Below are positions 1 through 64,000 of a DNA stretch of 64,000 bases, piece after piece. The stretch covers positions 124,001-188,000 of the forward strand of contig MKSR01000046.1 in the NCBI GenBank assembly GCA_001898145.1. The letters run 5' to 3'. The notes under the pieces are model-generated. The model ran no database searches, was not told the origin of the DNA, and saw only the letters and a list, made by a program, of their open reading frames with translations. A program made the position numbers and the translations under genes. Each line of letters opens with the position of its first letter. The stretch's first letter is position 1. The stretch is from Dyadobacter sp. 50-39 (GTDB lineage: Bacteria; Bacteroidota; Bacteroidia; Cytophagales; Spirosomataceae).

Positions 1-1259
1 ACCGCGTGGCCCAACATGCCCAGGTAAGGTTCAGGGAAGCAAGGGCTGTTGTCGGGGTTAAAAATTTCGAAATTGAGCTGATAGGGCTTTCCTGCTTCCA
101 GTGCCTTGTCGGGTTTGCCCTCCCAAATGGCATAGGAGCCATCCTTGAAGACGGTCTTCGTTCCCGGTTTTCCACAGATCACGACATTCTCGCCCATGGG
201 GACTTTGCCGGGCGTATCGAGGGGATCGGTGATGATGTAAGTATCGTCTTCAGATAATGCTTTCGCAACATGCGCCGCTGGTTTGGCATTGATCACCAGC
301 GTGTCGACAATCGTTTCCGCAAAGCCGGTGTATTGTACAATGTCTGAATAAACCAGGTACTTACCCGCAGGCAGATCGGGCAATGCGGCTTCAAATGTAA
401 GGGTATCCTTGCGGTCGGGGTGCACGTGTGCGAATGCGTCGAGCCCCGGCGTGCGGACGAGGAAGGTATGCATGATTTTGCCATGATCGGGGACCAGCGT
501 GCTCAGCATACTTCGTTTCATCCGGCGGTCCCAGTTCGTCGTGTCGATTTTCAATTGAAAAACCCGCTGCGAATCCGTGTCAATAACCGCCGTTTTTGCT
601 TTCAGGGGCTTGTAAAGCCATTGTTTGTATTCGGCTGCCCAGCTATCCCACCAGCTGCTGCCTCCGTACAAGATCAGTGAGCAAATGACCGTGGCAATGC
701 CCATATTGATCCATCTCTTTCGGTTCTGCGCCGGCGTCAGGTTTTGGCCCGGTTTCAACAACCCATCGCTCACACTTGCGCCGATGGTCGTGATCATGAG
801 CAGGAAAAGCAGTAGCCCGACAATGCCAAGGCCGATGCCAAGGCCTTTCGGCATGTCGCGTTCTGCGGTGGAAACGGCAACAATGGGGATGATCAGCTCG
901 GCGTCGCCCTGCATGCCCTCAATGCTGATTTGTGCACTGGACGAGCCGGGCTCCATGAGCCAGACTGCTCCCTGGAACTGACCTTTTTGTCCGGCTACCG
1001 GAGCCAGCGCGTCGGAAGTGGGTGCACCTTTGTCGCCGGAGTAAAAGTAAATGGGCCGGACGGACACCTTCCGGGCTTCTCCGTATTCAATATATACCGA
1101 AACCTGCGCCGTACCCGGAATTACATCCGGTGGTACAATGCTTACCAGGACCTTGTAGCCACCGGCCTGCGCCTGCATTTGCACGCCAGCGCTGCCCACG
1201 TGCGCATACGAGGCTGCACTAAGCAGCATGAACAGAATGAGGGAAAAACAGCTTTTCAT
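1..1259 (-). CDS. Membrane-anchored secreted protein, function unknown (partial)
   Basis: Translating the minus strand from the ATG at 1259 gives about 419 codons with no stop before the window edge, so the C-terminus is missing. The protein has a signal peptide (about residues 1-19), an extracytoplasmic region to about residue 135, two hydrophobic helices (about 140-160 and 192-210), then a second soluble domain rich in His and Pro. The motifs DAFAHVHPD and PYLGMLGHAV are visible; histidine pairs like these occur in extracytoplasmic beta-sandwich proteins, sometimes metal-related, but I cannot name a family. Its start overlaps the stop of the upstream membrane-protein gene by four bases (ATGA), so the two are probably translationally coupled and may work together. 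That the frame is coding is secure; the function is not. Confidence 0.8.
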   Translation of the reverse strand, partial: MKSCFSLILFMLLSAASYAHVGSAGVQMQAQAGGYKVLVSIVPPDVIPGTAQVSVYIEYGEARKVSVRPIYFYSGDKGAPTSDALAPVAGQKGQFQGAVWLMEPGSSSAQISIEGMQGDAELIIPIVAVSTAERDMPKGLGIGLGIVGLLLFLLMITTIGASVSDGLLKPGQNLTPAQNRKRWINMGIATVICSLILYGGSSWWDSWAAEYKQWLYKPLKAKTAVIDTDSQRVFQLKIDTTNWDRRMKRSMLSTLVPDHGKIMHTFLVRTPGLDAFAHVHPDRKDTLTFEAALPDLPAGKYLVYSDIVQYTGFAETIVDTLVINAKPAAHVAKALSEDDTYIITDPLDTPGKVPMGENVVICGKPGTKTVFKDGSYAIWEGKPDKALEAGKPYQLNFEIFNPDNSPCFPEPYLGMLGHA

Positions 1260-2476
1260 CGTTGAATCTTGTGCATCCAGTTACCCCACGCCAGTCCGAT
1301 GCGGGTTGAAATTAATGTTAATACCAATGCAATGCCGAGGCCTTTGAGCAACTGCGGCATTTCCTCCAACATCCAGGGGCCGAATTTATAGCGGTACTCC
1401 CAGTTAGGATCATTCCCGAAATACCAGTAATGGCTGCCAAAGAACCAGTTGCGGGCGTACGGCGATTCCATCAGAAATCCGCCGAAGAACCATTGAACTA
1501 CAAAAAAGACAGCCAGAAATGCGAAGCCCAGCAGCAGCGTGAGTTTCCAGTCGTTCCAATGTGCAAAGCGGTAGCGAAGGATGTCGATCACAACAGCAGG
1601 GGCGATCAGTAACAGCGGGAAATGAAATCCCTGGTAATGGGTAATGTGGTTGAGAATGGGGCCGAGTTTAGGCTCTGCGGGGAAAAGCGGAATGATCCAG
1701 AGCGTGCCCAGCATTAATGCAGTATAAACAGCCGCTACGGCTGTAACGGCCCATTTGTGTGAAACAGCTTTCCCCACCGCCATCAGCAGCAATGGAAATG
1801 CGGCCCCCGCAAAAACGTAATAGCTCGACCGGTGAACACGCATCCGCCCCAGCTCTTCGGATATGAGGGTAAACCAAATGGTTAAGAGAAATCCTGCCGA
1901 CAATGCGAACAGCCAGAAAAGTGTTTTGTCCGATGCTTTGACCCTTTCCTCGCCCAAGCTGCCGAACAACTTCATTTGGTTCTTGACGGCAATCACGCTG
2001 ATCATCGCGCCGAACTGAATGCCGATAATGCCAAGAATGAGCACGGTATGCGGCGGGGAGAGAATGGTCACGTCCAGCCCGTAGGTATTATGCCACCAGT
2101 CGTCGAAAGGGGCGGAGGTAAGCATGGATAATGCGCCCCAAACGCAGAAAAGGGAGCCGAGCGAACTGTAAAAAAAGCCCCAGATTTTTACACTGGCTGC
2201 TTTCTCGATGGCATTTCCCCAGAAAGTCTTCCTCAAAATCTCATAACCCGAAAACAAGCCGGCTACCACTGCGCCCAGGTAAATGACCAGGTGCGGCGGC
2301 GACAGCAGCCCGTCACGGCCGATGCTCATATGCCAGCAAATGTCCCAGATGAGCCCGGTAATGACGCAAAACGAGGCAAAAACAGTGGCAAAAATGTAAA
2401 TGGGAATACCCGGACTGGCCTGGATGGTCAATGTCCGGTCGCCGATGATCGGCGGAGGGGCAACGGTATCTTGCAT
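1256..2476 (-). CDS. Polytopic membrane protein, function unknown
   Basis: This frame encodes about 406 residues with roughly ten strongly hydrophobic segments and short loops, so it is an integral inner-membrane protein. I chose the ATG at 2476 (Met-Gln-Asp-Thr); an in-frame TTG at 2524 would add 16 residues but is a weaker start. Several conserved-looking His and Trp residues lie near the helices (ICWHMS, HTYGLD, SPPHTV, FGSHYW), which could suit metal or heme binding, but no transporter or oxidase family is recognised. The stop overlaps the start of the following secreted-protein gene, so the pair forms an operon. I see no confident function. Confidence 0.75.
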   Translation of the reverse strand: MQDTVAPPPIIGDRTLTIQASPGIPIYIFATVFASFCVITGLIWDICWHMSIGRDGLLSPPHLVIYLGAVVAGLFSGYEILRKTFWGNAIEKAASVKIWGFFYSSLGSLFCVWGALSMLTSAPFDDWWHNTYGLDVTILSPPHTVLILGIIGIQFGAMISVIAVKNQMKLFGSLGEERVKASDKTLFWLFALSAGFLLTIWFTLISEELGRMRVHRSSYYVFAGAAFPLLLMAVGKAVSHKWAVTAVAAVYTALMLGTLWIIPLFPAEPKLGPILNHITHYQGFHFPLLLIAPAVVIDILRYRFAHWNDWKLTLLLGFAFLAVFFVVQWFFGGFLMESPYARNWFFGSHYWYFGNDPNWEYRYKFGPWMLEEMPQLLKGLGIALVLTLISTRIGLAWGNWMHKIQR

Positions 2477-2593
2477 AGGGGGTAGAGGAAATGGAGTTAT
2501 GACTGCAAATTTCGAAAAGGACAATCAGATTCCGTGCTACCCCTATGACTTTGTGTATTTAAATTCAGCGAACTTCGTGAGCGGCCCTAACCC

Positions 2594-3247
2594 TCAGAAG
2601 GGGCGCATAGCTTTTACGAAGCGGCCTTTGAAATAGGTGGAAAACAGGTTGTCCTCGCGCACGCCGCGGGAGGTGGAAGCGTGGATGAATATGATTTCCT
2701 CCCTGCCACGGACATCCGTCACAATGCCGGCATGTGAAACGTAACCTTCCTTGCCCGCTTCGGGGACGAAAAACAGCCAGTCGCCCGGTTTGATCTCCTC
2801 TACACTACCCACTTCCTGCCCAAATTCCGACTGCTGCCAGGAAATGCGGGGCACTTTGACGCCCATTTCGGAATAGACCTGGCAAATGAGTCCGGAACAG
2901 TCGATGCCGCCCTTGTCGTTGCCGCCGGAGCGGTAGGGGGTACCGGTGTAGGTGCGTGCGATTTGTACTACCTCGGGGATGTTGGCAGTATTGGCGTCGC
3001 CGGGGCGCGAGTAAGTGGTAGTGGCGCGTGTGGGCACGGGCTTTCTCGCAGGCGCTTTCGCTACGGGTTTACGCGCGGGCGAGGTGCGTCCCCGGGAAAC
3101 AGTGCTGCGTGAAGCGGGTCCGCGCGAGCTGCGCGAAGATGAATTTCTTTCGGGTGTTCTGCGGAGTGTGTCGCAGGAAAACAAAAATAGCGTGATCAGG
3201 AGGGTAAATACGGTGCAGGAAAGGGGGCGGGAAAGGTACTTCTTCAT
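2594..3247 (-). CDS. NlpC/P60 family lipoprotein, peptidoglycan endopeptidase
   Basis: The 217-residue product begins with a lipoprotein signal ending at Cys25 (LFLFSC), followed by a low-complexity Ser/Arg/Pro/Lys linker to about residue 85. A C-terminal NlpC/P60 domain follows, with catalytic Cys117 in DCSGLIC, His172 in SHAGIV and a further polar residue near His189 (IHAST). Family members cut gamma-D-glutamyl-diaminopimelate bonds in peptide stems, so this enzyme probably trims cell wall from the periplasm while anchored to a membrane. It is transcribed away from the FAH-family gene across a 156-bp divergent gap. The basic linker may bind wall or DNA, but that is inference. Confidence 0.9.
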   Translation of the reverse strand: MKKYLSRPLSCTVFTLLITLFLFSCDTLRRTPERNSSSRSSRGPASRSTVSRGRTSPARKPVAKAPARKPVPTRATTTYSRPGDANTANIPEVVQIARTYTGTPYRSGGNDKGGIDCSGLICQVYSEMGVKVPRISWQQSEFGQEVGSVEEIKPGDWLFFVPEAGKEGYVSHAGIVTDVRGREEIIFIHASTSRGVREDNLFSTYFKGRFVKAMRPF

Positions 3248-3330
3248 GCGTAAGCGGAATTGGCCTGATTACTTTTTCAAAAATAGCATTATTATTTTAA
3301 CTGCATTCGTCCCGAAAAATTGTGGCAAAT

Positions 3331-3362
3331 ATTGTGAGGCCCCGGCTTTGTAAGTAGCTTTG
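3331..3362 (+). promoter_or_regulatory. Candidate Bacteroidota-type promoter for the FAH-family gene
   Basis: ATTG at 3331-3334 and TAGCTTTG at 3355-3362 are 20 bp apart, matching the Bacteroidota TTTG / TAnnTTTG consensus. The downstream ATG is at 3404, giving a leader of roughly 35 nt. Based on sequence match only. Confidence 0.4.
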
Positions 3363-3403
3363 TCCCTGACGTTCATTCCATATAAATTAGCTTTTGACCC
3401 CTG

Positions 3404-4015
3404 ATGAAAATTATTTGTGTAGGCCGGAATTACGCAGAGCATATCGCCGAACTGAACAACCAGACACCCGATTCCCCGGTTATATTTCTGAAACCTGAAA
3501 CCGCACAGCTTCGTCCAGGCGAAGATTTTTATTATCCCGAATTTTCAAAAGACGTTCACTATGAAGTGGAACTGGTGGTGAAGATCAACCGGGCAGGGAA
3601 AAACATCGAAGAAAAATTCGCACATAAATATTACAGTGAAATCGGCATCGGCATTGATTTTACAGCCCGCGATGTACAGTCGGAACTGAAAGCAAAGGGC
3701 CTGCCCTGGGAGCTTGCGAAGGCATTCAACGGATCGGCGCCGGTTTCGGATTTTGTACCGGTTTCCGACTTTGCGGATGTTCAGGATGTCAATTTCAGTC
3801 TGGACGTAAATGGCGAAACGCGCCAGAATGGCAACTCGTCGATGATGATCTATCGCATCAACTACCTGATCTCCTTCGTTTCCAGGTATTTTATGCTCAA
3901 AACGGGCGACCTTATTTTTACCGGTACACCGAAAGGCGTAGGGCCGGTGCAGATCGGCGACAGGCTGACGGCCTCGATCGAGGGCAAGAAGATGCTCGAA
4001 CTGTTCGTTAAGTAA
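3404..4015 (+). CDS. Fumarylacetoacetate hydrolase (FAH) family protein
   Basis: This 203-residue protein matches the short, single-domain FAH fold. The divalent-metal ligands are visible as Glu54 and Glu56 (HYEVELVV) and Asp85 (GIGIDFTARD). The C-terminal motif GDLIFTGTPKGVGP is also typical. Short family members act as acylpyruvate hydrolases, oxaloacetate decarboxylases/tautomerases or related C-C bond enzymes in the cytoplasm, and sequence alone does not tell which. The gene stands at the head of a plus-strand run, 52 bp before the M23 peptidase gene. The family call is firm and the substrate is not. Confidence 0.88.
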   Translation: MKIICVGRNYAEHIAELNNQTPDSPVIFLKPETAQLRPGEDFYYPEFSKDVHYEVELVVKINRAGKNIEEKFAHKYYSEIGIGIDFTARDVQSELKAKGLPWELAKAFNGSAPVSDFVPVSDFADVQDVNFSLDVNGETRQNGNSSMMIYRINYLISFVSRYFMLKTGDLIFTGTPKGVGPVQIGDRLTASIEGKKMLELFVK

Positions 4016-4067
4016 ACCGTACTCTTCATATCACCGGTCGCTGTACCGACTATTCATACACTTTTTC

Positions 4068-6026
4068 ATGCGTCATTATTTTCGGGCATTAGTCCGTTCA
4101 GGGTTATTTGTATTGGGGTTGGCAGGCATTGCGGAGGTTTCATTGGCCCAAAAACAATCTTATCCAAAAGGTTATTACCAATTTCCGATCCGTCCGGGCT
4201 TGCCGAACTCGCTGGCAGGTGGTCTGGGCGATCTCCGTAGCAATCACTTTCATGCAGGCCTGGATATCCGCACGCAGCAGCGCGAGGGTCTGCCTGTGTT
4301 TGCGGCTGCGGAAGGTTATGTGTATAAAGTGGCCGTACAGCGTACGGGTTACGGAAATGTCATTTATCTGCGCCACCCGAACGGCCAAACGACGGTTTAC
4401 GGCCATTTGCTGAAATTCAGTGACCCGCTGGCCGCTTGGGTGCGGCAGGAGCAATATAAGAAGCAGACATTTGAAATCGATCTCTTCCCGGAAGCAGGTC
4501 AGTTTACTTTCAAAAAAGGGCAGTTAATTGCGCTTTCGGGTAACACAGGTGGTTCTGCCGGGCCGCATTTGCATTTCGAGGTGCGCGACTCCAAGGATAA
4601 CTACCTCAATCCCCTGTATTTTGGGTTCAATGAAATCAAAGATGTTACCCCGCCGAAATTTGTGAACCTGGCAATCCGCCCGATGGACATTAACGGACGG
4701 GTGAACGGCCAGTTCGACCGCCGTGTTTACGCGCCCGTCAAAATGAAGGATGGGAGTTGGCGCTTGCGTGATACGGTTTCCGCTACCGGCATTGTGGGCA
4801 TCGATCTGGTCGCTTTTGACCAGATGACCGGCACCGGCTTTCGATACGGTTTGCAATGCATTGAGATCAGGATGGACGGACAGGAGGTATTTTCCTACAA
4901 CATCGAGGTTTTTCCTAATGCCTCTACCCGCGATTACAATAACCTCATCGATTACGAGACCGAGCAGGCGACCGGTCAGCGTTTCCTGAAATGTTACGTT
5001 CCCGACGGGAATCAGTTCAATTTGTACAAAACCAACGCGATCAACGGCAAGCTGCATATTGCGGATACATTGAGCCACGAAGTGAAAGTGAGGATTTCGG
5101 ATTCTTTTGAAAACTTTTCAGAACTGATATTCACCATCAAGGGCGAGCCGCTGGACCAACCACTTCCGGCTTTCAATACCGAGGTAAACCCCGAGTATGT
5201 TCAAACCGAGGTGCGGGAGAATACATTGGTCGTGAAAGCGAAATACTACCGGAGCCGGGAGCCATTTGCTACATTCTATGTAAAAGGGAGTGCGGAGAAA
5301 AAAGTGCCCAATCTCTATGCGGGAGAATCGGCGGTATTTTTGACTGATTTAAGGAAAGAAATGCCCGATTCGGTGAAAGTGGGTACAACCACTGTAAAGA
5401 CCTTCCTGCGCAGTCAGGTGCTGCCGGGAGTTGCTTCGTCATTCCAGGGAGAGAAATGGTCGGTGGATATGGATAACACCAGCCTTTTTGATACGCTTTT
5501 TTTAACCGGGCAGCGGAATTTCAATGCATTGACCATCAACAATCGCGGCACCGCCCTGAATGACTATATCCACGTGGCATTCACACCAGAGAAAGCGCCG
5601 GAGGACAAGTCGCGCACTTATGTGTACCGTTACCTGAACGGCGACTATCGCTTTTTGGGCGGCAAATGGGACGGCGAGCAGATCCGCTTCGACACGCGCG
5701 AGCTGGGTACTTTTGTGATCCAGCAGGACACAGTGCCGCCCCGCGCACGGCTGGTGGAGCATAGCAAGCACAGCATACGCGGATATGTGGGCGATGGCCT
5801 GTCGGGGATCGCCAATTTCAAGGCATTGGTGAACGGGGAATGGGTGCTGATGAATTACGATTTCAAAAAAGGCTATATCTGGTCGGAGAAAATGGATGAT
5901 AGTCAGCCATTTGAAGGAGAACTCGTGCTGGAAGTGACGGATAGGGCAGGAAATAGTACTATCTTGCGAACAGAATTGGTGGACCCGGTTGTTAAACCAA
6001 AGAAAACCAAAAAACGTAGAAGATAG
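4068..6026 (+). CDS. Secreted M23 family metallopeptidase
   Basis: The 652-residue product has a signal peptide (about 1-27, ending SLAQ) and an N-terminal LytM/M23 domain. Zinc ligands are seen as His62 and Asp66 (FHAGLDI) and His169 in the HLHFE motif, with His113 and His167 as likely catalytic helpers. A long beta-rich region (about 200-640) of unknown role follows, and the protein ends in a basic Lys/Arg tail. M23 enzymes cleave peptidoglycan cross-bridges or peptide stems, so a periplasmic or outer-surface wall hydrolase is expected. The active site is complete, unlike degenerate NlpD/EnvC activators. The peroxiredoxin gene starts 3 bp after its stop, so the two are probably cotranscribed. 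Confidence 0.9.
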   Translation: MRHYFRALVRSGLFVLGLAGIAEVSLAQKQSYPKGYYQFPIRPGLPNSLAGGLGDLRSNHFHAGLDIRTQQREGLPVFAAAEGYVYKVAVQRTGYGNVIYLRHPNGQTTVYGHLLKFSDPLAAWVRQEQYKKQTFEIDLFPEAGQFTFKKGQLIALSGNTGGSAGPHLHFEVRDSKDNYLNPLYFGFNEIKDVTPPKFVNLAIRPMDINGRVNGQFDRRVYAPVKMKDGSWRLRDTVSATGIVGIDLVAFDQMTGTGFRYGLQCIEIRMDGQEVFSYNIEVFPNASTRDYNNLIDYETEQATGQRFLKCYVPDGNQFNLYKTNAINGKLHIADTLSHEVKVRISDSFENFSELIFTIKGEPLDQPLPAFNTEVNPEYVQTEVRENTLVVKAKYYRSREPFATFYVKGSAEKKVPNLYAGESAVFLTDLRKEMPDSVKVGTTTVKTFLRSQVLPGVASSFQGEKWSVDMDNTSLFDTLFLTGQRNFNALTINNRGTALNDYIHVAFTPEKAPEDKSRTYVYRYLNGDYRFLGGKWDGEQIRFDTRELGTFVIQQDTVPPRARLVEHSKHSIRGYVGDGLSGIANFKALVNGEWVLMNYDFKKGYIWSEKMDDSQPFEGELVLEVTDRAGNSTILRTELVDPVVKPKKTKKRRR

Positions 6027-6029
6027 CTT

Positions 6030-6488
6030 ATGGGACTACAAGTCGGTGACCCCGCACCCGCATTTTCAGTAAAAGATCAGGATGGAAATCAAGTAAAACT
6101 GTCGGATTTGAAGGGAGAAAAAGTTGTTTTGTACTTTTACCCCAAGGATAACACACCTACCTGCACCAATCAGGCCTGCAATATCCGTGACAATTACGGG
6201 GCGCTCCTGAAAAAAGGTTACAAGGTCTTCGGAGTAAGCCCTGACAGTGAAAAATCGCATCAGCGGTTTATTAAAAAACACAATCTCCCGTTCCCCCTGC
6301 TGGCCGACACGGAGCACAAAATGGTAGAAGCTTACGGCGTCTGGGGAGAAAAAACAATGTTTGGGCGCACCTATATGGGTGTACTTCGCACTACTTTCGT
6401 CATCAACAAAAAGGGGATCATTGAAGAGATTATTTCCAAAGTAGAATCGTCGAAACACACTGATCAAATTCTTGGAAAAACTGAATAA
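6030..6488 (+). CDS. bcp: Thioredoxin-dependent thiol peroxidase, BCP-type peroxiredoxin
   Basis: This 152-residue cytoplasmic peroxiredoxin has peroxidatic Cys45 in the TPTCTNQAC motif and the resolving cysteine five residues later at Cys50, the arrangement typical of atypical 2-Cys bacterioferritin comigratory proteins. Such enzymes reduce H2O2 and organic hydroperoxides using thioredoxin. Length matches the family (about 150-155). The start lies 3 bp after the M23 peptidase stop, so the genes are likely transcribed together; I see no functional link between them. Confidence 0.95.
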   Translation: MGLQVGDPAPAFSVKDQDGNQVKLSDLKGEKVVLYFYPKDNTPTCTNQACNIRDNYGALLKKGYKVFGVSPDSEKSHQRFIKKHNLPFPLLADTEHKMVEAYGVWGEKTMFGRTYMGVLRTTFVINKKGIIEEIISKVESSKHTDQILGKTE

Positions 6489-6591
6489 TAATCAGTCATT
6501 TTACCATTCCGAATAGCAGGACATTTACGCCGCCTAAATGGTCCCGTTTCGGTAAACCGATTAAGGACAGTCCAATAGAAAATAAATAAAA

Positions 6592-7449
6592 ATGGAAATT
6601 GAACAATTAGAAAAAGTAGCATCCCAGGTTCGCAGGGACATCGTACGAATGGTACATGGTTGTCAGTCGGGACACCCTGGCGGGTCGCTGGGTTGCACCG
6701 AATTGTTGGTAGCATTGTACTTTGAGCGCATGAAGCTTAAAGAGCATGATGGCAAGGTTGTATTCGACATGGATGGCAAGGACGAAGACCTTTTCTTCCT
6801 TTCGAACGGCCACATTTCCCCGGTATGGTACAGCGTATTGGCACGCAAGGGCTATTTCCCTGTATCGGAGCTGGCTACTTTCCGCAAGCTGGATTCACGT
6901 CTGCAGGGACACCCTACCACGCACGAGCACCTCGAAGGTATCCGCATCGCGTCGGGCTCGCTGGGCCAGGGCTTGTCGGTAGCATTGGGCGCTGCAACGG
7001 CTAAGAAACTGAACAACGACAAAGGAACAGTATATGTACTGATGGGCGACGGAGAGCAGCAGGAAGGCCAGGTTTGGGAAGCCGCTACTTTCGCTCCGCA
7101 CCACCAGGTAGATAACCTCATCGCATTCATCGACCTCAACGGCCAGCAAATCGACGGCCCGACTGTCAAGGTGATGAACAACCGCGACCTGGGTGCCAAA
7201 TATGAAGCATTCGGATGGGAAGTAATCAACATCGAAGAAGGAAACGACATGGCGGCAGTGCTGAAAGGCCTGTACGAAGCCAAAGGCCGTCTGGGACATG
7301 GCAGACCGATCATGGTATTGCTGCATACCGGCATGGGCTATGGCGTCGATTTCATGATGGGCAGCCACAAATGGCACGGTGTAGCGCCAAACGACGAGCA
7401 ATTGGCGGCGGCACTGGCTCAGCTTGACGAAACTTTGGGAGATTATTAA
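6592..7449 (+). CDS. Transketolase, N-terminal (thiamine diphosphate-binding) subunit
   Basis: The 285-residue product corresponds to the N-terminal half of transketolase. The thiamine diphosphate motif GDGEQQEGQ starts near residue 162, with its Asn partner in DLNGQQ about 26 residues on, and the SGHPGG substrate motif is near residue 26. It transfers two-carbon ketol units in the non-oxidative pentose phosphate pathway, together with the C-terminal subunit encoded 50 bp downstream. Split transketolases of this kind are a known alternative to the single-chain enzyme of about 660 residues. The gap before the gene (103 bp) leaves room for its own promoter. Confidence 0.93.
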   Translation: MEIEQLEKVASQVRRDIVRMVHGCQSGHPGGSLGCTELLVALYFERMKLKEHDGKVVFDMDGKDEDLFFLSNGHISPVWYSVLARKGYFPVSELATFRKLDSRLQGHPTTHEHLEGIRIASGSLGQGLSVALGAATAKKLNNDKGTVYVLMGDGEQQEGQVWEAATFAPHHQVDNLIAFIDLNGQQIDGPTVKVMNNRDLGAKYEAFGWEVINIEEGNDMAAVLKGLYEAKGRLGHGRPIMVLLHTGMGYGVDFMMGSHKWHGVAPNDEQLAAALAQLDETLGDY

Positions 7450-7499
7450 TATCCGGACCAGCGTGGCAATGCACGCGGTTTCATAAACAGACATTCAAA

Positions 7500-8453
7500 A
7501 TGAAAAAATACACCTTCACTGAGAAGAAAGATACGCGTTCGGGCTTCGGTGCCGGAATGCACGTGCTGGGACAACAGAACCCGAACGTTGTAGCGCTTTG
7601 CGCCGACCTCGTAGGCTCTTTGAAACTCGAACCGTTCATCAAAGAAAACCCTGAGCGTTTTATCCAATGCGGTATTTCCGAAGCGAATATGATCGGTGTT
7701 TCAGCCGGTTTGACCATCGGAGGTAAAATTCCTTTCGCTACTACTTTTGCTAACTTCGCAACGGGCCGTGTGTACGACCAGATCCGCCAAAGTGTAGCAT
7801 ATTCTAACAAAAACGTGAAAATCTGTGCTTCACACGCAGGTTTGACTTTGGGTGAAGACGGTGCTACCCACCAGATCCTCGAAGACATCGGTATGATGAA
7901 AATGCTTCCCGGCATGACCGTTATCAACCCTTGCGATTACAACCAGACCAAAGCCGCTACTATCGCGATCGCGGATCACGACGGACCGGTTTACCTGCGT
8001 TTCGGTCGCCCGGTCATTCCTATTTTCACTGATCCGGATCAAAAATTTGAAATCGGTAAAGCATGGATGGTGAACGAAGGTACCGATGTGAGTATCATCG
8101 CTACCGGCCACATGGTATGGGAAGCGATTCAGGCGGGCGAAATGCTTGAAGCGGAGGGTATCAATGCGGAGATCATCAATATCCACACCATTAAGCCATT
8201 GGACGAAGAAGCGATTTTGAAGTCAGTTGAGAAAACTGGTTGCGTGGTAACAGCAGAAGAGCACAACCGGATCGGCGGATTGGGTGACAGCGTAGCACAG
8301 GTTTTAGTTAAAAACAAACTCGTTCCGCAGGAGTACGTAGCTGTAAACGACAGCTTCGGAGAAAGCGGTACGCCAGCGCAATTGCTCGAAAAATACGGAT
8401 TGGATGCAAAGCACATCGTAGAGGCTGCCAAACGCGCTATCGCAAGAAAATAG
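7500..8453 (+). CDS. Transketolase, C-terminal subunit
   Basis: This 317-residue protein supplies the pyrimidine-binding and C-terminal domains of transketolase. It carries RFIQCGISEANMIG, where the Glu activates the thiamine diphosphate cofactor (about residue 62), and GLTLGEDGATHQ, typical of the middle domain. The C-terminal part contains TAEEHNRIGGLGD. It forms a heteromer with the N-terminal subunit encoded just upstream in the same operon. Confusion with DXS or pyruvate dehydrogenase E1 is unlikely given the length and these motifs. No terminator lies directly after the stop; the nearest is at 8703. Confidence 0.93.
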   Translation: MKKYTFTEKKDTRSGFGAGMHVLGQQNPNVVALCADLVGSLKLEPFIKENPERFIQCGISEANMIGVSAGLTIGGKIPFATTFANFATGRVYDQIRQSVAYSNKNVKICASHAGLTLGEDGATHQILEDIGMMKMLPGMTVINPCDYNQTKAATIAIADHDGPVYLRFGRPVIPIFTDPDQKFEIGKAWMVNEGTDVSIIATGHMVWEAIQAGEMLEAEGINAEIINIHTIKPLDEEAILKSVEKTGCVVTAEEHNRIGGLGDSVAQVLVKNKLVPQEYVAVNDSFGESGTPAQLLEKYGLDAKHIVEAAKRAIARK

Positions 8454-8502
8454 TATCATTGGAATGTCATGGTGCAATAATGCATCATGACATCTATCAA
8501 AT

Positions 8503-8634
8503 ATGCATCATCTTGCCCGTCGACTCAAGTCGACGGAAATGTATTAGAAGGCATCTTGCATATTTATTGCCGGGACGACATCTCACAAAGATGCATCGCC
8601 ATGCCGTCGACTTAAGTCGACGGGAATTGATTAG
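8503..8634. repeat. Two copies of a 44-45 bp palindrome-cored repeat
   Basis: Copy 1 (8503-8547) and copy 2 (8591-8634) share ATGCATC at the left, a central 20-bp palindrome and ATTAG at the right. The core of copy 2, CCGTCGACTTAAGTCGACGG (8604-8623), is a perfect palindrome; copy 1 (8517-8536) differs only at one central base. Short palindromic intergenic units like this resemble REP-type elements mobilised by RAYT transposases. That origin is inference, and no transposase is in the window. Confidence 0.7.
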
Positions 8635-8702
8635 AGATTAGATTAGATTGATCAAATCTGAATATTGATCAAATCAGATTGATTAATAGATGAGAATCAA
8701 TT

Positions 8703-8752
8703 GAGCTCTGAGAATGCAAAAATGCTGTTTTTGCTTCGCAGAGCTCTTTTTA
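8703..8752 (+). terminator. Intrinsic terminator after the transketolase repeats
   Basis: A long stem pairs GAGCTCTG (from 8703) with CAGAGCTC (ending 8746), with further inner pairing of GCAAAAA with TTTTTGC, followed by a T run. It probably ends transcription from the transketolase operon. Confidence 0.75.
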
Positions 8753-8864
8753 TTTGTCCTCCACAAAAAAATAAACTATTATTGACCGGCGTTGACTTCG
8801 GGCTCCGGTACAATTTTGGTCACGCGGATTTCCTTTAAAAAAAGATCAGGTTAATACTGATTAA

Positions 8865-9407
8865 ATGTCCGACGAAGAATTATTATCCCTTTTTGAAAAT
8901 CCCGAAACGCGGAGGAACGCTTTCAATCAGCTGGTGCGGAAGTACCAGCAAAAAGTATATTGGCTGGTAAGGAAGATGGTGGTGGATCATGATGACGCCA
9001 ATGACATTACCCAGGACGTATTTATCAAAGCATGGAGCGCGCTGGAAAATTTCCGCGGCGATGCCAAGCTGTACACCTGGCTCTACCGCATTGCCAGCAA
9101 CGAGGCCATTAATTTTCTCAACAAAAAACGGCGGAAATATTTTATCCCGATTTACGACGTCGAGAATGAGCTCAGTGAAAAACTGGAAGCAGACCCCGAT
9201 GTAAGCGGCGATGCCATTCAACTGAAATTGCAGAAGGCATTATTAAAATTACCAGAAAAGCAGCGTTTGGTATTTAACCTGAAATATTTTGAAGATTTAC
9301 CCTATGAAGAGATTTCGGAGATCACCGGAACCTCGGTAGGAGCCTTAAAAGCCTCATATCATTGGGCTTCCAAAAAAATTGAGGATTTTTTGAACAATAC
9401 GGATTAA
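8865..9407 (+). CDS. ECF-type RNA polymerase sigma factor
   Basis: The 180-residue protein has the two-domain layout of an ECF (group 4) sigma factor. Region 2 spans about residues 20-90 (DITQDVFIKAW, YTWLYRIA), and region 4 spans about 120-175, with a helix-turn-helix around YEEISEITGTSVGALK. It directs RNA polymerase to a dedicated promoter set. The next genes encode a single-pass membrane protein and a Spy/CpxP-like periplasmic protein, an arrangement that suggests an envelope-stress circuit. The 55-bp gap to the next gene is consistent with an operon. The stimulus cannot be read from sequence. Confidence 0.92.
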   Translation: MSDEELLSLFENPETRRNAFNQLVRKYQQKVYWLVRKMVVDHDDANDITQDVFIKAWSALENFRGDAKLYTWLYRIASNEAINFLNKKRRKYFIPIYDVENELSEKLEADPDVSGDAIQLKLQKALLKLPEKQRLVFNLKYFEDLPYEEISEITGTSVGALKASYHWASKKIEDFLNNTD

Positions 9408-9461
9408 ACTATTTGCATTCACTTTGGTCAAACCTTCACAAGACAGGAAATATAAATAATC

Positions 9462-9902
9462 ATGGACAAAAAACGTATACGGCTGGATGATCTGAAAAGG
9501 GAGACGCCCTTTTCCGTGCCGGAAGGTTATTTTGACAAGCTGCCGCAAATGATCCAGTCCCGGATTCCCGCGGAGCCCGTCCGTAAACCTCTCGTAAGCT
9601 GGTCGTGGCAACGTTCCGTTGGCCTGGCCGCGGCATCGGCGCTGATTCTGGTGCTGGTATGGGTAACGGTACCGGAGCGCCAGGGTTCGCTGGGTCAGGA
9701 GCCTCTGAGCGGTATCAGTAACGCCTCTATCATCAGCTACCTGGAAGACCAGGACATTAGTTATTACGATTTAAGCGAGCACAAGGTGGTTCAGAAAGCG
9801 TTCGAATCGGATTCGACGGTGCTGAATTACCTGGATGGCCTGGAAGACGATATTCTTCGCCAGCAGTTGGAGGAGCTTATGGTGGCCCCGGAGAAGATTT
9901 GA
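9462..9902 (+). CDS. Putative membrane-bound anti-sigma factor
   Basis: This 146-residue protein has a charged N-terminal region (about 1-48), one transmembrane helix (about 50-68, rich in Ala, Leu and Val) and an acidic C-terminal domain of about 75 residues. It lacks a zinc-binding anti-sigma HxxxCxxC motif. Its placement directly after an ECF sigma gene, its topology (cytoplasmic N-terminus, one helix, periplasmic C-terminus) and its size fit an anti-sigma factor, but that role is inferred from context. A start at 9462 fits the spacing from the sigma gene. Confidence 0.65.
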   Translation: MDKKRIRLDDLKRETPFSVPEGYFDKLPQMIQSRIPAEPVRKPLVSWSWQRSVGLAAASALILVLVWVTVPERQGSLGQEPLSGISNASIISYLEDQDISYYDLSEHKVVQKAFESDSTVLNYLDGLEDDILRQQLEELMVAPEKI

Positions 9903-9920
9903 CCCTAACGAACAATCGAA

Positions 9921-10385
9921 ATGAACTTACAAATTGAATTTAAAAGGTATCGGAACACTTTTGCACTTTTGCTTCTATTGATTGGTGCCGTATCGACGAC
10001 GGCACACGCCCAGCGCCGTTCCGAAGAAGAGATAAAGAAGATCCAGGATGCCAAGGTGGCAATCATTACCAATCGCCTGAACCTCACGCCCGAGCAATCG
10101 ACCGATTTCTGGCCGATGTATAATGAATATTCGCAAAGGCGGCGGGAGATCCACCGGGCACAGCGGAAGATCATCAACGATAAGAAAGCAGAAGGACAGA
10201 ATGACGAGGCGGTGCTAGGCAATCTGAAAGAGGTCCAGGAGCTGCGCCAAAAGGAACTCGATCTGGAAAAGGAATATCAGAACAAGTTTTTAAAGGTTAT
10301 TACAGCGAGCCAGGTAATCGAATTATACAAGGCTGAACGTACATTCAACGATATGCTTATCCAGCGGTTGAAGCAAAAGAATTAA
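9921..10385 (+). CDS. Spy/CpxP-like periplasmic protein, possible ECF sensor
   Basis: The 154-residue product has a signal peptide (about 1-31, ending AHAQ), then a helical, highly charged domain. It includes LNLTPEQSTDFWPMY, similar to the LTxxQ motifs of Spy/CpxP-like proteins, and the heptad-like stretch QELRQKELDLEKEYQNK. Related Bacteroidota proteins are often found beside ECF sigma genes. It probably senses or buffers unfolded envelope protein in the periplasm. It follows the putative anti-sigma gene by 18 bp and precedes a strong terminator, closing the three-gene operon. Confidence 0.7.
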   Translation: MNLQIEFKRYRNTFALLLLLIGAVSTTAHAQRRSEEEIKKIQDAKVAIITNRLNLTPEQSTDFWPMYNEYSQRRREIHRAQRKIINDKKAEGQNDEAVLGNLKEVQELRQKELDLEKEYQNKFLKVITASQVIELYKAERTFNDMLIQRLKQKN

Positions 10386-10418
10386 GTAACCTGCTTATCG
10401 GCTTATTACAAAAGCAGA

Positions 10419-10453
10419 AAGGCCCGCTTTCCTTCGGAGGCGGGCCTTCTATT
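10419..10453 (+). terminator. Intrinsic terminator after the sigma-factor operon
   Basis: AAGGCCCGC (10419-10427) pairs with GCGGGCCTT (10440-10448) around a TTCG-containing loop, followed by a short T-rich tail. It lies between convergent genes and may also act on the minus strand. Confidence 0.75.
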
Positions 10454-10470
10454 TATGAAACAGGTTATTG

Positions 10471-12048
10471 CTAGTGAGCTCCCACAGCCTCCACTTCGCC
10501 CACACCACGTGTTTCCACGGTTATATTTCGGAGCGGCGCCTGGTGTTTTTTGAAATCCTGGATGATTTCGAGCACGTCGTAATCGATATTCATCGATTTG
10601 GACCCGTCGATCACCACGGTAGCGCCATCGGGCAGGTTATCCAGCGTAGCGCTGATGCTTCCCTTGTTGAGGAAAGTCACTTCCTCGGAAAGTAAAAGCG
10701 TAATCACGTCGCCGTCGCGGTGCTGCTCTTTGATATAGTGGTAAGAATGCTTGTGGTTCTTTTTCAGGATAAAATAGATGGCCACGACCATTCCGATGCC
10801 GATGCCTTTGAGCAGATCGGTGCTCAGGATCGCGATAATGGTCACCACGAAAGGAATGAACTGTTCCAGGCCCAGCTTATACATTCCTTTGAAAAGCTCG
10901 AATTTCGCCAGTTTATAACCTACCATCAGCAGGATCGCCGCCAGTGAAGCGAGCGGGATATAGTTGAGGTATTTGGCAATAAAAACAGCTGAAATGAGCA
11001 GAATGGTACCGTGAATGATGGTACTCAACCTTGTTCTGCCACCCGAATCGATATTCGCGGAGCTGCGCACGATGACCTGCGTCACAGGCAACCCGCCCAG
11101 CAAGCCGGATACCATGTTCCCGGTACCCTGTGCGATCAACTCACGGTTGGTCGGTGTGGTACGCTTGAATGGATCGAGACGGTCGGTCGCTTCCACCGAA
11201 AGCAGTGTTTCGAGACTGGCAACGATGGCCAGTGTCAAAGCTACGGTGTAAACTTCGGGCCTGTTGAATGCGGAGAAATCGGGCGATTTAAAGAAGCTGA
11301 AAAACTCGGAAGCGCTCGAAGCCACCGGAAGTTGTACCATGTGCTCACCGCTCAATACCCATTGAGGCATTACGGAGCCAAATACGAGGTTCAGGATCAC
11401 ACCGGTAATGACGACGAACAAAGCGCCCGGAATGTACCGGAACAATTGTATCCTCTTCATGAACGGCTTGTCGAACAGGATCAGCATTGCGAGCGAGACC
11501 GCCGAAATGATGATTGCACCCGTGCTGTTGTAACGCAGGGAGTAGTAAACTTCCGTGAATGTATTACGGCCGTCTTTCTGCGCAAAAGCCTCATCACCCA
11601 TGAAATCGGCGTCATAACCGAATGCGTGCGGAATTTCCTTCAGAATAAGCGTGATACCAATGGCTGCCAGCATTCCCTTAATCACCGACGAAGGGAAATA
11701 GTAACCAATAATACCGGCTTTAAGGAAACCTGCGATGATCTGCAAAAGCCCCGCCATGACAACGGCAAGCAAAAAGGCCTCGAAGCTGCCCAACGTATCG
11801 AGCGCATTGAGTACAATCACAACCAGACCCGCTGCCGGACCTGCCACTCCCAGGGATGAGCCGCTCAGCAAGCCTACGACGATTCCGCCCACGATACCGG
11901 CAATCACACCCGAGAAAAGAAGATCGGAGCGCCCGGTTGAGGCTAGCGCAATGCCGAGGCATAAGGGCAGCGCTACCAGGGATACGACAAGCCCGGCAGG
12001 TAAATCGTATTTGATATTGGCGAACAAACTTTTATTATTCAATGACAT
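10471..12048 (-). CDS. SulP family anion transporter, possible bicarbonate transporter
   Basis: The 525-residue protein has about ten to twelve membrane segments across residues 15-415 and a C-terminal cytoplasmic STAS-like domain (about 440-520, with GATVVIDGSKSMNIDYDVLE). The segment LLGGLPVTQVIVRSSANI is typical of the SulP/SLC26 core. SulP proteins carry sulfate, bicarbonate or other anions. The beta-carbonic anhydrase gene lies 55 bp upstream on the same strand, which favours bicarbonate (BicA-like) as substrate; that choice is inference from context. The ATG at 12048 gives the full N-terminal segment. Confidence 0.9.
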   Translation of the reverse strand: MSLNNKSLFANIKYDLPAGLVVSLVALPLCLGIALASTGRSDLLFSGVIAGIVGGIVVGLLSGSSLGVAGPAAGLVVIVLNALDTLGSFEAFLLAVVMAGLLQIIAGFLKAGIIGYYFPSSVIKGMLAAIGITLILKEIPHAFGYDADFMGDEAFAQKDGRNTFTEVYYSLRYNSTGAIIISAVSLAMLILFDKPFMKRIQLFRYIPGALFVVITGVILNLVFGSVMPQWVLSGEHMVQLPVASSASEFFSFFKSPDFSAFNRPEVYTVALTLAIVASLETLLSVEATDRLDPFKRTTPTNRELIAQGTGNMVSGLLGGLPVTQVIVRSSANIDSGGRTRLSTIIHGTILLISAVFIAKYLNYIPLASLAAILLMVGYKLAKFELFKGMYKLGLEQFIPFVVTIIAILSTDLLKGIGIGMVVAIYFILKKNHKHSYHYIKEQHRDGDVITLLLSEEVTFLNKGSISATLDNLPDGATVVIDGSKSMNIDYDVLEIIQDFKKHQAPLRNITVETRGVGEVEAVGAH

Positions 12049-12103
12049 ACGATTGATTCAGTAAGGATCATTAATTGGACTACTCTGAATGCAGAACAGC
12101 TTT

Positions 12104-12751
12104 CTAGACAAGCTGCGGTATATCGAGACGGTATACGTCGTCGGCGAAATTGCTGGCGTCGATCGTTACGTCCATATCTTTCAGGATGCCATTTGCGATG
12201 TCGTATACCATGCCGTGGACTTGCAGCCTTTTGCCATTCGCCCATGCAGTTTGTACGATAGTCGTTTTAGCGAGGTCGCGCACTTGCTCCTGCACATTGA
12301 TCTCTACGAACCGGTCGGCGCGTGCCTTGGGATCTTCGATGGCATTCAGCTCTTTCGCATGCAGGCGGTATACGTCCTTGATGTGGCGCAACCAGTTATC
12401 GATCAGGCCTACCTGCTTGTTACCCATTGCCGTAATCACACCGCCGCAGCCGTAGTGCCCGCATACGAGGATGTGCTCTACACCCAGCACGTTTACAGAG
12501 TAGTCGAGTACGCTCAGCATGCTGATGTCCGTGTGGATCACCATGTTGGCGATGTTACGGTGTACAAAAATGTCGCCTGGCTGGGTGCCGGTAAGCTGGT
12601 TGGCGGGAACGCGGCTGTCGGAGCAGCCAATCCAGAGGAATTTCGGGGATTGTCCTTTTGCCAGATTGGAGAAGAACTCGGGATTTTCCTTTGTTGTTTC
12701 TTCCGCCCACTTTTTGTTGTTTTCAAATAACTGATTATAAGCCCTTATCAT
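12104..12751 (-). CDS. Beta-class carbonic anhydrase
   Basis: The 215-residue enzyme interconverts CO2 and bicarbonate in the cytoplasm. The zinc site is complete: Cys43 in the CSDSR motif, His99 and Cys102 in GHYGCGG, with the Asp45-Arg47 dyad present. I chose the ATG at 12751 (Met-Ile-Arg-Ala-Tyr); upstream codons give an unlikely Pro/Arg-rich extension. The SulP transporter gene follows 55 bp downstream, so the pair probably couples bicarbonate uptake with hydration, either to supply carboxylases or to control pH. Confidence 0.95.
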   Translation of the reverse strand: MIRAYNQLFENNKKWAEETTKENPEFFSNLAKGQSPKFLWIGCSDSRVPANQLTGTQPGDIFVHRNIANMVIHTDISMLSVLDYSVNVLGVEHILVCGHYGCGGVITAMGNKQVGLIDNWLRHIKDVYRLHAKELNAIEDPKARADRFVEINVQEQVRDLAKTTIVQTAWANGKRLQVHGMVYDIANGILKDMDVTIDASNFADDVYRLDIPQLV

Positions 12752-12864
12752 GATTTCTTGATTAGAATTTGGATTGAATAATAGAGGAACACGCACGCAG
12801 GGACGCGGAAGCACCGCATCGCATTACGACGGTAACTGACCTTAGCAGGTCTGGATCAAAGAAA

Positions 12865-13164
12865 TCAGATAAGTTCCGGAGGCGGAGATAGCAGGTTGCG
12901 GTAGATTTCGTTATCGAAATTCGCAGTGTAGAAGAATGCGCTTTTGACCGGGATCAGCGTTACGGAGCGGTCGAAATGTACGTTATGTGAAATCAGTAGC
13001 TGGTCGTCGTTCAGTTTTTCGACCTCTGTTTTTTCCTCATTGTCACAGGTCCCCGAATCACAAACCACAGACGTCTTTTCCTTGGCCAGCAGCAAGCTGG
13101 CAACATCTGTGGCTTTACAGATGAGAAAGGCCGTAAGCAGTATAAGACAAAGGGTTCTGAACAC
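12865..13164 (-). CDS. Small secreted protein, function unknown
   Basis: This 99-residue product starts with a hydrophobic signal sequence (about 1-26), followed by a short acidic domain with two cysteines (SVVCDSGTCDNEE) and a Pro-rich end. No family is recognised. It lies upstream of the carbonic anhydrase on the same strand with a 113-bp gap, so it may be a separate transcript. An 8-bp inverted repeat (13196-13203 with 13217-13224) lies in its upstream region. Confidence 0.55.
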   Translation of the reverse strand: MFRTLCLILLTAFLICKATDVASLLLAKEKTSVVCDSGTCDNEEKTEVEKLNDDQLLISHNVHFDRSVTLIPVKSAFFYTANFDNEIYRNLLSPPPELI

Positions 13165-13285
13165 AGGAAAACAGTTTTTTTAGAATCAAGTTAACGCCTG
13201 ACGGGTCTAAAACGTTCGTCAGGCCATATCTTAGTGTGATTCCGGAATTAAATTTCTGTCGGGCATCTAAGTAAAGCAAATAAAA

Positions 13286-13307
13286 AAGGGTCGTATCAAC
13301 AACCCTT
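13286..13307 (-). terminator. Intrinsic terminator overlapping the small-protein stop codon
   Basis: On the minus strand, AAGGGT (13307-13302) pairs with ACCCTT (13291-13286) around a 10-nt loop, followed by a run of T. The stem takes in the TAA stop of the 36-residue reading frame at 13306, supporting a transcript that ends there. Confidence 0.65.
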
Positions 13308-13416
13308 ACTTATTCGCCTTCCATTGCTTTTCATTGTTCTCCAACCAGCGTCCTACCAGGAACGCCGAGCTCAGCAGAACGACATAAAAAGCAATCATAA
13401 CAACGGTCATCATCAT
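13306..13416 (-). CDS. Small single-pass membrane protein, 36 residues
   Basis: A short reading frame begins at ATG 13416 (two further Met codons follow directly) and ends with TAA at 13306. The product has a hydrophobic helix (about residues 4-22) followed by a charged tail ending GRWLENNEKQWKANK, typical of bacterial small membrane proteins. A terminator stem overlaps its stop codon. It lies 81 bp downstream of hisB on the same strand. No homolog is recognised and the function is unknown; coding status rests on composition, topology and the terminator. Confidence 0.55.
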   Translation of the reverse strand: MMMTVVMIAFYVVLLSSAFLVGRWLENNEKQWKANK

Positions 13417-13497
13417 AGTTGTACTCGATTATAATGCAATACATGATGAGCAAAAATAGCTAAAAAATGCCACACCGGGTTGCTGTTAAGCAAAAAA

Positions 13498-14622
13498 TTA
13501 AAGCACTCCTTTGGTCGAAGGCATGAAATCCAGCGCTTTAAGGTCGCGTTTCACAGCCATTTTAATCGCTTTGGCAAATGCTTTGAAAATCGATTCGATT
13601 TTATGGTGCTCGTTGTCGCCTTCTACCTTAATGTTCAGATTGGATAGGGAAGTGTCTGAGAATGACTTGAAAAAGTGAAAAAACATCTCCGTAGGCATTT
13701 CTCCTATTTTCTCTCTTTTGAACGCTGCATCCCAAACAATCCACGGACGGCCCGAAAAATCGATCGCTACCTGCGCCAATGCTTCGTCCATAGGTAAAAG
13801 GAAGCCATAGCGGCTGATCCCGCGCTTGTCGCCGATGGCCTGTCGATATGCTTCGCCCAATGCGAGCGCGGTATCTTCGATCGTATGGTGCTCGTCGATG
13901 TGCAAGTCGCCCACGACTTGAATGGCGAGGTCGGCACCGGAATGGCGGGCAAGCTGGTCGAGCATATGGTCGAAAAAGCCCAGGCCGGTATGAATGTCGG
14001 AGCGGCCGCTGCCATCGAGGTTCAGCTCCACTTTGATCTGCGTTTCCTTGGTATTTCTTTCCACAAAAGCCTTGCGGGAAGGTAATTTCAAATGCTCGTA
14101 AATAGCGTCCCAGTCGCTGGTAACCAATGCGGTAGCTTCGTTCATCGGTTCGCTCATACCTTCCTGCGGCAATTCGGAGCGGAAAAGGATCGCCCTGGCA
14201 CCCAGGTTAACAGCCAATTGCACGTCGGTAAGGCGGTCGCCGATCACGTAACTGTTGGCTAAATCATACTCATTCGAAAAATAAGCGGTAAGCATTCCGA
14301 TACCCGGTTTTCGGGTAGGCAGGTTATCCTCGGGAAAGCTTCGGTCGATATGCACGTCGGAAAAATGGATCGCTTCTCCTTCCAGGGTTTTGACCATCTT
14401 ATTCTGAGCCGGCCAGAAGGTATCCTCGGGGAACGAATCCGTACCGAGCCCATCCTGATTGGTGACCATGACCAGTTCATAATCAGTCTCCTCCGCGATT
14501 TTGCGCAATGCTGAAATGGCTTTGGGCAGAAATTCAAGTTTTTCCAGGGAATCAACCTGAAAATCGGTAGGGGGCTCCACGATGATCGTACCGTCGCGAT
14601 CGATAAATAGGACTTTTTTCAT
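13498..14622 (-). CDS. hisB: Bifunctional histidinol-phosphatase / imidazoleglycerol-phosphate dehydratase
   Basis: The 374-residue fusion enzyme catalyses two steps of histidine synthesis in the cytoplasm. The N-terminal HAD phosphatase domain (about 1-165) has the nucleophile motif FIDRDGT with Asp8 and Asp10. The C-terminal dehydratase (about 185-374) has metal-binding His motifs including DEHHTIEDT and the later GDNEHHKIE. This fused form is the enterobacterial and Bacteroidota type. Other his genes are absent from the window, so hisB is apart from the rest of the pathway or at the edge of an operon outside it. It is divergent from the riboflavin synthase gene. Confidence 0.96.
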
Positions 14623-14739
14623 TAACGCAATGCTTATTTTTCCGCAAAGTTCGCAAAGAATGCCTAATTGAAAAGCGGTTGGGCGTGAATAATGCGGCTG
14701 CGGGGAATTTTGTGCGATAGAAGAGCCGTTAGGAAATTG

Positions 14740-14747
14740 TAACTTTG
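14740..14747 (+). promoter_or_regulatory. Candidate -7 element for riboflavin synthase
   Basis: TAACTTTG matches the Bacteroidota -7 consensus TAnnTTTG exactly, 20 bp before the ATG at 14767. A correctly spaced -33 TTTG is not clear. No FMN riboswitch was recognised in the 144-bp gap. Confidence 0.35.
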
Positions 14748-14766
14748 CATTATAATCGATATTAAA

Positions 14767-15360
14767 ATGTTCACAGGAATCGTAGAATCAACCGCGGAAG
14801 TGGTGCATGTCGATACGGAAGGAACCAATAAGACCTTCACGTTCCGATCGGCCATTGCCAACGAGTTTAAAATAGATCAGAGCGTGAGCCACAATGGCGT
14901 TTGTCTTACCGTAGTGGCTACGGACAACGATCAGTACAAAGCGACGGCCATCGAAGAAACGCTTTTAAAAACAAACCTCGGCGACCTCACACCGGGAAGT
15001 AAAGTGAACCTCGAACGCTGCATGCCCGCAAACGGCCGCTTCGACGGGCACATTGTGCAGGGGCACGTGGATCAGACCGCTACTTGTACGCAGGTGCAGG
15101 AGCGCGACGGGAGCTGGCTGTTCGATTTTGAATATGATGCTTCGAAGGGCAACATTACAGTGGAGAAGGGTTCTATCTGCATTAACGGAGTGAGCCTCAC
15201 CGTATTCAACTCCGGTGAAAATGCATTCAGGGTGGCTATTATACCTTACACCTATAACTTTACCAATTTCCATTCGTTAAAAGCCGGAGACTCGGTGAAC
15301 CTGGAATTTGATATCCTGGGTAAATACATCAAGAGAATTCTCGGTTCGTATGCGGTTTAG
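14767..15360 (+). CDS. ribE: Riboflavin synthase, alpha subunit
   Basis: The 197-residue enzyme dismutates two molecules of 6,7-dimethyl-8-ribityllumazine into riboflavin. It starts with the signature MFTGIVE and contains two internally repeated lumazine-binding halves; GVCLTV (about residues 43-48) in the first matches GVSLTV (about 141-146) in the second. Length fits the family. It is a single gene here, without neighbouring rib genes, and opens a plus-strand run toward the PASTA gene 74 bp downstream. Confidence 0.95.
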
Positions 15361-15434
15361 CATATTGGCATCTTGGAATATTACGTTTATTTTTACCCGT
15401 TTATAACACCTACCAAAGCGCATCCAATACATTC

Positions 15435-16229
15435 ATGGCCAAAATAAGTACACAGTCCAGAACTGATCTTTTCATACACATCGGAATCATTGTCTCGCTG
15501 CTTTTGGTCCTTTTTCTGGGATTCTTCTTTGTTTACCTTCCTTTCACGACCAATCATGGTGAGGCTATTACCGTGCCCGACCTGAAAAAGAAGAGTGTGG
15601 AAGATCTGGACGACTTCCTTGGGGACCGGGACCTGCGTTATGAGGTCGACTGTACTTTTGTGACCAATGTGCCGCCATTAACCATCATATCACAATATCC
15701 GCTGCCGGGTTCAAAGGTGAAGGAAGGGCGGAAAATCTATGTGACGGTCGTTTCGCGTACCGCTCCGCTGATCAAAATGCCGAAACTGACGGATATGACG
15801 CACCGCAGCGCACAAATGCTGCTGAAAAGCGTGGGCCTGGAAGAGGGCAACATTTCGTACGTGCCGGATATGGCACAGAATGCGGTTTTAAGGCAGATGT
15901 ATAACGGTAAGGAAATCCTGCCCGGCCAGCCGATTGCAAAAGGTTCGAAAATCGACCTGGAATTGGGGGAAGGGCTGGGCACGGCACAGTTTGAAGCGCC
16001 ATCGGTGATCGGAATGCCTTTGGACGAGGCTAAAATCGCGATCGTAGGTGCTGGTCTGAAAGTGGGTCAGGTGATGGAAGTGGCCGCTGAGGAAGGTCAG
16101 GCACCCGGCTCGATCGTGCGCCAGAACCCCGACTCTGGAAACAAGGTAAGAATAGGGGACGTAATCGACTTGTGGGTCACGCCGCAGGCGCCTGAATCGA
16201 CGGATAATGAAAATCAACCGCAGCTGTAA
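15435..16229 (+). CDS. Membrane-anchored PASTA domain protein
   Basis: The 264-residue protein has a short cytoplasmic N-terminus, one transmembrane helix (about 16-38) and three tandem PASTA domains outside (about 45-110, 112-180 and 185-255), each starting with a motif such as VPDLKKKSV, MPKLTDMTH or APSVIGMPL. There is no kinase or transpeptidase domain, so it is a stand-alone PASTA protein, known in Bacteroidota. PASTA domains often bind cell-wall fragments. Its last 23 bp overlap the start of the downstream type IX cargo gene, so the two are translationally coupled. Confidence 0.88.
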   Translation: MAKISTQSRTDLFIHIGIIVSLLLVLFLGFFFVYLPFTTNHGEAITVPDLKKKSVEDLDDFLGDRDLRYEVDCTFVTNVPPLTIISQYPLPGSKVKEGRKIYVTVVSRTAPLIKMPKLTDMTHRSAQMLLKSVGLEEGNISYVPDMAQNAVLRQMYNGKEILPGQPIAKGSKIDLELGEGLGTAQFEAPSVIGMPLDEAKIAIVGAGLKVGQVMEVAAEEGQAPGSIVRQNPDSGNKVRIGDVIDLWVTPQAPESTDNENQPQL

Positions 16230-18063
16230 GCAATTTTTCACACACATTATTTTCATTTGCGTTTGCGTGCTGGCATTGATACAGAGCCAGGTAGTTTGCG
16301 CACAACTACGCATCGTGCCCATCGACCAGGCCCGGTACGGTGACGATGAGGCGAATGCTCAAAACCTGCGCACGCAGGCTTCATTGAGCCTGCCTTTTTT
16401 TGATGATTTTTCTACTGCCAAAACCGCCGCGCCGAGTGCCAAGTACTGGCTGCCTGGGAGCGGGGTGTACATTAATAATACACTTACTACTTCGCACCCG
16501 TCGGTGAATGTAGCCACATTCGATGGTTTGAATGCCAATGGTGTCCCCTACAACCTGGTGAATCCTTTGACGCAAGGCTACACCGACACGCTGACGTCTC
16601 AGCCGGTCAATCTGAATGGCAAGGTAGCTGCGGACTCTGTTTACCTCAGTTTTTACTGGGCTGCGAAAGGCCTTGGTGAGTTGCCGGATTCCAGCGACTT
16701 TCTGCGACTGGAATTTTACAGCAAAACCCAGGAATGGGTGCCTGTATGGACGCAATTGGGATACGAGGTCGATACGCTTTTTCACCAGCAATTTATTTCC
16801 ATTAAGGATCCCAACTACCTGCACGAAGCATTTCAGTTTCGATTCAGGTCTTACGGCCGAAGCTCGGGCCCTTATGATACCTGGCATCTGGATTATGTGT
16901 ATTTGAATACAAAGAGATCGGTTAAGCAGCCCTATTTATTTGACGTGGCCATGCGGAAGCCGGTATCCAATATCCTGAAAAAATACACTGCTATGCCCCT
17001 GCGCCAATACCGCGTCAATCCGGCTGCTGCGAACAGTGATTCAGTGAAAACCGATATAGTCAATCATTTCAATAACTTCAACGTGCTCACAGCCACTTAC
17101 ACGCTCGCCGACGCGCAGCGGGGGACTGAGTACACGCGCAATGTGCAGCGTTCGATCGTTGTAGAAGCTTTGAAATCGCAGGTTTTGCGAACTAAAATTG
17201 CGCCTGTCAATGCACCGGCCCAGCTCGATAGCCTGCATTTGATCAGTAAGTTTTTCATAGCCACCACCGACACCATTCCCGGAGCAAACCTGAAAACAAA
17301 TGATACGATCACGGCCAGGGCGGCGTTAACGGACTACTTCGCGTACGACGACGGCAGTGCGGAATACGGGGTGCAAGTCAATCAAAAACTCGGAAAAGTG
17401 GCTGTGCAATATGTGCTTGCCAAAGCCGATACGATCGGCGGCATCCGGATGTCGATGGTTTCTTTCAATAAAGATATCTCCGGACAAGGCTTCACTATCC
17501 AGATTTACAATAACAAAGCCGGCAAACCCGATCAGATCATCGCGCAGCGCTCGGTAGCGGTTCGCTATCCGCCCATGCGAAATGGCTTCACCGACTATGC
17601 ATTCGTAACGCCGGTGGCGGTGCCGGATACTTTTTACGTCGGTTGGTTGCAGATCAACGATCAGCCGGTAACCGTTGGCTTCGACCGGAATTCGTTTCTG
17701 GGCAGAAATGCGGTTTTTTATAACCTAGGAACGGAATGGGCGAAAGAAACATCACTGAAAGGCTCGATCATGATCCGGCCGTATCTGGGAACAAGGGCAC
17801 AAGGGGTGATCACGGGCAATGAGCCTCTGGATCAGGTGAATGCCATTTTCTATCCTAATCCCGCCAGAGGTGAAGTGCATTGGAACAATAAATCACTCAA
17901 AAAGGTCGAAGTTTACAATACCAGCGGCAGCCTTGTTCACGCATTGGCCCCTGCACGCGACCAGCAATCTGCATCAGTTGAGCATTTAAACCAGGGTATT
18001 TATATCTTTAAGGCCACGGACGGGAAACGTTCTTTTGTCCAGAAAATGTTAATCTCAAAGTAG
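16207..18063 (+). CDS. Secreted protein with C-terminal type IX sorting domain
   Basis: This 618-residue product has a signal peptide (about 1-32, ending VVCAQ), a long beta-rich region of unknown fold and a C-terminal T9SS type A sorting domain (about 545-618). The sorting domain is shown by FYPNPARGEV, KKVEVYNTSG and the end QGIYIFKAT...KMLISK. It should cross the outer membrane through the type IX system whose core genes (gldKLMN) are in this window, and be attached or released at the surface. The body lacks recognised catalytic motifs. It overlaps the upstream PASTA gene by 23 bp. Confidence 0.9.
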   Translation: MKINRSCKQFFTHIIFICVCVLALIQSQVVCAQLRIVPIDQARYGDDEANAQNLRTQASLSLPFFDDFSTAKTAAPSAKYWLPGSGVYINNTLTTSHPSVNVATFDGLNANGVPYNLVNPLTQGYTDTLTSQPVNLNGKVAADSVYLSFYWAAKGLGELPDSSDFLRLEFYSKTQEWVPVWTQLGYEVDTLFHQQFISIKDPNYLHEAFQFRFRSYGRSSGPYDTWHLDYVYLNTKRSVKQPYLFDVAMRKPVSNILKKYTAMPLRQYRVNPAAANSDSVKTDIVNHFNNFNVLTATYTLADAQRGTEYTRNVQRSIVVEALKSQVLRTKIAPVNAPAQLDSLHLISKFFIATTDTIPGANLKTNDTITARAALTDYFAYDDGSAEYGVQVNQKLGKVAVQYVLAKADTIGGIRMSMVSFNKDISGQGFTIQIYNNKAGKPDQIIAQRSVAVRYPPMRNGFTDYAFVTPVAVPDTFYVGWLQINDQPVTVGFDRNSFLGRNAVFYNLGTEWAKETSLKGSIMIRPYLGTRAQGVITGNEPLDQVNAIFYPNPARGEVHWNNKSLKKVEVYNTSGSLVHALAPARDQQSASVEHLNQGIYIFKATDGKRSFVQKMLISK

Positions 18064-18089
18064 ACTCAATCGTCACAAATTTTATAAAT

Positions 18090-18389
18090 ATGGATATTAC
18101 CGTTGAAGAACTGAAAGAGCGTCTTGAAAAAGGCGAGGATCTGCACTTTTATGACGTTCGTGAAGAACATGAATACGAAGAGGACAACCTCGGAGCAATA
18201 TTGATCCCGCTGGGCGAGCTTCCCGACCACCTGGATGAGCTGGAACCGTTGAAGGATGAAGAGATCATCATCCACTGCCGTTCAGGCGCCCGCAGCGGCA
18301 AAGCCGCACGTTACCTCGAATCGCAGGGTTTCTCCAACGTACGCAACGTACTGGGAGGCATTCTGGCGTACCGCGAGCTAGAAGATTAA
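18090..18389 (+). CDS. Rhodanese-like domain protein
   Basis: This 99-residue, single-domain protein carries the rhodanese active-site loop with catalytic Cys in IIHCRSGARSGKAA (about residue 65) and the typical FYDVREEHEYEEDNLGAI early motif. Such proteins carry persulfide sulfur in cytoplasmic sulfur transfer; the partner is not evident. It lies 26 bp after the type IX cargo gene and ends at a hairpin shared with the convergent miaA gene. Confidence 0.92.
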   Translation: MDITVEELKERLEKGEDLHFYDVREEHEYEEDNLGAILIPLGELPDHLDELEPLKDEEIIIHCRSGARSGKAARYLESQGFSNVRNVLGGILAYRELED

Positions 18390-18397
18390 TACAAGCT

Positions 18398-18429
18398 GCA
18401 TTTGACGGGGACATTCCTCCGTCAAATGC
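18398..18429. terminator. Hairpin between convergent rhodanese and miaA genes
   Basis: GCATTTGACGG (18398-18408) pairs perfectly with CCGTCAAATGC (18419-18429) around a 10-nt loop. The following T run is weak, but the position between convergent stops suggests a bidirectional terminator. Confidence 0.55.
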
Positions 18430-18430
18430 T

Positions 18431-19351
18431 TCAATGCAAACCAGCCTGCTGCCGTACGTATTCCAAAATGCGGTCATAGTCGTCGGGGTGGAACCATTCG
18501 AAGTTTCCCTGATGCCTGAACCACGTAAGCTGCCGCTTGGCATAGCGCCGTGAGTTCTGTTTTAAAAGCCGCACCATTTCCTTCTCTTCGTATCCACCAT
18601 CCAGGAAGCTGTAAACCTCCCGGTATCCTACCGTTTTAAGCGCATGATGTTCCCGGTATGCGATCACGCTTTTTGCTTCTTCTACCAATCCATCCCGGAG
18701 CATCATATCCATTCGTAGGTCAATCCTTTGATAAAGCTCGGCGCGGTCACGGTCAAGGGCCACATTAATGGGCTGAAATGGCCTGGCACGGGTGTTCTTT
18801 TGTTTAAGTTGACTGATGGGTGTTCCGGATGTATAAAACACCTCTAACGCGCGCACTACGCGTTGAGGGTTGGCAATTTCGGGTGTAGCAGCAAATTCCG
18901 GATCGATCCGGGTAACTTCTTCCTGCAATGGTAGAAGTCCTCTGTCGCTCAATCTTTCCATCAGCGACTCGCGTAAACCGGGAAGCGGGGCGGGCAGATC
19001 GTCCAGGCCTTCAAGCACCGCCTTTACATAGAAACCGGAGCCGCCCGTCATGACCACCACATCGTATTGCAGAAAAAGGTCGTCCAGGAGTGCCAGAGCG
19101 TCGCGTTCGAAATCGCCCGCGCTGTAAGCTTCGGAAATAGAGTGGGAGTCTACGAAATGATGCCTGGCCTGCGTTTGTTCTTCCGGCGTGGGTTTGGCCG
19201 TACCAATGCTTAGCTCGCGGAAAAACTGGCGCGAATCGGCAGAGATGATTTCGGTACCCAGATCCTGGGCAAGCCTGATCGATAGCGCGGTTTTTCCTAC
19301 TGCCGTGGGGCCTGCAACGGTCACCAGATATTTCTTGGGGCTGTTTGGCAT
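18431..19351 (-). CDS. miaA: tRNA dimethylallyltransferase
   Basis: The 306-residue enzyme adds a dimethylallyl group to N6 of A37 in tRNAs reading UNN codons. The N-terminal P-loop GPTAVGKTALS, the SADSRQFFRELSIGTAKP motif and the later GGSGFYVKAVLEGLDD are diagnostic, and the C-terminal region carries QNSRRYAKRQLTWFRH. Length fits the family. It is a single gene on the minus strand, transcribed away from the region holding a broken reading frame. Confidence 0.96.
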   Translation of the reverse strand: MPNSPKKYLVTVAGPTAVGKTALSIRLAQDLGTEIISADSRQFFRELSIGTAKPTPEEQTQARHHFVDSHSISEAYSAGDFERDALALLDDLFLQYDVVVMTGGSGFYVKAVLEGLDDLPAPLPGLRESLMERLSDRGLLPLQEEVTRIDPEFAATPEIANPQRVVRALEVFYTSGTPISQLKQKNTRARPFQPINVALDRDRAELYQRIDLRMDMMLRDGLVEEAKSVIAYREHHALKTVGYREVYSFLDGGYEEKEMVRLLKQNSRRYAKRQLTWFRHQGNFEWFHPDDYDRILEYVRQQAGLH

Positions 19352-19395
19352 TGTGCCGTTTTTATTTGAATTTTAATCGACACAAAAATAGGGAT

Positions 19396-19639
19396 ATGGA
19401 TTCCTCTGCACTATTTTTTTGATCATTACCCTTATCAAAGGTCTTCTGGCCGGAGCTACATTGAATATCTGGCGGAGGAATATAGGTTTCAAAGAAATCA
19501 TCGCCAGGGAAAAAATGAAATTTCACCCTGGCCCGTAGAGACGAACCTTCCGGACGGTAGCATGGCGATGCTGGGGGAGTTTACGCATTACCGTACACTG
19601 GATGCGCAGGCCGATTCTTTGGAGAGCCGAAAGGAATAG
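19396..19639 (+). pseudogene. Probable frameshifted small ORF, function unknown
   Basis: A frame running to TAG at 19637-19639 is open from about 19370 and reads as ordinary protein (FDHYPYQRSSGRSYIEYLAEEY and onward), but has no good start codon upstream. An ATG at 19396 in another frame runs into a seven-T tract (19414-19420) and stops right after it. Removing one T joins that ATG to the long frame, giving an intact protein of about 80 residues. This points to a homopolymer frameshift, either real or a sequencing error. No family is recognised. Confidence 0.45.
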
Positions 19640-19753
19640 TTATTTTTTTTATATAATTTATGCGTTATACGGCTTTGTCCTCGTCAGAACGGCATTTGCC
19701 AGCGTATTGGCTCGTACAGTTTCTTATTAATCACTTTCTAAACTTTTACAGTT

Positions 19754-20383
19754 ATGTTAAAAAAATTATTACTGTTTGCCTCTGTGGTGTTGATGGTTGT
19801 TATGGTAAGTTGCAAGGGAGACGATGGAGCCGTTGGGCCGGCAGGTCCTGCGGGAGCTCAGGGACCGGCGGGTGCTGCGGGCCCCAAAGGTGATAAGGGA
19901 GATGACGGTGCCAGCAGCTCGGCATTGATTATTGCAACCGGCGCAGTTTCTACGGATACCACGGGTCAGAATATCGGTGGTTATGTCACTGGTATCTCAG
20001 ACCTCACCCCGGCAGAAGATAGCCTTTTGAGCTCATCTGTTGTATTAGTTTACCTGAAAGCGCAAGGTGCCTGGTGGCCGATGCCGGGTATAATTAGTTT
20101 CGGAGGCGGAAAAGTGAGCTCATATACATTTATCCATGGTGTTGAAGATGCTACATTCTTCGTTCAGCTGATCGTTACTGATTGGAGCGAAAATCAAGCT
20201 ACTCCTCCCAAAAGAACTTTTGAAGATGTTCGTATCGTGATCGTTCCTGGTGAGATCATCAGCGGAGGACGTCTGAGCGCCGAAACTCTCAAAGATTACA
20301 ACAAAACGATCAGTGCATTGGGTTTGACGGACGCACAGGTGAAGTTGGCAGGCAAACTGAAACTCAACCTGAAAAGAAAGTAG
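19754..20383 (+). CDS. Collagen-like lipoprotein
   Basis: The 209-residue product has a lipoprotein signal ending at Cys20 (VVMVSC), then about eleven Gly-X-Y triplets (about residues 22-54, for example GPAGPAGAQGPAG), then a globular C-terminal domain of about 150 residues. Similar short collagen-like lipoproteins are scattered in Bacteroidota; the collagen part likely forms a trimeric stalk that displays the C-terminal domain at the surface, though that is inference. The C-terminal domain is not recognised. A strong terminator follows at 20431. Confidence 0.85.
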   Translation: MLKKLLLFASVVLMVVMVSCKGDDGAVGPAGPAGAQGPAGAAGPKGDKGDDGASSSALIIATGAVSTDTTGQNIGGYVTGISDLTPAEDSLLSSSVVLVYLKAQGAWWPMPGIISFGGGKVSSYTFIHGVEDATFFVQLIVTDWSENQATPPKRTFEDVRIVIVPGEIISGGRLSAETLKDYNKTISALGLTDAQVKLAGKLKLNLKRK

Positions 20384-20430
20384 CCGATACTGACGCCTGA
20401 TAGCAGTTCAAGATGTTGCATCAACAAAGA

Positions 20431-20473
20431 AGGTCAGCAAGAACGGAGCGATCCATTCCGCTGACCTTTTTTA
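20431..20473 (+). terminator. Intrinsic terminator after the collagen-like lipoprotein
   Basis: AGGTCAGC (20431-20438) pairs with GCTGACCT (20460-20467), with inner GGA/TCC pairing, and is followed by a T run. Confidence 0.8.
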
Positions 20474-20557
20474 ATGCCTTTAATTCAGTCCCTGTACGCA
20501 ATTCGAACGCTGGCGCAGGTTTGGGGCACCCCCGGGATGTAATGTGGCTGTAAACAA

Positions 20558-20583
20558 AAAGAGCTTCCGATCGGAAGCTCTTT
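20558..20583 (-). terminator. Intrinsic terminator after gldN
   Basis: A 26-bp perfect palindrome built around AGAGCTTCCGATCGGAAGCT lies 21 bp past the gldN stop on the minus strand and ends the gldKLMN operon. Confidence 0.75.
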
Positions 20584-20604
20584 CGCATTTTGATATCTCT
20601 TTTC

Positions 20605-21663
20605 TTAGTATTCCCAAAGACCGTGTTCCAGTTCCATCAGTTCCTGTTCGTAGTTCAGGGATTTGATAAGAGCCTCTTTTTCGCCGTTGTAGATGTCGAG
20701 GAAAGCCTTATCGTTGGCATTGGAGAACTTGGTAATCCGTCCGTAGAACAGGCGAAGATCGAATGCATCTGCGAGATTCTTGTTTTGGGCGGTGTTATGG
20801 GTGTTGTACCAGATGTATTTCTTAGGATCGCTTCTGAAAAGTCTTTCAACATCTTTCCAGCGGAAGGAAGCAACGGGTAATTCAAGTCCCGTGGCAGTCT
20901 GATCCGAAGGAAGAACGATTGTCAGCGTCTGGATATCGTTGTACAGGCGTGAGCGTTTTTTGTCGAAAACCCAATCTTCCTTTACTTCCAAAATGCTCAA
21001 CTGATCAGGGAAATACTCTTCCTCAGTGGCAGCAACTTGTTGCGTTTCGAAAGAAGAACTGTCTGGTTTAGGGGCTTCCACTTTCGGTTCCTCTTTGGCT
21101 ACCTCAGTTTTAGCACCTTTTTTAGATGATTTCTTTTTAGGCGGTCCCCATCCATCATCTTCCGTTGCTGCTTCTTTCTTCGTGTCCTTCTTGGCATTAT
21201 TACCCCAGCCATCATCAGCAGTAGCAGCTTGTTTGGTAGGGTCTGATTTGGTTTTTGTATCCCAACCATCACTTTTGGCGGGCTCTCCGAAACCTGCCGC
21301 GATTTCTTCAGCAGAAAGCCCTGCTGTCTGGTTCGGGATCAGGATGCGTTTATGAAGTTCGTCACCGGTGATTTTGGTAGCGCAGGAATCGTTTACATAG
21401 GCGTCGATCAACCCTGCTTTCGCCGCATCCAACAAGTAACGTGTGATCTCATTGTTTTTAGAGAACATGGAAATGTTCTGCTTTTCTTTCAAATCGACCC
21501 GTCTCCAGAGCGTTCTTTTCATCATCACGTCGCCGTCAGCAATCGGGCGTGATGAGAACTGATTCGCAGTCGAATCCTCTTTTTCCTGCGCAAATGCAGC
21601 AGTACTTGCAAGAGACAGCGACAGCAAAGACCATGCAATCGTTTTTCCGTTCATTCTTCTCAT
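20605..21663 (-). CDS. gldN: GldN, type IX secretion / gliding motility protein
   Basis: This is the last gene of the gldK-L-M-N set. The product (about 352 residues from the ATG at 21663) has a signal peptide ending AAFAQ, and a region holding three WG-rich repeats of the form DDGWGxxxKK (about 130-185) embedded in Lys/Glu-rich sequence. The C-terminal GldN domain contains TIVLPSDQTATG and FLDIYNGEKEALIKS. GldN is a periplasmic ring component with GldK in the type IX machine. Alternative starts exist at 21672 and 21654; an upstream TTG at 21693 is less likely. The low-complexity WG repeats look unusual for GldN. Confidence 0.93.
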   Translation of the reverse strand: MRRMNGKTIAWSLLSLSLASTAAFAQEKEDSTANQFSSRPIADGDVMMKRTLWRRVDLKEKQNISMFSKNNEITRYLLDAAKAGLIDAYVNDSCATKITGDELHKRILIPNQTAGLSAEEIAAGFGEPAKSDGWDTKTKSDPTKQAATADDGWGNNAKKDTKKEAATEDDGWGPPKKKSSKKGAKTEVAKEEPKVEAPKPDSSSFETQQVAATEEEYFPDQLSILEVKEDWVFDKKRSRLYNDIQTLTIVLPSDQTATGLELPVASFRWKDVERLFRSDPKKYIWYNTHNTAQNKNLADAFDLRLFYGRITKFSNANDKAFLDIYNGEKEALIKSLNYEQELMELEHGLWEY

Positions 21664-21710
21664 ATCATACATAAAGTTGTATCGTCCAATCAACGACTAA
21701 AAGTGGTGGA

Positions 21711-23303
21711 TTAGTATAGGGTCACGCTACGAGTTTGGTTACCCATTTCTACCTCGCTTACAGCACCCTTAAAGTTTTGACGCTCTACTTTCAGGATCGA
21801 AATTACGTAGCGGTCACCAGGCTGTGCTTGTGCGGCCAGAGATGAGATAGAACCGCCTCCGCCGTTCAGGGTCACGCCGTTAATTCTTCTTGCACCACGG
21901 GCAAGGGAAATTTCCACTTGCGACACGCGGAACTTGGCATCCTCAGGAGAGAAGTTCTTGAAACTCTCATCAGGAACCGCAACTATCTGAATGCTTCTCG
22001 TTCCGGAAGCTGGTGCACCACGACGCTCGTCGAATACAGCACCGTTTACCCGTACTTCCAGGGATGGTTTAGGCACACGGTTTACACGGAAAGGCTCTGA
22101 ACCCAATACACTTCCGGCATTACTTACCGTGATGTTCAGGCTTGCTTTGCTGGGAACGATGGTGAATTTGCCTTTCTGGCCGCTGTTAATGATTTCACCG
22201 CCATCCGTTGAAAAGCTAGGCGCCCAAAGTGGCCCGAGCGCTGGGCTCTGGATACTCAGTTTGTTTGCACAGCCCAGATAAAGCGGAGGTAAAGTACCGG
22301 TCTCGATCTGATAGGAAGGCTTCACTACGAAGTACTCCTGCGACATTGTATAAGTGGTGTCTTTGCCGGATGGGGTAGGGATCGTAATCTGTCCGCGAAG
22401 CTCTCTTTTGGCCAGACCTTCTGCATTGTAACCGCCGCCTTGTGCCGTAAATTCGATGATACCCACGCCGTTTTCCACTTTTACAGGTGATCCGTTCAGG
22501 CTCATGCGGGGAGTGATACCCGAGGCCGAAGCCGCAATGAACATTTGTCCTTTGAATTTCGTACCTGCAACAACGGTTTTCGCGTCAGCACTTACCATTG
22601 CCAGTACGCGGTCGAATTTGATATCCGCAGCACCTACTTTGCTGGCAAGGTAGTTCAGCACTTCACCTTCCATACGACGGATGTCAGTTTGTTTCTGGCT
22701 CAGTACTGCCAATGCAGCCGCAACAGGCGTAGACTCGAAGTTCAGTTCTGCAAAATCTTTGTTACGCTGGTCCTTGTTGCCTTTTGCAACAGGATCTTCG
22801 CGGCCGTCCAGCGCAAGTCCTTGAAATTTATTGGGAGAATAGTTGTTGAGCGATGCTGTGTATGCGTTTAATGCCTGCTTCAATTGATATGCCTTGCCAT
22901 TCTTTCTCACACCGATCATCAACTCTGCCACTTTGGCTTCTTCCTGCGGATTTTTGATACCGCCCTCTTCATTCAAACCGCCACCTGCCTTGGCTATAAT
23001 GTCCTGTTTCAGGGCATTCAACTGGTTGGTCATGTCGGAAGAAATCTTGCGGACCTCATCAGCCTGCTTGATAACCGCGACGTCAGCTGAACGGTTACCC
23101 GACTTTTCAACCGCTGCCTTGATTTTGAGTACAGTTTCCTGATTTATTTTATTAGCTGCTCCGGAGGATAATTCCAAAGAATTGTTCAATAGGATGAATT
23201 TCTCGATGATAGCCGAACTTACCTGCAATGCGAGCATCGCAGTAAGCACGAGATACATCATTCCAATCATCTTTTGACGGGGTGTTTCTTTTCCACCTGC
23301 CAT
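21711..23303 (-). CDS. gldM: GldM, type IX secretion motor protein
   Basis: The 530-residue product starts with the conserved cytoplasmic and transmembrane segment MAGGKETPRQKMIGMMYLVL, which forms the inner-membrane motor with GldL. A long periplasmic part follows with the tandem GldM domains that reach toward the GldK/N ring. GldM with GldL converts proton motive force into work for cargo export and gliding. Its length fits the family (about 510-530). It lies between gldL and gldN on the same strand; the 110-bp gap from gldL holds a hairpin. Confidence 0.97.
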   Translation of the reverse strand: MAGGKETPRQKMIGMMYLVLTAMLALQVSSAIIEKFILLNNSLELSSGAANKINQETVLKIKAAVEKSGNRSADVAVIKQADEVRKISSDMTNQLNALKQDIIAKAGGGLNEEGGIKNPQEEAKVAELMIGVRKNGKAYQLKQALNAYTASLNNYSPNKFQGLALDGREDPVAKGNKDQRNKDFAELNFESTPVAAALAVLSQKQTDIRRMEGEVLNYLASKVGAADIKFDRVLAMVSADAKTVVAGTKFKGQMFIAASASGITPRMSLNGSPVKVENGVGIIEFTAQGGGYNAEGLAKRELRGQITIPTPSGKDTTYTMSQEYFVVKPSYQIETGTLPPLYLGCANKLSIQSPALGPLWAPSFSTDGGEIINSGQKGKFTIVPSKASLNITVSNAGSVLGSEPFRVNRVPKPSLEVRVNGAVFDERRGAPASGTRSIQIVAVPDESFKNFSPEDAKFRVSQVEISLARGARRINGVTLNGGGGSISSLAAQAQPGDRYVISILKVERQNFKGAVSEVEMGNQTRSVTLY

Positions 23304-23351
23304 ATTGTTGTGTAATCAGTTTCAGTGATCAAATTATTTAACTAAACAACA

Positions 23352-23400
23352 ATGACTCTGTAACCTGGGCGGGAGTATACCGACGGCTGTACAGAGTCAT
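23352..23400 (-). terminator. Intercistronic hairpin after gldL
   Basis: ATGACTCTGT (23352-23361) pairs perfectly with ACAGAGTCAT (23391-23400) around a 29-nt loop, just 14 bp past the gldL stop on the minus strand. The T run is weak, so it may act as a processing or mRNA-stability element rather than a full terminator. Confidence 0.5.
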
Positions 23401-23413
23401 CGCCTGAGCGCTG

Positions 23414-24229
23414 TTACGCATTACCGCCGCGCATTGCGGTCAGCATGTTTCCGTAAATGCCGTTCAATGAAGAGATGTTGTTGGTCAGTCTCGCCATTTC
23501 GCTCTTGAACACTTGCGACTCCTTCGTAGCGTCAGCCATGTTTTCCATGGCGGCTGTCAGGTTACCATAGAAAGCGTTCATTGCTTTCAGGTGTTTGGTA
23601 GTGTCTTGCAATTCCAGTTCGTACACGGCATTCAATGCGCCCATGTTTTTGGTGATTTGCTGGAACTGGTCGCGGTATGATTGCGCATCTTTCGTTGCGT
23701 CAGCCATAGAAGTCATGGCAGTAATCGCTACCCCGTACGACTTGTTCATATCGCTGATCGCCGTTGAAGCAGTCTTTACATTTCTTGCGTAGTCGTTTGT
23801 AGCCACTGTCGCGTCGGTCAGATCGCTGATTTTGCCGACAGTTTCGGACAGGTTTCTGAAACCTTTGCCCAGGCTGTCGAAAACCTCGGGTGAGAGTTTC
23901 GCATTGTCGAGCATGTTGTCCAATTTGGCAGTGATGTTGCTGCTGGGGGCTGAACTTCTTGAAATTGCAGGTCCGCTGTAATCATCGGCAAGTTCAGGAT
24001 AAACTCTGGTCCAATCCGGCTCTTTATCCGTAGACTGGGTTAGAGTTTGCAGTGCATAAAGTAAGAAGATCAACACCTCGGTTCCCAGACCTGCGGTCAA
24101 AAGAGGCCCACCGAAGTCCCAGTGTTGGATTTTTGCCAAAGCTCCTAAAATTACGACGGCAGCACCCGCACTGTATATTGTTGGTACTAGTTTATCCCAA
24201 AAAAAATTAGGTCCGCTACTCTTAGCCAT
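23414..24229 (-). CDS. gldL: GldL, type IX secretion motor protein
   Basis: The 271-residue product has two N-terminal transmembrane helices (about 14-32 and 42-62; the segment between includes KIQHWDFGGP) and a long helical cytoplasmic tail of repeated AMxxMADATK-like units. GldL pairs with GldM in the inner membrane to form the type IX/gliding motor. A conserved Glu in the second helix (GTEVLIF) probably takes part in proton flow. It follows gldK by 120 bp, with a terminator-like hairpin between them. Confidence 0.96.
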   Translation of the reverse strand: MAKSSGPNFFWDKLVPTIYSAGAAVVILGALAKIQHWDFGGPLLTAGLGTEVLIFLLYALQTLTQSTDKEPDWTRVYPELADDYSGPAISRSSAPSSNITAKLDNMLDNAKLSPEVFDSLGKGFRNLSETVGKISDLTDATVATNDYARNVKTASTAISDMNKSYGVAITAMTSMADATKDAQSYRDQFQQITKNMGALNAVYELELQDTTKHLKAMNAFYGNLTAAMENMADATKESQVFKSEMARLTNNISSLNGIYGNMLTAMRGGNA

Positions 24230-24298
24230 GTGAATTGAAATCGGTTACAGTGAAAAAATTATAGTAAGTAAAGTGTAGGATTGATTCGGTCAGATCGT

Positions 24299-24330
24299 AA
24301 AAAAGAAGCAGTGTAAAAAACGCTGCTTCT
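24299..24330 (-). terminator. Intercistronic terminator after gldK
   Basis: On the minus strand AGAAGCAG (24330-24323) pairs with CTGCTTCT (24311-24304), followed by six T. It lies 20 bp past the gldK stop, inside the gldKLMN operon, so it probably attenuates read-through into gldL. Confidence 0.65.
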
Positions 24331-24349
24331 CTGAATGTGAAAGTTTCTT

Positions 24350-25423
24350 CTACCGACGACGGGCACGGGCGCCTCCTCGATCGTTTACATTATCCATTAC
24401 ACAGCGGAAACCGATAAATGCACGGGTTTCAGTTTCATACTCGAAAGTGCGCGTGCCGGTTTGCAGGTAATAAGCGATGTCTTTCCATGAACCGCCTTTC
24501 ACCACTTTGCGCGGCTCGTTCGGGTCACTGTATTTCGGGTTCATGTCCCACACAATCGCAGTGGCGTTGTCGGTGTAGGCATCTGAGGTCCATTCTGCCA
24601 CGTTACCCGCCATGTTGTAAAGTCCGAAGTCATTCGGGTTGTAGGCGTTGGCTGGCCCGGTGTAAGGGTAGCCGTCGGCATCGTAGTTTCCGCGTTGCGG
24701 TTTAAAGTTTGCCAGGAAGCAGCCTTTGGCGTTCATGGTGTAAGGATTACCCCAGGGATATTTTGCAACGGCACGTCCACCACGGGCAGCCCATTCCCAC
24801 TCAGCTTCGGTCGGCAGACGGAAGCCTGTCGAATTGAATTGACCTTCTTTATTTTGGAAGTCATGGAGCAGGTTGGTGCGCCATTCCGAGAAGTAAGTAG
24901 CAGCGATCCAGCTCACACCTACTACCGGATAAGTGTCGAAGCCTGGGTGTTGGTAATAATATTCTACGAAAGGATCTCCGTTAGAGTATGCGAAGTCTTT
25001 TTTCCAAACGGTTGTATCAGGATAGTATTTAGCCATGATCTCTTCCTCGCCCAGTACGGACACGGAGTCAACCAGCAATGCATTCACGAACTGACGATAT
25101 TCGTTGTTGGTGATTTCAGTATCATCCATAAAAAATGAACTGATAGTCACCCGACGGTTCATGTTGTTCATGGAGGACGCGATATCTTCATCAGCCTGGC
25201 CCATTACAAAAGATCCCGAGGGAATCACGACCATCCCGGCTGGTGTTGTTTGCTTAAACCCTTTGCGGGCCGTAGCAGTAATTTCACCGTTTTGAATACC
25301 GCTTTCTTCTTTTCCTCCCTTGCCAAACTTGCTTTTGAGAAAACCGCAGCTTTGCAAGAGCATTAATGCGGCTACCAGAAGCAGGCTTTTGACTCCATCC
25401 CGATAGAACACTTTCACATTCAT
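24350..25423 (-). CDS. gldK: GldK, type IX secretion lipoprotein (FGE-sulfatase fold)
   Basis: The 357-residue lipoprotein has its lipobox Cys at 26 (MLLQSC) and a formylglycine-generating-enzyme/sulfatase-modifying domain (about 55-345) with GSFVMGQ, GFRLPTEAEWEWAARGG, NMAGNVAEW and KGGSWKD. GldK uses this fold structurally, forming the outer-membrane-associated ring with GldN, rather than acting as an enzyme. It opens the gldKLMN set; a PorP/SprF-like gene lies upstream on the same strand across 355 bp. Confidence 0.96.
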   Translation of the reverse strand: MNVKVFYRDGVKSLLLVAALMLLQSCGFLKSKFGKGGKEESGIQNGEITATARKGFKQTTPAGMVVIPSGSFVMGQADEDIASSMNNMNRRVTISSFFMDDTEITNNEYRQFVNALLVDSVSVLGEEEIMAKYYPDTTVWKKDFAYSNGDPFVEYYYQHPGFDTYPVVGVSWIAATYFSEWRTNLLHDFQNKEGQFNSTGFRLPTEAEWEWAARGGRAVAKYPWGNPYTMNAKGCFLANFKPQRGNYDADGYPYTGPANAYNPNDFGLYNMAGNVAEWTSDAYTDNATAIVWDMNPKYSDPNEPRKVVKGGSWKDIAYYLQTGTRTFEYETETRAFIGFRCVMDNVNDRGGARARRR

Positions 25424-25778
25424 AGTGGTTTTGTAAATTTTGATAATAAAATGCTAGCCTAAAAACGTCAACGAATGATATCTAGTATACCTGAAATAAA
25501 ACAAAGTGTGAATGCCTGTCATAATGAGTGCTGCTTGATTTCGCGATCGAAATCGTCATGGATCAGTTACTAAATCAGGCGTTTATCGACTTAACGTAAG
25601 AATAATGCAATTGGTATGGAAGCCGAACATTTTACAAATATAAATCAAAGTTTCGCAAACTGATTCACACGAGTTACCAAGAGGTTTGCAAAAAACGTCG
25701 ATTTGACATTCAAATCTTGGATTTTTAATAATTTGATGATAAAATATTACTATATCCGATAGCGTTTAAACGAATCCA
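25424..25778. other. Intergenic region upstream of gldK
   Basis: This 355-bp AT-rich gap between porP (stop) and gldK (start) has no gene. It contains a 7-bp hairpin, GATTTCG (25537-25543) with CGAAATC (25548-25554). It presumably holds the gldK promoter and leader, but I see no exact TAnnTTTG element. Confidence 0.5.
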
Positions 25779-26756
25779 TTAAAAACGGAACCGTGGCGTA
25801 CGGATAGGGGCCTTGTTACCGAATTTCGGTGAAGGCAGGGCATACGAAAGCATCACTTCGAAAGAAGATGGTGATTTGGTCTTGTTGCCGCCTACCACCA
25901 TGTCGTACGCACCCGAAAGCCGCAGCGATTGATCGGCCAGCAGATAAATGCCACCCATGATTATGAAGTAGGTATCCTGTTGCCGGTAAGTACCGCCTAT
26001 CCAGTAACGTTTGTTGTAGGTAAGTGTAGCACCGCCTTCAACCGACACGGTACTGATATCGGATTTGACGAGTACAATGGGCTGAATATCGAGCAGATAG
26101 CCAAGTTCCAGGTTCACGCCAGCATTGAAATAAAGGGTACGCGGCAGCGGGTTGGTGCCGGTTTCGGAGCCTAACTGGTATTTGGGTTTCAGGAAGTGGT
26201 TCAAGGAGACACCCGCATAGAACGTTTCGTTTTCATAACGGGCCCCGACGGAGAAATCAGGATTGATTTCGGCAATCGTGCCGGTCTGAATCAAAGGATC
26301 ATCCGGGTCGCGGGCGCGAAGCTTGCCGTAGTCGATAGCCTGGCGGAACAGGCCGGCGCTGGCACCTACGCCCAGTTTACCGCCGCCGAGCGGAATGTGG
26401 TATGCGGCAGTGAGTTTGAAATCCTGGTCTGTTCTCGGGCCGCTCTTGTCATTCAATGCATAAAAGCCGATGCCGAAGTTTTTGATCGGCATGCTGAAAG
26501 AAAAAAGTTGTGTGGAAAGTCCTCCGCCTGTATCGTCGATGTTAGTGCCTTGATAACCTGCATATTGTGTCCTGTGCGTGAGCTGAAACTTGGTCAGGCC
26601 GTCCGCGCCGGCAGCTGCCGGGTTGAGGTAAAGCTGGTTCAGCGAAAACAAACTGAACTGCGCGTCCTTCTGGGCAATGGCGCAGAGCGGTAGAAAAAGC
26701 AATAATGCAAAGAGCCGGATATATCTGGTACTTCGAATAGTAAAAGTCAAAGTCAT
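25779..26756 (-). CDS. PorP/SprF family type IX secretion membrane protein
   Basis: The 325-residue product has a signal peptide ending AIAQ, then the family's opening QFSLFSLNQLYLNPAAAGADG. A beta-barrel-like series of alternating strands follows and the sequence ends in an aromatic residue, as usual for outer-membrane barrels. PorP/SprF proteins anchor specific type IX cargo or adhesin parts at the outer membrane. Because many paralogs exist per genome, I do not assign porP or sprF itself. It lies upstream of gldK on the same strand, linking it to the secretion machine. Confidence 0.92.
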   Translation of the reverse strand: MTLTFTIRSTRYIRLFALLLFLPLCAIAQKDAQFSLFSLNQLYLNPAAAGADGLTKFQLTHRTQYAGYQGTNIDDTGGGLSTQLFSFSMPIKNFGIGFYALNDKSGPRTDQDFKLTAAYHIPLGGGKLGVGASAGLFRQAIDYGKLRARDPDDPLIQTGTIAEINPDFSVGARYENETFYAGVSLNHFLKPKYQLGSETGTNPLPRTLYFNAGVNLELGYLLDIQPIVLVKSDISTVSVEGGATLTYNKRYWIGGTYRQQDTYFIIMGGIYLLADQSLRLSGAYDMVVGGNKTKSPSSFEVMLSYALPSPKFGNKAPIRTPRFRF

Positions 26757-26845
26757 GCCGCAGGATTGGATTTAAGGAACACGCTGATATGCTTTCGGAT
26801 TTAGATTGATAACGCATATTGCTTAAAAAAATTGACATAAACATG

Positions 26846-26876
26846 AAAAAGCCCCGGATTTTTTCCGGGGCTTTTT
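26846..26876. terminator. Bidirectional terminator between hemD and porP
   Basis: GCCCCGG (26851-26857) pairs with CCGGGGC (26865-26871), flanked by A and T runs on both sides. On the minus strand it follows the hemD stop and precedes porP. Confidence 0.8.
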
Positions 26877-26894
26877 ACGCTATTGTAAAGCTGT

Positions 26895-27677
26895 TTATAC
26901 GTTGTTCGCTTTGCGGATATAGAGGTCCAATGCGCCTGTCATCGAGGGGGCATTCGGGAGCGGAGCCTGGATATCCAGGAAGAGACCGGCATCCTCAACG
27001 GCCTTCGCGGTCGTGGGCCCGAACGCGGCAATGCGGGTATTGTTCTGTTTGAAATCAGGGAAGTTGTCGAAAAGCGACTTAATCCCCGAAGGACTGAAAA
27101 ATGCGATGATGTCGTAGTATACATCTTCGAGGTCCGACAGGTCCGAAGATACTGTCTGATACATTGTGGCCTCAGTGAAGTGAAACTCTTCTATATCGGC
27201 AAATTCCGGGATGTCGTTCTTCCTGACGTCCGAGCAAGGGTACAGGAACTTCTCTTTTTTATGTTTACGCATCAGCTCGATCAGTTCAGCGGCGGTTTTG
27301 GTGCCGGTGAAGATTTTGCGCTTGCGGATCACGATGTATTTCTGAAGGTAGTTCGCCGTTTGCTCTGAAATACAGAAGTACTTCATTGTAGCGGGTACTT
27401 CTACCCGGCCTTCGTTACAAATACGGAAGAAATGGTCAATCGCGTTACGGCTTGTGAAAATAACGGCCGTATGGTCCAGGATGTTGACTTTTTGCTTGCG
27501 AAAGTCTTTGTAGGAAACTCCGTCGACCTGAATGAAGGGGCGGAAATCAACCTTGATATTATACTTTCTGGCTAATTCGTAGTAAGGTGAATTCTCGTCT
27601 GCTGGTCGGGATTGACTTACCAAAAGGCTGGTTACTTTTTTAAGCCTGTCCTGATCAAAATTGATGGTATCACTCAT
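26895..27677 (-). CDS. hemD: Uroporphyrinogen-III synthase
   Basis: The 260-residue protein matches the divergent Bacteroidota uroporphyrinogen-III synthase family, with a two-lobed fold. Visible motifs include LLVSQSRPADENSPYYELA, HTAVIFTSRNAIDHFF, and a C-terminal lobe with AFFSPSGIKSLFDNFP and AAFGPTTAKAVEDAG. It closes hydroxymethylbilane into uroporphyrinogen III for heme synthesis in the cytoplasm. It lies 41 bp after the DUF4271 membrane-protein gene, a pairing seen across Bacteroidota; the two likely form an operon. Confidence 0.9.
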   Translation of the reverse strand: MSDTINFDQDRLKKVTSLLVSQSRPADENSPYYELARKYNIKVDFRPFIQVDGVSYKDFRKQKVNILDHTAVIFTSRNAIDHFFRICNEGRVEVPATMKYFCISEQTANYLQKYIVIRKRKIFTGTKTAAELIELMRKHKKEKFLYPCSDVRKNDIPEFADIEEFHFTEATMYQTVSSDLSDLEDVYYDIIAFFSPSGIKSLFDNFPDFKQNNTRIAAFGPTTAKAVEDAGLFLDIQAPLPNAPSMTGALDLYIRKANNV

Positions 27678-27718
27678 GTATAATCCTCATTAGTTTATTC
27701 CCATCTCATGTTCCCTGA

Positions 27719-28900
27719 CTATAAAGCAAACTTCATACTCACAATGAGCGGGATTATTTCGATGACACAAAGGTAAGAAAATAAATAGAGATTAATCAAC
27801 GAGCCCGCCGGCTTGGCTACAACATACAAGGCGATGAACCGGGCAATATAGAAAAAAAGGAATGGCAGCAGAACGTAAGGCCTGCTCGCTTCAAGCCAGT
27901 TGATATGGTTGGAATACAAGCCGAAAATGGCCAGAAATACCAATGCGTAGAAGAGGTACGAAGATTGTACAATTTTGATAAAAATAATGTCAACCTGTTT
28001 GTCCAGATTGAGCATATTGCCGGCCAGGACCATAAAGATGTATTTCGCATAGATTAGCAGAAAGAAGATCAGCGAAAGAATGCAAAAGTCACCCAGGATC
28101 TGTATGGTTGTTGCCTTTTCTGAAAGTATCGTACTGACCGAGAACAGGTTAAGACGATTGATGGACAGGTATATTACCGTAAAGCCCATCATCATCGAAC
28201 TGATCGCGACAAAGAAAATCACAGTGTTGCTGTACGGCTTGTTGATCTTCGAAAGCTGATCGCGCGGGTCGTTGTTGAAAAACTCTATGGGATTTATTAA
28301 ACGGATAAATGAAAGGGGATTCAGATTGAAAATCCATGCATTCAATATCAGGATAATAACCAATGCGATGCCGGCAAATGTACCGAACGGTGTGAAGGCG
28401 ATCGGCTTGATGTTGATAAATCCCGAGCGCGCCGGAGAGATATTTTCGGGGTCGGTCTGCTTTTTTTTGTTGCAGATAATGACGGTCTTGTCGCTTATGC
28501 CGGGGCTGCCGTAAATGGTGAGCAGCAGTTCGTCTTTGTGGTAAAGACGATACAGGCTATCGAGGTTGAGCTCCTGCCATTCGCCACCGGCAATGCGGTT
28601 TTGCAATGCGCCTTCCAGGAAAAGATAGCTTTCGGTTTCAGAATGTATAAGCAGGGAGTACCGCCTGTTCTTGACCAGATCTATATAAAGGCTCGCGAAG
28701 CGCGTGCCCTCGTTGACGCCCTGGGAGAAAGGGACATAATTCTTGTACTGTTCATTATATACCAGCCAATCGTCCTGGTAGTTGTAAACCGGGAAGAACT
28801 GGCCCGGCGGGTTCACCTTGGCGGCGCCCTGCGCCAGTGATCCCAACAAGGTTACTGCCGTGAAAAAAGCCCAAAAAGCAGCCGAAAAAATGGACTTCAT
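27719..28900 (-). CDS. DUF4271 family membrane protein
   Basis: The 393-residue product has a signal peptide (about 1-26), an N-terminal extracytoplasmic domain to about residue 170, and a C-terminal membrane domain with about six or seven helices (about 175-390). The layout fits DUF4271, whose function is not established, and which commonly sits beside hemD. A role in heme or porphyrin handling is an inference from this conserved neighbourhood. The upstream sucD gene is separated by a terminator, so transcription of this pair probably starts just before 28900. Confidence 0.82.
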   Translation of the reverse strand: MKSIFSAAFWAFFTAVTLLGSLAQGAAKVNPPGQFFPVYNYQDDWLVYNEQYKNYVPFSQGVNEGTRFASLYIDLVKNRRYSLLIHSETESYLFLEGALQNRIAGGEWQELNLDSLYRLYHKDELLLTIYGSPGISDKTVIICNKKKQTDPENISPARSGFINIKPIAFTPFGTFAGIALVIILILNAWIFNLNPLSFIRLINPIEFFNNDPRDQLSKINKPYSNTVIFFVAISSMMMGFTVIYLSINRLNLFSVSTILSEKATTIQILGDFCILSLIFFLLIYAKYIFMVLAGNMLNLDKQVDIIFIKIVQSSYLFYALVFLAIFGLYSNHINWLEASRPYVLLPFLFFYIARFIALYVVAKPAGSLINLYLFSYLCVIEIIPLIVSMKFAL

Positions 28901-28906
28901 CGGTAC

Positions 28907-28932
28907 AAAAAAGGCTGGGTTTCCCCAGCCCT
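28907..28932 (-). terminator. Intrinsic terminator after sucD
   Basis: On the minus strand GGGCTGGG/CCCAGCC pairing (28913-28919 with 28924-28930) is followed by a T run (complement of 28907-28912). It separates sucD from the DUF4271-hemD pair. Confidence 0.75.
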
Positions 28933-28956
28933 TTGATCAAAGTCAGTTAGCAATGA

Positions 28957-29835
28957 TTATTTCTTTCCAAGTGCAAGCAGCATCGTTTCTCCGATCAGCG
29001 CAGGTGATTCTGCCACGAAGATGCCCGACTCTTTCATAATTCTGATTTTTGCTTCCGCAGTATCGTCGGCGCCGCCGATGATCGCACCCGCGTGGCCCAT
29101 GCGGCGTCCTTTCGGAGCGGTCTGGCCTGCAATGAAACCTACGACAGGCTTTTTGTTACCGGTAGATTTAATGTATGCAGCAGCGTCGGCCTCCATGCTT
29201 CCGCCGATCTCGCCGATCATCACGATTGCCTCAGTTTCGTCGTCGTTCATAAGGAGCTCAACCGCTTCCTTGGTAGTTGTACCGATGATAGGGTCACCGC
29301 CGATACCGATTGCCGTAGTCTGGCCTAATCCGGCGCGTGAAAGCTGATCTACCGCTTCATAAGTAAGTGTTCCCGATTTCGATACCAGACCGATCGTTCC
29401 CTTCTTGAAGATGAAACCAGGCATGATACCCACTTTACATTCTTCCGCGGTGATGATTCCAGGGCAGTTAGGGCCGATCAGGCGACAGTTTTTACCCTTG
29501 ATATATTCTTTCGCCTGCATCATGTCCTTGGTAGGGATACCTTCGGTGATACAAACAATAACGCCGATACCAGCATCAGCAGCTTCCATGATTGCGTCGG
29601 CGGCGAAAGCCGGTGGAACAAAAATGATCGAAACGTCTGCACCGGTAGCGCGTACGGCAAGGTCAACTGTATTAAAAACAGGTCTTTCCAAATGAGAAAG
29701 CCCACCTTTGCCAGGCGTAACACCACCTACGACATTCGTACCGTATTCAATCATTTGCTGGGCGTGGAACGAGCCCTCCGAACCGGTAAATCCCTGAACT
29801 ATAATCTTGGAGTTTTTATTAACTAAAACGCTCAT
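28957..29835 (-). CDS. sucD: Succinyl-CoA ligase, ADP/GDP-forming, alpha subunit
   Basis: The 292-residue protein is the alpha subunit of succinyl-CoA synthetase in the TCA cycle, which makes ATP or GTP while converting succinyl-CoA to succinate. It has the CoA-binding Rossmann start [23 protein letters not shown], and the phosphorylated His248 in the [12 protein letters not shown] loop. The length is typical. The beta subunit gene (sucC) is not adjacent, so the two subunits are encoded apart in this genome. Confidence 0.96.
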
Positions 29836-29938
29836 GTTGGTAAATCAGTTTTTTCGGTAAAAGTAGGACGAAAAGCACGAAGTAGCAAAATGTAGGCATA
29901 ATTTGTAAATTGCTTTTTTGACATCATGATGGCTGTTT

Positions 29939-30541
29939 ATGAACATATTTCTGAATCCGCATATATTTTCTAACCTCGTTTTAGCGATCACCAGTTTATT
30001 CGTCTTTGTCCGTTATTTCAGGCAGCAGCAGGTTTTCGTACGGTGGCTCTGGGGTATTTTCTTCGGGAGCATTTCGCTCGTCGCTTTCACGGATCTGCTG
30101 TTTTATGCCGGTGTGGAAGGCTTGGCGATGGCCCACGAAGTATTCGAAGCGAGTGAAATGACGCTAGGAGCGCTTTGCCTGGTGACAGCTTCCTGGTGCC
30201 TCATTATGCGGTATGAAAGCGGAACATTGCTGTTCTACTCGACAATCGGGCTCGGCGCATTGCTGTTCTACTGCATTACCTGGTTCCGGGTGGAATATGT
30301 GGGGCTCATCATCAAAGCTTTTTGCATTCTGGTAACATTGCTCATCTCCTGCGTGGGCTTGGCCAACCGTCAGAAGAGCGCCTTATGGACGCTGTTTTCA
30401 ATGATGCTGCTGGCGCTTTCGACCAAGTCGGGAAAGCTGCCGCTGCCGATGGATCCGGTGGATATCAACCACTATATGATGGTGTTATCGGTGATTTGCG
30501 TGGGCAGGGCGGTACGCGACCAGTACAAGATCCTGTTTTAA
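29939..30541 (+). CDS. Multipass membrane protein, function unknown
   Basis: The 200-residue product is highly hydrophobic with six or seven predicted helices, short loops and few charged residues. It includes segments such as LLFYAGVEGLAMAHEVFEASEM and SMMLLALSTKSGKLPLP. I recognise no family. A single His in MAHEVFE and another in INHYMMVL lie near membrane segments but are not enough to propose metal binding. It sits between divergent sucD and the azurin gene without a clear operon partner. Confidence 0.6.
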   Translation: MNIFLNPHIFSNLVLAITSLFVFVRYFRQQQVFVRWLWGIFFGSISLVAFTDLLFYAGVEGLAMAHEVFEASEMTLGALCLVTASWCLIMRYESGTLLFYSTIGLGALLFYCITWFRVEYVGLIIKAFCILVTLLISCVGLANRQKSALWTLFSMMLLALSTKSGKLPLPMDPVDINHYMMVLSVICVGRAVRDQYKILF

Positions 30542-30637
30542 GTTCAAACAATTGTTAATGGATTGCATTTTTCGGAGCGCGTGTCGTAAATTGCACCAGT
30601 TAATCTTAACCAACACAAGTTTACTAATACTCAGAAT

Positions 30638-31135
30638 ATGAAAAGGACCAAGTATGGCGTAATGCTTCTTGCCTCAGTTTTGGCTTTCGGAGCAGTTACA
30701 TTGAACCCGGTTTCGGCTAAAACATCTCCTGCAAAAGAAGTAGCAAGCGATGTGAAGCAAGCTAAAACGATCGTGATCAAAGGAAGCGATGCAATGCAGT
30801 TCGACCTGAAAGAGATCAAAGTGAAGGCTGGACAAAAAGTGAAATTGACGCTGACACACTCAGGTAAACTTGCCAAAGCTGCCATGGGCCACAACTGGGT
30901 GCTTCTGAAACCAGGTACCGACGTGGCTGCATTCGGTTCAAAGGCTGCTGCTGCACGTGAAACAGACTATATCCCTGCATCGGAAAAAGCGAGCATCCTG
31001 GCGCATACCAAGCTGGTAGGCGGTGGTGAAAGCGATACCATCGAATTCACAGCTCCTGCAAAAGGAACTTACACTTACATTTGCAGCTTCCCGGGCCACT
31101 ACGCGCTGATGAAAGGTAGCTTCATCGTGGAATAA
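30638..31135 (+). CDS. Azurin-like blue copper protein
   Basis: The 165-residue precursor has a signal peptide (about 1-27) and a cupredoxin domain. The type 1 copper ligands are visible at His85 (GHNWV), Cys149, His154 and Met158 in CSFPGHYALM, with the Cys+5 and Cys+9 spacing of azurin. Gly84 before His85 matches the azurin axial carbonyl. It should be a periplasmic one-electron carrier, for example to a terminal oxidase or peroxidase; no partner is adjacent. A bidirectional terminator follows. Confidence 0.93.
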   Translation: MKRTKYGVMLLASVLAFGAVTLNPVSAKTSPAKEVASDVKQAKTIVIKGSDAMQFDLKEIKVKAGQKVKLTLTHSGKLAKAAMGHNWVLLKPGTDVAAFGSKAAAARETDYIPASEKASILAHTKLVGGGESDTIEFTAPAKGTYTYICSFPGHYALMKGSFIVE

Positions 31136-31154
31136 GCGAACCTGAAATGATATC

Positions 31155-31184
31155 AAAGGCGTCACGCATTTGCGTGGCGCCTTT
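31155..31184. terminator. Terminator between azurin and TlpA-like genes
   Basis: AAAGGCGTCACGC (31155-31167) pairs with GCGTGGCGCCTTT (31172-31184) with one bulge, followed by a T-rich stretch; shared by convergent genes. Confidence 0.75.
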
Positions 31185-31190
31185 TCTGTT

Positions 31191-31724
31191 TTATATCTCA
31201 GCCAATTGCTTCTCGATCAGTTCGATTACCTCCGGCCGGTCCCATTGCGAGGCGCCTATTTCCTGCGCCAGGATTTTGCCTTTATAGATGATGTAGGTGC
31301 GAGGGATCGCGTTGCCGTCGAGCTGGGCGGGGTAGGTTCCCATGTATTGATAGAAAGGCAGGTTATATCCTTTCCGGGCAATGAAAGGATTTACTGTTTC
31401 TGCGTCCTCGTCGGAAATAATGTAGAATTCGATCTTGGAGTGGTCTTTGTATTTATTATAAAGCGTCTGGATGCCCGGCATTTCCATATTACAGGGCCCG
31501 CACCAGGTTGCCCAGACGTTGACGAAGGCAATTTTGTTTTCATCCATGGTCACCTCTTTTCCGGTCAGATCGGTAAGCGGCAGGTACACCGACTCCTGCA
31601 CAGCCGGCGCCTCCGCAACCGGGCCGGGGTTCTCTACGGGCGATTTGAAAAACGCAAAATAGACCGCCGCGCCGGCTACAAGCAGCAGTAAAACAAGGGA
31701 TAATTTTTTGGTGGTGGATGACAT
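31191..31724 (-). CDS. TlpA-family thiol-disulfide oxidoreductase
   Basis: The protein (177 residues from the ATG at 31724) has an N-terminal membrane anchor (about 8-26) and a periplasmic thioredoxin domain with the active-site motif WCGPC (Cys75, Cys78). The TlpA-type elements NVWATWCGPCNMEMP and AIPRTYII with cis-Pro are visible. TlpA/ResA-like proteins reduce periplasmic cysteines, for example in cytochrome c or Cu-site maturation; the nearby azurin makes copper-site work possible but unproven. An upstream TTG at 31769 would add a Thr-rich extension that I reject. Confidence 0.92.
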   Translation of the reverse strand: MSSTTKKLSLVLLLLVAGAAVYFAFFKSPVENPGPVAEAPAVQESVYLPLTDLTGKEVTMDENKIAFVNVWATWCGPCNMEMPGIQTLYNKYKDHSKIEFYIISDEDAETVNPFIARKGYNLPFYQYMGTYPAQLDGNAIPRTYIIYKGKILAQEIGASQWDRPEVIELIEKQLAEI

Positions 31725-31863
31725 AACGGGTGTAGTTCTGGTGATGGATGTGGATACGAAGCATTCCAAAAATAGGGCTTTTCTTTTTTTGATGCTGATT
31801 CGGATTTTGAATACTTTTATACACTATTTAAAAAACATTGATTTGAGGAAAAGGTTTACATTC

Positions 31864-33207
31864 ATGAGACTTCTATTTACTGGCATTTCATTTCTCCTTG
31901 CGCTTACCTTCTATTGCCCCGCCTTTGCCCAACGTTCAGCTGCCGAATATTTCGAAGACGGTAATACCAAAGCCGGCACAGGTGATTTCAATGGTGCAAT
32001 GCAGGCTTATACTACGGTAATTTCCATGAATCCGGACCATGCGCCCAGCTATTTCAACCGTGGGCTCGCCAAAGCCAACCTCAAAGACTACCGTGGCGCA
32101 ATGCAGGACTACGACCGGGCCATCGAACTCAACCCGAAGGAAGCGCTATACTACCAGAGCCGCGGCGTAAGCAAAAGTTTGCAGGAAGATTTCCGCGCGG
32201 CCATCGAAGATTATTCCAAGTCCATCGAGCTCAATCCCGAGGAGCCGAAAGCCTATTATAACCGGGGCGTGAGTTATGCGAAATTGAAAAACCACCGCAA
32301 CGCACTGATCGACCTCGACCATGCGTTGGCCCTGAATCCCGATGAGCTTGCTGCACTTTATGCAAGAGGGAATTGCAAGCAGGATTTGCAGGAATATGCA
32401 GGCAGCCTCGCCGATTTCACACGGGTGATCGAGCTGAGCCCGAAACGGACCGGCGCCTATGCAGGCAGAGGTTTGGCGAAACTGGAACTCGGAGATTATC
32501 AGGGTGCTGCCGCCGATTTTACCCGGGCTATCGAGCTCAGCCCCAATGACAGCGAGTATTACAGTAACCGCGGATTTGCCAAGAACAAGGTGGACGATTT
32601 CCAGGGCGCTATCATTGATTTTGATAAAACCATTCAGCTGGATCCTGAAAATTACAATGCGTACTATGGCCGCGGATTTGCCAAAGGAAAGTTGAATGAT
32701 CCGCGCGGGGCCATCGCGGATCTTACCAAAGCGATCGAGGTGAAAAACGCTTATACGGGCGATCCGAAAAAGAACGCATTCACGGGAAAGATCAGCAAGG
32801 AGAAGCTGGATGAGCTGCGTGACCAGGTTCAGACAAACGTGAAGATCGAAAATCTCACGAATGAGCGCGCGGAGGCATATTACATACGTGCGATCGCGAA
32901 GTCGAAAGTGGGAGAGTCTAAAGGTGCGTTAGCCGATCTTACCACGGCCGTTGAGCTCAATCCTACCTACTCCAACGCCTATTTCTCACGGGCGATGATC
33001 CGTTCCGCATCGGGCGACCAAATGGGCGCCGTACTCGATTTCACCAGCTCCATTAAACTGCGGTCCGACTACCCGGAAGCGTATTATTTGAGGGGAATTA
33101 TTAAAAACAGCCTGGGGCAGATCAATGACGGCTGTTTAGACCTGAGCAAAGCCGGTGAACTGGGGTATCAGCAGGCTTATAAGGTGATTGGGGCTTATTG
33201 TAACTGA
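31864..33207 (+). CDS. Secreted tetratricopeptide repeat protein
   Basis: From the ATG at 31864 the product is 447 residues, with a signal peptide ending AFAQ and about ten TPR units, most with the motif of Gly-Ala early and Asn-Pro at the end (for example RGAMQDYDRAIELNPKEALY). A less regular segment (about 295-340) interrupts the array. TPR arrays are docking surfaces; a periplasmic or outer-surface scaffold is likely. Upstream codons in the same frame precede a better start with a clean signal peptide, so I use the shorter form. Confidence 0.88.
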   Translation: MRLLFTGISFLLALTFYCPAFAQRSAAEYFEDGNTKAGTGDFNGAMQAYTTVISMNPDHAPSYFNRGLAKANLKDYRGAMQDYDRAIELNPKEALYYQSRGVSKSLQEDFRAAIEDYSKSIELNPEEPKAYYNRGVSYAKLKNHRNALIDLDHALALNPDELAALYARGNCKQDLQEYAGSLADFTRVIELSPKRTGAYAGRGLAKLELGDYQGAAADFTRAIELSPNDSEYYSNRGFAKNKVDDFQGAIIDFDKTIQLDPENYNAYYGRGFAKGKLNDPRGAIADLTKAIEVKNAYTGDPKKNAFTGKISKEKLDELRDQVQTNVKIENLTNERAEAYYIRAIAKSKVGESKGALADLTTAVELNPTYSNAYFSRAMIRSASGDQMGAVLDFTSSIKLRSDYPEAYYLRGIIKNSLGQINDGCLDLSKAGELGYQQAYKVIGAYCN

Positions 33208-33270
33208 GTTTCTTGGGAGGAAAAGGAGGAAGGGGACGAAGAAAAGGGAGGAGGCGTTAGTACAGCAATT

Positions 33271-33351
33271 GTCAAGCTGAGCGGCGTCGAAGCATTTCGT
33301 GATACGGTACAATACCCCGTACGGACTGTCTTCGACTACGCTCAGACTGAC
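33271..33351. repeat. Imperfect palindromic repeat, copy 1
   Basis: Left arm 33271-33292 and right arm 33330-33351 are inverted and imperfect; the right arm CTTCGACTACGCTCAGACTG is nearly identical to the one at 49400-49421. It lies between convergent stops (33207 and 33361) and probably also acts as a terminator. Confidence 0.75.
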
Positions 33352-33360
33352 ATTATACAT

Positions 33361-34080
33361 TTAAGCTTTCTTCAAATTTTCAGCCACCTTATCCCAATTC
33401 ACCACATCCCAGAATGCTTTGATATAATCCGGGCGTTTGTTTTGGTAGTGCAGGTAGTAGGCGTGTTCCCAAACGTCGATGCCGAGGATGGGCGTTCCCT
33501 TGAAATCCGAGACGTCCATTAATGGGTTATCCTGGTTAGGTGTAGAGCCTACTGCGAGTTTTCCGCCTTTGGCAACGAGCCATGCCCAGCCTGAACCAAA
33601 ACGGGTAGTCGCCGCTTTGCCGAATTCTTCTTTAAACTTGTCGAAGGAGCCGAACTGACCATTGATAGCGTCCGCTACTGCGCCGGTTGGCGCTGCCGTT
33701 TTCTTCGGCCCCATTACTTCCCAGAAGAAAGTGTGGTTCCAGTGACCTCCACCATTGTTGCGGATCGCAGCAGGTGCTTTGCTGATGCCTTTGATAATAT
33801 CTTCCAGGGATTTCTTCTCCCATTCTGTTCCCTTTACGGCGTCGTTGAGGTTTTTGACGTAGGCAGCATGGTGCTTTCCATAGTGGATTTCCATGGTCAT
33901 TTTGTCGATGCTCGGCTCCAATGCGCCGAAATCGTATGGTAGCGGGGCCTGCTTGAATGGAGCTGTTTCCGCGAGTATGCTGCCGGAGGTTGCTGATGCC
34001 CCTGCCAATGACTGCTCAGCCAATGCGCTCACCGTGAGTGCACTGCCGGCGAGTGTCTTCAAAAAGTCTGTTCTATTCAT
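33361..34080 (-). CDS. Superoxide dismutase (Fe/Mn), exported form
   Basis: The 239-residue enzyme carries an N-terminal export signal (about 1-38; [18 protein letters not shown] resembles a Tat-like or lipoprotein-free secretion signal with one Arg) before the standard Fe/Mn-SOD domain. Metal ligands are His66, His116, Asp202 and His206 (motifs [31 protein letters not shown]). It dismutates superoxide, probably in the periplasm. Fe versus Mn preference cannot be read reliably. It is adjacent to recR (24 bp) on the same strand. Confidence 0.93.
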
Positions 34081-34103
34081 AATAGTACATCAAGTGTTTA
34101 GTG

Positions 34104-34718
34104 TTAATCGTAAGCCACCCGGCTTACAATGCTGCGGCCGAGCGTAATTTCGTCCGCATATTCCAGGTCTCCGCCAATGGGGATCCCTCTTGCGATAGTG
34201 CTTATTTTGACTCCCGTGGCTTTCAACTTTTTTTGCAGGTAAAAAGCGGTGGTATCACCCTCCATAGTGGGGCTCAATGCCAATATCACTTCCTCGACCT
34301 TCTCGTCACCTTCCTGCTTCTCCATTCTCGTCATCAATGAATCAATTTCAAGATCGGAAGGGCCGATCCCTTCAAGCGGGGAAATAATGCCGCCAAGTAC
34401 ATGGTACAAACCGCGGTACTGGTTCGTCGATTCGATGGCGAGTACGTCGCGCGTGTCCACCACGACGCAAATTGTGGTCTGATCGCGCCGGTTATTACTG
34501 CAAATATTGCAAAGTACGTCGTCGGCGATGTTGTGACAGCGGGAGCAATAAGTGGTTTTGGTGCGCATGTTCAGCAATGCATCGGACAGTGAGCGGGTTT
34601 GCTCTTCGTCTCTTTTCAGCAAATGCAGTGCCAGGCGCAATGCTGTTTTTTTGCCAATACCCGGAAGACGGGATATTTCGGCGACGGCTTCCTCAATAAG
34701 ACGTGAGGGATAGTTCAT
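34104..34718 (-). CDS. recR: Recombination mediator RecR
   Basis: The 204-residue protein has the N-terminal helix-hairpin-helix (SRLPGIGKKTALRLA), the four-cysteine zinc finger (CSRCHNIADDVLCNIC) and a Toprim domain (VVVDTRDVLAIE, then GGIISPLEGIGP). With RecO and RecF it loads RecA onto gapped or SSB-coated DNA in RecFOR repair. Length and motif order are typical. It lies between the clpS gene (39 bp upstream) and the SOD gene on the minus strand. Confidence 0.97.
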   Translation of the reverse strand: MNYPSRLIEEAVAEISRLPGIGKKTALRLALHLLKRDEEQTRSLSDALLNMRTKTTYCSRCHNIADDVLCNICSNNRRDQTTICVVVDTRDVLAIESTNQYRGLYHVLGGIISPLEGIGPSDLEIDSLMTRMEKQEGDEKVEEVILALSPTMEGDTTAFYLQKKLKATGVKISTIARGIPIGGDLEYADEITLGRSIVSRVAYD

Positions 34719-34757
34719 GAGAAGATGCTGAGTGTTGATGATGCGTTGCGGTGGGGC

Positions 34758-35033
34758 TCAATGCACCTCCGCCGAAATGCCCCTCCGGCAAATTTCGTTC
34801 CGCATCCCGGCAAGCTCTTCAAAAGATCCCTCTTTCACGGAACATTTGCCTTTGTAATGGATGATTATCGTGCATTGTTCGGCCTGCTCGTTGCTGTGAC
34901 CACAAACTTCCATCAGCGTATCGATCACCCAATCGAAGGTATTCACGTCGTCATTGTAGATAACCAGCTTTTTAATGTCCGTATCTACGGTTTCTTCCAG
35001 AATTTCCAGCTCTGTTTCTGTGAGCGCTTGCAT
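34758..35033 (-). CDS. clpS: ClpS adaptor protein
   Basis: The product (91 residues from the ATG at 35033) matches ClpS: the N-end-rule pocket motif VIYNDDVNTFDWV and the helix EVCGHSNEQAEQC are clear. ClpS delivers substrates with bulky hydrophobic N-termini to ClpAP-type proteases. An upstream TTG at 35042 would add three residues. It lies just upstream of recR on the same strand. Confidence 0.93.
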   Translation of the reverse strand: MQALTETELEILEETVDTDIKKLVIYNDDVNTFDWVIDTLMEVCGHSNEQAEQCTIIIHYKGKCSVKEGSFEELAGMRNEICRRGISAEVH

Positions 35034-35139
35034 AACAACCAAATTTCTGTTTGATTAGCAAATCTAATTAAAAACGGAGACTATCCGAAGCTTTTAAGCG
35101 CCTTTTAATCCACTCCTGAATCCCCAAATACCCACTTTA

Positions 35140-36606
35140 ATGAACCCTTACATATCCCTGGCGATACTGGTTGTTTATTTTGGAATGCTGATCACGGTGT
35201 CCATTTTCACTTCCAGGGGAGCGGATACCAACACTTTTTTTACCGCTAACAGACAGTCGCCGTGGTACCTGGTTGCGTTCGGGATGATTGGTACTTCATT
35301 ATCGGGCGTTACGTTCGTGTCGGTGCCTGGGGCGGTGGCGAATATCCAGTTCTCGTATTTCCAGGTGGTAATCGGTTACATTCTCGGTTACTTTGTGATC
35401 GGTACGGTGCTGATGCCATTGTACTACCGGCTGAACCTCATTTCCATCTACTCTTACCTTGAACAGCGTTTCGGTTTCTGGTCGTATAAAACGGGTTCAG
35501 GCTTTTTCCTGCTTTCACGCACAGTAGGTTCGGCAGTCCGATTGTATGTAGCTGCGCAGGTATTGCAACTTGCGTTGTTTAAGCCGCTCGGTATCCCGTT
35601 TGAAGTCGCCGTGGCGATTACGATATTCCTGATCTGGATATACACATTTAAAGGCGGGGTGAAGACGATCATCGTGACGGATACGCTGCAAACGTTTTTC
35701 CTCATTACCGCAGTGGTACTTACGATCGTACTGGTGTCGGGCGAGCTCAATCTGCACGGGATCGGGGATATCTGGACCAGTGTGCAAAACAGCGGGTACT
35801 CCAAGATATTCTACTGGGATACCAACGATCCTAAAAACTTCTTCAAACAGTTTTTTGCCGGTGTGTTCATCGCCATCGTGATGACCGGCCTCGACCAGGA
35901 TTTGATGCAGAAAAACCTCACCTGCAAGAATATCGGCGAGGCGCAGAAGAATATGTTCTGGTTTGTGGTGGTACTGGTGATCGTGAACTTCCTTTTCCTG
36001 TCGCTCGGTGCGCTGCTTTACGTATATGCAGAGGCGCAAGGCATTCCAGCGCCCGCAAAAACCGATGATTTCTATCCAATGCTGGCATTGAACCACCTCG
36101 GTCTGGTGGTAGGCATTACCTTCCTGCTCGGCATTACCGCGGCCACATATGCCAGCTCCGACTCCGCATTAACCGCATTGACAACCGCGTTCTGTATCGA
36201 TTTTATGAACATTGAAAAGCGTCCGGAAGAAAAGCGGGCGTCCATCAAATTCTGGGTACACGTGGGCTTCTCGGTCATTTTCTACCTGGTAATATTGATT
36301 TTCAACCGGATGAACAGCAAGGAAGTAATTACGGCAGTATTTGATCTCGCCGGTTATACCTACGGTCCGTTGCTGGGACTGTTCTCTTTCGGTGCATTTC
36401 TGAAACGTCCCGTAAAGGATCGCTTCGTACCGTTTGTTTGCATTCTCGCGCCAATACTAACCTACATCATCAATGAACACTCCGCCGAATGGTTTAATGG
36501 CTATAAATTCGGCTTTGAGCGACTTATCATCAATGGGCTGATCACGTTTATCGGTCTATGGCTCCTGCACGATCGCGCGGGTAAGCGATATGTTTCTCAG
36601 GCATAG
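35140..36606 (+). CDS. Sodium:solute symporter (SSS family)
   Basis: The 488-residue protein has about thirteen transmembrane helices and the SSS family core, with SRGADTNTFFTANRQSPWYLVAFGMIG at the N-terminus and AATYASSDSALTALTTAF in the core, which carries the Na+-site Ser residues. It is an inner-membrane, Na+-driven importer. The substrate (sugar, amino acid, nucleobase or carboxylate) cannot be read from sequence. It is a single gene followed by a strong terminator. Confidence 0.93.
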   Translation: MNPYISLAILVVYFGMLITVSIFTSRGADTNTFFTANRQSPWYLVAFGMIGTSLSGVTFVSVPGAVANIQFSYFQVVIGYILGYFVIGTVLMPLYYRLNLISIYSYLEQRFGFWSYKTGSGFFLLSRTVGSAVRLYVAAQVLQLALFKPLGIPFEVAVAITIFLIWIYTFKGGVKTIIVTDTLQTFFLITAVVLTIVLVSGELNLHGIGDIWTSVQNSGYSKIFYWDTNDPKNFFKQFFAGVFIAIVMTGLDQDLMQKNLTCKNIGEAQKNMFWFVVVLVIVNFLFLSLGALLYVYAEAQGIPAPAKTDDFYPMLALNHLGLVVGITFLLGITAATYASSDSALTALTTAFCIDFMNIEKRPEEKRASIKFWVHVGFSVIFYLVILIFNRMNSKEVITAVFDLAGYTYGPLLGLFSFGAFLKRPVKDRFVPFVCILAPILTYIINEHSAEWFNGYKFGFERLIINGLITFIGLWLLHDRAGKRYVSQA

Positions 36607-36640
36607 TTGTCCTGCAAATTTTAAGGAAGTTTTAAGAATC

Positions 36641-36678
36641 AAAACCCTGGAAACGGTTACACAATTCCAGGGTTTTTT
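36641..36678 (+). terminator. Intrinsic terminator after the symporter gene
   Basis: AAAACCCTGGAA (36641-36652) pairs with TTCCAGGGTTTT (36665-36676), followed by a T run. Confidence 0.85.
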
Positions 36679-36802
36679 CTTGCATATATTCAAAAAAATC
36701 TTAACTTTCTGATAAAATCAGGCGTGTCTTTCATGCCACCTGATGGATGTTTTGTTGAAAGATTGAGTTCGGTTATTTACTAACAAACTAAACTTTTGCA
36801 AT

Positions 36803-37375
36803 ATGAAAACACTGTCAGTCATTTTGTTGGGCTTTGTACTATGTGTTTCGTGCAAGGACAAAGCCAAAGAGGAGGAAGCTGCCCGTCAAGCCAATCTGGA
36901 AAAGGAAAAACAAGCCATTAAAGCAGTCATAGAGAATGAAACCAGGTCATTTTTCGCCAGGGATTTTAATGCCTGGAAATCGAATTACGCACAAACCGAC
37001 TATGCCTTCCAGGCTTGGAGCAATGATGACGGTACATTCGATTCCAATGTAGGCTGGACGGACATCAATAAGCAGGTAGGGAAATACATTCAGTCAAACC
37101 CGGAACCGGTGTCAAGCCACCCGATTGTGGAACGTAAGAATATGATCTTCAAATTTTATGACGATGACGTGGCTTACCTTACCTGGGACCAGTTCAATAG
37201 TGATAAGTCTGAAAAGAATTTCCACCATAGCAAAGAGGTGAGGCTGCTCGAAAAGATCAATGGCGAATGGAAGATCGTATGTGTGTCGGCATTCTGGGAT
37301 TACCGCCATCCGATACCTGCCAGCAGGCTGCCGATGATCCAGAAGATTGCCAATGAGAGCAGGGGTAAAATTTAA
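36803..37375 (+). CDS. Lipoprotein with NTF2-like fold, function unknown
   Basis: The 190-residue product has a lipobox Cys at 17 (LCVSC), a short charged helix, then a domain of about 130 residues resembling the NTF2/SnoaL-like fold: an N-terminal helix (IKAVIENETRSFFARDFNAWK), beta strands with DDDVAYLTWDQF, and the LEKINGEWKIVCVS ending. Members are ligand-binding or enzyme-accessory domains of varied function. I assign the fold but not the role. A terminator follows at 37520. Confidence 0.7.
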   Translation: MKTLSVILLGFVLCVSCKDKAKEEEAARQANLEKEKQAIKAVIENETRSFFARDFNAWKSNYAQTDYAFQAWSNDDGTFDSNVGWTDINKQVGKYIQSNPEPVSSHPIVERKNMIFKFYDDDVAYLTWDQFNSDKSEKNFHHSKEVRLLEKINGEWKIVCVSAFWDYRHPIPASRLPMIQKIANESRGKI

Positions 37376-37519
37376 ACCCGCGCGCATCGCATGTCGCCTT
37401 TAATGCGTTCGGTTTCAGGTACAAATGTTCGGTTCTGAACAAGATTTTACCGGGCACGAAGTATTTTTAAAACTCTTGAAAATAAATGTAAGCTACTCAT
37501 CATCAGTGTATTAAAAGTG

Positions 37520-37571
37520 GGGTGTGCCGTAATTTGGTTGTTTGAAACTGAGTTTGGCACATCCTTTTTTT
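37520..37571 (+). terminator. Intrinsic terminator after the NTF2-like lipoprotein
   Basis: GGGTGTGCC (37520-37528) pairs with GGCACATCC (37556-37564), with one wobble, followed by seven T. Confidence 0.65.
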
Positions 37572-37625
37572 ATTTAAAGTCAACTGTGCGATTGTACAGA
37601 GCCAAACTTTAAATACTTATTAGCC

Positions 37626-38024
37626 ATGAAAATCTCCATTGTTTCCATCCTTACCAGCGCCTTTGCGCTCACCTTGTCTTTCACATCTTTCGCGGCAGAC
37701 AAAAAGAAAAACAAAGAAGAAAAAGAAACCGCAAAAGTGGTTGCTTTTGATGCTGCGCTGTACAAAATCGGCGATAGCAACAAGGTTCGCTTGTCCGTCG
37801 ACAAAAATGCAAATGAAAGACTGCGCGTCGTGCTGAAAGACAAGGGTGGTAAAATCTATTACTCGGAAGTGTTCAACGAGCGCGATACCAAATACCGCCG
37901 CGTGTTTGACCTTGATGAAATGACAGACGGAACTTACTACTTCGAACTGTCACACAAAAAGGATAAAAAGGTGAAGGAAGTAAACATTGAGAGCACCAAT
38001 TCGAAGGTAATCTCATTGCAATGA
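37626..38024 (+). CDS. Small secreted beta-rich protein, function unknown
   Basis: The 132-residue product has a signal peptide (about 1-23, ending SFAA), a Lys/Glu-rich spacer, then a beta-rich domain of about 90 residues with FDAALYKIGDSNKVRLSV and a C-terminal DGTYYFELSHKKDKKVKEV. The end resembles the last strands of type IX sorting or immunoglobulin-like domains, but the protein is much shorter than a normal type IX cargo. No role is assigned. It is bounded by terminators on both sides, so it is monocistronic. Confidence 0.6.
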   Translation: MKISIVSILTSAFALTLSFTSFAADKKKNKEEKETAKVVAFDAALYKIGDSNKVRLSVDKNANERLRVVLKDKGGKIYYSEVFNERDTKYRRVFDLDEMTDGTYYFELSHKKDKKVKEVNIESTNSKVISLQ

Positions 38025-38037
38025 ACCACGAACCCAT

Positions 38038-38073
38038 AAAAAATCCCGGTCTTTGAAAAGGCCGGGATTTTTT
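38038..38073. terminator. Bidirectional terminator
   Basis: AAATCCCGG (38041-38049) pairs with CCGGGATTT (38062-38070), flanked by A and T runs; shared by the convergent secreted-protein and alkyltransferase-like genes. Confidence 0.8.
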
Positions 38074-38076
38074 ATG

Positions 38077-38409
38077 TCAGATCAGTTCTTTTTCAGGATC
38101 CCAGAAGCACTCCTCCCAGTTTACGATCCGGTTGTTTTCAATTTTCACGCCCTCGCTTTCGAGGCGTTCCTGCATGGTGGTAGGCGTTTCAAAAAGTTGG
38201 CTCGCACTTAGTTCGCCGGCCTTGTTGACGACGCGATGTGCGGGAATGCCTTCTTCGTTGTAACTGCTTCCCATTGCCCAACCTACCTGCCTTGCTCCGC
38301 GTTTGTTGCCCAGGTAAGCTGCAATAGCCCCGTAGGAGGTTGCGCGGCCACTGGGTATCTGCCTTACCACATCATACACATCGTTGAAAAAGTCATTTCC
38401 CTTTTTCAT
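38077..38409 (-). CDS. Alkyltransferase-like (ATL) DNA-binding protein
   Basis: The 110-residue protein has the MGMT-type DNA-binding fold ([24 protein letters not shown]), but its active-site motif reads PAHR (Ala57) where true O6-alkylguanine transferases have PCHR. It therefore belongs to the ATL class, which binds alkylated guanine and hands it to nucleotide excision repair rather than repairing it directly. I use the ATG at 38409; the extended frame to 38478 adds a non-conserved Ser/Lys stretch. Its start overlaps the DUF3109 gene end by 17 bp. Confidence 0.9.
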
Positions 38410-38992
38410 CCTCGTTGGTGCGGGCTTGTTGTCTTTCGTCGATTTCGTCCGACAGCTGGCGGTACCAATCCTCGCCATAGGCGCGGATCAGCGGATCTTT
38501 CAAAAATTTGTAAACCGGCACCTTCAATTGCTGGCCGAGACTGCATGCAGGGCTGCATATCTCCCAGCGGTCATAATTGAGGGCATGGTATTGCTCATAT
38601 TTTGTAACGCGGATAGGGTACAAATGGCAGGAAATCGGTTTTTTATAGCTGATCTTCCCGTCGTTGTAGGCTTCTTCGATGGCGCATTTGAGAATGCCTT
38701 TCTGGTCATAAATGGCATAGGCACATTCGCGGCCATTGATGATGGGCGTTACATAATCACCATCCCAGTCTTTTGTCCAGGTACCTTCCGCGGCGATCAC
38801 CTTTTTGCCGGCTTCCGTGAGGTATGGCTCTACTTCGGGATAAATCTCATCGAGAATCGCAAGCTCATCCTCGTCCAGCGGGGCACCCGAATCACCCTCC
38901 ACACAACATGCGCCCTTGCATTTGTCCAGGTTACAGACAAACTCCTGGTCTTCAATGTCGTCGCTAATGCACGTATTTTCAATGAGAATCAT
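38393..38992 (-). CDS. DUF3109 family cysteine-rich protein
   Basis: The 199-residue protein contains conserved cysteines in [42 protein letters not shown] and CSPACSLG. The set resembles the YkgJ-like cysteine cluster and could bind Fe-S or zinc. It matches DUF3109, whose function is not established. The gene is just upstream of the ATL gene on the minus strand and overlaps it by 17 bp, so the two are coupled; a DNA-repair link is inference only. Confidence 0.85.
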
Positions 38993-39003
38993 AATGGAAC
39001 AGC

Positions 39004-41595
39004 TTATTGCTGAGGTATTTTAAGTTTTTGTCCCACCATAACACTATTTCCCGACATATTGTTTAATTTCTTAATGTCGTCCACGCTGATATGGTAGGTT
39101 TGGGAAATGCGGAAGAGTGTTTCGCCCGGCGCCACAGTATGCGTTTTTACGCCAGTTGGCTGGCTTTCGGTTTCAGCCGCGGCTCCTTCGCCTCTTTTTA
39201 CACGTAGCTTCTGACCCGATTTCAGGCGGTCCGAATCGCTCAGGTTGTTCAGATCAAGCAGTTCCTTGATGGAAATGCCGTAAGCCTTTGAAATGCTGTA
39301 ATAGGTTTGTCCGCTCTGCACCGTATGGAATTCGCTTCCCGGAGTCGCGGCAAGTCTCGTTTCTTCCTTAATTTCTTCGGGAGTCCTGAAAGTCGAAGCA
39401 GGGGCGGGGCGTTCCACAGCCACTTTGTCCGGTGCAGGTGCTGCTTCCCCGCCGGATTTCGACACCAGCAGTCGCTGGCCTGATACCAGGCGGGTCTGTG
39501 CCGAACGGTTGTTGAGCGTCAGCAATTCGCGAAGTGACAAGTTGTATTTGCTTGCAATGCCGAAATAGGTATCGCCCGATTGCACTGTATGATAGGCAGG
39601 TGAATCCGAGGCTGAGGCAGTCACCACGTTTTTCTCTTCGGCGTTGCTCCATTTGGCAGGTTCGACCTCTTTCTTCGATTGCGGTTCTTTTTCGGCATCC
39701 GCTGCGCGTTCTGCACGCATACGGGTGTACACCGAGCCCGACGACGCTGTGGTGCGGGTATTGTTTGGTGTTACAACCTTGCCTGGGGTACTCGGTTTGC
39801 TTACCGGTCTCTCTTCTTCACCCGTTTTGAATGAGCTGTTGGTGTCGTCCTGCGTAATAATCACAACCCGGTCGTTGGTATTGGATGGGGCAGGCGCCCC
39901 TGCGGCAGGCGATCCTGCGGCAGGTGCCCCTGGGGGCGTTTCGGCGGCAGATGACGCCGGGGCCGATGCGCTGGTGGCACCGTCTCTGCCGGATGGCTTG
40001 TAAAGTCCGGCTGCATTGCTTGCCGTTTTCCCTGCTGCCGAAGTGGCCCCGGCAACTGCGGCGCCGTCTGGTACGGTGGCGGGCTCAGTTTCTTTTGCTA
40101 CGTTGCCGTCTGTCTTCTCGACCAGCACCGGTGTGTATTTTTTACGTCCTGATGCGTTGCTAGGGATATTGCTGTTCGAAGCAGCGGGTGAAGTGGTAGC
40201 CGAAGCGGGTGTTTTCTGCGGCACCACCGCGATGATCGAATCCTTTTTAACGGGCCCTGCCGGCTGTGGCGGAGCGATGATTTCGATCGGCTGCTTGCGC
40301 GGCCGTTTTTTATTCAGGAAAAGTACCTGCCCGGTCTGAATAGGGTAATTGCGGCTGGTGGTACGGTTGAATTTCAGGAGGTTCACCAACCGGATACCGT
40401 ACTGTTGTGAAACGCTCAGCCAGGTATCGCCAGGGCGGGCCACATGTGAGGGCACGCTCGCTTTCTTATGCTTGCGCGAGAGGTAATACACCTGGCCCGG
40501 AACCAATGGCATATCAGCCAGGAGGTCGTTATACCGCATGAAGCGTGGTGTGCGGATGCCGGCTGCCTGGGCCAATGTTTTGGGTTTATCGCCGGCGCGC
40601 GCCTCGATACCGGGCAGACCGTTAATTTCATACAATACGGGTGAATTCGGCTCTTTGAGCTGAACAGCCGATTTTTTCAGGACCGGATAACCGGTATCCT
40701 CATATACGGAAGCAACGGCAGTCTGGCGAGGGGGCAAAGAAAGCTTTTCACGAACGGACGCCATCTGATCTACCGGAACGGGCAATGTGATGAGGTATTC
40801 ACGGTCGTCGGGTACCTTATCATCGTTGAGCCATCTGTTATGGTTTTTAAGTTCTCCTGCCGGAACGCCGAGTGATCTGGCGATGTCGTCCAGCGACTGT
40901 CCTTTGCCATAATCCGACTCCATCAGCACGTAAGCATTGGGAGATTTGTAGCGTTCAATACCTGCTTCCAACGCGATCTTATGCGCGAAAAAGCGAAGCA
41001 TATAGCGGTCTGTTTTGCTGGTGAGCGTCACTTCACGTGCGTATGCCCAGCTCGCAGGTACCACCTTTTTGACGCCGCCTGCACCCTGGTAGTAGGAGTA
41101 CAATGTCGTTACCCAGTTGTTGAACTGTTGGTTGTTCTTTTTCAGATACCATGCGGCCGCATGCGTGGACGAACTGATGTTCTTTCTTTCGTCCACGTCG
41201 TTATCCACACGAAGGTTCAGTTCGCGTGCTGTTTCGGGTTTGAACTGCCAGTAGCCCACCGCATTGGAACTTGATACCACATCCGGGCGGAAAGAGCTTT
41301 CCTGAACGGCCAGGTATTTGAAATCGATGGGTACCTCTTCGTCCATCAGAATACCTTCCACGATAGGGAAGTGCATGATAGCGCGGTCCATTTTTTCTTC
41401 CCAGAATTTCCGGTTGGACATCAGGCTTTTGACGTCTTCCTCGATAATATCCTGTGCACCTCTGTCGAACTTGACGGTAATGCCGCCGAATGAAACGCTG
41501 GATGGGATTTCGGGGGCCTGCGCGGACACTGCATGGGCGGTCAGCAGCAGGACTATAACAAAAGAGATGATGTTGTTAATGGAAGTTCTGGCCAT
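39004..41595 (-). CDS. MltD-like lytic transglycosylase with LysM repeats
   Basis: The 863-residue product has a signal peptide ending VSAQ, a lysozyme-like SLT domain (about 75-205) with catalytic Glu99 in YLAVQESSF and the [11 protein letters not shown] motif, then a degenerate LysM unit and one clear LysM near 390-440. A long Ala/Pro/Ser-rich linker (about 450-660) follows, then three C-terminal LysM repeats (about 670, 757 and 818 onward, e.g. [19 protein letters not shown]). It cuts glycan strands of peptidoglycan in the periplasm. It is much longer than E. coli MltD because of the linker and the number of LysM units. Confidence 0.93.
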
Positions 41596-41627
41596 AAAAA
41601 AGTAAATGCTCGCCTGACTATTGAGTA

Positions 41628-42269
41628 CTATAATTTCTGAAGAATCATCAACCCGTCGCGGATTGGTAGCAGCATATTGGAAACCCGTGGATCTTCGTGT
41701 ACCATCCGGTTGAAATCCAGCAATGCCTGCGTGTCCTTGTCAACCTTCTTTAACTGCTGAACGACTTTGCCACTCCAGAGCACATTATCGGCTATGAGGA
41801 AGCCACCTGTGCGGGTTTTGTCGAGACAGAGGTTAAAATAAGAAGAATAATTGATTTTATCGGCATCTATGAAGACGATGTCGAACGTGTCGGTGAGCGT
41901 CGGAATAATATCCATCGCATTACCGATACGGTAGTCGATCCGGTCCCTGAAAGGCGTCTGGTCGAAATAGCTCCTGGTAAAGGTTTCGAGTTCCTCGTTT
42001 ACATCGATGGTGATGAGCTTACCGCCAGGATTGAGGCCTTCGCACAGGCAAATGCCCGAATAGCCCGTATAAGTACCGATTTCCAGGATGCGGTCGGGCC
42101 GGATCATCCTGGAAATCATCGAAAGGAACCTTCCCTGCATATGCCCGGAGAGCATACGGGGACTGAGAACGTGGGCGTGCGTTTCCCGGTTAAGGGATTT
42201 CAGCAGTGCATTCTCATCTTCCGTGTGGGCCGCGGAATATTCTTCGATTTCCTCTACCAAAAACTTCAT
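41628..42269 (-). CDS. Class I O-methyltransferase (caffeoyl-CoA OMT-like)
   Basis: The 213-residue enzyme has the SAM-binding motif ILEIGTYTGYSGICL (about residue 60), and metal/substrate motifs FIDADKINYSSYF and IADNVLWSGKV, matching the cation-dependent O-methyltransferase family of bacteria. Substrates are usually catechol-like compounds; here the substrate is unknown. It lies 32 bp upstream of the LysM transglycosylase gene and downstream of rfbA on the minus strand, so it could be cotranscribed with the nucleotide-sugar genes. Confidence 0.92.
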   Translation of the reverse strand: MKFLVEEIEEYSAAHTEDENALLKSLNRETHAHVLSPRMLSGHMQGRFLSMISRMIRPDRILEIGTYTGYSGICLCEGLNPGGKLITIDVNEELETFTRSYFDQTPFRDRIDYRIGNAMDIIPTLTDTFDIVFIDADKINYSSYFNLCLDKTRTGGFLIADNVLWSGKVVQQLKKVDKDTQALLDFNRMVHEDPRVSNMLLPIRDGLMILQKL

Positions 42270-42307
42270 TCGAATATAATATGTGCTAATCCGGAAGCGA
42301 ACGCCTG

Positions 42308-43174
42308 TCAGGCATTCGCTACAATGCGTTCGAGATAAGTGCCGTAGCCGCTTTTCAGCAGGGGCCGGGCGATTTCCCGCAATTGTTCTGCATTAATAAA
42401 GCCCATGCGATAGGCGATCTCCTCAATGCAGCCTACTTTTAAACCCTGACGTTCTTCGATCACCTGAACGAATTGCCCGGCCTGCATGAGTGACTGGAAT
42501 GTACCCGTATCGAGCCACGCCGTACCGCGGTTTAAAACACCTACTTTCAATTTGCCGCGTTCGAGGTATACCCGGTTCACATCCGTGATTTCGAGTTCAC
42601 CGCGTGGGGAAGGAGGGATGGTTTTGGCGATTTCGACGACGTCGTTGTCGTAGAAGTACAAGCCCGGCACCGCATAGTTGGATTTCGGCTCGGTGGGCTT
42701 TTCTTCAATCGAAATCACATGGTTGGATTTATCAAATTCTACAACGCCGTAACGCTCCGGATCGTGTACCTGGTAGGCAAAGATCACACCGCCTTCGGGG
42801 TCATTGTTGGATTGCAGCAAGGTTGAAAGGCCGGATCCGTAGAAGATATTGTCGCCCAGGATCAATGCTACCTTGTCGTCGCCGATAAACTCTTCGCCGA
42901 TAATGAAGGCCTGTGCCAGCCCATCGGGGCTTGGCTGTACCGCGTAGCTGAATTCGCAGCCAAGGCGGCTTCCGTCACCAAGCAGCTTTTCGAAATGCGG
43001 CAGGTCGTGGGGAGTCGAAATGATCAGGATTTCACGGATTCCCGCCAGCATCAGGATCGATAGCGGGTAATAGATCATCGGTTTGTCGTAAACCGGCATG
43101 AGCTGCTTGCTTACCGCGAGTGTAAGCGGGTGTAACCTCGTACCGGAACCGCCGGCCAGAATAATGCCTTTCAT
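42308..43174 (-). CDS. rfbA: Glucose-1-phosphate thymidylyltransferase
   Basis: The 288-residue enzyme makes dTDP-glucose from dTTP and glucose-1-phosphate, the first step of dTDP-L-rhamnose synthesis. The N-terminal nucleotidyltransferase motif [16 protein letters not shown] is clear, along with SPDGLAQAF and [19 protein letters not shown]. Length is typical. It follows rfbB by 35 bp in the order galE-rfbB-rfbA on the minus strand; rfbC and rfbD, needed to finish rhamnose, are not in the window. Confidence 0.96.
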
Positions 43175-43209
43175 AAATAGAGTTTCAATTGAGTAAGAAA
43201 ATGGCCGGA

Positions 43210-44265
43210 TTAACGATCCTGGTACATTTCATCATAATATTTCTGGTAGTTGCCGGAAGTCACGTTGTTGAGCCAATCCTGATTTGTAAGGTACCAGTCA
43301 ACGGTTCTTTCCAGGCCCTCAGCGAATTGCAATGAAGGTTTCCAGCCCAGCTCTTCCGATAATTTGGTAGCGTCGATCGCGTAACGCAGGTCATGTCCGG
43401 CGCGGTCGGTCACGTAGGTGATCAGTTTAGCGCTGTCGCCTTCTCCGCGCCCGAGCTTGCGGTCCATAATGCTGCAAAGCAGATGCACGAGGTCGATATT
43501 TTTCCACTCGTTATGGCCGCCGATATTGTAGGTATCGCCGTTGGCACCATTATGGAAAATCACGTCGATCGCGATCGCGTGGTCTTCTACGAACAGCCAG
43601 TCACGGATGTTTTCGCCCTTTCCGTAAACTGGAAGCGGTTTTTGCTGGATGATGTTGTGGATCATCAGCGGGATCAGCTTCTCGGGGAAATGGTTCGGGC
43701 CATAGTTGTTCGAACAATTCGAAATCACTACCGGAAGCTTGTAGGTATTGTGGTAAGCCCTTACAAAATGGTCGGACGACGCTTTGGAAGCCGAATAAGG
43801 CGAGCGTGGATCGTATTTGGTCGTTTCGACGAAGAATGTGCCGGGATCGTGTAGTTCACCGTAAACTTCATCGGTGGAAACATGGTAGAAGCGGCGGTCG
43901 CTGAAATCTTCTTTCCAGGCATTTTTAGCCGCATTCAGCAGATTGACGGTACCCACCACGTTGGTCATCACGAACGACATCGGATCGGTAATCGAACGGT
44001 CCACGTGACTTTCCGCCGCGAGGTGTACCACGCCGTGAAAATCGTTGTCGGTAAACAGCTTGTCGATAAACGTCGCGTCTACGATATCACCTTTCACAAA
44101 TGTATAGTTCGGCGCATTTTCGATGTCGCGCAGGTTTTCGAGATTTCCTGCGTACGTCAGCGCGTCGAGGTTATATATGTGATATTCGGGGTGGAAGTTC
44201 ACGAACCGGCGAACCACATGTGAGCCGATGAAACCCGCTCCGCCTGTAATCAGGATTTTTTTCAT
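43210..44265 (-). CDS. rfbB: dTDP-glucose 4,6-dehydratase
   Basis: The 351-residue short-chain dehydrogenase makes dTDP-4-keto-6-deoxyglucose. It has the NAD-binding [10 protein letters not shown], the active-site Asp132-Glu133 in [10 protein letters not shown], and Tyr157-xxx-Lys161 in [11 protein letters not shown]. The length and motifs are typical. Its ATG overlaps the galE stop by four bases, indicating translational coupling between galE and rfbB. The product feeds rhamnose or other deoxysugar surface glycans. Confidence 0.96.
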
Positions 44266-45281
44266 TTTTCAGCTTGAAGTTTTAGTTGCCAGTTCCACGC
44301 GTCGCGCAAAGCGTCGGCCATGGTTTTTTCGGCATGCCATTTCATTACATTATTTACTTTGTCGGACTGCGCATAGATCTGCTCGACATCCCCTTCACGG
44401 CGTGGCCCTATGGTATAGTTGAATTTCACGCCGTTGACTTCCTCAAAAGTATTAATCAATTGCAAAACGGTATAACCTTCGCCCGTTCCTACATTAAATA
44501 CATCGTAATAATTAGTATCCGTCTGCGATTCGAGCAGGTCGAGGGCTTTCACGTGCGCCTTCGCGAGGTCCACCACGTGGATGAAGTCGCGGATGCAGGT
44601 GCCATCGGGCGTGTTATAATCGCTGCCAAACACCGTCAGTGACTGGCGCAGGCCGGCGGCCGTTTGCGTAATGAACGGCACCAGGTTGCTCGGAACGCCG
44701 TTGGGCAGCTCGCCGATGAGCGATGTTTCGTGTGCACCGATCGGGTTGAAGTAACGGAGCGAAATCGCTTTCAGATCGGGCTTGGAATGCACATGGTCGC
44801 GGATAATGTCCTCGGCGATCGCTTTGGTGTTGCCATAAGGGGAATTGGCCGGGAGCCGCGGCGTATTTTCTGTTACCGGGAGCTTTTCGGGCTGGCCGTA
44901 TACCGTACATGAAGATGAGAATACGAACTTGTCGACATTGAACTCCTTCATGGCCCGAAGCAGTACCAACAGGGAAATGAGGTTGTTTTCGTAATAGTTC
45001 AATGGCTTTTCAACCGACTCACCCACAGCCTTGTACGCAGCAAAGTGAATCACTCCGTCAAACTTTTCTTTTTCAAATAATGCCCTCACCTTTTCGGCAT
45101 CGTTGCAGTCGATTTCGTAGAATGGAAACTCCTTGCCGGTGATTTTTTTGATCCCTTCTAAAACGTTGAGATTAGAGTTATAAAGGTTGTCGACAATGAC
45201 GGGTTCAAGCCCTGCATTGTGCAACTCTACAACGGTATGGGAACCGATAAAACCGGCTCCTCCGGTAACGAGAATTTTCAT
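44262..45281 (-). CDS. galE: UDP-glucose 4-epimerase
   Basis: The 339-residue enzyme interconverts UDP-glucose and UDP-galactose. It has [10 protein letters not shown] at the NAD site, Tyr149-xxx-Lys153 in SPYGNTKAIAED, and the RYFNPIGAHETSLIGE motif of the family. It starts the minus-strand nucleotide-sugar run; its end overlaps rfbB by four bases. A TACTTTTG -7 element lies 79 bp upstream of its start. Confidence 0.95.
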   Translation of the reverse strand: MKILVTGGAGFIGSHTVVELHNAGLEPVIVDNLYNSNLNVLEGIKKITGKEFPFYEIDCNDAEKVRALFEKEKFDGVIHFAAYKAVGESVEKPLNYYENNLISLLVLLRAMKEFNVDKFVFSSSCTVYGQPEKLPVTENTPRLPANSPYGNTKAIAEDIIRDHVHSKPDLKAISLRYFNPIGAHETSLIGELPNGVPSNLVPFITQTAAGLRQSLTVFGSDYNTPDGTCIRDFIHVVDLAKAHVKALDLLESQTDTNYYDVFNVGTGEGYTVLQLINTFEEVNGVKFNYTIGPRREGDVEQIYAQSDKVNNVMKWHAEKTMADALRDAWNWQLKLQAEK

Positions 45282-45359
45282 GCGTTATGTACAGTTTTTA
45301 TGAAAATAAGGTGGTATAGAAGGTGTTCAAAGCGGTTTTGGGCCTGCTTTTTTTTCGGG

Positions 45360-45367
45360 CAAAAGTA
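45360..45367 (-). promoter_or_regulatory. Candidate -7 element upstream of galE
   Basis: On the minus strand TACTTTTG (complement of 45360-45367) matches TAnnTTTG exactly, about 79 bp before the galE ATG. No clear -33 TTTG was found at the expected spacing. Confidence 0.35.
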
Positions 45368-45438
45368 GAAAATTTGACGTCCATTAAAAAAAAATGTTTT
45401 TATTTATCCGTTGGTTGTATAACGCAGATTTGAGGAAA

Positions 45439-46287
45439 ATGAACCAGAAAGAAATCAAGGCACTGATATCCTTGCTTGATGATGAAGATCATGAAGTAAG
45501 TCAGCACGTTGAGGGGAAGATATTATCGTTGGGAGGAACAGTGATACCTTTTCTTGAGACTGAATGGGAGGAGAGTTTCAACCCGATTGTACAGCGCAAG
45601 ATCGAGGAGCTCATCCACGAATTGCAGCTAAGTATTATGATTGAACGATTACAGGCTTGGAAAAACGGCGGCGGTCTCGACCTGCTGGAAGGCATGTGGA
45701 TCATCGCTACCTATCATTATCCCGACCTTTCAATCGAGAAGTTGAAAACCACGATTGAACAGCTTTACTACGATATCTGGATCCAGTTCCAGGAAGAAAT
45801 GAATGCGGTGGACCAGGTGAAACGGATCAACAGCATCTTCTTCGGCGTGATGAATTTTGCTGCGAATACCAAGAACTTCCATTCACCCACCAACTCGATG
45901 ATCAACTCGGTGCTGGAAAGTCGCCGTGGTAACCCGATCACTTTATGCGTAATCTATCTGTTGATCGCAAGAAAGCTGGGAATGCCGGTGTACGGAGTGA
46001 ACCTGCCGAACCTGTTTGTATTGACCTACAAAAGCGACAAAACGCAGTTTTACATCAATGTCTTCAACCGGGGGATCATCTTTTCCAAAACAGACATCGA
46101 TCACTACATCGCGCAGCTGAATATCAAATCGAAGGATATTTTCTACCAGCCTTGTACCAACCTCGAAATCGTACAGCGGGTATTGCGAAATCTCATTTTA
46201 TCCTACGAAAAGACCAGTGAGCAGGATAAGATCAGGGAAATCGAGAAAATACTGAAGTCGACACTCGACGAACTGCCCGAAGGCTGA
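45439..46287 (+). CDS. Transglutaminase-like (SirB1-type) family protein
   Basis: The 282-residue product (ATG at 45439) resembles the Transglut_core2/SirB1 family: an N-terminal helical repeat domain, then a core with NSVLESRRGNPITLCVIYLLIARKLGMPVYGVNLPNLFVL. In the family the catalytic-like Cys is in the ITLCVIY segment. Its function is not well defined; homologs are called tetratricopeptide or transglutaminase-like regulators. Its stop abuts the convergent phosphopantetheinyl transferase gene (46287/46288). The longer frame from 45394 adds a hydrophobic extension that I consider untranslated. Confidence 0.85.
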   Translation: MNQKEIKALISLLDDEDHEVSQHVEGKILSLGGTVIPFLETEWEESFNPIVQRKIEELIHELQLSIMIERLQAWKNGGGLDLLEGMWIIATYHYPDLSIEKLKTTIEQLYYDIWIQFQEEMNAVDQVKRINSIFFGVMNFAANTKNFHSPTNSMINSVLESRRGNPITLCVIYLLIARKLGMPVYGVNLPNLFVLTYKSDKTQFYINVFNRGIIFSKTDIDHYIAQLNIKSKDIFYQPCTNLEIVQRVLRNLILSYEKTSEQDKIREIEKILKSTLDELPEG

Positions 46288-46917
46288 TCAGAGCGCGATG
46301 GCCAGGCAATGCCCGTCGAACCAGCGAATGTGGATGTTGGAGGGGACGACGAGATCTTCGTCGGTGAGGCTTCCTCTGAGGATGATGTCCGCATTCTGGA
46401 AGGGGCTGATGAAAATAGAGTCCCTGAAACTGATCTTTTTCTTTCCGTAGAGTTTATACAAAGCTTCTTTCGCGCACCAGTACATGCAAAGGCGGTTCAT
46501 TTCGTCCTGGGCGTGGTCGTATTCGTGCGGGGACAGGAATTTTTTGGAAGTACGCTGTAATTTCGGGTCGGTTTTTTCCATATCGATCCCCACGGCTGCG
46601 GTGGGATTGATTGCCACGGCCACAAATTCGGCAGTGTGGGTGATGGAGATGTGGGAGTCATTGTCGATCAGGAAAGCCTTGCCGTGCTCGTCCTTGTGAA
46701 TGCCAACGTAATTGATACCAAACTGTTCGGCGAGGGTTTTGATCAGCATCCGGCTTGCGAGCCATTCGCGCTTTTTTTGCGGATGCGAAATGCGGTCGAG
46801 CTCTTCCTGGCTAAAACCGTTACCCAGTGCATTTTGCAGTTCCGCTTCGGTTTCCGTCAGTTTCCAGAGCAGCAACGTGCTGGTATCTTCGATCTTTTCG
46901 GAATGAACGAGGGGCAT
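46288..46917 (-). CDS. 4'-Phosphopantetheinyl transferase
   Basis: The 209-residue enzyme (ATG at 46917) moves phosphopantetheine from CoA to carrier proteins. The family signatures are GIDMEK (Asp112, Glu114) and WCAKEALYKLYG (Glu151, Lys155), plus SITHTAEFV (His94). It is of the Sfp-like half-repeat type, larger than AcpS, so it may serve secondary-metabolite carrier proteins as well as fatty-acid ACP. Only 30 bp separate its start from the divergent WD40 gene, so their promoters must overlap. Confidence 0.92.
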   Translation of the reverse strand: MPLVHSEKIEDTSTLLLWKLTETEAELQNALGNGFSQEELDRISHPQKKREWLASRMLIKTLAEQFGINYVGIHKDEHGKAFLIDNDSHISITHTAEFVAVAINPTAAVGIDMEKTDPKLQRTSKKFLSPHEYDHAQDEMNRLCMYWCAKEALYKLYGKKKISFRDSIFISPFQNADIILRGSLTDEDLVVPSNIHIRWFDGHCLAIAL

Positions 46918-46947
46918 GGTAATACTGTTTGCTACAAAACTATCAAG

Positions 46948-47847
46948 ATGAATATTCGCAAAGTAGATACTTTTTCCGGTCATAGGGACAGTGTTTATAC
47001 AATTATTTCTGACGAAACGGGCAGCGGCTTTTATTCGGCCGGTGCCGACGGCTTCGTCATTCAATGGGACCTGCAAAAGCCGGATCTGGGCAGACTGGTT
47101 GCGCGTGCGGGTACATCCGTATACGCGCTCGCGCTACACGAAGGCAGCGGTTCGCTGTGGATCGGCCAAAATTTTGAAGGTATTCAGGTGCTGGATACCC
47201 GCGGAAACACGATTGAAAAAACCTCGAACATTACTAATTCGAGCATTTTCGACATTCGCTTTGCAGGCGATAAGGCGCTCATTGCCCTGGGCGATGGCGT
47301 GGTGGTCGTTATGGATGTTCCGTCGTTTGCTGTGCAGAAACATCTCAAAATTGCCGGCAAAAGTGTGCGCAGCATCGCGGTCAACCCGGGCACCAATGAA
47401 TTTGCCACCGGCGATAGCGATAGTAACGTCCATATCTTCGATCTCGACGGTTTTAAATTAAAAAAGACCATCCAGGCACATACAAACTCGGTGTTTTCCG
47501 TTAAGTATTCACCGGACGGTAAATACCTCTTTACAACCGGCCGGGATGCGCACCTGAAAATCTGGGACGTTAATGATGCATACGGCATCGTCTCCGATAT
47601 CCCCGCGCACATGTACGCGATCAACGACATTACATTCAGTCCTGATCGCTCCCTCTTCGCCACTTGCAGTATGGATAAGTCCATCAAATTGTGGGATGCA
47701 GCCACTTTCAGGCTTAAAAAAATTATCGATCGGGCACGTCATGCAGGGCACGGAACGTCGGTCAACAAACTACTCTGGACGGGGTTTGAGAATCAACTGA
47801 TTTCATGCAGCGACGATCGCATGATATCGGTTTGGGAGGTCGCTTAA
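46948..47847 (+). CDS. WD40 repeat protein
   Basis: The 299-residue product (ATG at 46948) is composed of about seven WD40-type repeats, several ending in WD or in a close variant (IQWDLQK, LKIWDVND, IKLWDAAT, ISVWEVA), which suggests a single seven-bladed propeller. It has no signal peptide, so it is cytoplasmic. WD40 propellers are docking platforms; no partner is evident other than the divergent phosphopantetheinyl transferase gene. A longer frame to 46636 runs antisense through that gene and is rejected. Confidence 0.92.
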   Translation: MNIRKVDTFSGHRDSVYTIISDETGSGFYSAGADGFVIQWDLQKPDLGRLVARAGTSVYALALHEGSGSLWIGQNFEGIQVLDTRGNTIEKTSNITNSSIFDIRFAGDKALIALGDGVVVVMDVPSFAVQKHLKIAGKSVRSIAVNPGTNEFATGDSDSNVHIFDLDGFKLKKTIQAHTNSVFSVKYSPDGKYLFTTGRDAHLKIWDVNDAYGIVSDIPAHMYAINDITFSPDRSLFATCSMDKSIKLWDAATFRLKKIIDRARHAGHGTSVNKLLWTGFENQLISCSDDRMISVWEVA

Positions 47848-47954
47848 GCCAATACTTATAATATGGTAATGTTGGTAAATACTTTGAAAAATGAATCTTA
47901 TATCTTTAACTTACACGACCGTTTTTAACTAGGCATCAAAGCATAGAATGCATC

Positions 47955-48980
47955 ATGAAAATATCCGCTATTGAGATACGCAAGCACACTTTTGAAAAGA
48001 TTTTCAGAGGTTATGACCCGGACGAAGTAGATGCTTTCCTGAACTCGTTGTCTCAGGAATGGGAGCGGTATTCAAGCGAAAACAACTTGCTGAAGATGCA
48101 GCTGGAATACGCGGAGAAGGAATTGGCGAAGTTGAAAGATATCGAATCAACCCTGTTCAGAACCTTAAAAGCCGCCGAAGATACCAGTAAGTTAATCGAG
48201 AAAGAAGCCAACGAAAATGCGGAAAAAAGAATAGAAGAATCGCGCACGGCGGCCAACGAACTCGTGGCGGAGGCGGAACAGCGCACGAGCCAGATCATCA
48301 AGCTGACCGAAGATCGTTTGGCTAAGTTCAAGGAGGATTTTGCCCAGGAAGTGAAGATCCAGGAACGTGATTTCCGCGCGATCGAAAACTTCCGCGATAA
48401 CCTTATCGTACAGCTCAGTTCATTGGCCAACAGCGCGCTGGAAACGGTTGAACGTTTCGAACAGAAATACGATAAAGAAACGGTCCTCAATAAAATGGAG
48501 GACATTAAAAAGCATATTGCGGAGATTGAAATTCCCAAAAAGGCGGTATTCCATCAACCAGTGCGGGCAGAGGGAGAGGAAAAATCCGAAGAGCCTGCCG
48601 TGGAGGTGGTCTTGCAGGATGATAAACCCGAGGTGGTATTCGAGTTGCCGAATGAGCAGGAGCCTGAGCCGGAGGCCGTTTTTGAAACAGATCCGGAATT
48701 GCCCGGCACCGAACCTGAGGAGGAAATCCAGGCTGTTGCGCCCGTCGTTACGCCTGTTCCGGAGCCTGAACCTGTCGCGGAGCCTGCTCGTGAAGAGCCG
48801 GTTGCCTACAACAGGCCAAGACAGACGCAACGCAGCGCTGCCGATGAAGCCGAGGAGGTGCTGGCAGAAATGCATAAGGTGGCAGAGAAGGCCAGGGATT
48901 CTTCGGCGGGTATCAACCGGCCGAGAGAAAGCAGCCAGCCTAAGAAATCAGGCGGCGGTTCATTTTTTGACCAAATTTAA
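47955..48980 (+). CDS. DivIVA domain-containing protein
   Basis: The 341-residue protein opens with the DivIVA signature (MKISAIEIRKHTFEKIFRG, then YDPDEVDAFLNSL), which senses membrane curvature, followed by coiled coil (about 40-200) with heptad Leu/Ala/Glu pattern. An acidic, Pro/Glu-rich low-complexity segment (about 215-290, with PEPEP-type repeats) and a short Ser/Lys tail close it. A cell-pole, division or cell-envelope role is likely; in Bacteroidota this class is not well studied. folB follows 9 bp later. Confidence 0.88.
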   Translation: MKISAIEIRKHTFEKIFRGYDPDEVDAFLNSLSQEWERYSSENNLLKMQLEYAEKELAKLKDIESTLFRTLKAAEDTSKLIEKEANENAEKRIEESRTAANELVAEAEQRTSQIIKLTEDRLAKFKEDFAQEVKIQERDFRAIENFRDNLIVQLSSLANSALETVERFEQKYDKETVLNKMEDIKKHIAEIEIPKKAVFHQPVRAEGEEKSEEPAVEVVLQDDKPEVVFELPNEQEPEPEAVFETDPELPGTEPEEEIQAVAPVVTPVPEPEPVAEPAREEPVAYNRPRQTQRSAADEAEEVLAEMHKVAEKARDSSAGINRPRESSQPKKSGGGSFFDQI

Positions 48981-48989
48981 TCACCACCA

Positions 48990-49340
48990 TTGGGAACGAT
49001 CAGTCTCGAAGGACTCGAATTTTTTGCATACCACGGCTATTACCCCGAAGAACAACGCATCGGTAACAAATATGCCCTGGATATTACCATTACCACGGAC
49101 TTTTTCCGGGCTGCTCAGCACGATAAGTTGAGTGAAACCGTCAATTACGAAACCATTTACCAGCTCACCGCCAAGGTCATGAAGGAGCCGGCGAAGTTGT
49201 TGGAGCACATTGGTTTTAATGTCATTGAAAAAATCAGGGAGCATTACCCGACGGTCGAGAAAGTGACTGTGAAAGTCTCGAAGTTCAATCCGCCGATCGG
49301 TGGCGTCTGCGACCGGGCCGTGATTACGATGGAAGGATAA
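48990..49340 (+). CDS. folB: Dihydroneopterin aldolase
   Basis: The 116-residue enzyme cleaves dihydroneopterin in folate synthesis. It shows LEGLEFFAYHGYYPEEQ at the N-terminus, where the Glu and His-Gly mark the family. The only in-frame start before the conserved region is TTG at 48990, because the preceding codons run directly into an in-frame stop shared with the upstream divIVA-like gene's end (48978-48980). So the start is TTG, and translation probably depends on coupling to the upstream gene. Confidence 0.9.
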   Translation: MGTISLEGLEFFAYHGYYPEEQRIGNKYALDITITTDFFRAAQHDKLSETVNYETIYQLTAKVMKEPAKLLEHIGFNVIEKIREHYPTVEKVTVKVSKFNPPIGGVCDRAVITMEG

Positions 49341-49349
49341 TGAAAGCAT

Positions 49350-49421
49350 GTCAGTCTGAGCGAAGTCGAAGACAGTCTGTACGGAACATCGTACATGCGC
49401 TTCGACTCCGCTCAGACTGAC
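49350..49421. repeat. Imperfect palindromic repeat, copy 2
   Basis: Left arm 49350-49371 (GTCAGTCTGAGCGAAGTCGA..) is inverted with right arm 49400-49421 and nearly matches the copy at 33271-33351. An inner TGTACG/CGTACA hairpin fills the loop. It lies between convergent stops at 49340 and 49426, suggesting a mobile-type element also serving as terminator. Confidence 0.8.
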
Positions 49422-49425
49422 ATTA

Positions 49426-50637
49426 TCAATATTCGTGGGGAAGCTCGATGTTCACCGCCTCGTGCCACGGCAAGCCGTGAATGTTCAGCAATTCCATGAA
49501 CGGATCCGGATTCAGTTCTTCTACATTATATACGCCTGGCTTCATCCACTCTTCGTTGGTCAGCATCAGCATCGCGCCGATCATCGCGGGAACGCCCGTG
49601 GTGTAGCTCACCGCCTGCGCACGCACTTCGCGGTAGCATTCGGCATGATCGCAGTTGTTCCAAACATAATAAGTTTTCTCTTCACCGTCTTTGATACCCT
49701 TGATCTGGCAGCCGATGGACGTCTGGCCTGAGTAATTTTCGCCCAAAGTATCCGGTGCCGGCAATACCGCTTTCAGGAATTCCAGCGGAACGATATCGAT
49801 GCCGTTGAATTTGATCGGCTTGATGCTCGTCATACCTACATTTTCCAGCACATTCAAATGCGTAATGTAAGCCTGGCCGAATGTCATCCAGAAACGTGCA
49901 CGTTTCAGGGTAGGGAAGTTTTTTACCAATGATTCGAGCTCTTCGTGGTACAATACGTAGCTCTCTTTCGGTCCGATGCCAGGGTAATCGATCGGTTTAT
50001 GGATGGACATCGCAGGAATTTCTACCCACTCGCCGTTTTCCCAATAACGGCCTGGCTGGGTGATCTCGCGGATGTTGATTTCAGGGTTGAAGTTGGTCGC
50101 GAATGCCTTGCCGTGATCGCCTGCATTACAGTCGATAATGTCCAGGTAATGCATTTCGTCGAACTGGTGCTTGGCTGCGAACGCCGTAAACACCTGCGTA
50201 GCGCCCGGATCGAAACCGCAACCGAGCACCGCCATCAGGCCAGCCTCTTTGAAGCGCTCCTGGTAAGCCCATTGCCAGCTGTATTCGAATTTCGCGACGT
50301 CTTTTGGTTCGTAATTGGCGGTATCCAGGTAATGTACGCCGGTTTCAAGGCAGGCCTCCATAATCGTCAGATCCTGGTAGGGCAGCGCCACGTTGATAAG
50401 CACTTTCGGCTGAAAGCGTTTGATAAGCAGCACCGTTTCGGCCACGATATCGGCATCCACCTGGGCGGTCTGGATGTCAACTCCTTGCATTTCCCTGATT
50501 TCGGCTGCTATTTTATCACACTTCGCCTTGGTGCGGCTGGCGAGCATTATTTCGGTGAAAACATTGCTGTTCAATGCGCATTTGTGTGCCACCACGCTTC
50601 CGACACCTCCTGCGCCAATGATAAGAACCTTGGACAT
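49426..50637 (-). CDS. Saccharopine dehydrogenase family, carboxynorspermidine dehydrogenase-like
   Basis: The 403-residue enzyme has an N-terminal NAD(P)-binding motif GAGGVGSVVAHKC and the core of the saccharopine dehydrogenase family. Similarity in length and in motifs such as LGCGFDPGATQVF and YHEELESLV suggests the carboxynorspermidine synthase branch that makes polyamines from diaminopropane or putrescine and aspartate semialdehyde. The decarboxylase partner is not in the window. It ends next to a repeat and is convergent with folB. Confidence 0.85.
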   Translation of the reverse strand: MSKVLIIGAGGVGSVVAHKCALNSNVFTEIMLASRTKAKCDKIAAEIREMQGVDIQTAQVDADIVAETVLLIKRFQPKVLINVALPYQDLTIMEACLETGVHYLDTANYEPKDVAKFEYSWQWAYQERFKEAGLMAVLGCGFDPGATQVFTAFAAKHQFDEMHYLDIIDCNAGDHGKAFATNFNPEINIREITQPGRYWENGEWVEIPAMSIHKPIDYPGIGPKESYVLYHEELESLVKNFPTLKRARFWMTFGQAYITHLNVLENVGMTSIKPIKFNGIDIVPLEFLKAVLPAPDTLGENYSGQTSIGCQIKGIKDGEEKTYYVWNNCDHAECYREVRAQAVSYTTGVPAMIGAMLMLTNEEWMKPGVYNVEELNPDPFMELLNIHGLPWHEAVNIELPHEY

Positions 50638-50685
50638 TTTAATAGTTTTAAATTTCCGGCAAAGATAGGACGACCGGTTAATTTT

Positions 50686-51876
50686 TCAATTTAAATTTCC
50701 GTTAACCACCTTCATCACTTTGCCTTGTCCGTAGTTGAGATAGTACACTTCGCCCTTACTATCCTGCCCAAATGACGAAATGTTGCCCTTCCCTTCCATG
50801 ATCAGGGTGTTGGACTTGCGGGTATCGCCGTCAAGTTCGAGTGCCCATATGCGTCCGCTGATGTAATCACCGTAAATGTACTTGCCGGCAAGGGCGGGGA
50901 TCGTCTTGCCGCGGTACACATAGCCGCCTGTAATGGACCGGTCGCCATTATCCTGGTTATAATCGTGGACGGGCTCGATGAGGCCCTGGGCGTTGCAATT
51001 GGCGGAAGGATTGTAACAGTCGATGCCTTCTTTCAAGCGCCATCCGTAGTTGCCTCCTTTTGTAATGATGTCGATTTCTTCGCGTTCATTCTGGCCCACG
51101 TCACCCGCGAACAACTTGCCGCTCCCGGTGTCGAAGCTGATGCGCCAGGGATTGCGGAGGCCGTAGGCGTAAATTTCGGGCAAATTGCCAGTCGTACCGG
51201 TAGCATATGGATTATCTGCCGGGATGCTGTAACTACCTTTCGCAGTCCCGTTCACATCCACTCGGAGGATTTTACCCAAATAGCTTTTCAAGTTTTGCGC
51301 ATTGTGCTGGGGATCGCCGCCGCTTCCGCCGTCACCGGTCGCAATGTAGAGATATCCATCTTTCCCAAACTGCATCGAACCACCATTATGATTGTCATAC
51401 GGTTGGTCGAACGTGAGTAAAACCGCTTCACTGGCCGCATCGGCTTGCGTAGCGCTGGTGGCTTTGTAGCGGGCGATAACGGTTTTTAGGGGTGTGCCTG
51501 TGGTGTAGTTGACGAAGAAATACCCATTGGTTTTAAAATCCGGGTGAAATGCGAGACCTAGCAACCCGCGCTCGCCGCCCGATCTTACCTTGCTTTTAAT
51601 GTCAAGAAATGTAGAACTGGATGAAACATTTTCGGCATTGGCGAACACCTTGACTGTACCGCCTTGCTCGACGACAAAAAAATGACTGCTGTCGCCCGGC
51701 GCTTGCATGAGATCGATGGGCTGGCTGAATGACAATGCAGGGAAAACGTCTTTGGAATCAATGGTATTTTCTGGGAGCTCTGGGTCTTGCGGTGTTTCCG
51801 GGTCGTCGGATTTACAGGCAAAAATCGCCATGGCGAATGCCAGCGGAACGAGCGTTAGGTGAAGTATGGCTTTCAT
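50686..51876 (-). CDS. PQQ-dependent sugar dehydrogenase, lipoprotein
   Basis: The 396-residue lipoprotein (Cys21 in AIFACKSDD) belongs to the soluble glucose dehydrogenase/aldose dehydrogenase family, with GERGLLGLAFHPDF, HNGGSMQFGKDGYLYIATGDGG and AYGLRNPWRISFD. It would oxidise sugars in the periplasm with PQQ or, in this family, occasionally with other roles; PQQ synthesis genes are not here. It follows eboF by 63 bp on the same strand, so it may be read from the ebo transcript, though the functional link is uncertain. Confidence 0.88.
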   Translation of the reverse strand: MKAILHLTLVPLAFAMAIFACKSDDPETPQDPELPENTIDSKDVFPALSFSQPIDLMQAPGDSSHFFVVEQGGTVKVFANAENVSSSSTFLDIKSKVRSGGERGLLGLAFHPDFKTNGYFFVNYTTGTPLKTVIARYKATSATQADAASEAVLLTFDQPYDNHNGGSMQFGKDGYLYIATGDGGSGGDPQHNAQNLKSYLGKILRVDVNGTAKGSYSIPADNPYATGTTGNLPEIYAYGLRNPWRISFDTGSGKLFAGDVGQNEREEIDIITKGGNYGWRLKEGIDCYNPSANCNAQGLIEPVHDYNQDNGDRSITGGYVYRGKTIPALAGKYIYGDYISGRIWALELDGDTRKSNTLIMEGKGNISSFGQDSKGEVYYLNYGQGKVMKVVNGNLN

Positions 51877-51939
51877 GAGGTCGTAGTAGTAAGTTTCTAC
51901 AACAACGTCATGAAAGCCTGTTTAATTTTGGAATAGGTT

Positions 51940-53304
51940 TTAAATCAGGTGTTTCCAGATCAAGTCGTACACATCTACCGCTTCCAGTTCCGGCCTCCCG
52001 GCTGCCTGGTCGGTGATGATGATCGGGTAGTATTCTCTGGGAATATTAATGCCGCCGTGCGAGCCTTTTACCAATGTGGCATCGAGTGGAATGACGTCCA
52101 TTAAATATCTGAAACCTAGTAGCTTGCGTGCCAGCTTGTACCCTGCGCGAAGTTTGATCAGGGGATTTTTAGGATCCATAAACATCTCCACCGGATCGTA
52201 ACCCGGCTTGCGGTGGATGTCCACCAAATGCGCATAATCCGGTGCTTTGGCGTCGTCAAGCCAGTAATAGTAGGTAAACCAGCTGTCCGGTTTCGCGACT
52301 ACTACAATGTCACCCGAGCGTTCGTGGTCGATATGGTAGTCTTTCTGAGCTGCTTTGTCGAGAACGAGGTCGATGCCCGGTGTTTTTTTCAAAACCTGCA
52401 TGACCTGCTCTTTAACTGAATGATCGTTCAAATAAACATGCGCAATCTGGTGGTCGGACACGGCAAATGCTTTGGAAATGCCCGCATCCAGCAGCTCATA
52501 CCAGCGCTCAACCCGTACGGAAATCAGCCCTTCATTACGCAGAATACGGTTGATGTGGATCGGGTTATTCACTGCATTGATACCGTATTCAGAAAGCAGG
52601 ATAATCTTTGCACCACGCCCTTCATAGAACTGGATGAGGTCTTTCACGACTTCGTCGATCTCATTCAGCTCCTTGCTGATTTTCGAGAAATCCGGCCCGA
52701 ATTTTTGCAGGCAATAATCCAGGTGCGGCAGATAAATGAGTGTGAGCGTAGGGTTATGCTTTTTCTCAACCAACATGGAAGCGTCGGCAATCCAGCGTGT
52801 GGATTTGATATTCGCATTCGGTCCCCAGAAATTGAATAGCGGAAACTGGCCTAGTTCGGCTTGCAGCTCGTCGCGCAATTCGGGCGGGTAGGCGTAACAA
52901 TCGGGTGCTTTTACGCCGTCGGCATGGTATTGCGGGCGAGGGGTTACCGACCAGTCGGCGGTGGAGTACATATTATACCACCAGAACATTTTCGAAACGG
53001 TAAAATTCGGGTCAACTTTTCGTGCATTGTCCCAAATTTTGTCCCCTTGTACGAGCTTGTTCGACTGTTTCCAGAACTTCACTTCCGAATCCTCGCGATC
53101 GTACCAGCCATTACCGACGATTCCGTTCTCCGCAGGCCATTTGCCAGTCACATAAGTACTTTGCGAAGTGGTGGTAACAGCCGGAAGTACAGGTTTAATA
53201 GGCGTCAAATGCCTTTTTTTGACATAAGCATCCAAAAACGGCGTATGTTCGCCGATCAGGTTGGCGCTTAGTCCTACTATATCGATTACTACGGTTTTAT
53301 TCAT
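51940..53304 (-). CDS. eboF: EboF, alkaline phosphatase superfamily protein
   Basis: The 454-residue protein belongs to the alkaline phosphatase/nucleotide pyrophosphatase-like superfamily: a metal-binding Asp8 in VIDIVGLS, a Thr-rich nucleophile region around residues 44-47 (LPAVTTTSQSTYVTGKWP), LPHLDYCLQKFGPD and LLSEYGIN. It completes the six-gene ebo cluster and overlaps eboE by 8 bp. In other bacteria the ebo set helps a secondary-metabolite precursor reach the periplasm; the biochemical step of EboF is not settled. Confidence 0.9.
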   Translation of the reverse strand: MNKTVVIDIVGLSANLIGEHTPFLDAYVKKRHLTPIKPVLPAVTTTSQSTYVTGKWPAENGIVGNGWYDREDSEVKFWKQSNKLVQGDKIWDNARKVDPNFTVSKMFWWYNMYSTADWSVTPRPQYHADGVKAPDCYAYPPELRDELQAELGQFPLFNFWGPNANIKSTRWIADASMLVEKKHNPTLTLIYLPHLDYCLQKFGPDFSKISKELNEIDEVVKDLIQFYEGRGAKIILLSEYGINAVNNPIHINRILRNEGLISVRVERWYELLDAGISKAFAVSDHQIAHVYLNDHSVKEQVMQVLKKTPGIDLVLDKAAQKDYHIDHERSGDIVVVAKPDSWFTYYYWLDDAKAPDYAHLVDIHRKPGYDPVEMFMDPKNPLIKLRAGYKLARKLLGFRYLMDVIPLDATLVKGSHGGINIPREYYPIIITDQAAGRPELEAVDVYDLIWKHLI

Positions 53305-54499
53305 ACTTCAGGACTTTCTTCACCCATTCGAGCTCACGCACGATGGATTCGCCGATAGGCTTCTGCATATCTTCCGGCAGCACGCCCCAGGTGTAGGTTT
53401 CCACTTCGAGATAAGTCGAGAACGGGTTCTCTTTTTGCAATGCCAATGTCTGCACAATGTCTCCCTGCGTCGAATCCAGCGCGCCGTAGGTGTTCACAAA
53501 CAACGGAACGTGGAAATGTACCCGCCATTCCTCGTGGGTTTCGTCCCAGTCGGTGAGCGCCTCTTTGAGATCGGGATAATGGGTGAAATGGCCATCGTCG
53601 TGGCGGGCTACCACCTGGTGGAGATACACCGGCTCATCGAAGGTTTCGATGGCTTTGCGTTTGATCTCCCGCTCGCTGGTGTAGTTCACCTTCAACGCCG
53701 AACTCACCTGAATGCGGCCTACCCGGATGCCATGTTCATTCAGTGCATCGAGAATGTCTTCGGGTTTTTCAAAACCAACCGCGGCATGGCAGATATCGTA
53801 GCACAGCTGAATGTGTTTTAAAATAAGCGCTTGTGCCGCGTCACCATCGATCCCGTATTTTTCTACCAGATAAATAGTCCCTTTCGGAAGCAGCATATTG
53901 ATATACCAGGTCACGAAATCCTCCGTATTGTCGAGAATGCCGTCCGGCTCGGGTTCGATGTCCAGGTGCAGGAATTTGCCGGTTTCATTTTCAATGCGGA
54001 TCAGCTCGTCGAGGAGTTCGAGGATGTGATCGGTTGCGGTTTCGGTGGCCTGCTGCTTATCCGCTTCGGTTTTCCACCAAAGACGGTAGGAGAGCGGCGG
54101 CGTCGAAACGCCTCCGTGCATATCAGCAGGCAGCAACGCGGCCAGGATATTGAAAAGGCGTTTGGTATATTCCAGCCGGTCGTTAGTTGTCCAGTCCGGC
54201 GTATGTACATCGTCCTTCACGCGGGTATTGTGAAAGCCGCCGTAGGGAAAGCCATTGATCACAAACACGTAAATGCCGTGGCCTGCAAGCCAGGTTTTGA
54301 ATTCTTCCAGTGCTTCCGGCTTGCTGAGCTCTGTCGAAGCTTCATTCGCTACCCGCAGGCCCAGCCCGAATGGCTTGCCCGGCGCCAGTTGCTCGCGGAT
54401 GAATGGTAAGCTCTCGCGCAGCGACCTGAAATGGTCTTCCCATTTCTCACCGGGATGGATATTGCTGCAATAGGTTAGGTGTCCGTAAGGCGTGATCAT
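53297..54499 (-). CDS. eboE: EboE, xylose isomerase-like TIM-barrel protein
   Basis: The 400-residue protein matches EboE: the opening YGHLTYCSNIHPGEKWEDHF, GLGLRVANEAS, VFVINGFPYGGFHN and HLDIEPEPDG all fit the sugar-isomerase-like barrel of that family. No experimentally defined reaction is known to me. The start ATG overlaps the eboD stop by four bases, and its own stop lies within the eboF start region (8-bp overlap), so the three are strongly coupled. Confidence 0.9.
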   Translation of the reverse strand: MITPYGHLTYCSNIHPGEKWEDHFRSLRESLPFIREQLAPGKPFGLGLRVANEASTELSKPEALEEFKTWLAGHGIYVFVINGFPYGGFHNTRVKDDVHTPDWTTNDRLEYTKRLFNILAALLPADMHGGVSTPPLSYRLWWKTEADKQQATETATDHILELLDELIRIENETGKFLHLDIEPEPDGILDNTEDFVTWYINMLLPKGTIYLVEKYGIDGDAAQALILKHIQLCYDICHAAVGFEKPEDILDALNEHGIRVGRIQVSSALKVNYTSEREIKRKAIETFDEPVYLHQVVARHDDGHFTHYPDLKEALTDWDETHEEWRVHFHVPLFVNTYGALDSTQGDIVQTLALQKENPFSTYLEVETYTWGVLPEDMQKPIGESIVRELEWVKKVLKYE

Positions 54500-55656
54500 G
54501 CAGGGATGGTTTTGGAACTTTCGAGGTAATCCACCGACTGTGCGATGATGTCGGCGTCCAGTTCATGCACTTCCACTCCTTTTCCGATCTTTTCCAGCAG
54601 CATGATCGTCAACCGGCCGCCCAGATGCTCGCGGAATTCCTGTAAGCCATTACGAAGGTTGATTTTATCGTTTTCAGCCAGTTTTGAATGGTATAGTTCA
54701 AAACCGACTTTGGTAAGCACATCTATAATTCGTTGCAAATCGCTTTCGGGCAGCATACCGATTTTCTGGGCATACACGCAATCCAATGCAATACCAATGG
54801 CTACCGCTTCGCCGTGGCGCACCTGGAAGTTGGTCAGGAATTCGAGCTTATGCGCCGCCCAGTGACCAAAGTCCAAAGGACGCGAAGAACCGAATTCGAA
54901 CGGGTCGCCGCCGGCAATATGGTCGGTATGCATTTCGGCGCAGCGGTGAATGAGGTAGGACATAGCCTCTTCATCTCGGTTTGCAAGTGCGGCTGCATGT
55001 TCTTCAATCCATTCGAAGAATGCCTGGTCTTTGATCAACGCCACTTTTACCGCTTCTGCAAGTCCTCCGCGCCAGTCGCGGTCGTCGAGCGTGCGCAGGA
55101 AAGTAAGGTCATTGAAAACTGCCACCGGCGGAGCGAATGTGCCGAGGAAATTCTTTTTGCCGTGAAAGTTAATGCTGTTTTTTACGCCCACGCCCGAGTC
55201 GTTCTGGGCCAGAACCGTCGTAGGGATGCGGATCAGCTTGATACCCCGGTGTGAAACCGCGGCCGCGTAGCCCACAAGGTCGAGCACGGCGCCGCCACCG
55301 ATTCCAACTACGAAGGAATGGCGGTCGATCCCGAAAACGTCGACGGCCTCAACGAGTTTATCGAACTGGGCCGGGTCGTTTTTGCAAGCTTCCCCGCCCG
55401 GTACCGAAATGATTTCGGCTGCCAGCTGGATGTGCTGCACGTTTTGCGCGAAGTAAGCGCGGATATTGCTTTTTAAATCCGGCTGCGTTTGTTCAAACCC
55501 CTCATCCACGATCACAAGGGCTTTGCGCTGAAAGCCCTGATCGGTATATCCTTGAAAAAAATCTCTCAGTAACGGGTTCTGGGTGTCAAAAAGGTGTTGG
55601 GTGAAGAATACGGCATAGTTGTATTCCACCTGGAAACGTTGTTTGATGGTTTGCAT
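54496..55656 (-). CDS. eboD: EboD, 3-dehydroquinate synthase-like protein
   Basis: The product (386 residues from ATG at 55656) belongs to the sugar-phosphate cyclase superfamily related to AroB: GGGAVLDLVGYAAAVSHRG in the NAD region, metal-binding HRCAEMHTDHI and the RPLDFGHWAAHKLE motif. The gene context (between eboC and eboE) marks it as EboD rather than the housekeeping AroB. An ATG at 55668 is a possible alternative start. A 206-bp gap separates it from eboC and contains an inverted repeat. Confidence 0.9.
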   Translation of the reverse strand: MQTIKQRFQVEYNYAVFFTQHLFDTQNPLLRDFFQGYTDQGFQRKALVIVDEGFEQTQPDLKSNIRAYFAQNVQHIQLAAEIISVPGGEACKNDPAQFDKLVEAVDVFGIDRHSFVVGIGGGAVLDLVGYAAAVSHRGIKLIRIPTTVLAQNDSGVGVKNSINFHGKKNFLGTFAPPVAVFNDLTFLRTLDDRDWRGGLAEAVKVALIKDQAFFEWIEEHAAALANRDEEAMSYLIHRCAEMHTDHIAGGDPFEFGSSRPLDFGHWAAHKLEFLTNFQVRHGEAVAIGIALDCVYAQKIGMLPESDLQRIIDVLTKVGFELYHSKLAENDKINLRNGLQEFREHLGGRLTIMLLEKIGKGVEVHELDADIIAQSVDYLESSKTIPA

Positions 55657-55700
55657 TGAATTGTGCATTACACTAGCAAAGTGGGTATTCGTTATTAAAA

Positions 55701-55727
55701 CGTTTGAAAACACGATCCGTTCAAACG
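55701..55727. promoter_or_regulatory. Inverted repeat upstream of eboD
   Basis: CGTTTGAA (55701-55708) and TTCAAACG (55720-55727) form an 8-bp perfect inverted repeat with an 11-nt spacer, 45-71 bp before the eboD start. It could be an operator or a small hairpin for an internal ebo promoter. Confidence 0.4.
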
Positions 55728-55862
55728 CAACTCAAAATCATTGAAATAAAGACTAAAATTAACAGGTTTTCCCCGTCCCGCCATCGTCCAATTTATTTAT
55801 TAGCCCAAAGCCACCCGCGTAAACGCCTTGCTCCTTCCTCCCTTTCGTCCTTTCTTCACTCA

Positions 55863-56732
55863 TTAAGTAACCGCAAAAGCCTTCGCCAAATACATGGAGA
55901 GAGGCAGCAACGCGAGCACTGCGATGGCGATCGGCAACAAGCCAAATGCAGCACACCAGGAAGCATTCATGACGATGAGTGAGATGACCCCCGCTTTTAC
56001 GGCTTTACCGATCAGCGGGCCGATGGGATTCTGCATGGCATTCCAAAGCGGACGGAAAATGAACCACGCGTGCAGCAGCACAAAGGGAATCGTAAACAGG
56101 AGATTGCCTTTTCCCTGGGCGATCGTCAACTGTGCGACGAGGACGGCGAGGTATAGAAAGGCTGCAATGTATAAGGTGCGTTTTTTACCGCCGTGCACTT
56201 CGTCCTGGCTGATCAGCGTGATGGCACCGATGTACATGATCGGGAAAATGGCGATGAACGCCCATTGCTGAAACGATTCGGGCAACACACTCATACCCAG
56301 GATCAGGTTGCCGCCCCTGCACATGCCCATCACGAGCGGGCCGAAGAATATGTGGTGTTTGGCAAAACGGTTATATAAGACAGTCAGCATTGCGACTACG
56401 ACGGCGATCATCCCGCTTTGCAGACTGAATGCGGCAGCCGCAACAATGCCCAGCAGCAAAAGCGAAATGCCCATAGTAGCTGCCTGCGTAAGCGGAACTT
56501 TGCCACTTGGAATGGGCCGCTCGGGCCGCTCCACGGAGTCAAGCCTGGCATCGAAAACGTCGTTCATGACCACGCCGCCGCCATACAGGCCGAGCGTGGA
56601 AAGTACAAGCAATGCGGGTGAAAAATCCGAAAAGGTAAACTGCGCGATCGCCATACCGGCGAGGATGTCCGCGATGGCGGTAACCAGGTTGGCCGGCCGC
56701 GTAAGCTGCAAATAAGGTTTAAGACTCGCCAC
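55863..56732 (-). CDS. eboC: EboC, UbiA-like prenyltransferase
   Basis: The 289-residue, multi-pass membrane protein belongs to the UbiA superfamily: the first Asp motif reads NDVFDARLD (Asp58, Asp61, Asp65) in VVMNDVFDARLDSVERPERPIPSG. A clear second DxxxD motif is not evident, though DEVHGGKKRT lies at the corresponding position. The start codon is GTG at 56732, one base past the eboB stop. In the ebo set, EboC is the predicted membrane component; whether it modifies a metabolite with a lipid or isoprenoid is inference. Confidence 0.9.
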   Translation of the reverse strand: MASLKPYLQLTRPANLVTAIADILAGMAIAQFTFSDFSPALLVLSTLGLYGGGVVMNDVFDARLDSVERPERPIPSGKVPLTQAATMGISLLLLGIVAAAAFSLQSGMIAVVVAMLTVLYNRFAKHHIFFGPLVMGMCRGGNLILGMSVLPESFQQWAFIAIFPIMYIGAITLISQDEVHGGKKRTLYIAAFLYLAVLVAQLTIAQGKGNLLFTIPFVLLHAWFIFRPLWNAMQNPIGPLIGKAVKAGVISLIVMNASWCAAFGLLPIAIAVLALLPLSMYLAKAFAVT

Positions 56733-56733
56733 T

Positions 56734-57762
56734 TTAATTGATCACTAAAAAGTCTTTCACCGGAGCGGGCTGCTGGCCGCCTCTCAGAATGCTGTTGCCG
56801 TGGAATTTCTCCGTCTGGTCTACCGCATACCCCGATTCGAAATCGGTCACGTCGATTTGCCCGCTTTTACCGAATGCATCAATCGCATTCTGGTAGGTTA
56901 CCAGTCGGATGGTTTCGTCGGAAATGCCGCGCATTTTCATCAATGCGGCTGTTTTAGGGATCGCCAGCGGATCGGAAATGCCCCAGTCCGCGGCGGAATT
57001 GATCATAATGCGCTCGGGGCCATATTGCTCTACCACTTTCACCATTCGCTCATTACCCATTTTGGTAAACGGATAAATGGTAAATGCCGCGTAAAAGCCC
57101 TGGTCAAGCACACTTTTGACGGTTTCTTCATTGTTGTGATCCACAATCACCCACGACGGGTCGATGCCGTGTTCCAATGCAATAGCCATGCTGCGTTCGG
57201 TGCCTTTCTTTTTGTCGCGGTGCGGAGTATGGATCTGAACCGGAAGTTTGGCCTCTTTGGCGAGTTCGAGTTGGAGGCGGTAGTACTTTTCCTCGGCAGG
57301 CGTCTGGTCGTCAAAACCGATCTCGCCTACACCCACCACACCTTCTTTATAAATGTACAATGGCAGGATTTCCATTACCTGCTCCGCCAGCGGTTCATTG
57401 TTCGCTTCACGGGAGTTGAGGCCCATGGTGCAATAGTGTTTGATTCCAAACTGTGAGGAGCGGAACCTTTCCCATCCAACCAGGCTGCTGTAATAGTCTT
57501 TGAATGTCGATAATCCCGTCCGCGGCTGGCCTACCCAGAATGCAGGCTCGATCAGCGCCACGATACCGGCCTGGTTCATGGCCTGGTAGTCGTCCGTTGT
57601 GCGGGAAACCATGTGGATATGCGGGTCGAAAAAGCGCATTCCTTTAATGAGGTCTTTGTAGTCGTTCCAGGCGATGTCGCGGTGTGCGGGGGCCTGGTTC
57701 GCTTCTTCGCTGTCTTCGAAATGCGAAGGGTTAGGGGTTACGTCTGTATGATTAGCGCACAT
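56734..57762 (-). CDS. eboB: EboB, TatD-like metal-dependent hydrolase
   Basis: The 342-residue protein belongs to the amidohydrolase/TatD superfamily: metal-binding His48 and His50 (FFDPHIHMV), a Glu in VGVGEIGFDDQT, a His in VQIHTPHRDKK, and DHNNEETV. It matches EboB of the ebo cluster. The start follows the eboA stop by 4 bp and the stop precedes the eboC GTG by one base, so the first three genes are read as a tight unit. Its substrate is unknown. Confidence 0.9.
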   Translation of the reverse strand: MCANHTDVTPNPSHFEDSEEANQAPAHRDIAWNDYKDLIKGMRFFDPHIHMVSRTTDDYQAMNQAGIVALIEPAFWVGQPRTGLSTFKDYYSSLVGWERFRSSQFGIKHYCTMGLNSREANNEPLAEQVMEILPLYIYKEGVVGVGEIGFDDQTPAEEKYYRLQLELAKEAKLPVQIHTPHRDKKKGTERSMAIALEHGIDPSWVIVDHNNEETVKSVLDQGFYAAFTIYPFTKMGNERMVKVVEQYGPERIMINSAADWGISDPLAIPKTAALMKMRGISDETIRLVTYQNAIDAFGKSGQIDVTDFESGYAVDQTEKFHGNSILRGGQQPAPVKDFLVIN

Positions 57763-57766
57763 AGTT

Positions 57767-58630
57767 TCAGTGTTCGAGATCGGCCCAGGTCAATGCGCCG
57801 GATTTTACGGATTTTTCCAGATCGGTGTACTTTGCCAGAAGATAGTTGGCTGCGGGCAGCGTTGACTCGCCGCAGGCCAGGGCGGCAGCCTTGCGGTCAT
57901 CTTCTTTTTCAGAATCAAACAAATGCTGCATATCGGCGAGCAGGGCCGGTGTCAGATACTTGCTCGTAAGCCTCCACACCTGGGCGGGTACGCTCCGTCC
58001 CGCCGCCCAGCGCTCATGCGCGAAGTCGGCCAGCGTCACAGCCAGTTTCTCGTTCGAGCGGTTTTCCAGGCCTTCTATAAAATGAATAGGCTTGTCGTTG
58101 AATATCGTTTTGAGAACCAGCTGGTTCCACGCGAGCTCACTGAAGTATTTCTCGGGGTAGGGGTTATGCAATGCAATCGCATCAAAGACAAAACCCATAT
58201 TCGACCGCACGGCGTCCGTCGCGCGGAAAAGCCATTGATCGGGATAGGAAAGCAGCGGGAGTGCCGAGTAGAGCGCAACCAGCTCATTCATTTCCGCAGT
58301 ATCGAACAGCGTTTCGATATTTTTCACATAATCGTCCCGGTCCGAGGGGTCGAGCTGGGTAAGCAGCCACACGCGGGCAAGCCTCACGAGCGACCATCCT
58401 TCGACGGAGAAGCCGGGGATTTCAATGTTCAATGCCGCCTTGTCGGCATCGGTGGTATGGATGATTTTTTTGGTTAGAAACCTGGGCGCTGCCACGAAGG
58501 CTGTCATCAGTTCAATGGGTGCGGACGATCCCCCGGCCGATGTTCCCTTTTGCTGCAACCATTCTGCCTCACCGGCGGAAGTGTTTGAAGCGATGATTTC
58601 CCCAATTTTTTGTTTGATAATATCGGACAT
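57767..58630 (-). CDS. eboA: EboA, helical protein opening the ebo operon
   Basis: The 287-residue, mostly helical protein (ATG at 58630) fits EboA, found only at the head of ebo clusters. No enzymatic motif is visible. Stretches such as EWLQQKGTSAGGSSAPIELM and LVRLARVWLLTQLDPSDRDDY are characteristic of the family as far as I can recognise; the assignment also rests on the order eboA-B-C-D-E-F. Function is unknown. It starts the minus-strand operon, with a 9-bp inverted repeat about 85-115 bp upstream. Confidence 0.88.
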   Translation of the reverse strand: MSDIIKQKIGEIIASNTSAGEAEWLQQKGTSAGGSSAPIELMTAFVAAPRFLTKKIIHTTDADKAALNIEIPGFSVEGWSLVRLARVWLLTQLDPSDRDDYVKNIETLFDTAEMNELVALYSALPLLSYPDQWLFRATDAVRSNMGFVFDAIALHNPYPEKYFSELAWNQLVLKTIFNDKPIHFIEGLENRSNEKLAVTLADFAHERWAAGRSVPAQVWRLTSKYLTPALLADMQHLFDSEKEDDRKAAALACGESTLPAANYLLAKYTDLEKSVKSGALTWADLEH

Positions 58631-58713
58631 AACTGTTGTCTGTGATCCCGTTACCCGGCTTGCACCGTGCAAATCTTTGGAGGATGTGGGTTATTGCTAT
58701 AATGCCTGTTTAC

Positions 58714-58746
58714 CGTTATAAAGTTTCCTGTCGGCTATTTATAACG
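58714..58746. promoter_or_regulatory. Inverted repeat upstream of eboA
   Basis: CGTTATAAA (58714-58722) and TTTATAACG (58738-58746) are a perfect 9-bp inverted repeat with a 15-nt spacer, 84-116 bp before the eboA start. It could be an operator for the ebo operon. Confidence 0.45.
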
Positions 58747-58828
58747 TTGTAAAGGCGCTTTTTGGCTCATTTTCGGCCATGATTGATATCAGTTTTAATG
58801 AAAAACTAATGTCATATGTAACTGCTAG

Positions 58829-59458
58829 TTAAAAATCAAATTCCAGGATATCCGGGTCGTTGAGCAGGTGGTGGGTGAGCTTTTCATGCTTTCGTTCGGA
58901 GCCCTGCAATGTCCAGCTGCCGGTAATGTGGGTGCCGATGCGGCTCTGTTCGCCACGAAGAATTTTCAGGTCATACTCCTTGAACAGGTTCTCGTAAGTT
59001 TTCAGGGTCTTTTTCTGGTAAACACACATGAGGCGGTAGTTACGGATCTGGCTTTTCTGGCGGATAAACTTCTGTACCGGTGCGAGGATGACGAGCGTCA
59101 TACCCGAAATGAGGAAACAGGAGATTGTTACCTCGTAAAACCCGGCCCCGATACCCATCCCCAAAGCCGCCGTCACCCATACGATCGCCGCCGTTGTAAT
59201 CCCTACCACCCGGTTATTCTCCCGGAAAATGATCCCTGCACCAATGAAACCGATACCCGTCACGATATTCGCCGCAATGCGACCCGCATCCGAACTGATC
59301 TTGATGGACAGGATCGTGAACAAGGTGGACCCCATCGCAATCAATATCAGCGTCCTTAATCCGGCCGATTTGCTTCTGTACTCACGCTCGGCGCCGATGA
59401 TCCCGCCGAGCATGAAGGAAATGAGGAGTTTATAAATGTCTTCGGGAAGGATTTCCAT
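58829..59458 (-). CDS. MgtC/SapB family membrane protein
   Basis: The 209-residue protein has about five transmembrane helices (about 5-130) and the MgtC core GGIIGAEREYRSKSAGLRTLILIAMGSTLF, then a soluble C-terminal domain (about 135-209). MgtC-type proteins adjust Mg2+ homeostasis or the F-ATPase in stress; the longer C-terminal domain resembles the regulatory domain seen in many non-virulence members. It lies upstream of eboA on the same strand (198 bp gap), probably separately expressed. Confidence 0.9.
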   Translation of the reverse strand: MEILPEDIYKLLISFMLGGIIGAEREYRSKSAGLRTLILIAMGSTLFTILSIKISSDAGRIAANIVTGIGFIGAGIIFRENNRVVGITTAAIVWVTAALGMGIGAGFYEVTISCFLISGMTLVILAPVQKFIRQKSQIRNYRLMCVYQKKTLKTYENLFKEYDLKILRGEQSRIGTHITGSWTLQGSERKHEKLTHHLLNDPDILEFDF

Positions 59459-59483
59459 TCAATGTGATTTGTATTCATAAATA

Positions 59484-59512
59484 AAGCCGGGCAGATGCGG
59501 AATCTCCCGGCC
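59484..59512 (-). terminator. Intrinsic terminator after DUF5618
   Basis: GCCGGG (59486-59491) pairs with CCCGGC (59506-59511) on the minus strand, followed by a T-rich tail (TTTATTTATG). Confidence 0.6.
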
Positions 59513-59535
59513 TTTTGATGTGCTAATGTGATGCC

Positions 59536-59934
59536 TCAGGCAGCAGTACGCGTCTCTACCCAGTCAATAATTATCTCAGCCCGTTGAAAGCTAAGCTTTA
59601 CGAGCTCAGCGTCTCCGAATCCATCATATGCCATCACAAGGTGCAATTGTTCATAAACGGATACGAATGTGTTCAATATTCTCTTGTCCTGTTGCGCCAG
59701 GTTGGCCTTGTACCAATCCACATCCTTCCTGCCTTTCGTTTTCTTGCCGAAATAGTGATCCAACGCGAAGAGAACGCCGGAATAAGCAGTATGCCCGGCC
59801 ATTTTTACATACTTCGAATCCTGGTAAAAGCCGTCCTCCTTGGCTCCTTTATCGCGGAGAATGTCCTTCGCATTGTTCAGATAGCGTTTTGCCTCGGTAA
59901 CGGCATCCTGCGCGGAGAGTTCCTGTTTTGCCAT
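59536..59934 (-). CDS. DUF5618 family protein
   Basis: The 132-residue, mostly helical protein fits DUF5618: KRYLNNAKDILRDKGAKEDG, YVKMAGHTAYSGVLFALD, then a basic linker and YEQLHLVMAYDG. The shape resembles HEPN-like helical bundles (a length of about 130 with a central Ala/Gly pair), although the HEPN catalytic RxxxxH is not visible. Function is not established. It is upstream of MgtC on the minus strand and ends with a terminator, so it is probably monocistronic. Confidence 0.8.
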   Translation of the reverse strand: MAKQELSAQDAVTEAKRYLNNAKDILRDKGAKEDGFYQDSKYVKMAGHTAYSGVLFALDHYFGKKTKGRKDVDWYKANLAQQDKRILNTFVSVYEQLHLVMAYDGFGDAELVKLSFQRAEIIIDWVETRTAA

Positions 59935-59988
59935 AATAAAGTGTATGTGATGGAGTGAAGTTCTAAAATTACAAAACAGATCGCATAC

Positions 59989-61278
59989 CTACGAATTCAT
60001 CCAATCCTCAATCGCCTCCGCCTCCAGCGGAATATGCGCCATCAAATCCACATTTCCGTTCTCCGTAATCAAAATATCATTTTCAAGACGAATGCCCAGC
60101 CCTTCTTCGCGAATGTAGATGCCCGGTTCGCAGGTGAAAACCATACCGGCTTCGAAGCGGCGGTATTTGTTGCCGACGTCGTGGATGTCGAGGCCGAGGA
60201 AGTGGGAGGTGCCGTGGGGGAAATACTTTTTGTAGGCCGGCCAGTCCGGGTCCTGCTTTTCAATGTCCTCTTTGGTGATCAGACCCAGCCCGATCAATTC
60301 GCTTTCCATCATGCGACCGATTTCCTGGTGATACTCGTCCCAAATGTTGCCCGGTACGAGCAGACCTTTGGCGGCTTTGAAAACGCGGAGGACTGCATCG
60401 TACACTTCTCGCTGTCGTTTGGTAAAGCGGCCGTTCACGGGGATGCTTCGGGTAAGGTCGGCGCCGTAGTTGGCGTATTCTGCCGCCACGTCGAGGAGGA
60501 GCATGTCGCCATCCTTGCATACCTGGTCGTTTTGAATGTAATGCAACACGCACGCGTTCGCGCCCGACGCGATTATGGGCTGATAGGAAAAGCCTTTCGA
60601 GCGGTTGCGGACGAATTCATGCAGGAGTTCCGCCTCGATTTCAAATTCGTGAACACCTGGTTTGACGAATTTCAGTACCCTTTCAAAACCCTGCCTGGTA
60701 ATGTCGCAAGCCTTTTGCAGCAATGCGATCTCTTCCGGCTGCTTCACGGCGCGCAGCTGGTGCATCAGCGGTGCCAGGCGCACGAGCGTGTGCAGGGGAT
60801 ATTGTTTTTTGAAATACGCAATAAACCTGGCGTCACGTGATTGCACGTAAGAGTCGTTACGGGTGTGCTCGTTGGTGTTCAGATACACATGCTCCGCTTC
60901 GAAAATGATGTTGCCGAACACGGTTTCGTACTGGTGCGTCCAGTAAATGCTCTGAATGCCGGTTGCCGCACGGCCCTGCTCTTTGGTCAGTTTTTCTCCC
61001 TCCCATACAGCGATCGTTTCGTTTGTTTCGCGAAGGAAAAGCACCTCACGGAACTTCGGGTCGGGATGATCGGGGAAGATGAGCAGGATGGTTTCCTCCT
61101 GATCGACGCCGGTGAGGTAAAACAAATCGCTGTTTTGTTTGAAACCCATTGTGCCGTCCGCATTGGTGGGCATAATGTCGTTGGCATTCAAAATAGCCAG
61201 TGATTTTGGTTTCAATAAAGTCGTCAAACGGCGTCTGTTTTCAACAAATAGCTTTTGGTCGATGGGGGAATATCGCAT
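59989..61278 (-). CDS. pepP: Xaa-Pro aminopeptidase (aminopeptidase P)
   Basis: The 429-residue metalloprotease removes N-terminal residues next to proline. It has the creatinase-type N-domain and the pita-bread C-domain with metal ligands in LLLDVAAEYANYGADLTRS (two Asp), HGTSHFLGLDIHDVG (His), CEPGIYI (Glu) and RLENDILI (Glu). Length fits family members. It is cytoplasmic (no signal peptide) and is divergent from the S8 protease gene. Confidence 0.95.
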   Translation of the reverse strand: MRYSPIDQKLFVENRRRLTTLLKPKSLAILNANDIMPTNADGTMGFKQNSDLFYLTGVDQEETILLIFPDHPDPKFREVLFLRETNETIAVWEGEKLTKEQGRAATGIQSIYWTHQYETVFGNIIFEAEHVYLNTNEHTRNDSYVQSRDARFIAYFKKQYPLHTLVRLAPLMHQLRAVKQPEEIALLQKACDITRQGFERVLKFVKPGVHEFEIEAELLHEFVRNRSKGFSYQPIIASGANACVLHYIQNDQVCKDGDMLLLDVAAEYANYGADLTRSIPVNGRFTKRQREVYDAVLRVFKAAKGLLVPGNIWDEYHQEIGRMMESELIGLGLITKEDIEKQDPDWPAYKKYFPHGTSHFLGLDIHDVGNKYRRFEAGMVFTCEPGIYIREEGLGIRLENDILITENGNVDLMAHIPLEAEAIEDWMNS

Positions 61279-61435
61279 GTCTGTATTTTTTCGGATCAGG
61301 TAATTTAATTTGTAAAATTACGTTTATCTTGTTCAAAAATTCTAAACTTCTGCCATCATGCGAAATGGGTTGAAGTGTTGGAAATGCAGTTTTGAAATGC
61401 GCTTTTATACCAAATTGATTAAGAATACCTAACTA

Positions 61436-62971
61436 ATGCTGTTGATGAGAAGATTGCTTTTGCTTGCGTTTGTTTTTGTGCCGTTGGTGTTGTCAGCAAG
61501 CCCGAAATATTGGATTTATCTGAAAAATAAAGATCTGACAGAGAGCCCGGCGGTGTCTGCACTGACGTTGGAAAACCGGCAGAAGTTGGGCCTGGCACTT
61601 TCGGATGAAACCGATTTGCCGGTTAAAAAAGAATACGAAGCAGCATTGCGCAGCCGATCCGTCAATATCATCAACCGCTCCCGATGGCTTAATGCGGTAT
61701 CGGCCAACCTGACCAGCGAACAAGCTATGAGAGTAAGGGAATTGGATTTCGTGGCAGATGTGGTCATGATCGATCCAGGCTTCTACATCGCACGTACACA
61801 GCCGATTGAAAAAGCGCAGATGGCGCCGGTGATGTCACAGGTACAGGCCACTGCATTTCTGAAAGAGAACATTACAGCCAAAGACGTTACGATCGGGGTG
61901 ATCGACGCAGGTTTTTACGGGGCCGATTCTTCCCTTTCGCTTTCGCAGGTTTTTTCCAATAAAAGAATTCTGGGTATCCGCGACTATGTGAAACCCGGCC
62001 GCCCCGGCGACCTGCTGTTCAGCACCGCCGAATCATTCTCCGATATGCATGGTACCGAAGTGCTGGCTGCCATTTCAGGCATTGACCGCCAGGACCAGGT
62101 TCAGTATGGAATGGCTACCAATGCGAAATTCTACCTCGCCCGCACGGACTATTCCATGCGTGAATACCGTGGCGAAGAGGATAACTGGATCGCGGCGATG
62201 GAGTGGATGGACAGCCTCGGTGTGCGTCTGATCAATACTTCACTGGGCTATGCCAAAGGTTTTTCCGACCCGAAAGAAAACTATCAGCCCTCGCAAATGG
62301 ACGGCAAAACCAGCGCAATCAGTAAAGCGGCGCAAATTGCTTCCGATAAAAAGGGTATTATGATCATCGTTTCCGCAGGTAACGAGGGCGACGACAAAAG
62401 CTGGGGTATTGTGTCGGCGCCGGCGGATGCGAAAGGCGTACTCTCTGTTGGAGCCACTAACGGCAAACTCTGGAACCGCATTGGTTACAGCAGCGTCGGG
62501 CCGGAGTTTTTATCCTATGTGAAGCCTAATGTCTCGTGTTTCTCACTGTACGGCACATCGCTCTCAGCTCCGGTCATCACGGGCTTTGCCGCCTGTTTGC
62601 TGCAAGCCAATCCGCAGCTTTCGAACAAGGACCTGATCTCATTGATTGAGAAATCATCGCATTTGTACCCATACGGAAACAATTTTGTGGGATACGGTGT
62701 GCCCCTTGCCTCCCGTGCGCTTGCGCTTGCAAAGGCACCTTACTTGCCCAACAATTCCAAACTCGTGACTGCCAAAGGCCGTACCTGTGACGTGGAAGTG
62801 ACCAGCCAGGATTCTATGGTTGCTATTTACCGCAAAAAGAACGAAAAGGACGTCATCGCGCAGCAAGTTGCGAAAGTGCAAAACGGTAAAGTATCGCTCA
62901 AACGCCAGAACAATGAGAAATTCACCACGATCGACCTGCGGGATTACGTGGTGGAAGTGGAATGGAACTAA
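61436..62971 (+). CDS. Secreted S8 family serine protease (subtilisin-like)
   Basis: The 511-residue protein has a signal peptide (about 1-21) and a subtilisin-like domain with the triad Asp157 (VIDAGFYG), His205 (DMHGTEVL) and Ser375 (GTSLSAP), and oxyanion Asn316 (SAGNEG). The Asp motif reads Asp-Ala-Gly instead of Asp-Ser/Thr-Gly. No type IX sorting domain is visible at the C-terminus. Propeptide (about 22-130) lies before the catalytic part. It overlaps the convergent antiporter gene by four bases at the stops. Confidence 0.93.
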   Translation: MLLMRRLLLLAFVFVPLVLSASPKYWIYLKNKDLTESPAVSALTLENRQKLGLALSDETDLPVKKEYEAALRSRSVNIINRSRWLNAVSANLTSEQAMRVRELDFVADVVMIDPGFYIARTQPIEKAQMAPVMSQVQATAFLKENITAKDVTIGVIDAGFYGADSSLSLSQVFSNKRILGIRDYVKPGRPGDLLFSTAESFSDMHGTEVLAAISGIDRQDQVQYGMATNAKFYLARTDYSMREYRGEEDNWIAAMEWMDSLGVRLINTSLGYAKGFSDPKENYQPSQMDGKTSAISKAAQIASDKKGIMIIVSAGNEGDDKSWGIVSAPADAKGVLSVGATNGKLWNRIGYSSVGPEFLSYVKPNVSCFSLYGTSLSAPVITGFAACLLQANPQLSNKDLISLIEKSSHLYPYGNNFVGYGVPLASRALALAKAPYLPNNSKLVTAKGRTCDVEVTSQDSMVAIYRKKNEKDVIAQQVAKVQNGKVSLKRQNNEKFTTIDLRDYVVEVEWN

Positions 62972-64000
62972 GGTGATCTGCGCAGCCTTGCTTCTTCGAG
63001 GTCGAGTTCGTGCTCTTTCGTCCTGATGATCTCATTGGAACAAGCCCTTTCCTGACGCAGTTTTAAAATTTCGTCTCTTTTTACTTCAATGATTTCGAGC
63101 AGCATTTTCCGGTATTTGCGAACGTGGCCGACAGACTTGCTATCCTCAGAATGCAGCAGCTTGTAGTCCGCCATTTCGACGATTTTTTCGTACCGGTCTT
63201 TTAAAAGGCGGAATGGTTCGAAATCCTGGATTTCGCCTTCGTAGTTGGATTTCATGTAGTCAAGGCTTACCGTTGCCAGCCTGGAATTGATCATGGCATT
63301 CTCCTTTTCCTGATTGTCGCCATCATCCTCAATTTTCAGCCATTTGATCAGGTAGGGCAGGCTCAGGCCCTGGAACACCAGCGTAAACAGGATTACCACG
63401 AATGTAATAAACAGGAAAAGGTCACGTTGAGGAAACGCTTTTCCATTAATCAAAAGTGGTATGGCCAATGCGGATGCCAGCGACACCACGCCGCGCATCC
63501 CGCTCCACGCCACTATAAATACCGGCTGCCATCCAGGTCTTACCTCTTTTTGACGAATGGATTTGAAAAGTATGCGTGGCAGATAGGTACTTGGGAAAAC
63601 CCAGATAATGCGGATCAGGATGGTAACGATGCTGATGATGACGGCATAGCTGATCACCTCGGTCATCGTGTATTTCTGCAACCCTTTCATTACTTCGGGC
63701 AGCTGTAATCCTATCAGAATGAATACGATGCCATTGAGCAGGAAGACGACAGTTTGCCACACATAATTGGTCTGCATTCTCGATTGGTAGGTGAATAATT
63801 CATGTGCCCGAAAGCTCAGGAACAACCCGCCGCTCACGACCGCCAGTACACCCGAATAATGGAAATGCTCGGCTGTGATATACATTAAATAGGGCGAAAT
63901 AAACGTCAGCGCCGTGTCGATGCTTGGGGTGGTCGGAAAAAAGCGGTGCACAAAGTACAGCACATGCGCGATCGCAAGGCCGATCACAACACCCATGACG
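62968..64000 (-). CDS. Na+/H+ antiporter, CPA1 (NhaP-like) family (partial)
   Basis: The minus-strand frame is open to the window edge, so the N-terminus is missing. About 343 residues remain: a membrane part with several helices, including the WSGMRGVVSLASALAIPLLI signature of CPA1 antiporters, then a long charged cytoplasmic tail (about 225 onward) with helical heptads. It exchanges Na+ for H+ across the inner membrane. An internal Met at 63996 is not the start. Its stop overlaps that of the S8 protease by four bases, convergent. Confidence 0.92.
   Translation of the reverse strand, partial: VMGVVIGLAIAHVLYFVHRFFPTTPSIDTALTFISPYLMYITAEHFHYSGVLAVVSGGLFLSFRAHELFTYQSRMQTNYVWQTVVFLLNGIVFILIGLQLPEVMKGLQKYTMTEVISYAVIISIVTILIRIIWVFPSTYLPRILFKSIRQKEVRPGWQPVFIVAWSGMRGVVSLASALAIPLLINGKAFPQRDLFLFITFVVILFTLVFQGLSLPYLIKWLKIEDDGDNQEKENAMINSRLATVSLDYMKSNYEGEIQDFEPFRLLKDRYEKIVEMADYKLLHSEDSKSVGHVRKYRKMLLEIIEVKRDEILKLRQERACSNEIIRTKEHELDLEEARLRRSP

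Follow-up and report, generated by a model that had tools for sequence, protein, structure and literature searches.

Exchange of the ebo cyclase for an inositol-phosphate synthase suggests that the ebo operon may make a prenylated cyclitol

The 64,000-nucleotide stretch of Dyadobacter sp. 50-39 analysed here (the window) carries six ebo genes with no pathway for a transported compound seen beside them. The ebo operon was named in 2016. A sequence-only reading of the window had identified the genes, linked them to transport and treated the missing cargo as a special feature.

The operon and its neighbours

The ebo genes lie on the minus strand between 51940 and 58630, in the canonical order eboF-E-D-C-B-A by coordinate:

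eboA, 57767 to 58630, minus strand: helical protein, activity unassigned (NF035938 EboA_domain, 181.8 bits, cut-off 50)
eboB, 56734 to 57762, minus strand: TatD-like metal-dependent hydrolase superfamily (PF01026, 55.8 bits, cut-off 27)
eboC, 55863 to 56732, minus strand: UbiA-like membrane prenyltransferase, GTG start (NF035940, 414.1 bits, cut-off 250)
eboC-eboD gap, 55657 to 55862, minus strand: 206 bp, from the coordinates
eboD, 54496 to 55656, minus strand: sugar-phosphate cyclase, not AroB (NF004852, 604.2 bits, cut-off 333)
eboE, 53297 to 54499, minus strand: xylose-isomerase-like TIM barrel (NF035939, 505.2 bits, cut-off 250)
eboF, 51940 to 53304, minus strand: alkaline-phosphatase superfamily, altered metal ligands (PF01663, 214.6 bits, cut-off 23)

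Position, strand and profile scores confirm the earlier assignment of these genes to EboA through EboF, and the coordinates agree with the tight spacing already described, with 4 bp between eboA and eboB, 1 bp between eboB and eboC, overlaps of 4 bp (eboD-eboE) and 8 bp (eboE-eboF), and one gap. The 206 bp of that gap assume the ATG at 55656 as start codon of eboD; the open reading frame can be read from 55713, and this ATG is residue 20 of the longer frame, where conservation begins. The start codon of eboA is the ATG at 58630. In the profile searches EboA (domain model), EboC, EboD and EboE all scored above the cut-offs of their families, while no model bearing the name EboB or EboF was among the matches. 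With six families in order on one strand the locus belongs to the ABCDEF type, EboB and EboF being placed by superfamily and position only. Against the narrower model NF035937, EboA reached 222.4 bits (cut-off 320), a threshold that we regard as unneeded for ebo membership. Since the six-gene order was found in 19 of 20 family stretches, the arrangement is not a product of chance.

Thirty window proteins were compared with Pfam; six are the ebo proteins, leaving 24 neighbours, a subset of the window's ORFs. Among these 24, Pfam revealed no PKS, NRPS or terpene synthase, no recognised scy gene and no cluster for another metabolite, and the claim that no cargo pathway lies beside ebo holds for the proteins scanned. 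An Sfp-type phosphopantetheinyl transferase is encoded at 46288-47076 among the same neighbours. The GSDH protein at 50686-51876 adjoins ebo in only 2 of 20 family stretches, both of the window's genus, and when 49 Bacteroidota ebo loci were compared any other gene family recurred in at most six. EboC is present in 106 of 121 sampled genomes of the family. The view of the missing cargo as special is not supported, since no neighbour recurs widely across Bacteroidota and since Yurchenko et al. 2016 (PMC5133447) had earlier identified ABCDEF as the form ancestral in Bacteroidetes. A cargo-free ebo operon is normal in the family, and the window copy is an ordinary complete member.

Properties of the Ebo proteins

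The AlphaFold2 model of EboA (57767-58624) is nearly all helix, with a mean pLDDT of 96.2. In EboB, residues E147, H178, H209 and D259 are kept in all 141 aligned rows, and H48 and H50 in all 131 rows extending that far. EboC carries the UbiA-type prenyltransferase motif, its NDxxDxxxD residues being invariant in 8/8 rows including the window's. The predicted structure of EboE (mean pLDDT 93.9) has IolI, IolE and ketose 3-epimerases among its structural neighbours.

The two-metal ligands of type I phosphodiesterase/nucleotide pyrophosphatase are Asp, Thr, Asp, His, Asp, His and His. With these positions fixed by alignment to 1ei6, the His, Asp and His at three of the seven are replaced in EboF by Gln200, Glu239 and Tyr240 in 139 of 139 aligned rows. 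EboF thus passes PF01663 but not the canonical ligand set, and it is because of these replacements that ordinary two-metal hydrolysis by this alkaline-phosphatase-superfamily protein appears doubtful.

The description of EboD as dehydroquinate synthase-like stands for the superfamily but not for identity with AroB. EboD scores 236.6 bits with the aroB model TIGR01357, below the cut-off of 305, and a separate AroB elsewhere in the window's genome scores 339.7 bits, above it; EboD was therefore rejected as AroB. Furthermore, EboD has Asp (46/46 rows) where four aligned dehydroquinate synthases carry Asn, and ValA likewise has Asp.

Distribution of EboD and MIPS

MIPS converts glucose 6-phosphate to inositol 3-phosphate. 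Among the best 80 Actinomycetota EboE loci of a scan, MIPS is found in 59 and eboD in none, and the order MIPS-C-isomerase-A-B-E-F is exact in 54. Sixty of these loci span at least 15 kb; MIPS is present in 56, and four have neither MIPS nor eboD nearby. A second set, drawn evenly and overlapping the first, held 246 genomes, 11 of them EboE-positive, with 13 clusters; here MIPS occurs in 12 clusters and eboD in none, one cluster having neither gene nearby. When G121, the previously known centre genome with two clusters, is left out, the counts are 10/11 for MIPS and 0/11 for eboD. No EboD above the NF004852 cut-off was found in any of the 15 Actinomycetota ebo genomes searched.

The Bacteroidota family of genome G323 comprised 398 genomes, 29 of them EboE-positive. 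Ten clusters hold A-B-C-E-F without D, and all ten of these genomes encode MIPS (9/9 when G323, the source of the idea, is left out), as against one of the 17 with eboD-positive clusters; the other two of the 29 lie at contig ends and are in neither group. The association of eboD absence with MIPS gave a Fisher p of 1.3e-6, a value that ignores kinship. Pooled, MIPS is present in 10/10 D-less genomes versus 2/37 eboD-positive genomes, with the EboE-positive G031 counted on neither side. MIPS occurs together with eboD in G1023 (f8 set) and G347 (phylum set), and it is also found in two of 20 ebo-negative relatives. Within genus g67, the sole eboD-positive member of 11 ebo genomes is the sole one without MIPS.

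The tree gives the D-less state at least two origins: its starred branches force two, and of 200 bootstrap trees 0% had a single origin. One clade contains nine of the ten D-less Bacteroidota clusters, and these nine therefore count as one event. The MIPS proteins of the D-less Bacteroidota genomes form a clade of their own (100/99) beside other Bacteroidota MIPS (99/99), at a position apart from the Actinomycetota operon copies. An isomerase of the Actinomycetota operon type (45-47% identity) directly follows MIPS in five of the ten D-less genomes and does not adjoin it in the other five; none of four MIPS genes from D-positive or ebo-negative genomes has that isomerase directly after it. In Bacteroidota the link between MIPS and ebo is co-occurrence, not operon membership. 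Four lysines of the A. fulgidus MIPS, K274, K278, K306 and K367, act in the active site. The aligned lysines are kept in all 41 MIPS that are operon-linked or from D-less genomes; they are also present in the four other Bacteroidota MIPS, so they indicate a working MIPS rather than a link to ebo.

The window's own locus is not the MIPS variant, since eboD is present and PF07994 (MIPS) has no match in the genome. Among the matches listed in searches of the open PMC library, no paper joins ebo to inositol synthesis; the word "inositol" has no occurrence in PMC5133447 or PMC9235831, nor has "myo-inositol" in PMC6282210. The exchange of eboD for MIPS looks new.

A proposed product and known systems

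The replacement of one ebo enzyme by MIPS in relatives suggests synthesis by the operon of a lipid-linked molecule resembling inositol, rather than mere transport of a product made by others. We propose, with moderate confidence, that ebo makes a prenylated, inositol-like cyclitol and that export, known from Nostoc alone, would be a consequence. The operon would be a self-contained biosynthetic module whose product, an inositol-like ring with a terpene chain, is made at the inner membrane. EboD, a cyclase by superfamily, would convert a sugar phosphate, its presumed substrate, to a carbocycle; the xylose-isomerase-like EboE and the TatD-like metal hydrolase EboB may tailor the ring or the conjugate; EboC, with prenyl transfer published for aromatic test compounds, would attach a prenyl chain to the ring as its putative natural acceptor; and EboA is probably a helical scaffold. 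Where EboD is missing MIPS would substitute, in Actinomycetota within the operon together with an added sugar-phosphate isomerase, and in one Bacteroidota genus from elsewhere in the genome. The product may act in the cell envelope, as a lipid carrier or a cofactor in the membrane for instance, and such a role would account for the failure of Nostoc ebo mutants to bring scytonemin monomer to the periplasm. Adjacent cargo genes would be unneeded in the window's organism. The swap indicates similar roles, not an identical product, and the published EboC substrates are aromatic quinolines rather than cyclitols (PMC9235831).

After Klicki et al. 2018, ebo could instead be machinery that translocates one particular small molecule whose synthesis is encoded at another place in the genome. 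Nostoc ebo deletion mutants do retain scytonemin monomer in the cytoplasm (PMC6282210), and NCBI model names call EboA and EboE "metabolite traffic" proteins. However, profile and Pfam searches matched none of the six proteins to a transporter family, five of them are enzyme-like, an exchange of cyclase for MIPS is hard to reconcile with a pure transporter, and the presence of ebo in most family genomes, with no widespread neighbour, does not suggest one dedicated linked cargo. We therefore consider this unlikely, and the comparative evidence appears to favour biosynthesis of a cyclitol-derived product of ebo's own over transport. Thus the gene identities and order of the sequence-only reading stand, its emphasis on missing cargo does not, and its transport interpretation has Nostoc scytonemin as its single case, for which the authors themselves propose a lipid-carrier-like product (PMC6282210).

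It might also be that MIPS lies near ebo by coincidence, its inositol going into phosphatidylinositol or comparable lipids, and that eboD loss is unrelated decay. MIPS is common in Actinomycetota, where 24 of 25 ebo genomes tested (chosen from the best 80) hold at least two MIPS genes; MIPS is found in genomes without ebo, and most of the D-less clusters in Bacteroidota belong to a single clade. Against this, in both Actinomycetota samples most clusters have MIPS inside the operon, ahead of the UbiA gene, the genes A, B, C, E and F are retained where D is lost, and the exception in g67 follows the rule, which makes coincidence quite improbable. Least probable to us is a prenylated aromatic such as a farnesylated quinoline, with EboD supplying a shikimate-like precursor. 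In assays with E. coli membranes, three Bacteroidota EboC homologues transfer a farnesyl group to 8-hydroxyquinoline-2-carboxylic acid (PMC9235831), but the aromatic substrates were chosen test compounds. Deposited records label EboD a 3-dehydroquinate synthase, but its subthreshold aroB score, the separate AroB and the ValA-like Asp speak against this, and the presence of MIPS where EboD is absent points to a cyclitol.

Beyond the preferred cyclitol reading, we more tentatively suggest, at somewhat less than even confidence, that a widespread ebo pathway leads to a membrane cofactor not recognised before, prenylated and inositol-like, and that two unrelated ring-closing enzymes have been exchanged for one another at its first step on at least three occasions. 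In most Bacteroidota, and in the loci seen from Deinococcota and Pseudomonadota, EboD would form a ring of the inosose or inositol type; MIPS, with or without the isomerase, would take its place in Actinomycetota and twice within Bacteroidota, and all ebo phenotypes would reflect lack of the lipid. If true, the EboD product would not be an aromatic precursor and the scytonemin export phenotype would be an effect of lacking that lipid. What the swap predicts in chemical terms is concrete, a prenyl chain on an inositol-like ring, and if right the "metabolite traffic" module of many bacteria and some algal plastids would be a lipid or cofactor pathway.

In comparison with known systems, the window copy shares with the ABCDEF-type operon of Yurchenko et al. 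(PMC5133447) the six genes, their order, the single strand and the phylum Bacteroidota, and differs in nothing essential, having the 206-bp gap and small overlaps. The scytonemin-linked ebo of Nostoc punctiforme (PMC6282210) has the EboA, B, C, E and F families in common with the window; its eboD lies nearby in the opposite direction and was left out of that study, and scytonemin genes adjoin it, whereas none were seen among the window proteins scanned. The Actinomycetota cluster MIPS-SCO3242 prenyltransferase-isomerase-EboA-EboB-EboE-EboF shares homologues of EboA, B, E and F and, like the window, has a UbiA-like enzyme related to EboC, but carries MIPS and an isomerase in place of eboD; the UbiA protein of L059, the copy tested, scores above the threshold of the SCO3242 model (352.4 bits, cut-off 260) and below that of the EboC model (118.8 bits, cut-off 250). 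ValA belongs to the same sugar-phosphate cyclase superfamily as EboD, whose Asp281 and His363 align with an Asp and a His of ValA, its Asp281 and His360; EboD differs in a second His, H288 (46/46 rows), at a position where the aligned ValA residue is Pro.

The ebo operon and its distribution in Bacteroidota

51940-58630, minus strand: ebo operon, six genes

The sequence-only reading that these genes form a complete eboA-eboF set was borne out. In a profile search of the window's proteins, EboC, EboD, EboE and the EboA domain passed the curated NCBIfam cut-offs, and EboB and EboF were assigned via their superfamilies (PF01026 and PF01663) together with their position in the operon. The gene spacings given by that reading are exact, although the 206-bp gap depends on taking the ATG at 55656 as the eboD start. 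The 7.7-Mb genome (48 contigs) contains one EboC, plus two far weaker UbiA relatives. The operon is core in the family Spirosomataceae, with EboC over the cut-off in 106 of 121 sampled genomes, this one included. All six genes lie in order on one strand in 19 of the 20 family stretches fetched (two from Dyadobacter), with insertions in some; in the remaining stretch (G004) the D-E-F part is about 19 kb apart. Outside the family ebo is patchy; of 296 Bacteroidota genomes, 24 carry EboE, this one among them.

No cargo pathway was recognised among the 24 non-ebo window proteins scanned with Pfam, in line with that reading. The comparison of neighbourhoods that was proposed at that stage, run on 49 Bacteroidota ebo stretches, revealed no non-ebo gene family shared by more than six, and the absence of a cargo pathway is therefore normal. 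A carboxynorspermidine-synthase-like gene is found at 49426-50637 (409.2 bits, under the cut-off of 800), and such a gene also lies near eboF in loci L039, L043, L045 and L047. At 3-2524, two adjoining minus-strand reading frames of about 420 aa each, one truncated by the window edge, gave no Pfam match at 1e-5. In the Bacteroidota family f23 the operon is divided into divergent A-B-C and D-E-F arms (L147, L148, L151, L155, L158 and L159), and in L166 (genome G324) EboE is matched as two fragments with a slight overlap, which resembles a frameshift or misassembly.

Exchange of eboD for an inositol-phosphate synthase gene

Among 22 phylum-level stretches fetched, the cluster of the Bacteroidota genome G323 was the only one without eboD yet otherwise complete, and a search of the whole genome found no EboD above the cut-off. 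Inositol-phosphate synthase (MIPS) was present in 2 of 23 phylum-level ebo genomes, G323 and G347, the latter retaining eboD. In the family of G323, EboE occurs in 29 of 398 genomes (G323 counted), with 10 clusters lacking eboD, 17 bearing it and 2 interrupted by contig ends; MIPS was found in 10/10, 1/17 and 0/2 of these, respectively, and in 2 of 20 ebo-negative relatives within the family sample. Pooled with the phylum sample, MIPS accompanies 10/10 D-less clusters versus 2/37 with eboD; p-values leave kinship aside here, the honest count being two events in this family sample plus the Actinomycetota state. All ten D-less genomes belong to genus g67; G982, the sole ebo genome there to bear eboD, lacks MIPS. 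A tree of EboB, EboE and EboF requires at least two origins of the D-less state: nine form one clade, and the tenth (G1054) clusters with eboD-bearing clusters from a different family. In L195 (G955), about 2.2 kb separates eboC from eboE, with other same-strand reading frames in the place of eboD.

On two Streptomyces plasmids, EboA, EboB, EboE and EboF adjoin an SCO3242-type UbiA enzyme together with an annotated inositol-3-phosphate synthase and a sugar-phosphate isomerase, and eboD is absent from the clusters. Our first Actinomycetota sample comprised the best 80 EboE loci (EboE alignment against genome_contigs), all titled Actinomycetota, a skew arising because a Streptomyces row led the query alignment; MIPS was found in 59 of these 80 (56 of 60 when loci shorter than 15 kb are set aside) and eboD in none. 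An evenly drawn sample yielded 13 clusters from 11 of 246 genomes, with MIPS in 12 and eboD in none; it contains the centre genome G121, one cluster of which is L063 of the best-80 sample, and without G121 the counts are 10/11 and 0/11. Since 24 of 25 tested Actinomycetota ebo genomes have at least two MIPS genes, the operon copy is usually an additional one. Two Actinomycetota genomes carry two ebo clusters each, G121 (L169, L170) and G566 (L171, L172), and MIPS is not near one of those in G566. One Streptomyces MIPS-type cluster is closely preceded by a gene annotated as a ScyD/ScyE family protein (L059, 2930-4129). In contrast, five annotated clusters, on plasmids of Aureibacter, Deinococcus, Ketogulonicigenium, Azospirillum and Roseivivax, each include a gene labelled "3-dehydroquinate synthase", with no MIPS in the displayed stretch. 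The Ketogulonicigenium cluster (L057) is adjoined at 5756-7802 and 14208-15119 by two Gfo/Idh/MocA oxidoreductases and a sugar-phosphate isomerase, enzymes frequently met with inositol-type substrates.

In the MIPS tree, the copies from D-less genomes fall into a single clade with those of other Bacteroidota and stand apart from the Actinomycetota operon MIPS, so separate recruitment of MIPS is probable; the tree carries long-branch warnings, its Actinomycetota group is weak (49/46) and both housekeeping rows are incomplete. A homologue of the Actinomycetota-operon isomerase directly follows MIPS in 5 of 10 D-less genomes; four other MIPS loci of Bacteroidota show no such arrangement. The lysines aligned with A. 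fulgidus K274, K278, K306 and K367 are kept in 41/41 operon-linked or D-less-genome MIPS, which look functional, and likewise in four other Bacteroidota MIPS; these lysines alone are no tie to ebo.

Predicted chemistry of the operon

EboB retains, in alignment, the ligand set that we take to be TatD-type. The predicted structure of EboE is a xylose-isomerase-like barrel, and E182, E184, D235, H238, H294, H328, H330 and E367 are present in 141/141 rows. EboA is confidently predicted to be almost entirely helical, and structural comparison of its model gave no clear relative. In EboF, Thr44, Asp196 and His416 occur in all 139 aligned rows, as do Gln200, Glu239 and Tyr240, which occupy three of the seven positions presumed to be the canonical metal ligands of the superfamily and do not differ between Bacteroidota, Actinomycetota and the small remainder of rows. 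At position 8 the 43 Bacteroidota rows divide into 25 with Asp and 18 with Asn, and the other rows vary or have gaps. With three canonical ligands replaced, ordinary two-metal hydrolysis by EboF is in doubt; PMC5133447 says nothing of the replacement in its section on EboF. EboC retains NDxxDxxxD, and three EboC homologues from Bacteroidota farnesylate quinolines in vitro (PMC9235831).

Alongside the observed gene content, order, conservation, swap pattern and kept catalytic residues, we propose that EboD and MIPS would supply equivalent rings, that EboC would prenylate this ring and that the product would have a role in the envelope, a joint model towards which we lean by a small measure. An isoprenoid-cyclitol product had already been put forward by Yurchenko et al. 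2016 (PMC5133447), who take ABCDEF to be the ancestral arrangement within Bacteroidetes. Export as the primary ebo role would fit the published export defect in Nostoc (PMC6282210), and we consider it unlikely. Under the ring-prenylation model, the repeated swap, revealed via the window's locus, yields a chemical prediction for an operon listed as "function unknown". It is this swap that is of interest, the locus itself being an ordinary example of an operon type already known.

EboD and known cyclases

EboD was rejected as AroB, since it falls under the aroB cut-off and a separate gene in the genome lies above it. In an alignment to solved cyclases, Lys178, Glu220, Lys223, His284 and His300 of EboD are kept in 46/46 rows and coincide with residues common to the aligned dehydroquinate synthases (DHQS). 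The four aligned DHQS differ in having Asn where EboD has Asp281, and EboD His363 aligns with a ValA residue that we take to be His360. As aligned, this Asp281/His363 pattern agrees with the tree of Yurchenko et al., in which EboD is close to the sedoheptulose 7-phosphate cyclases (PMC5133447).
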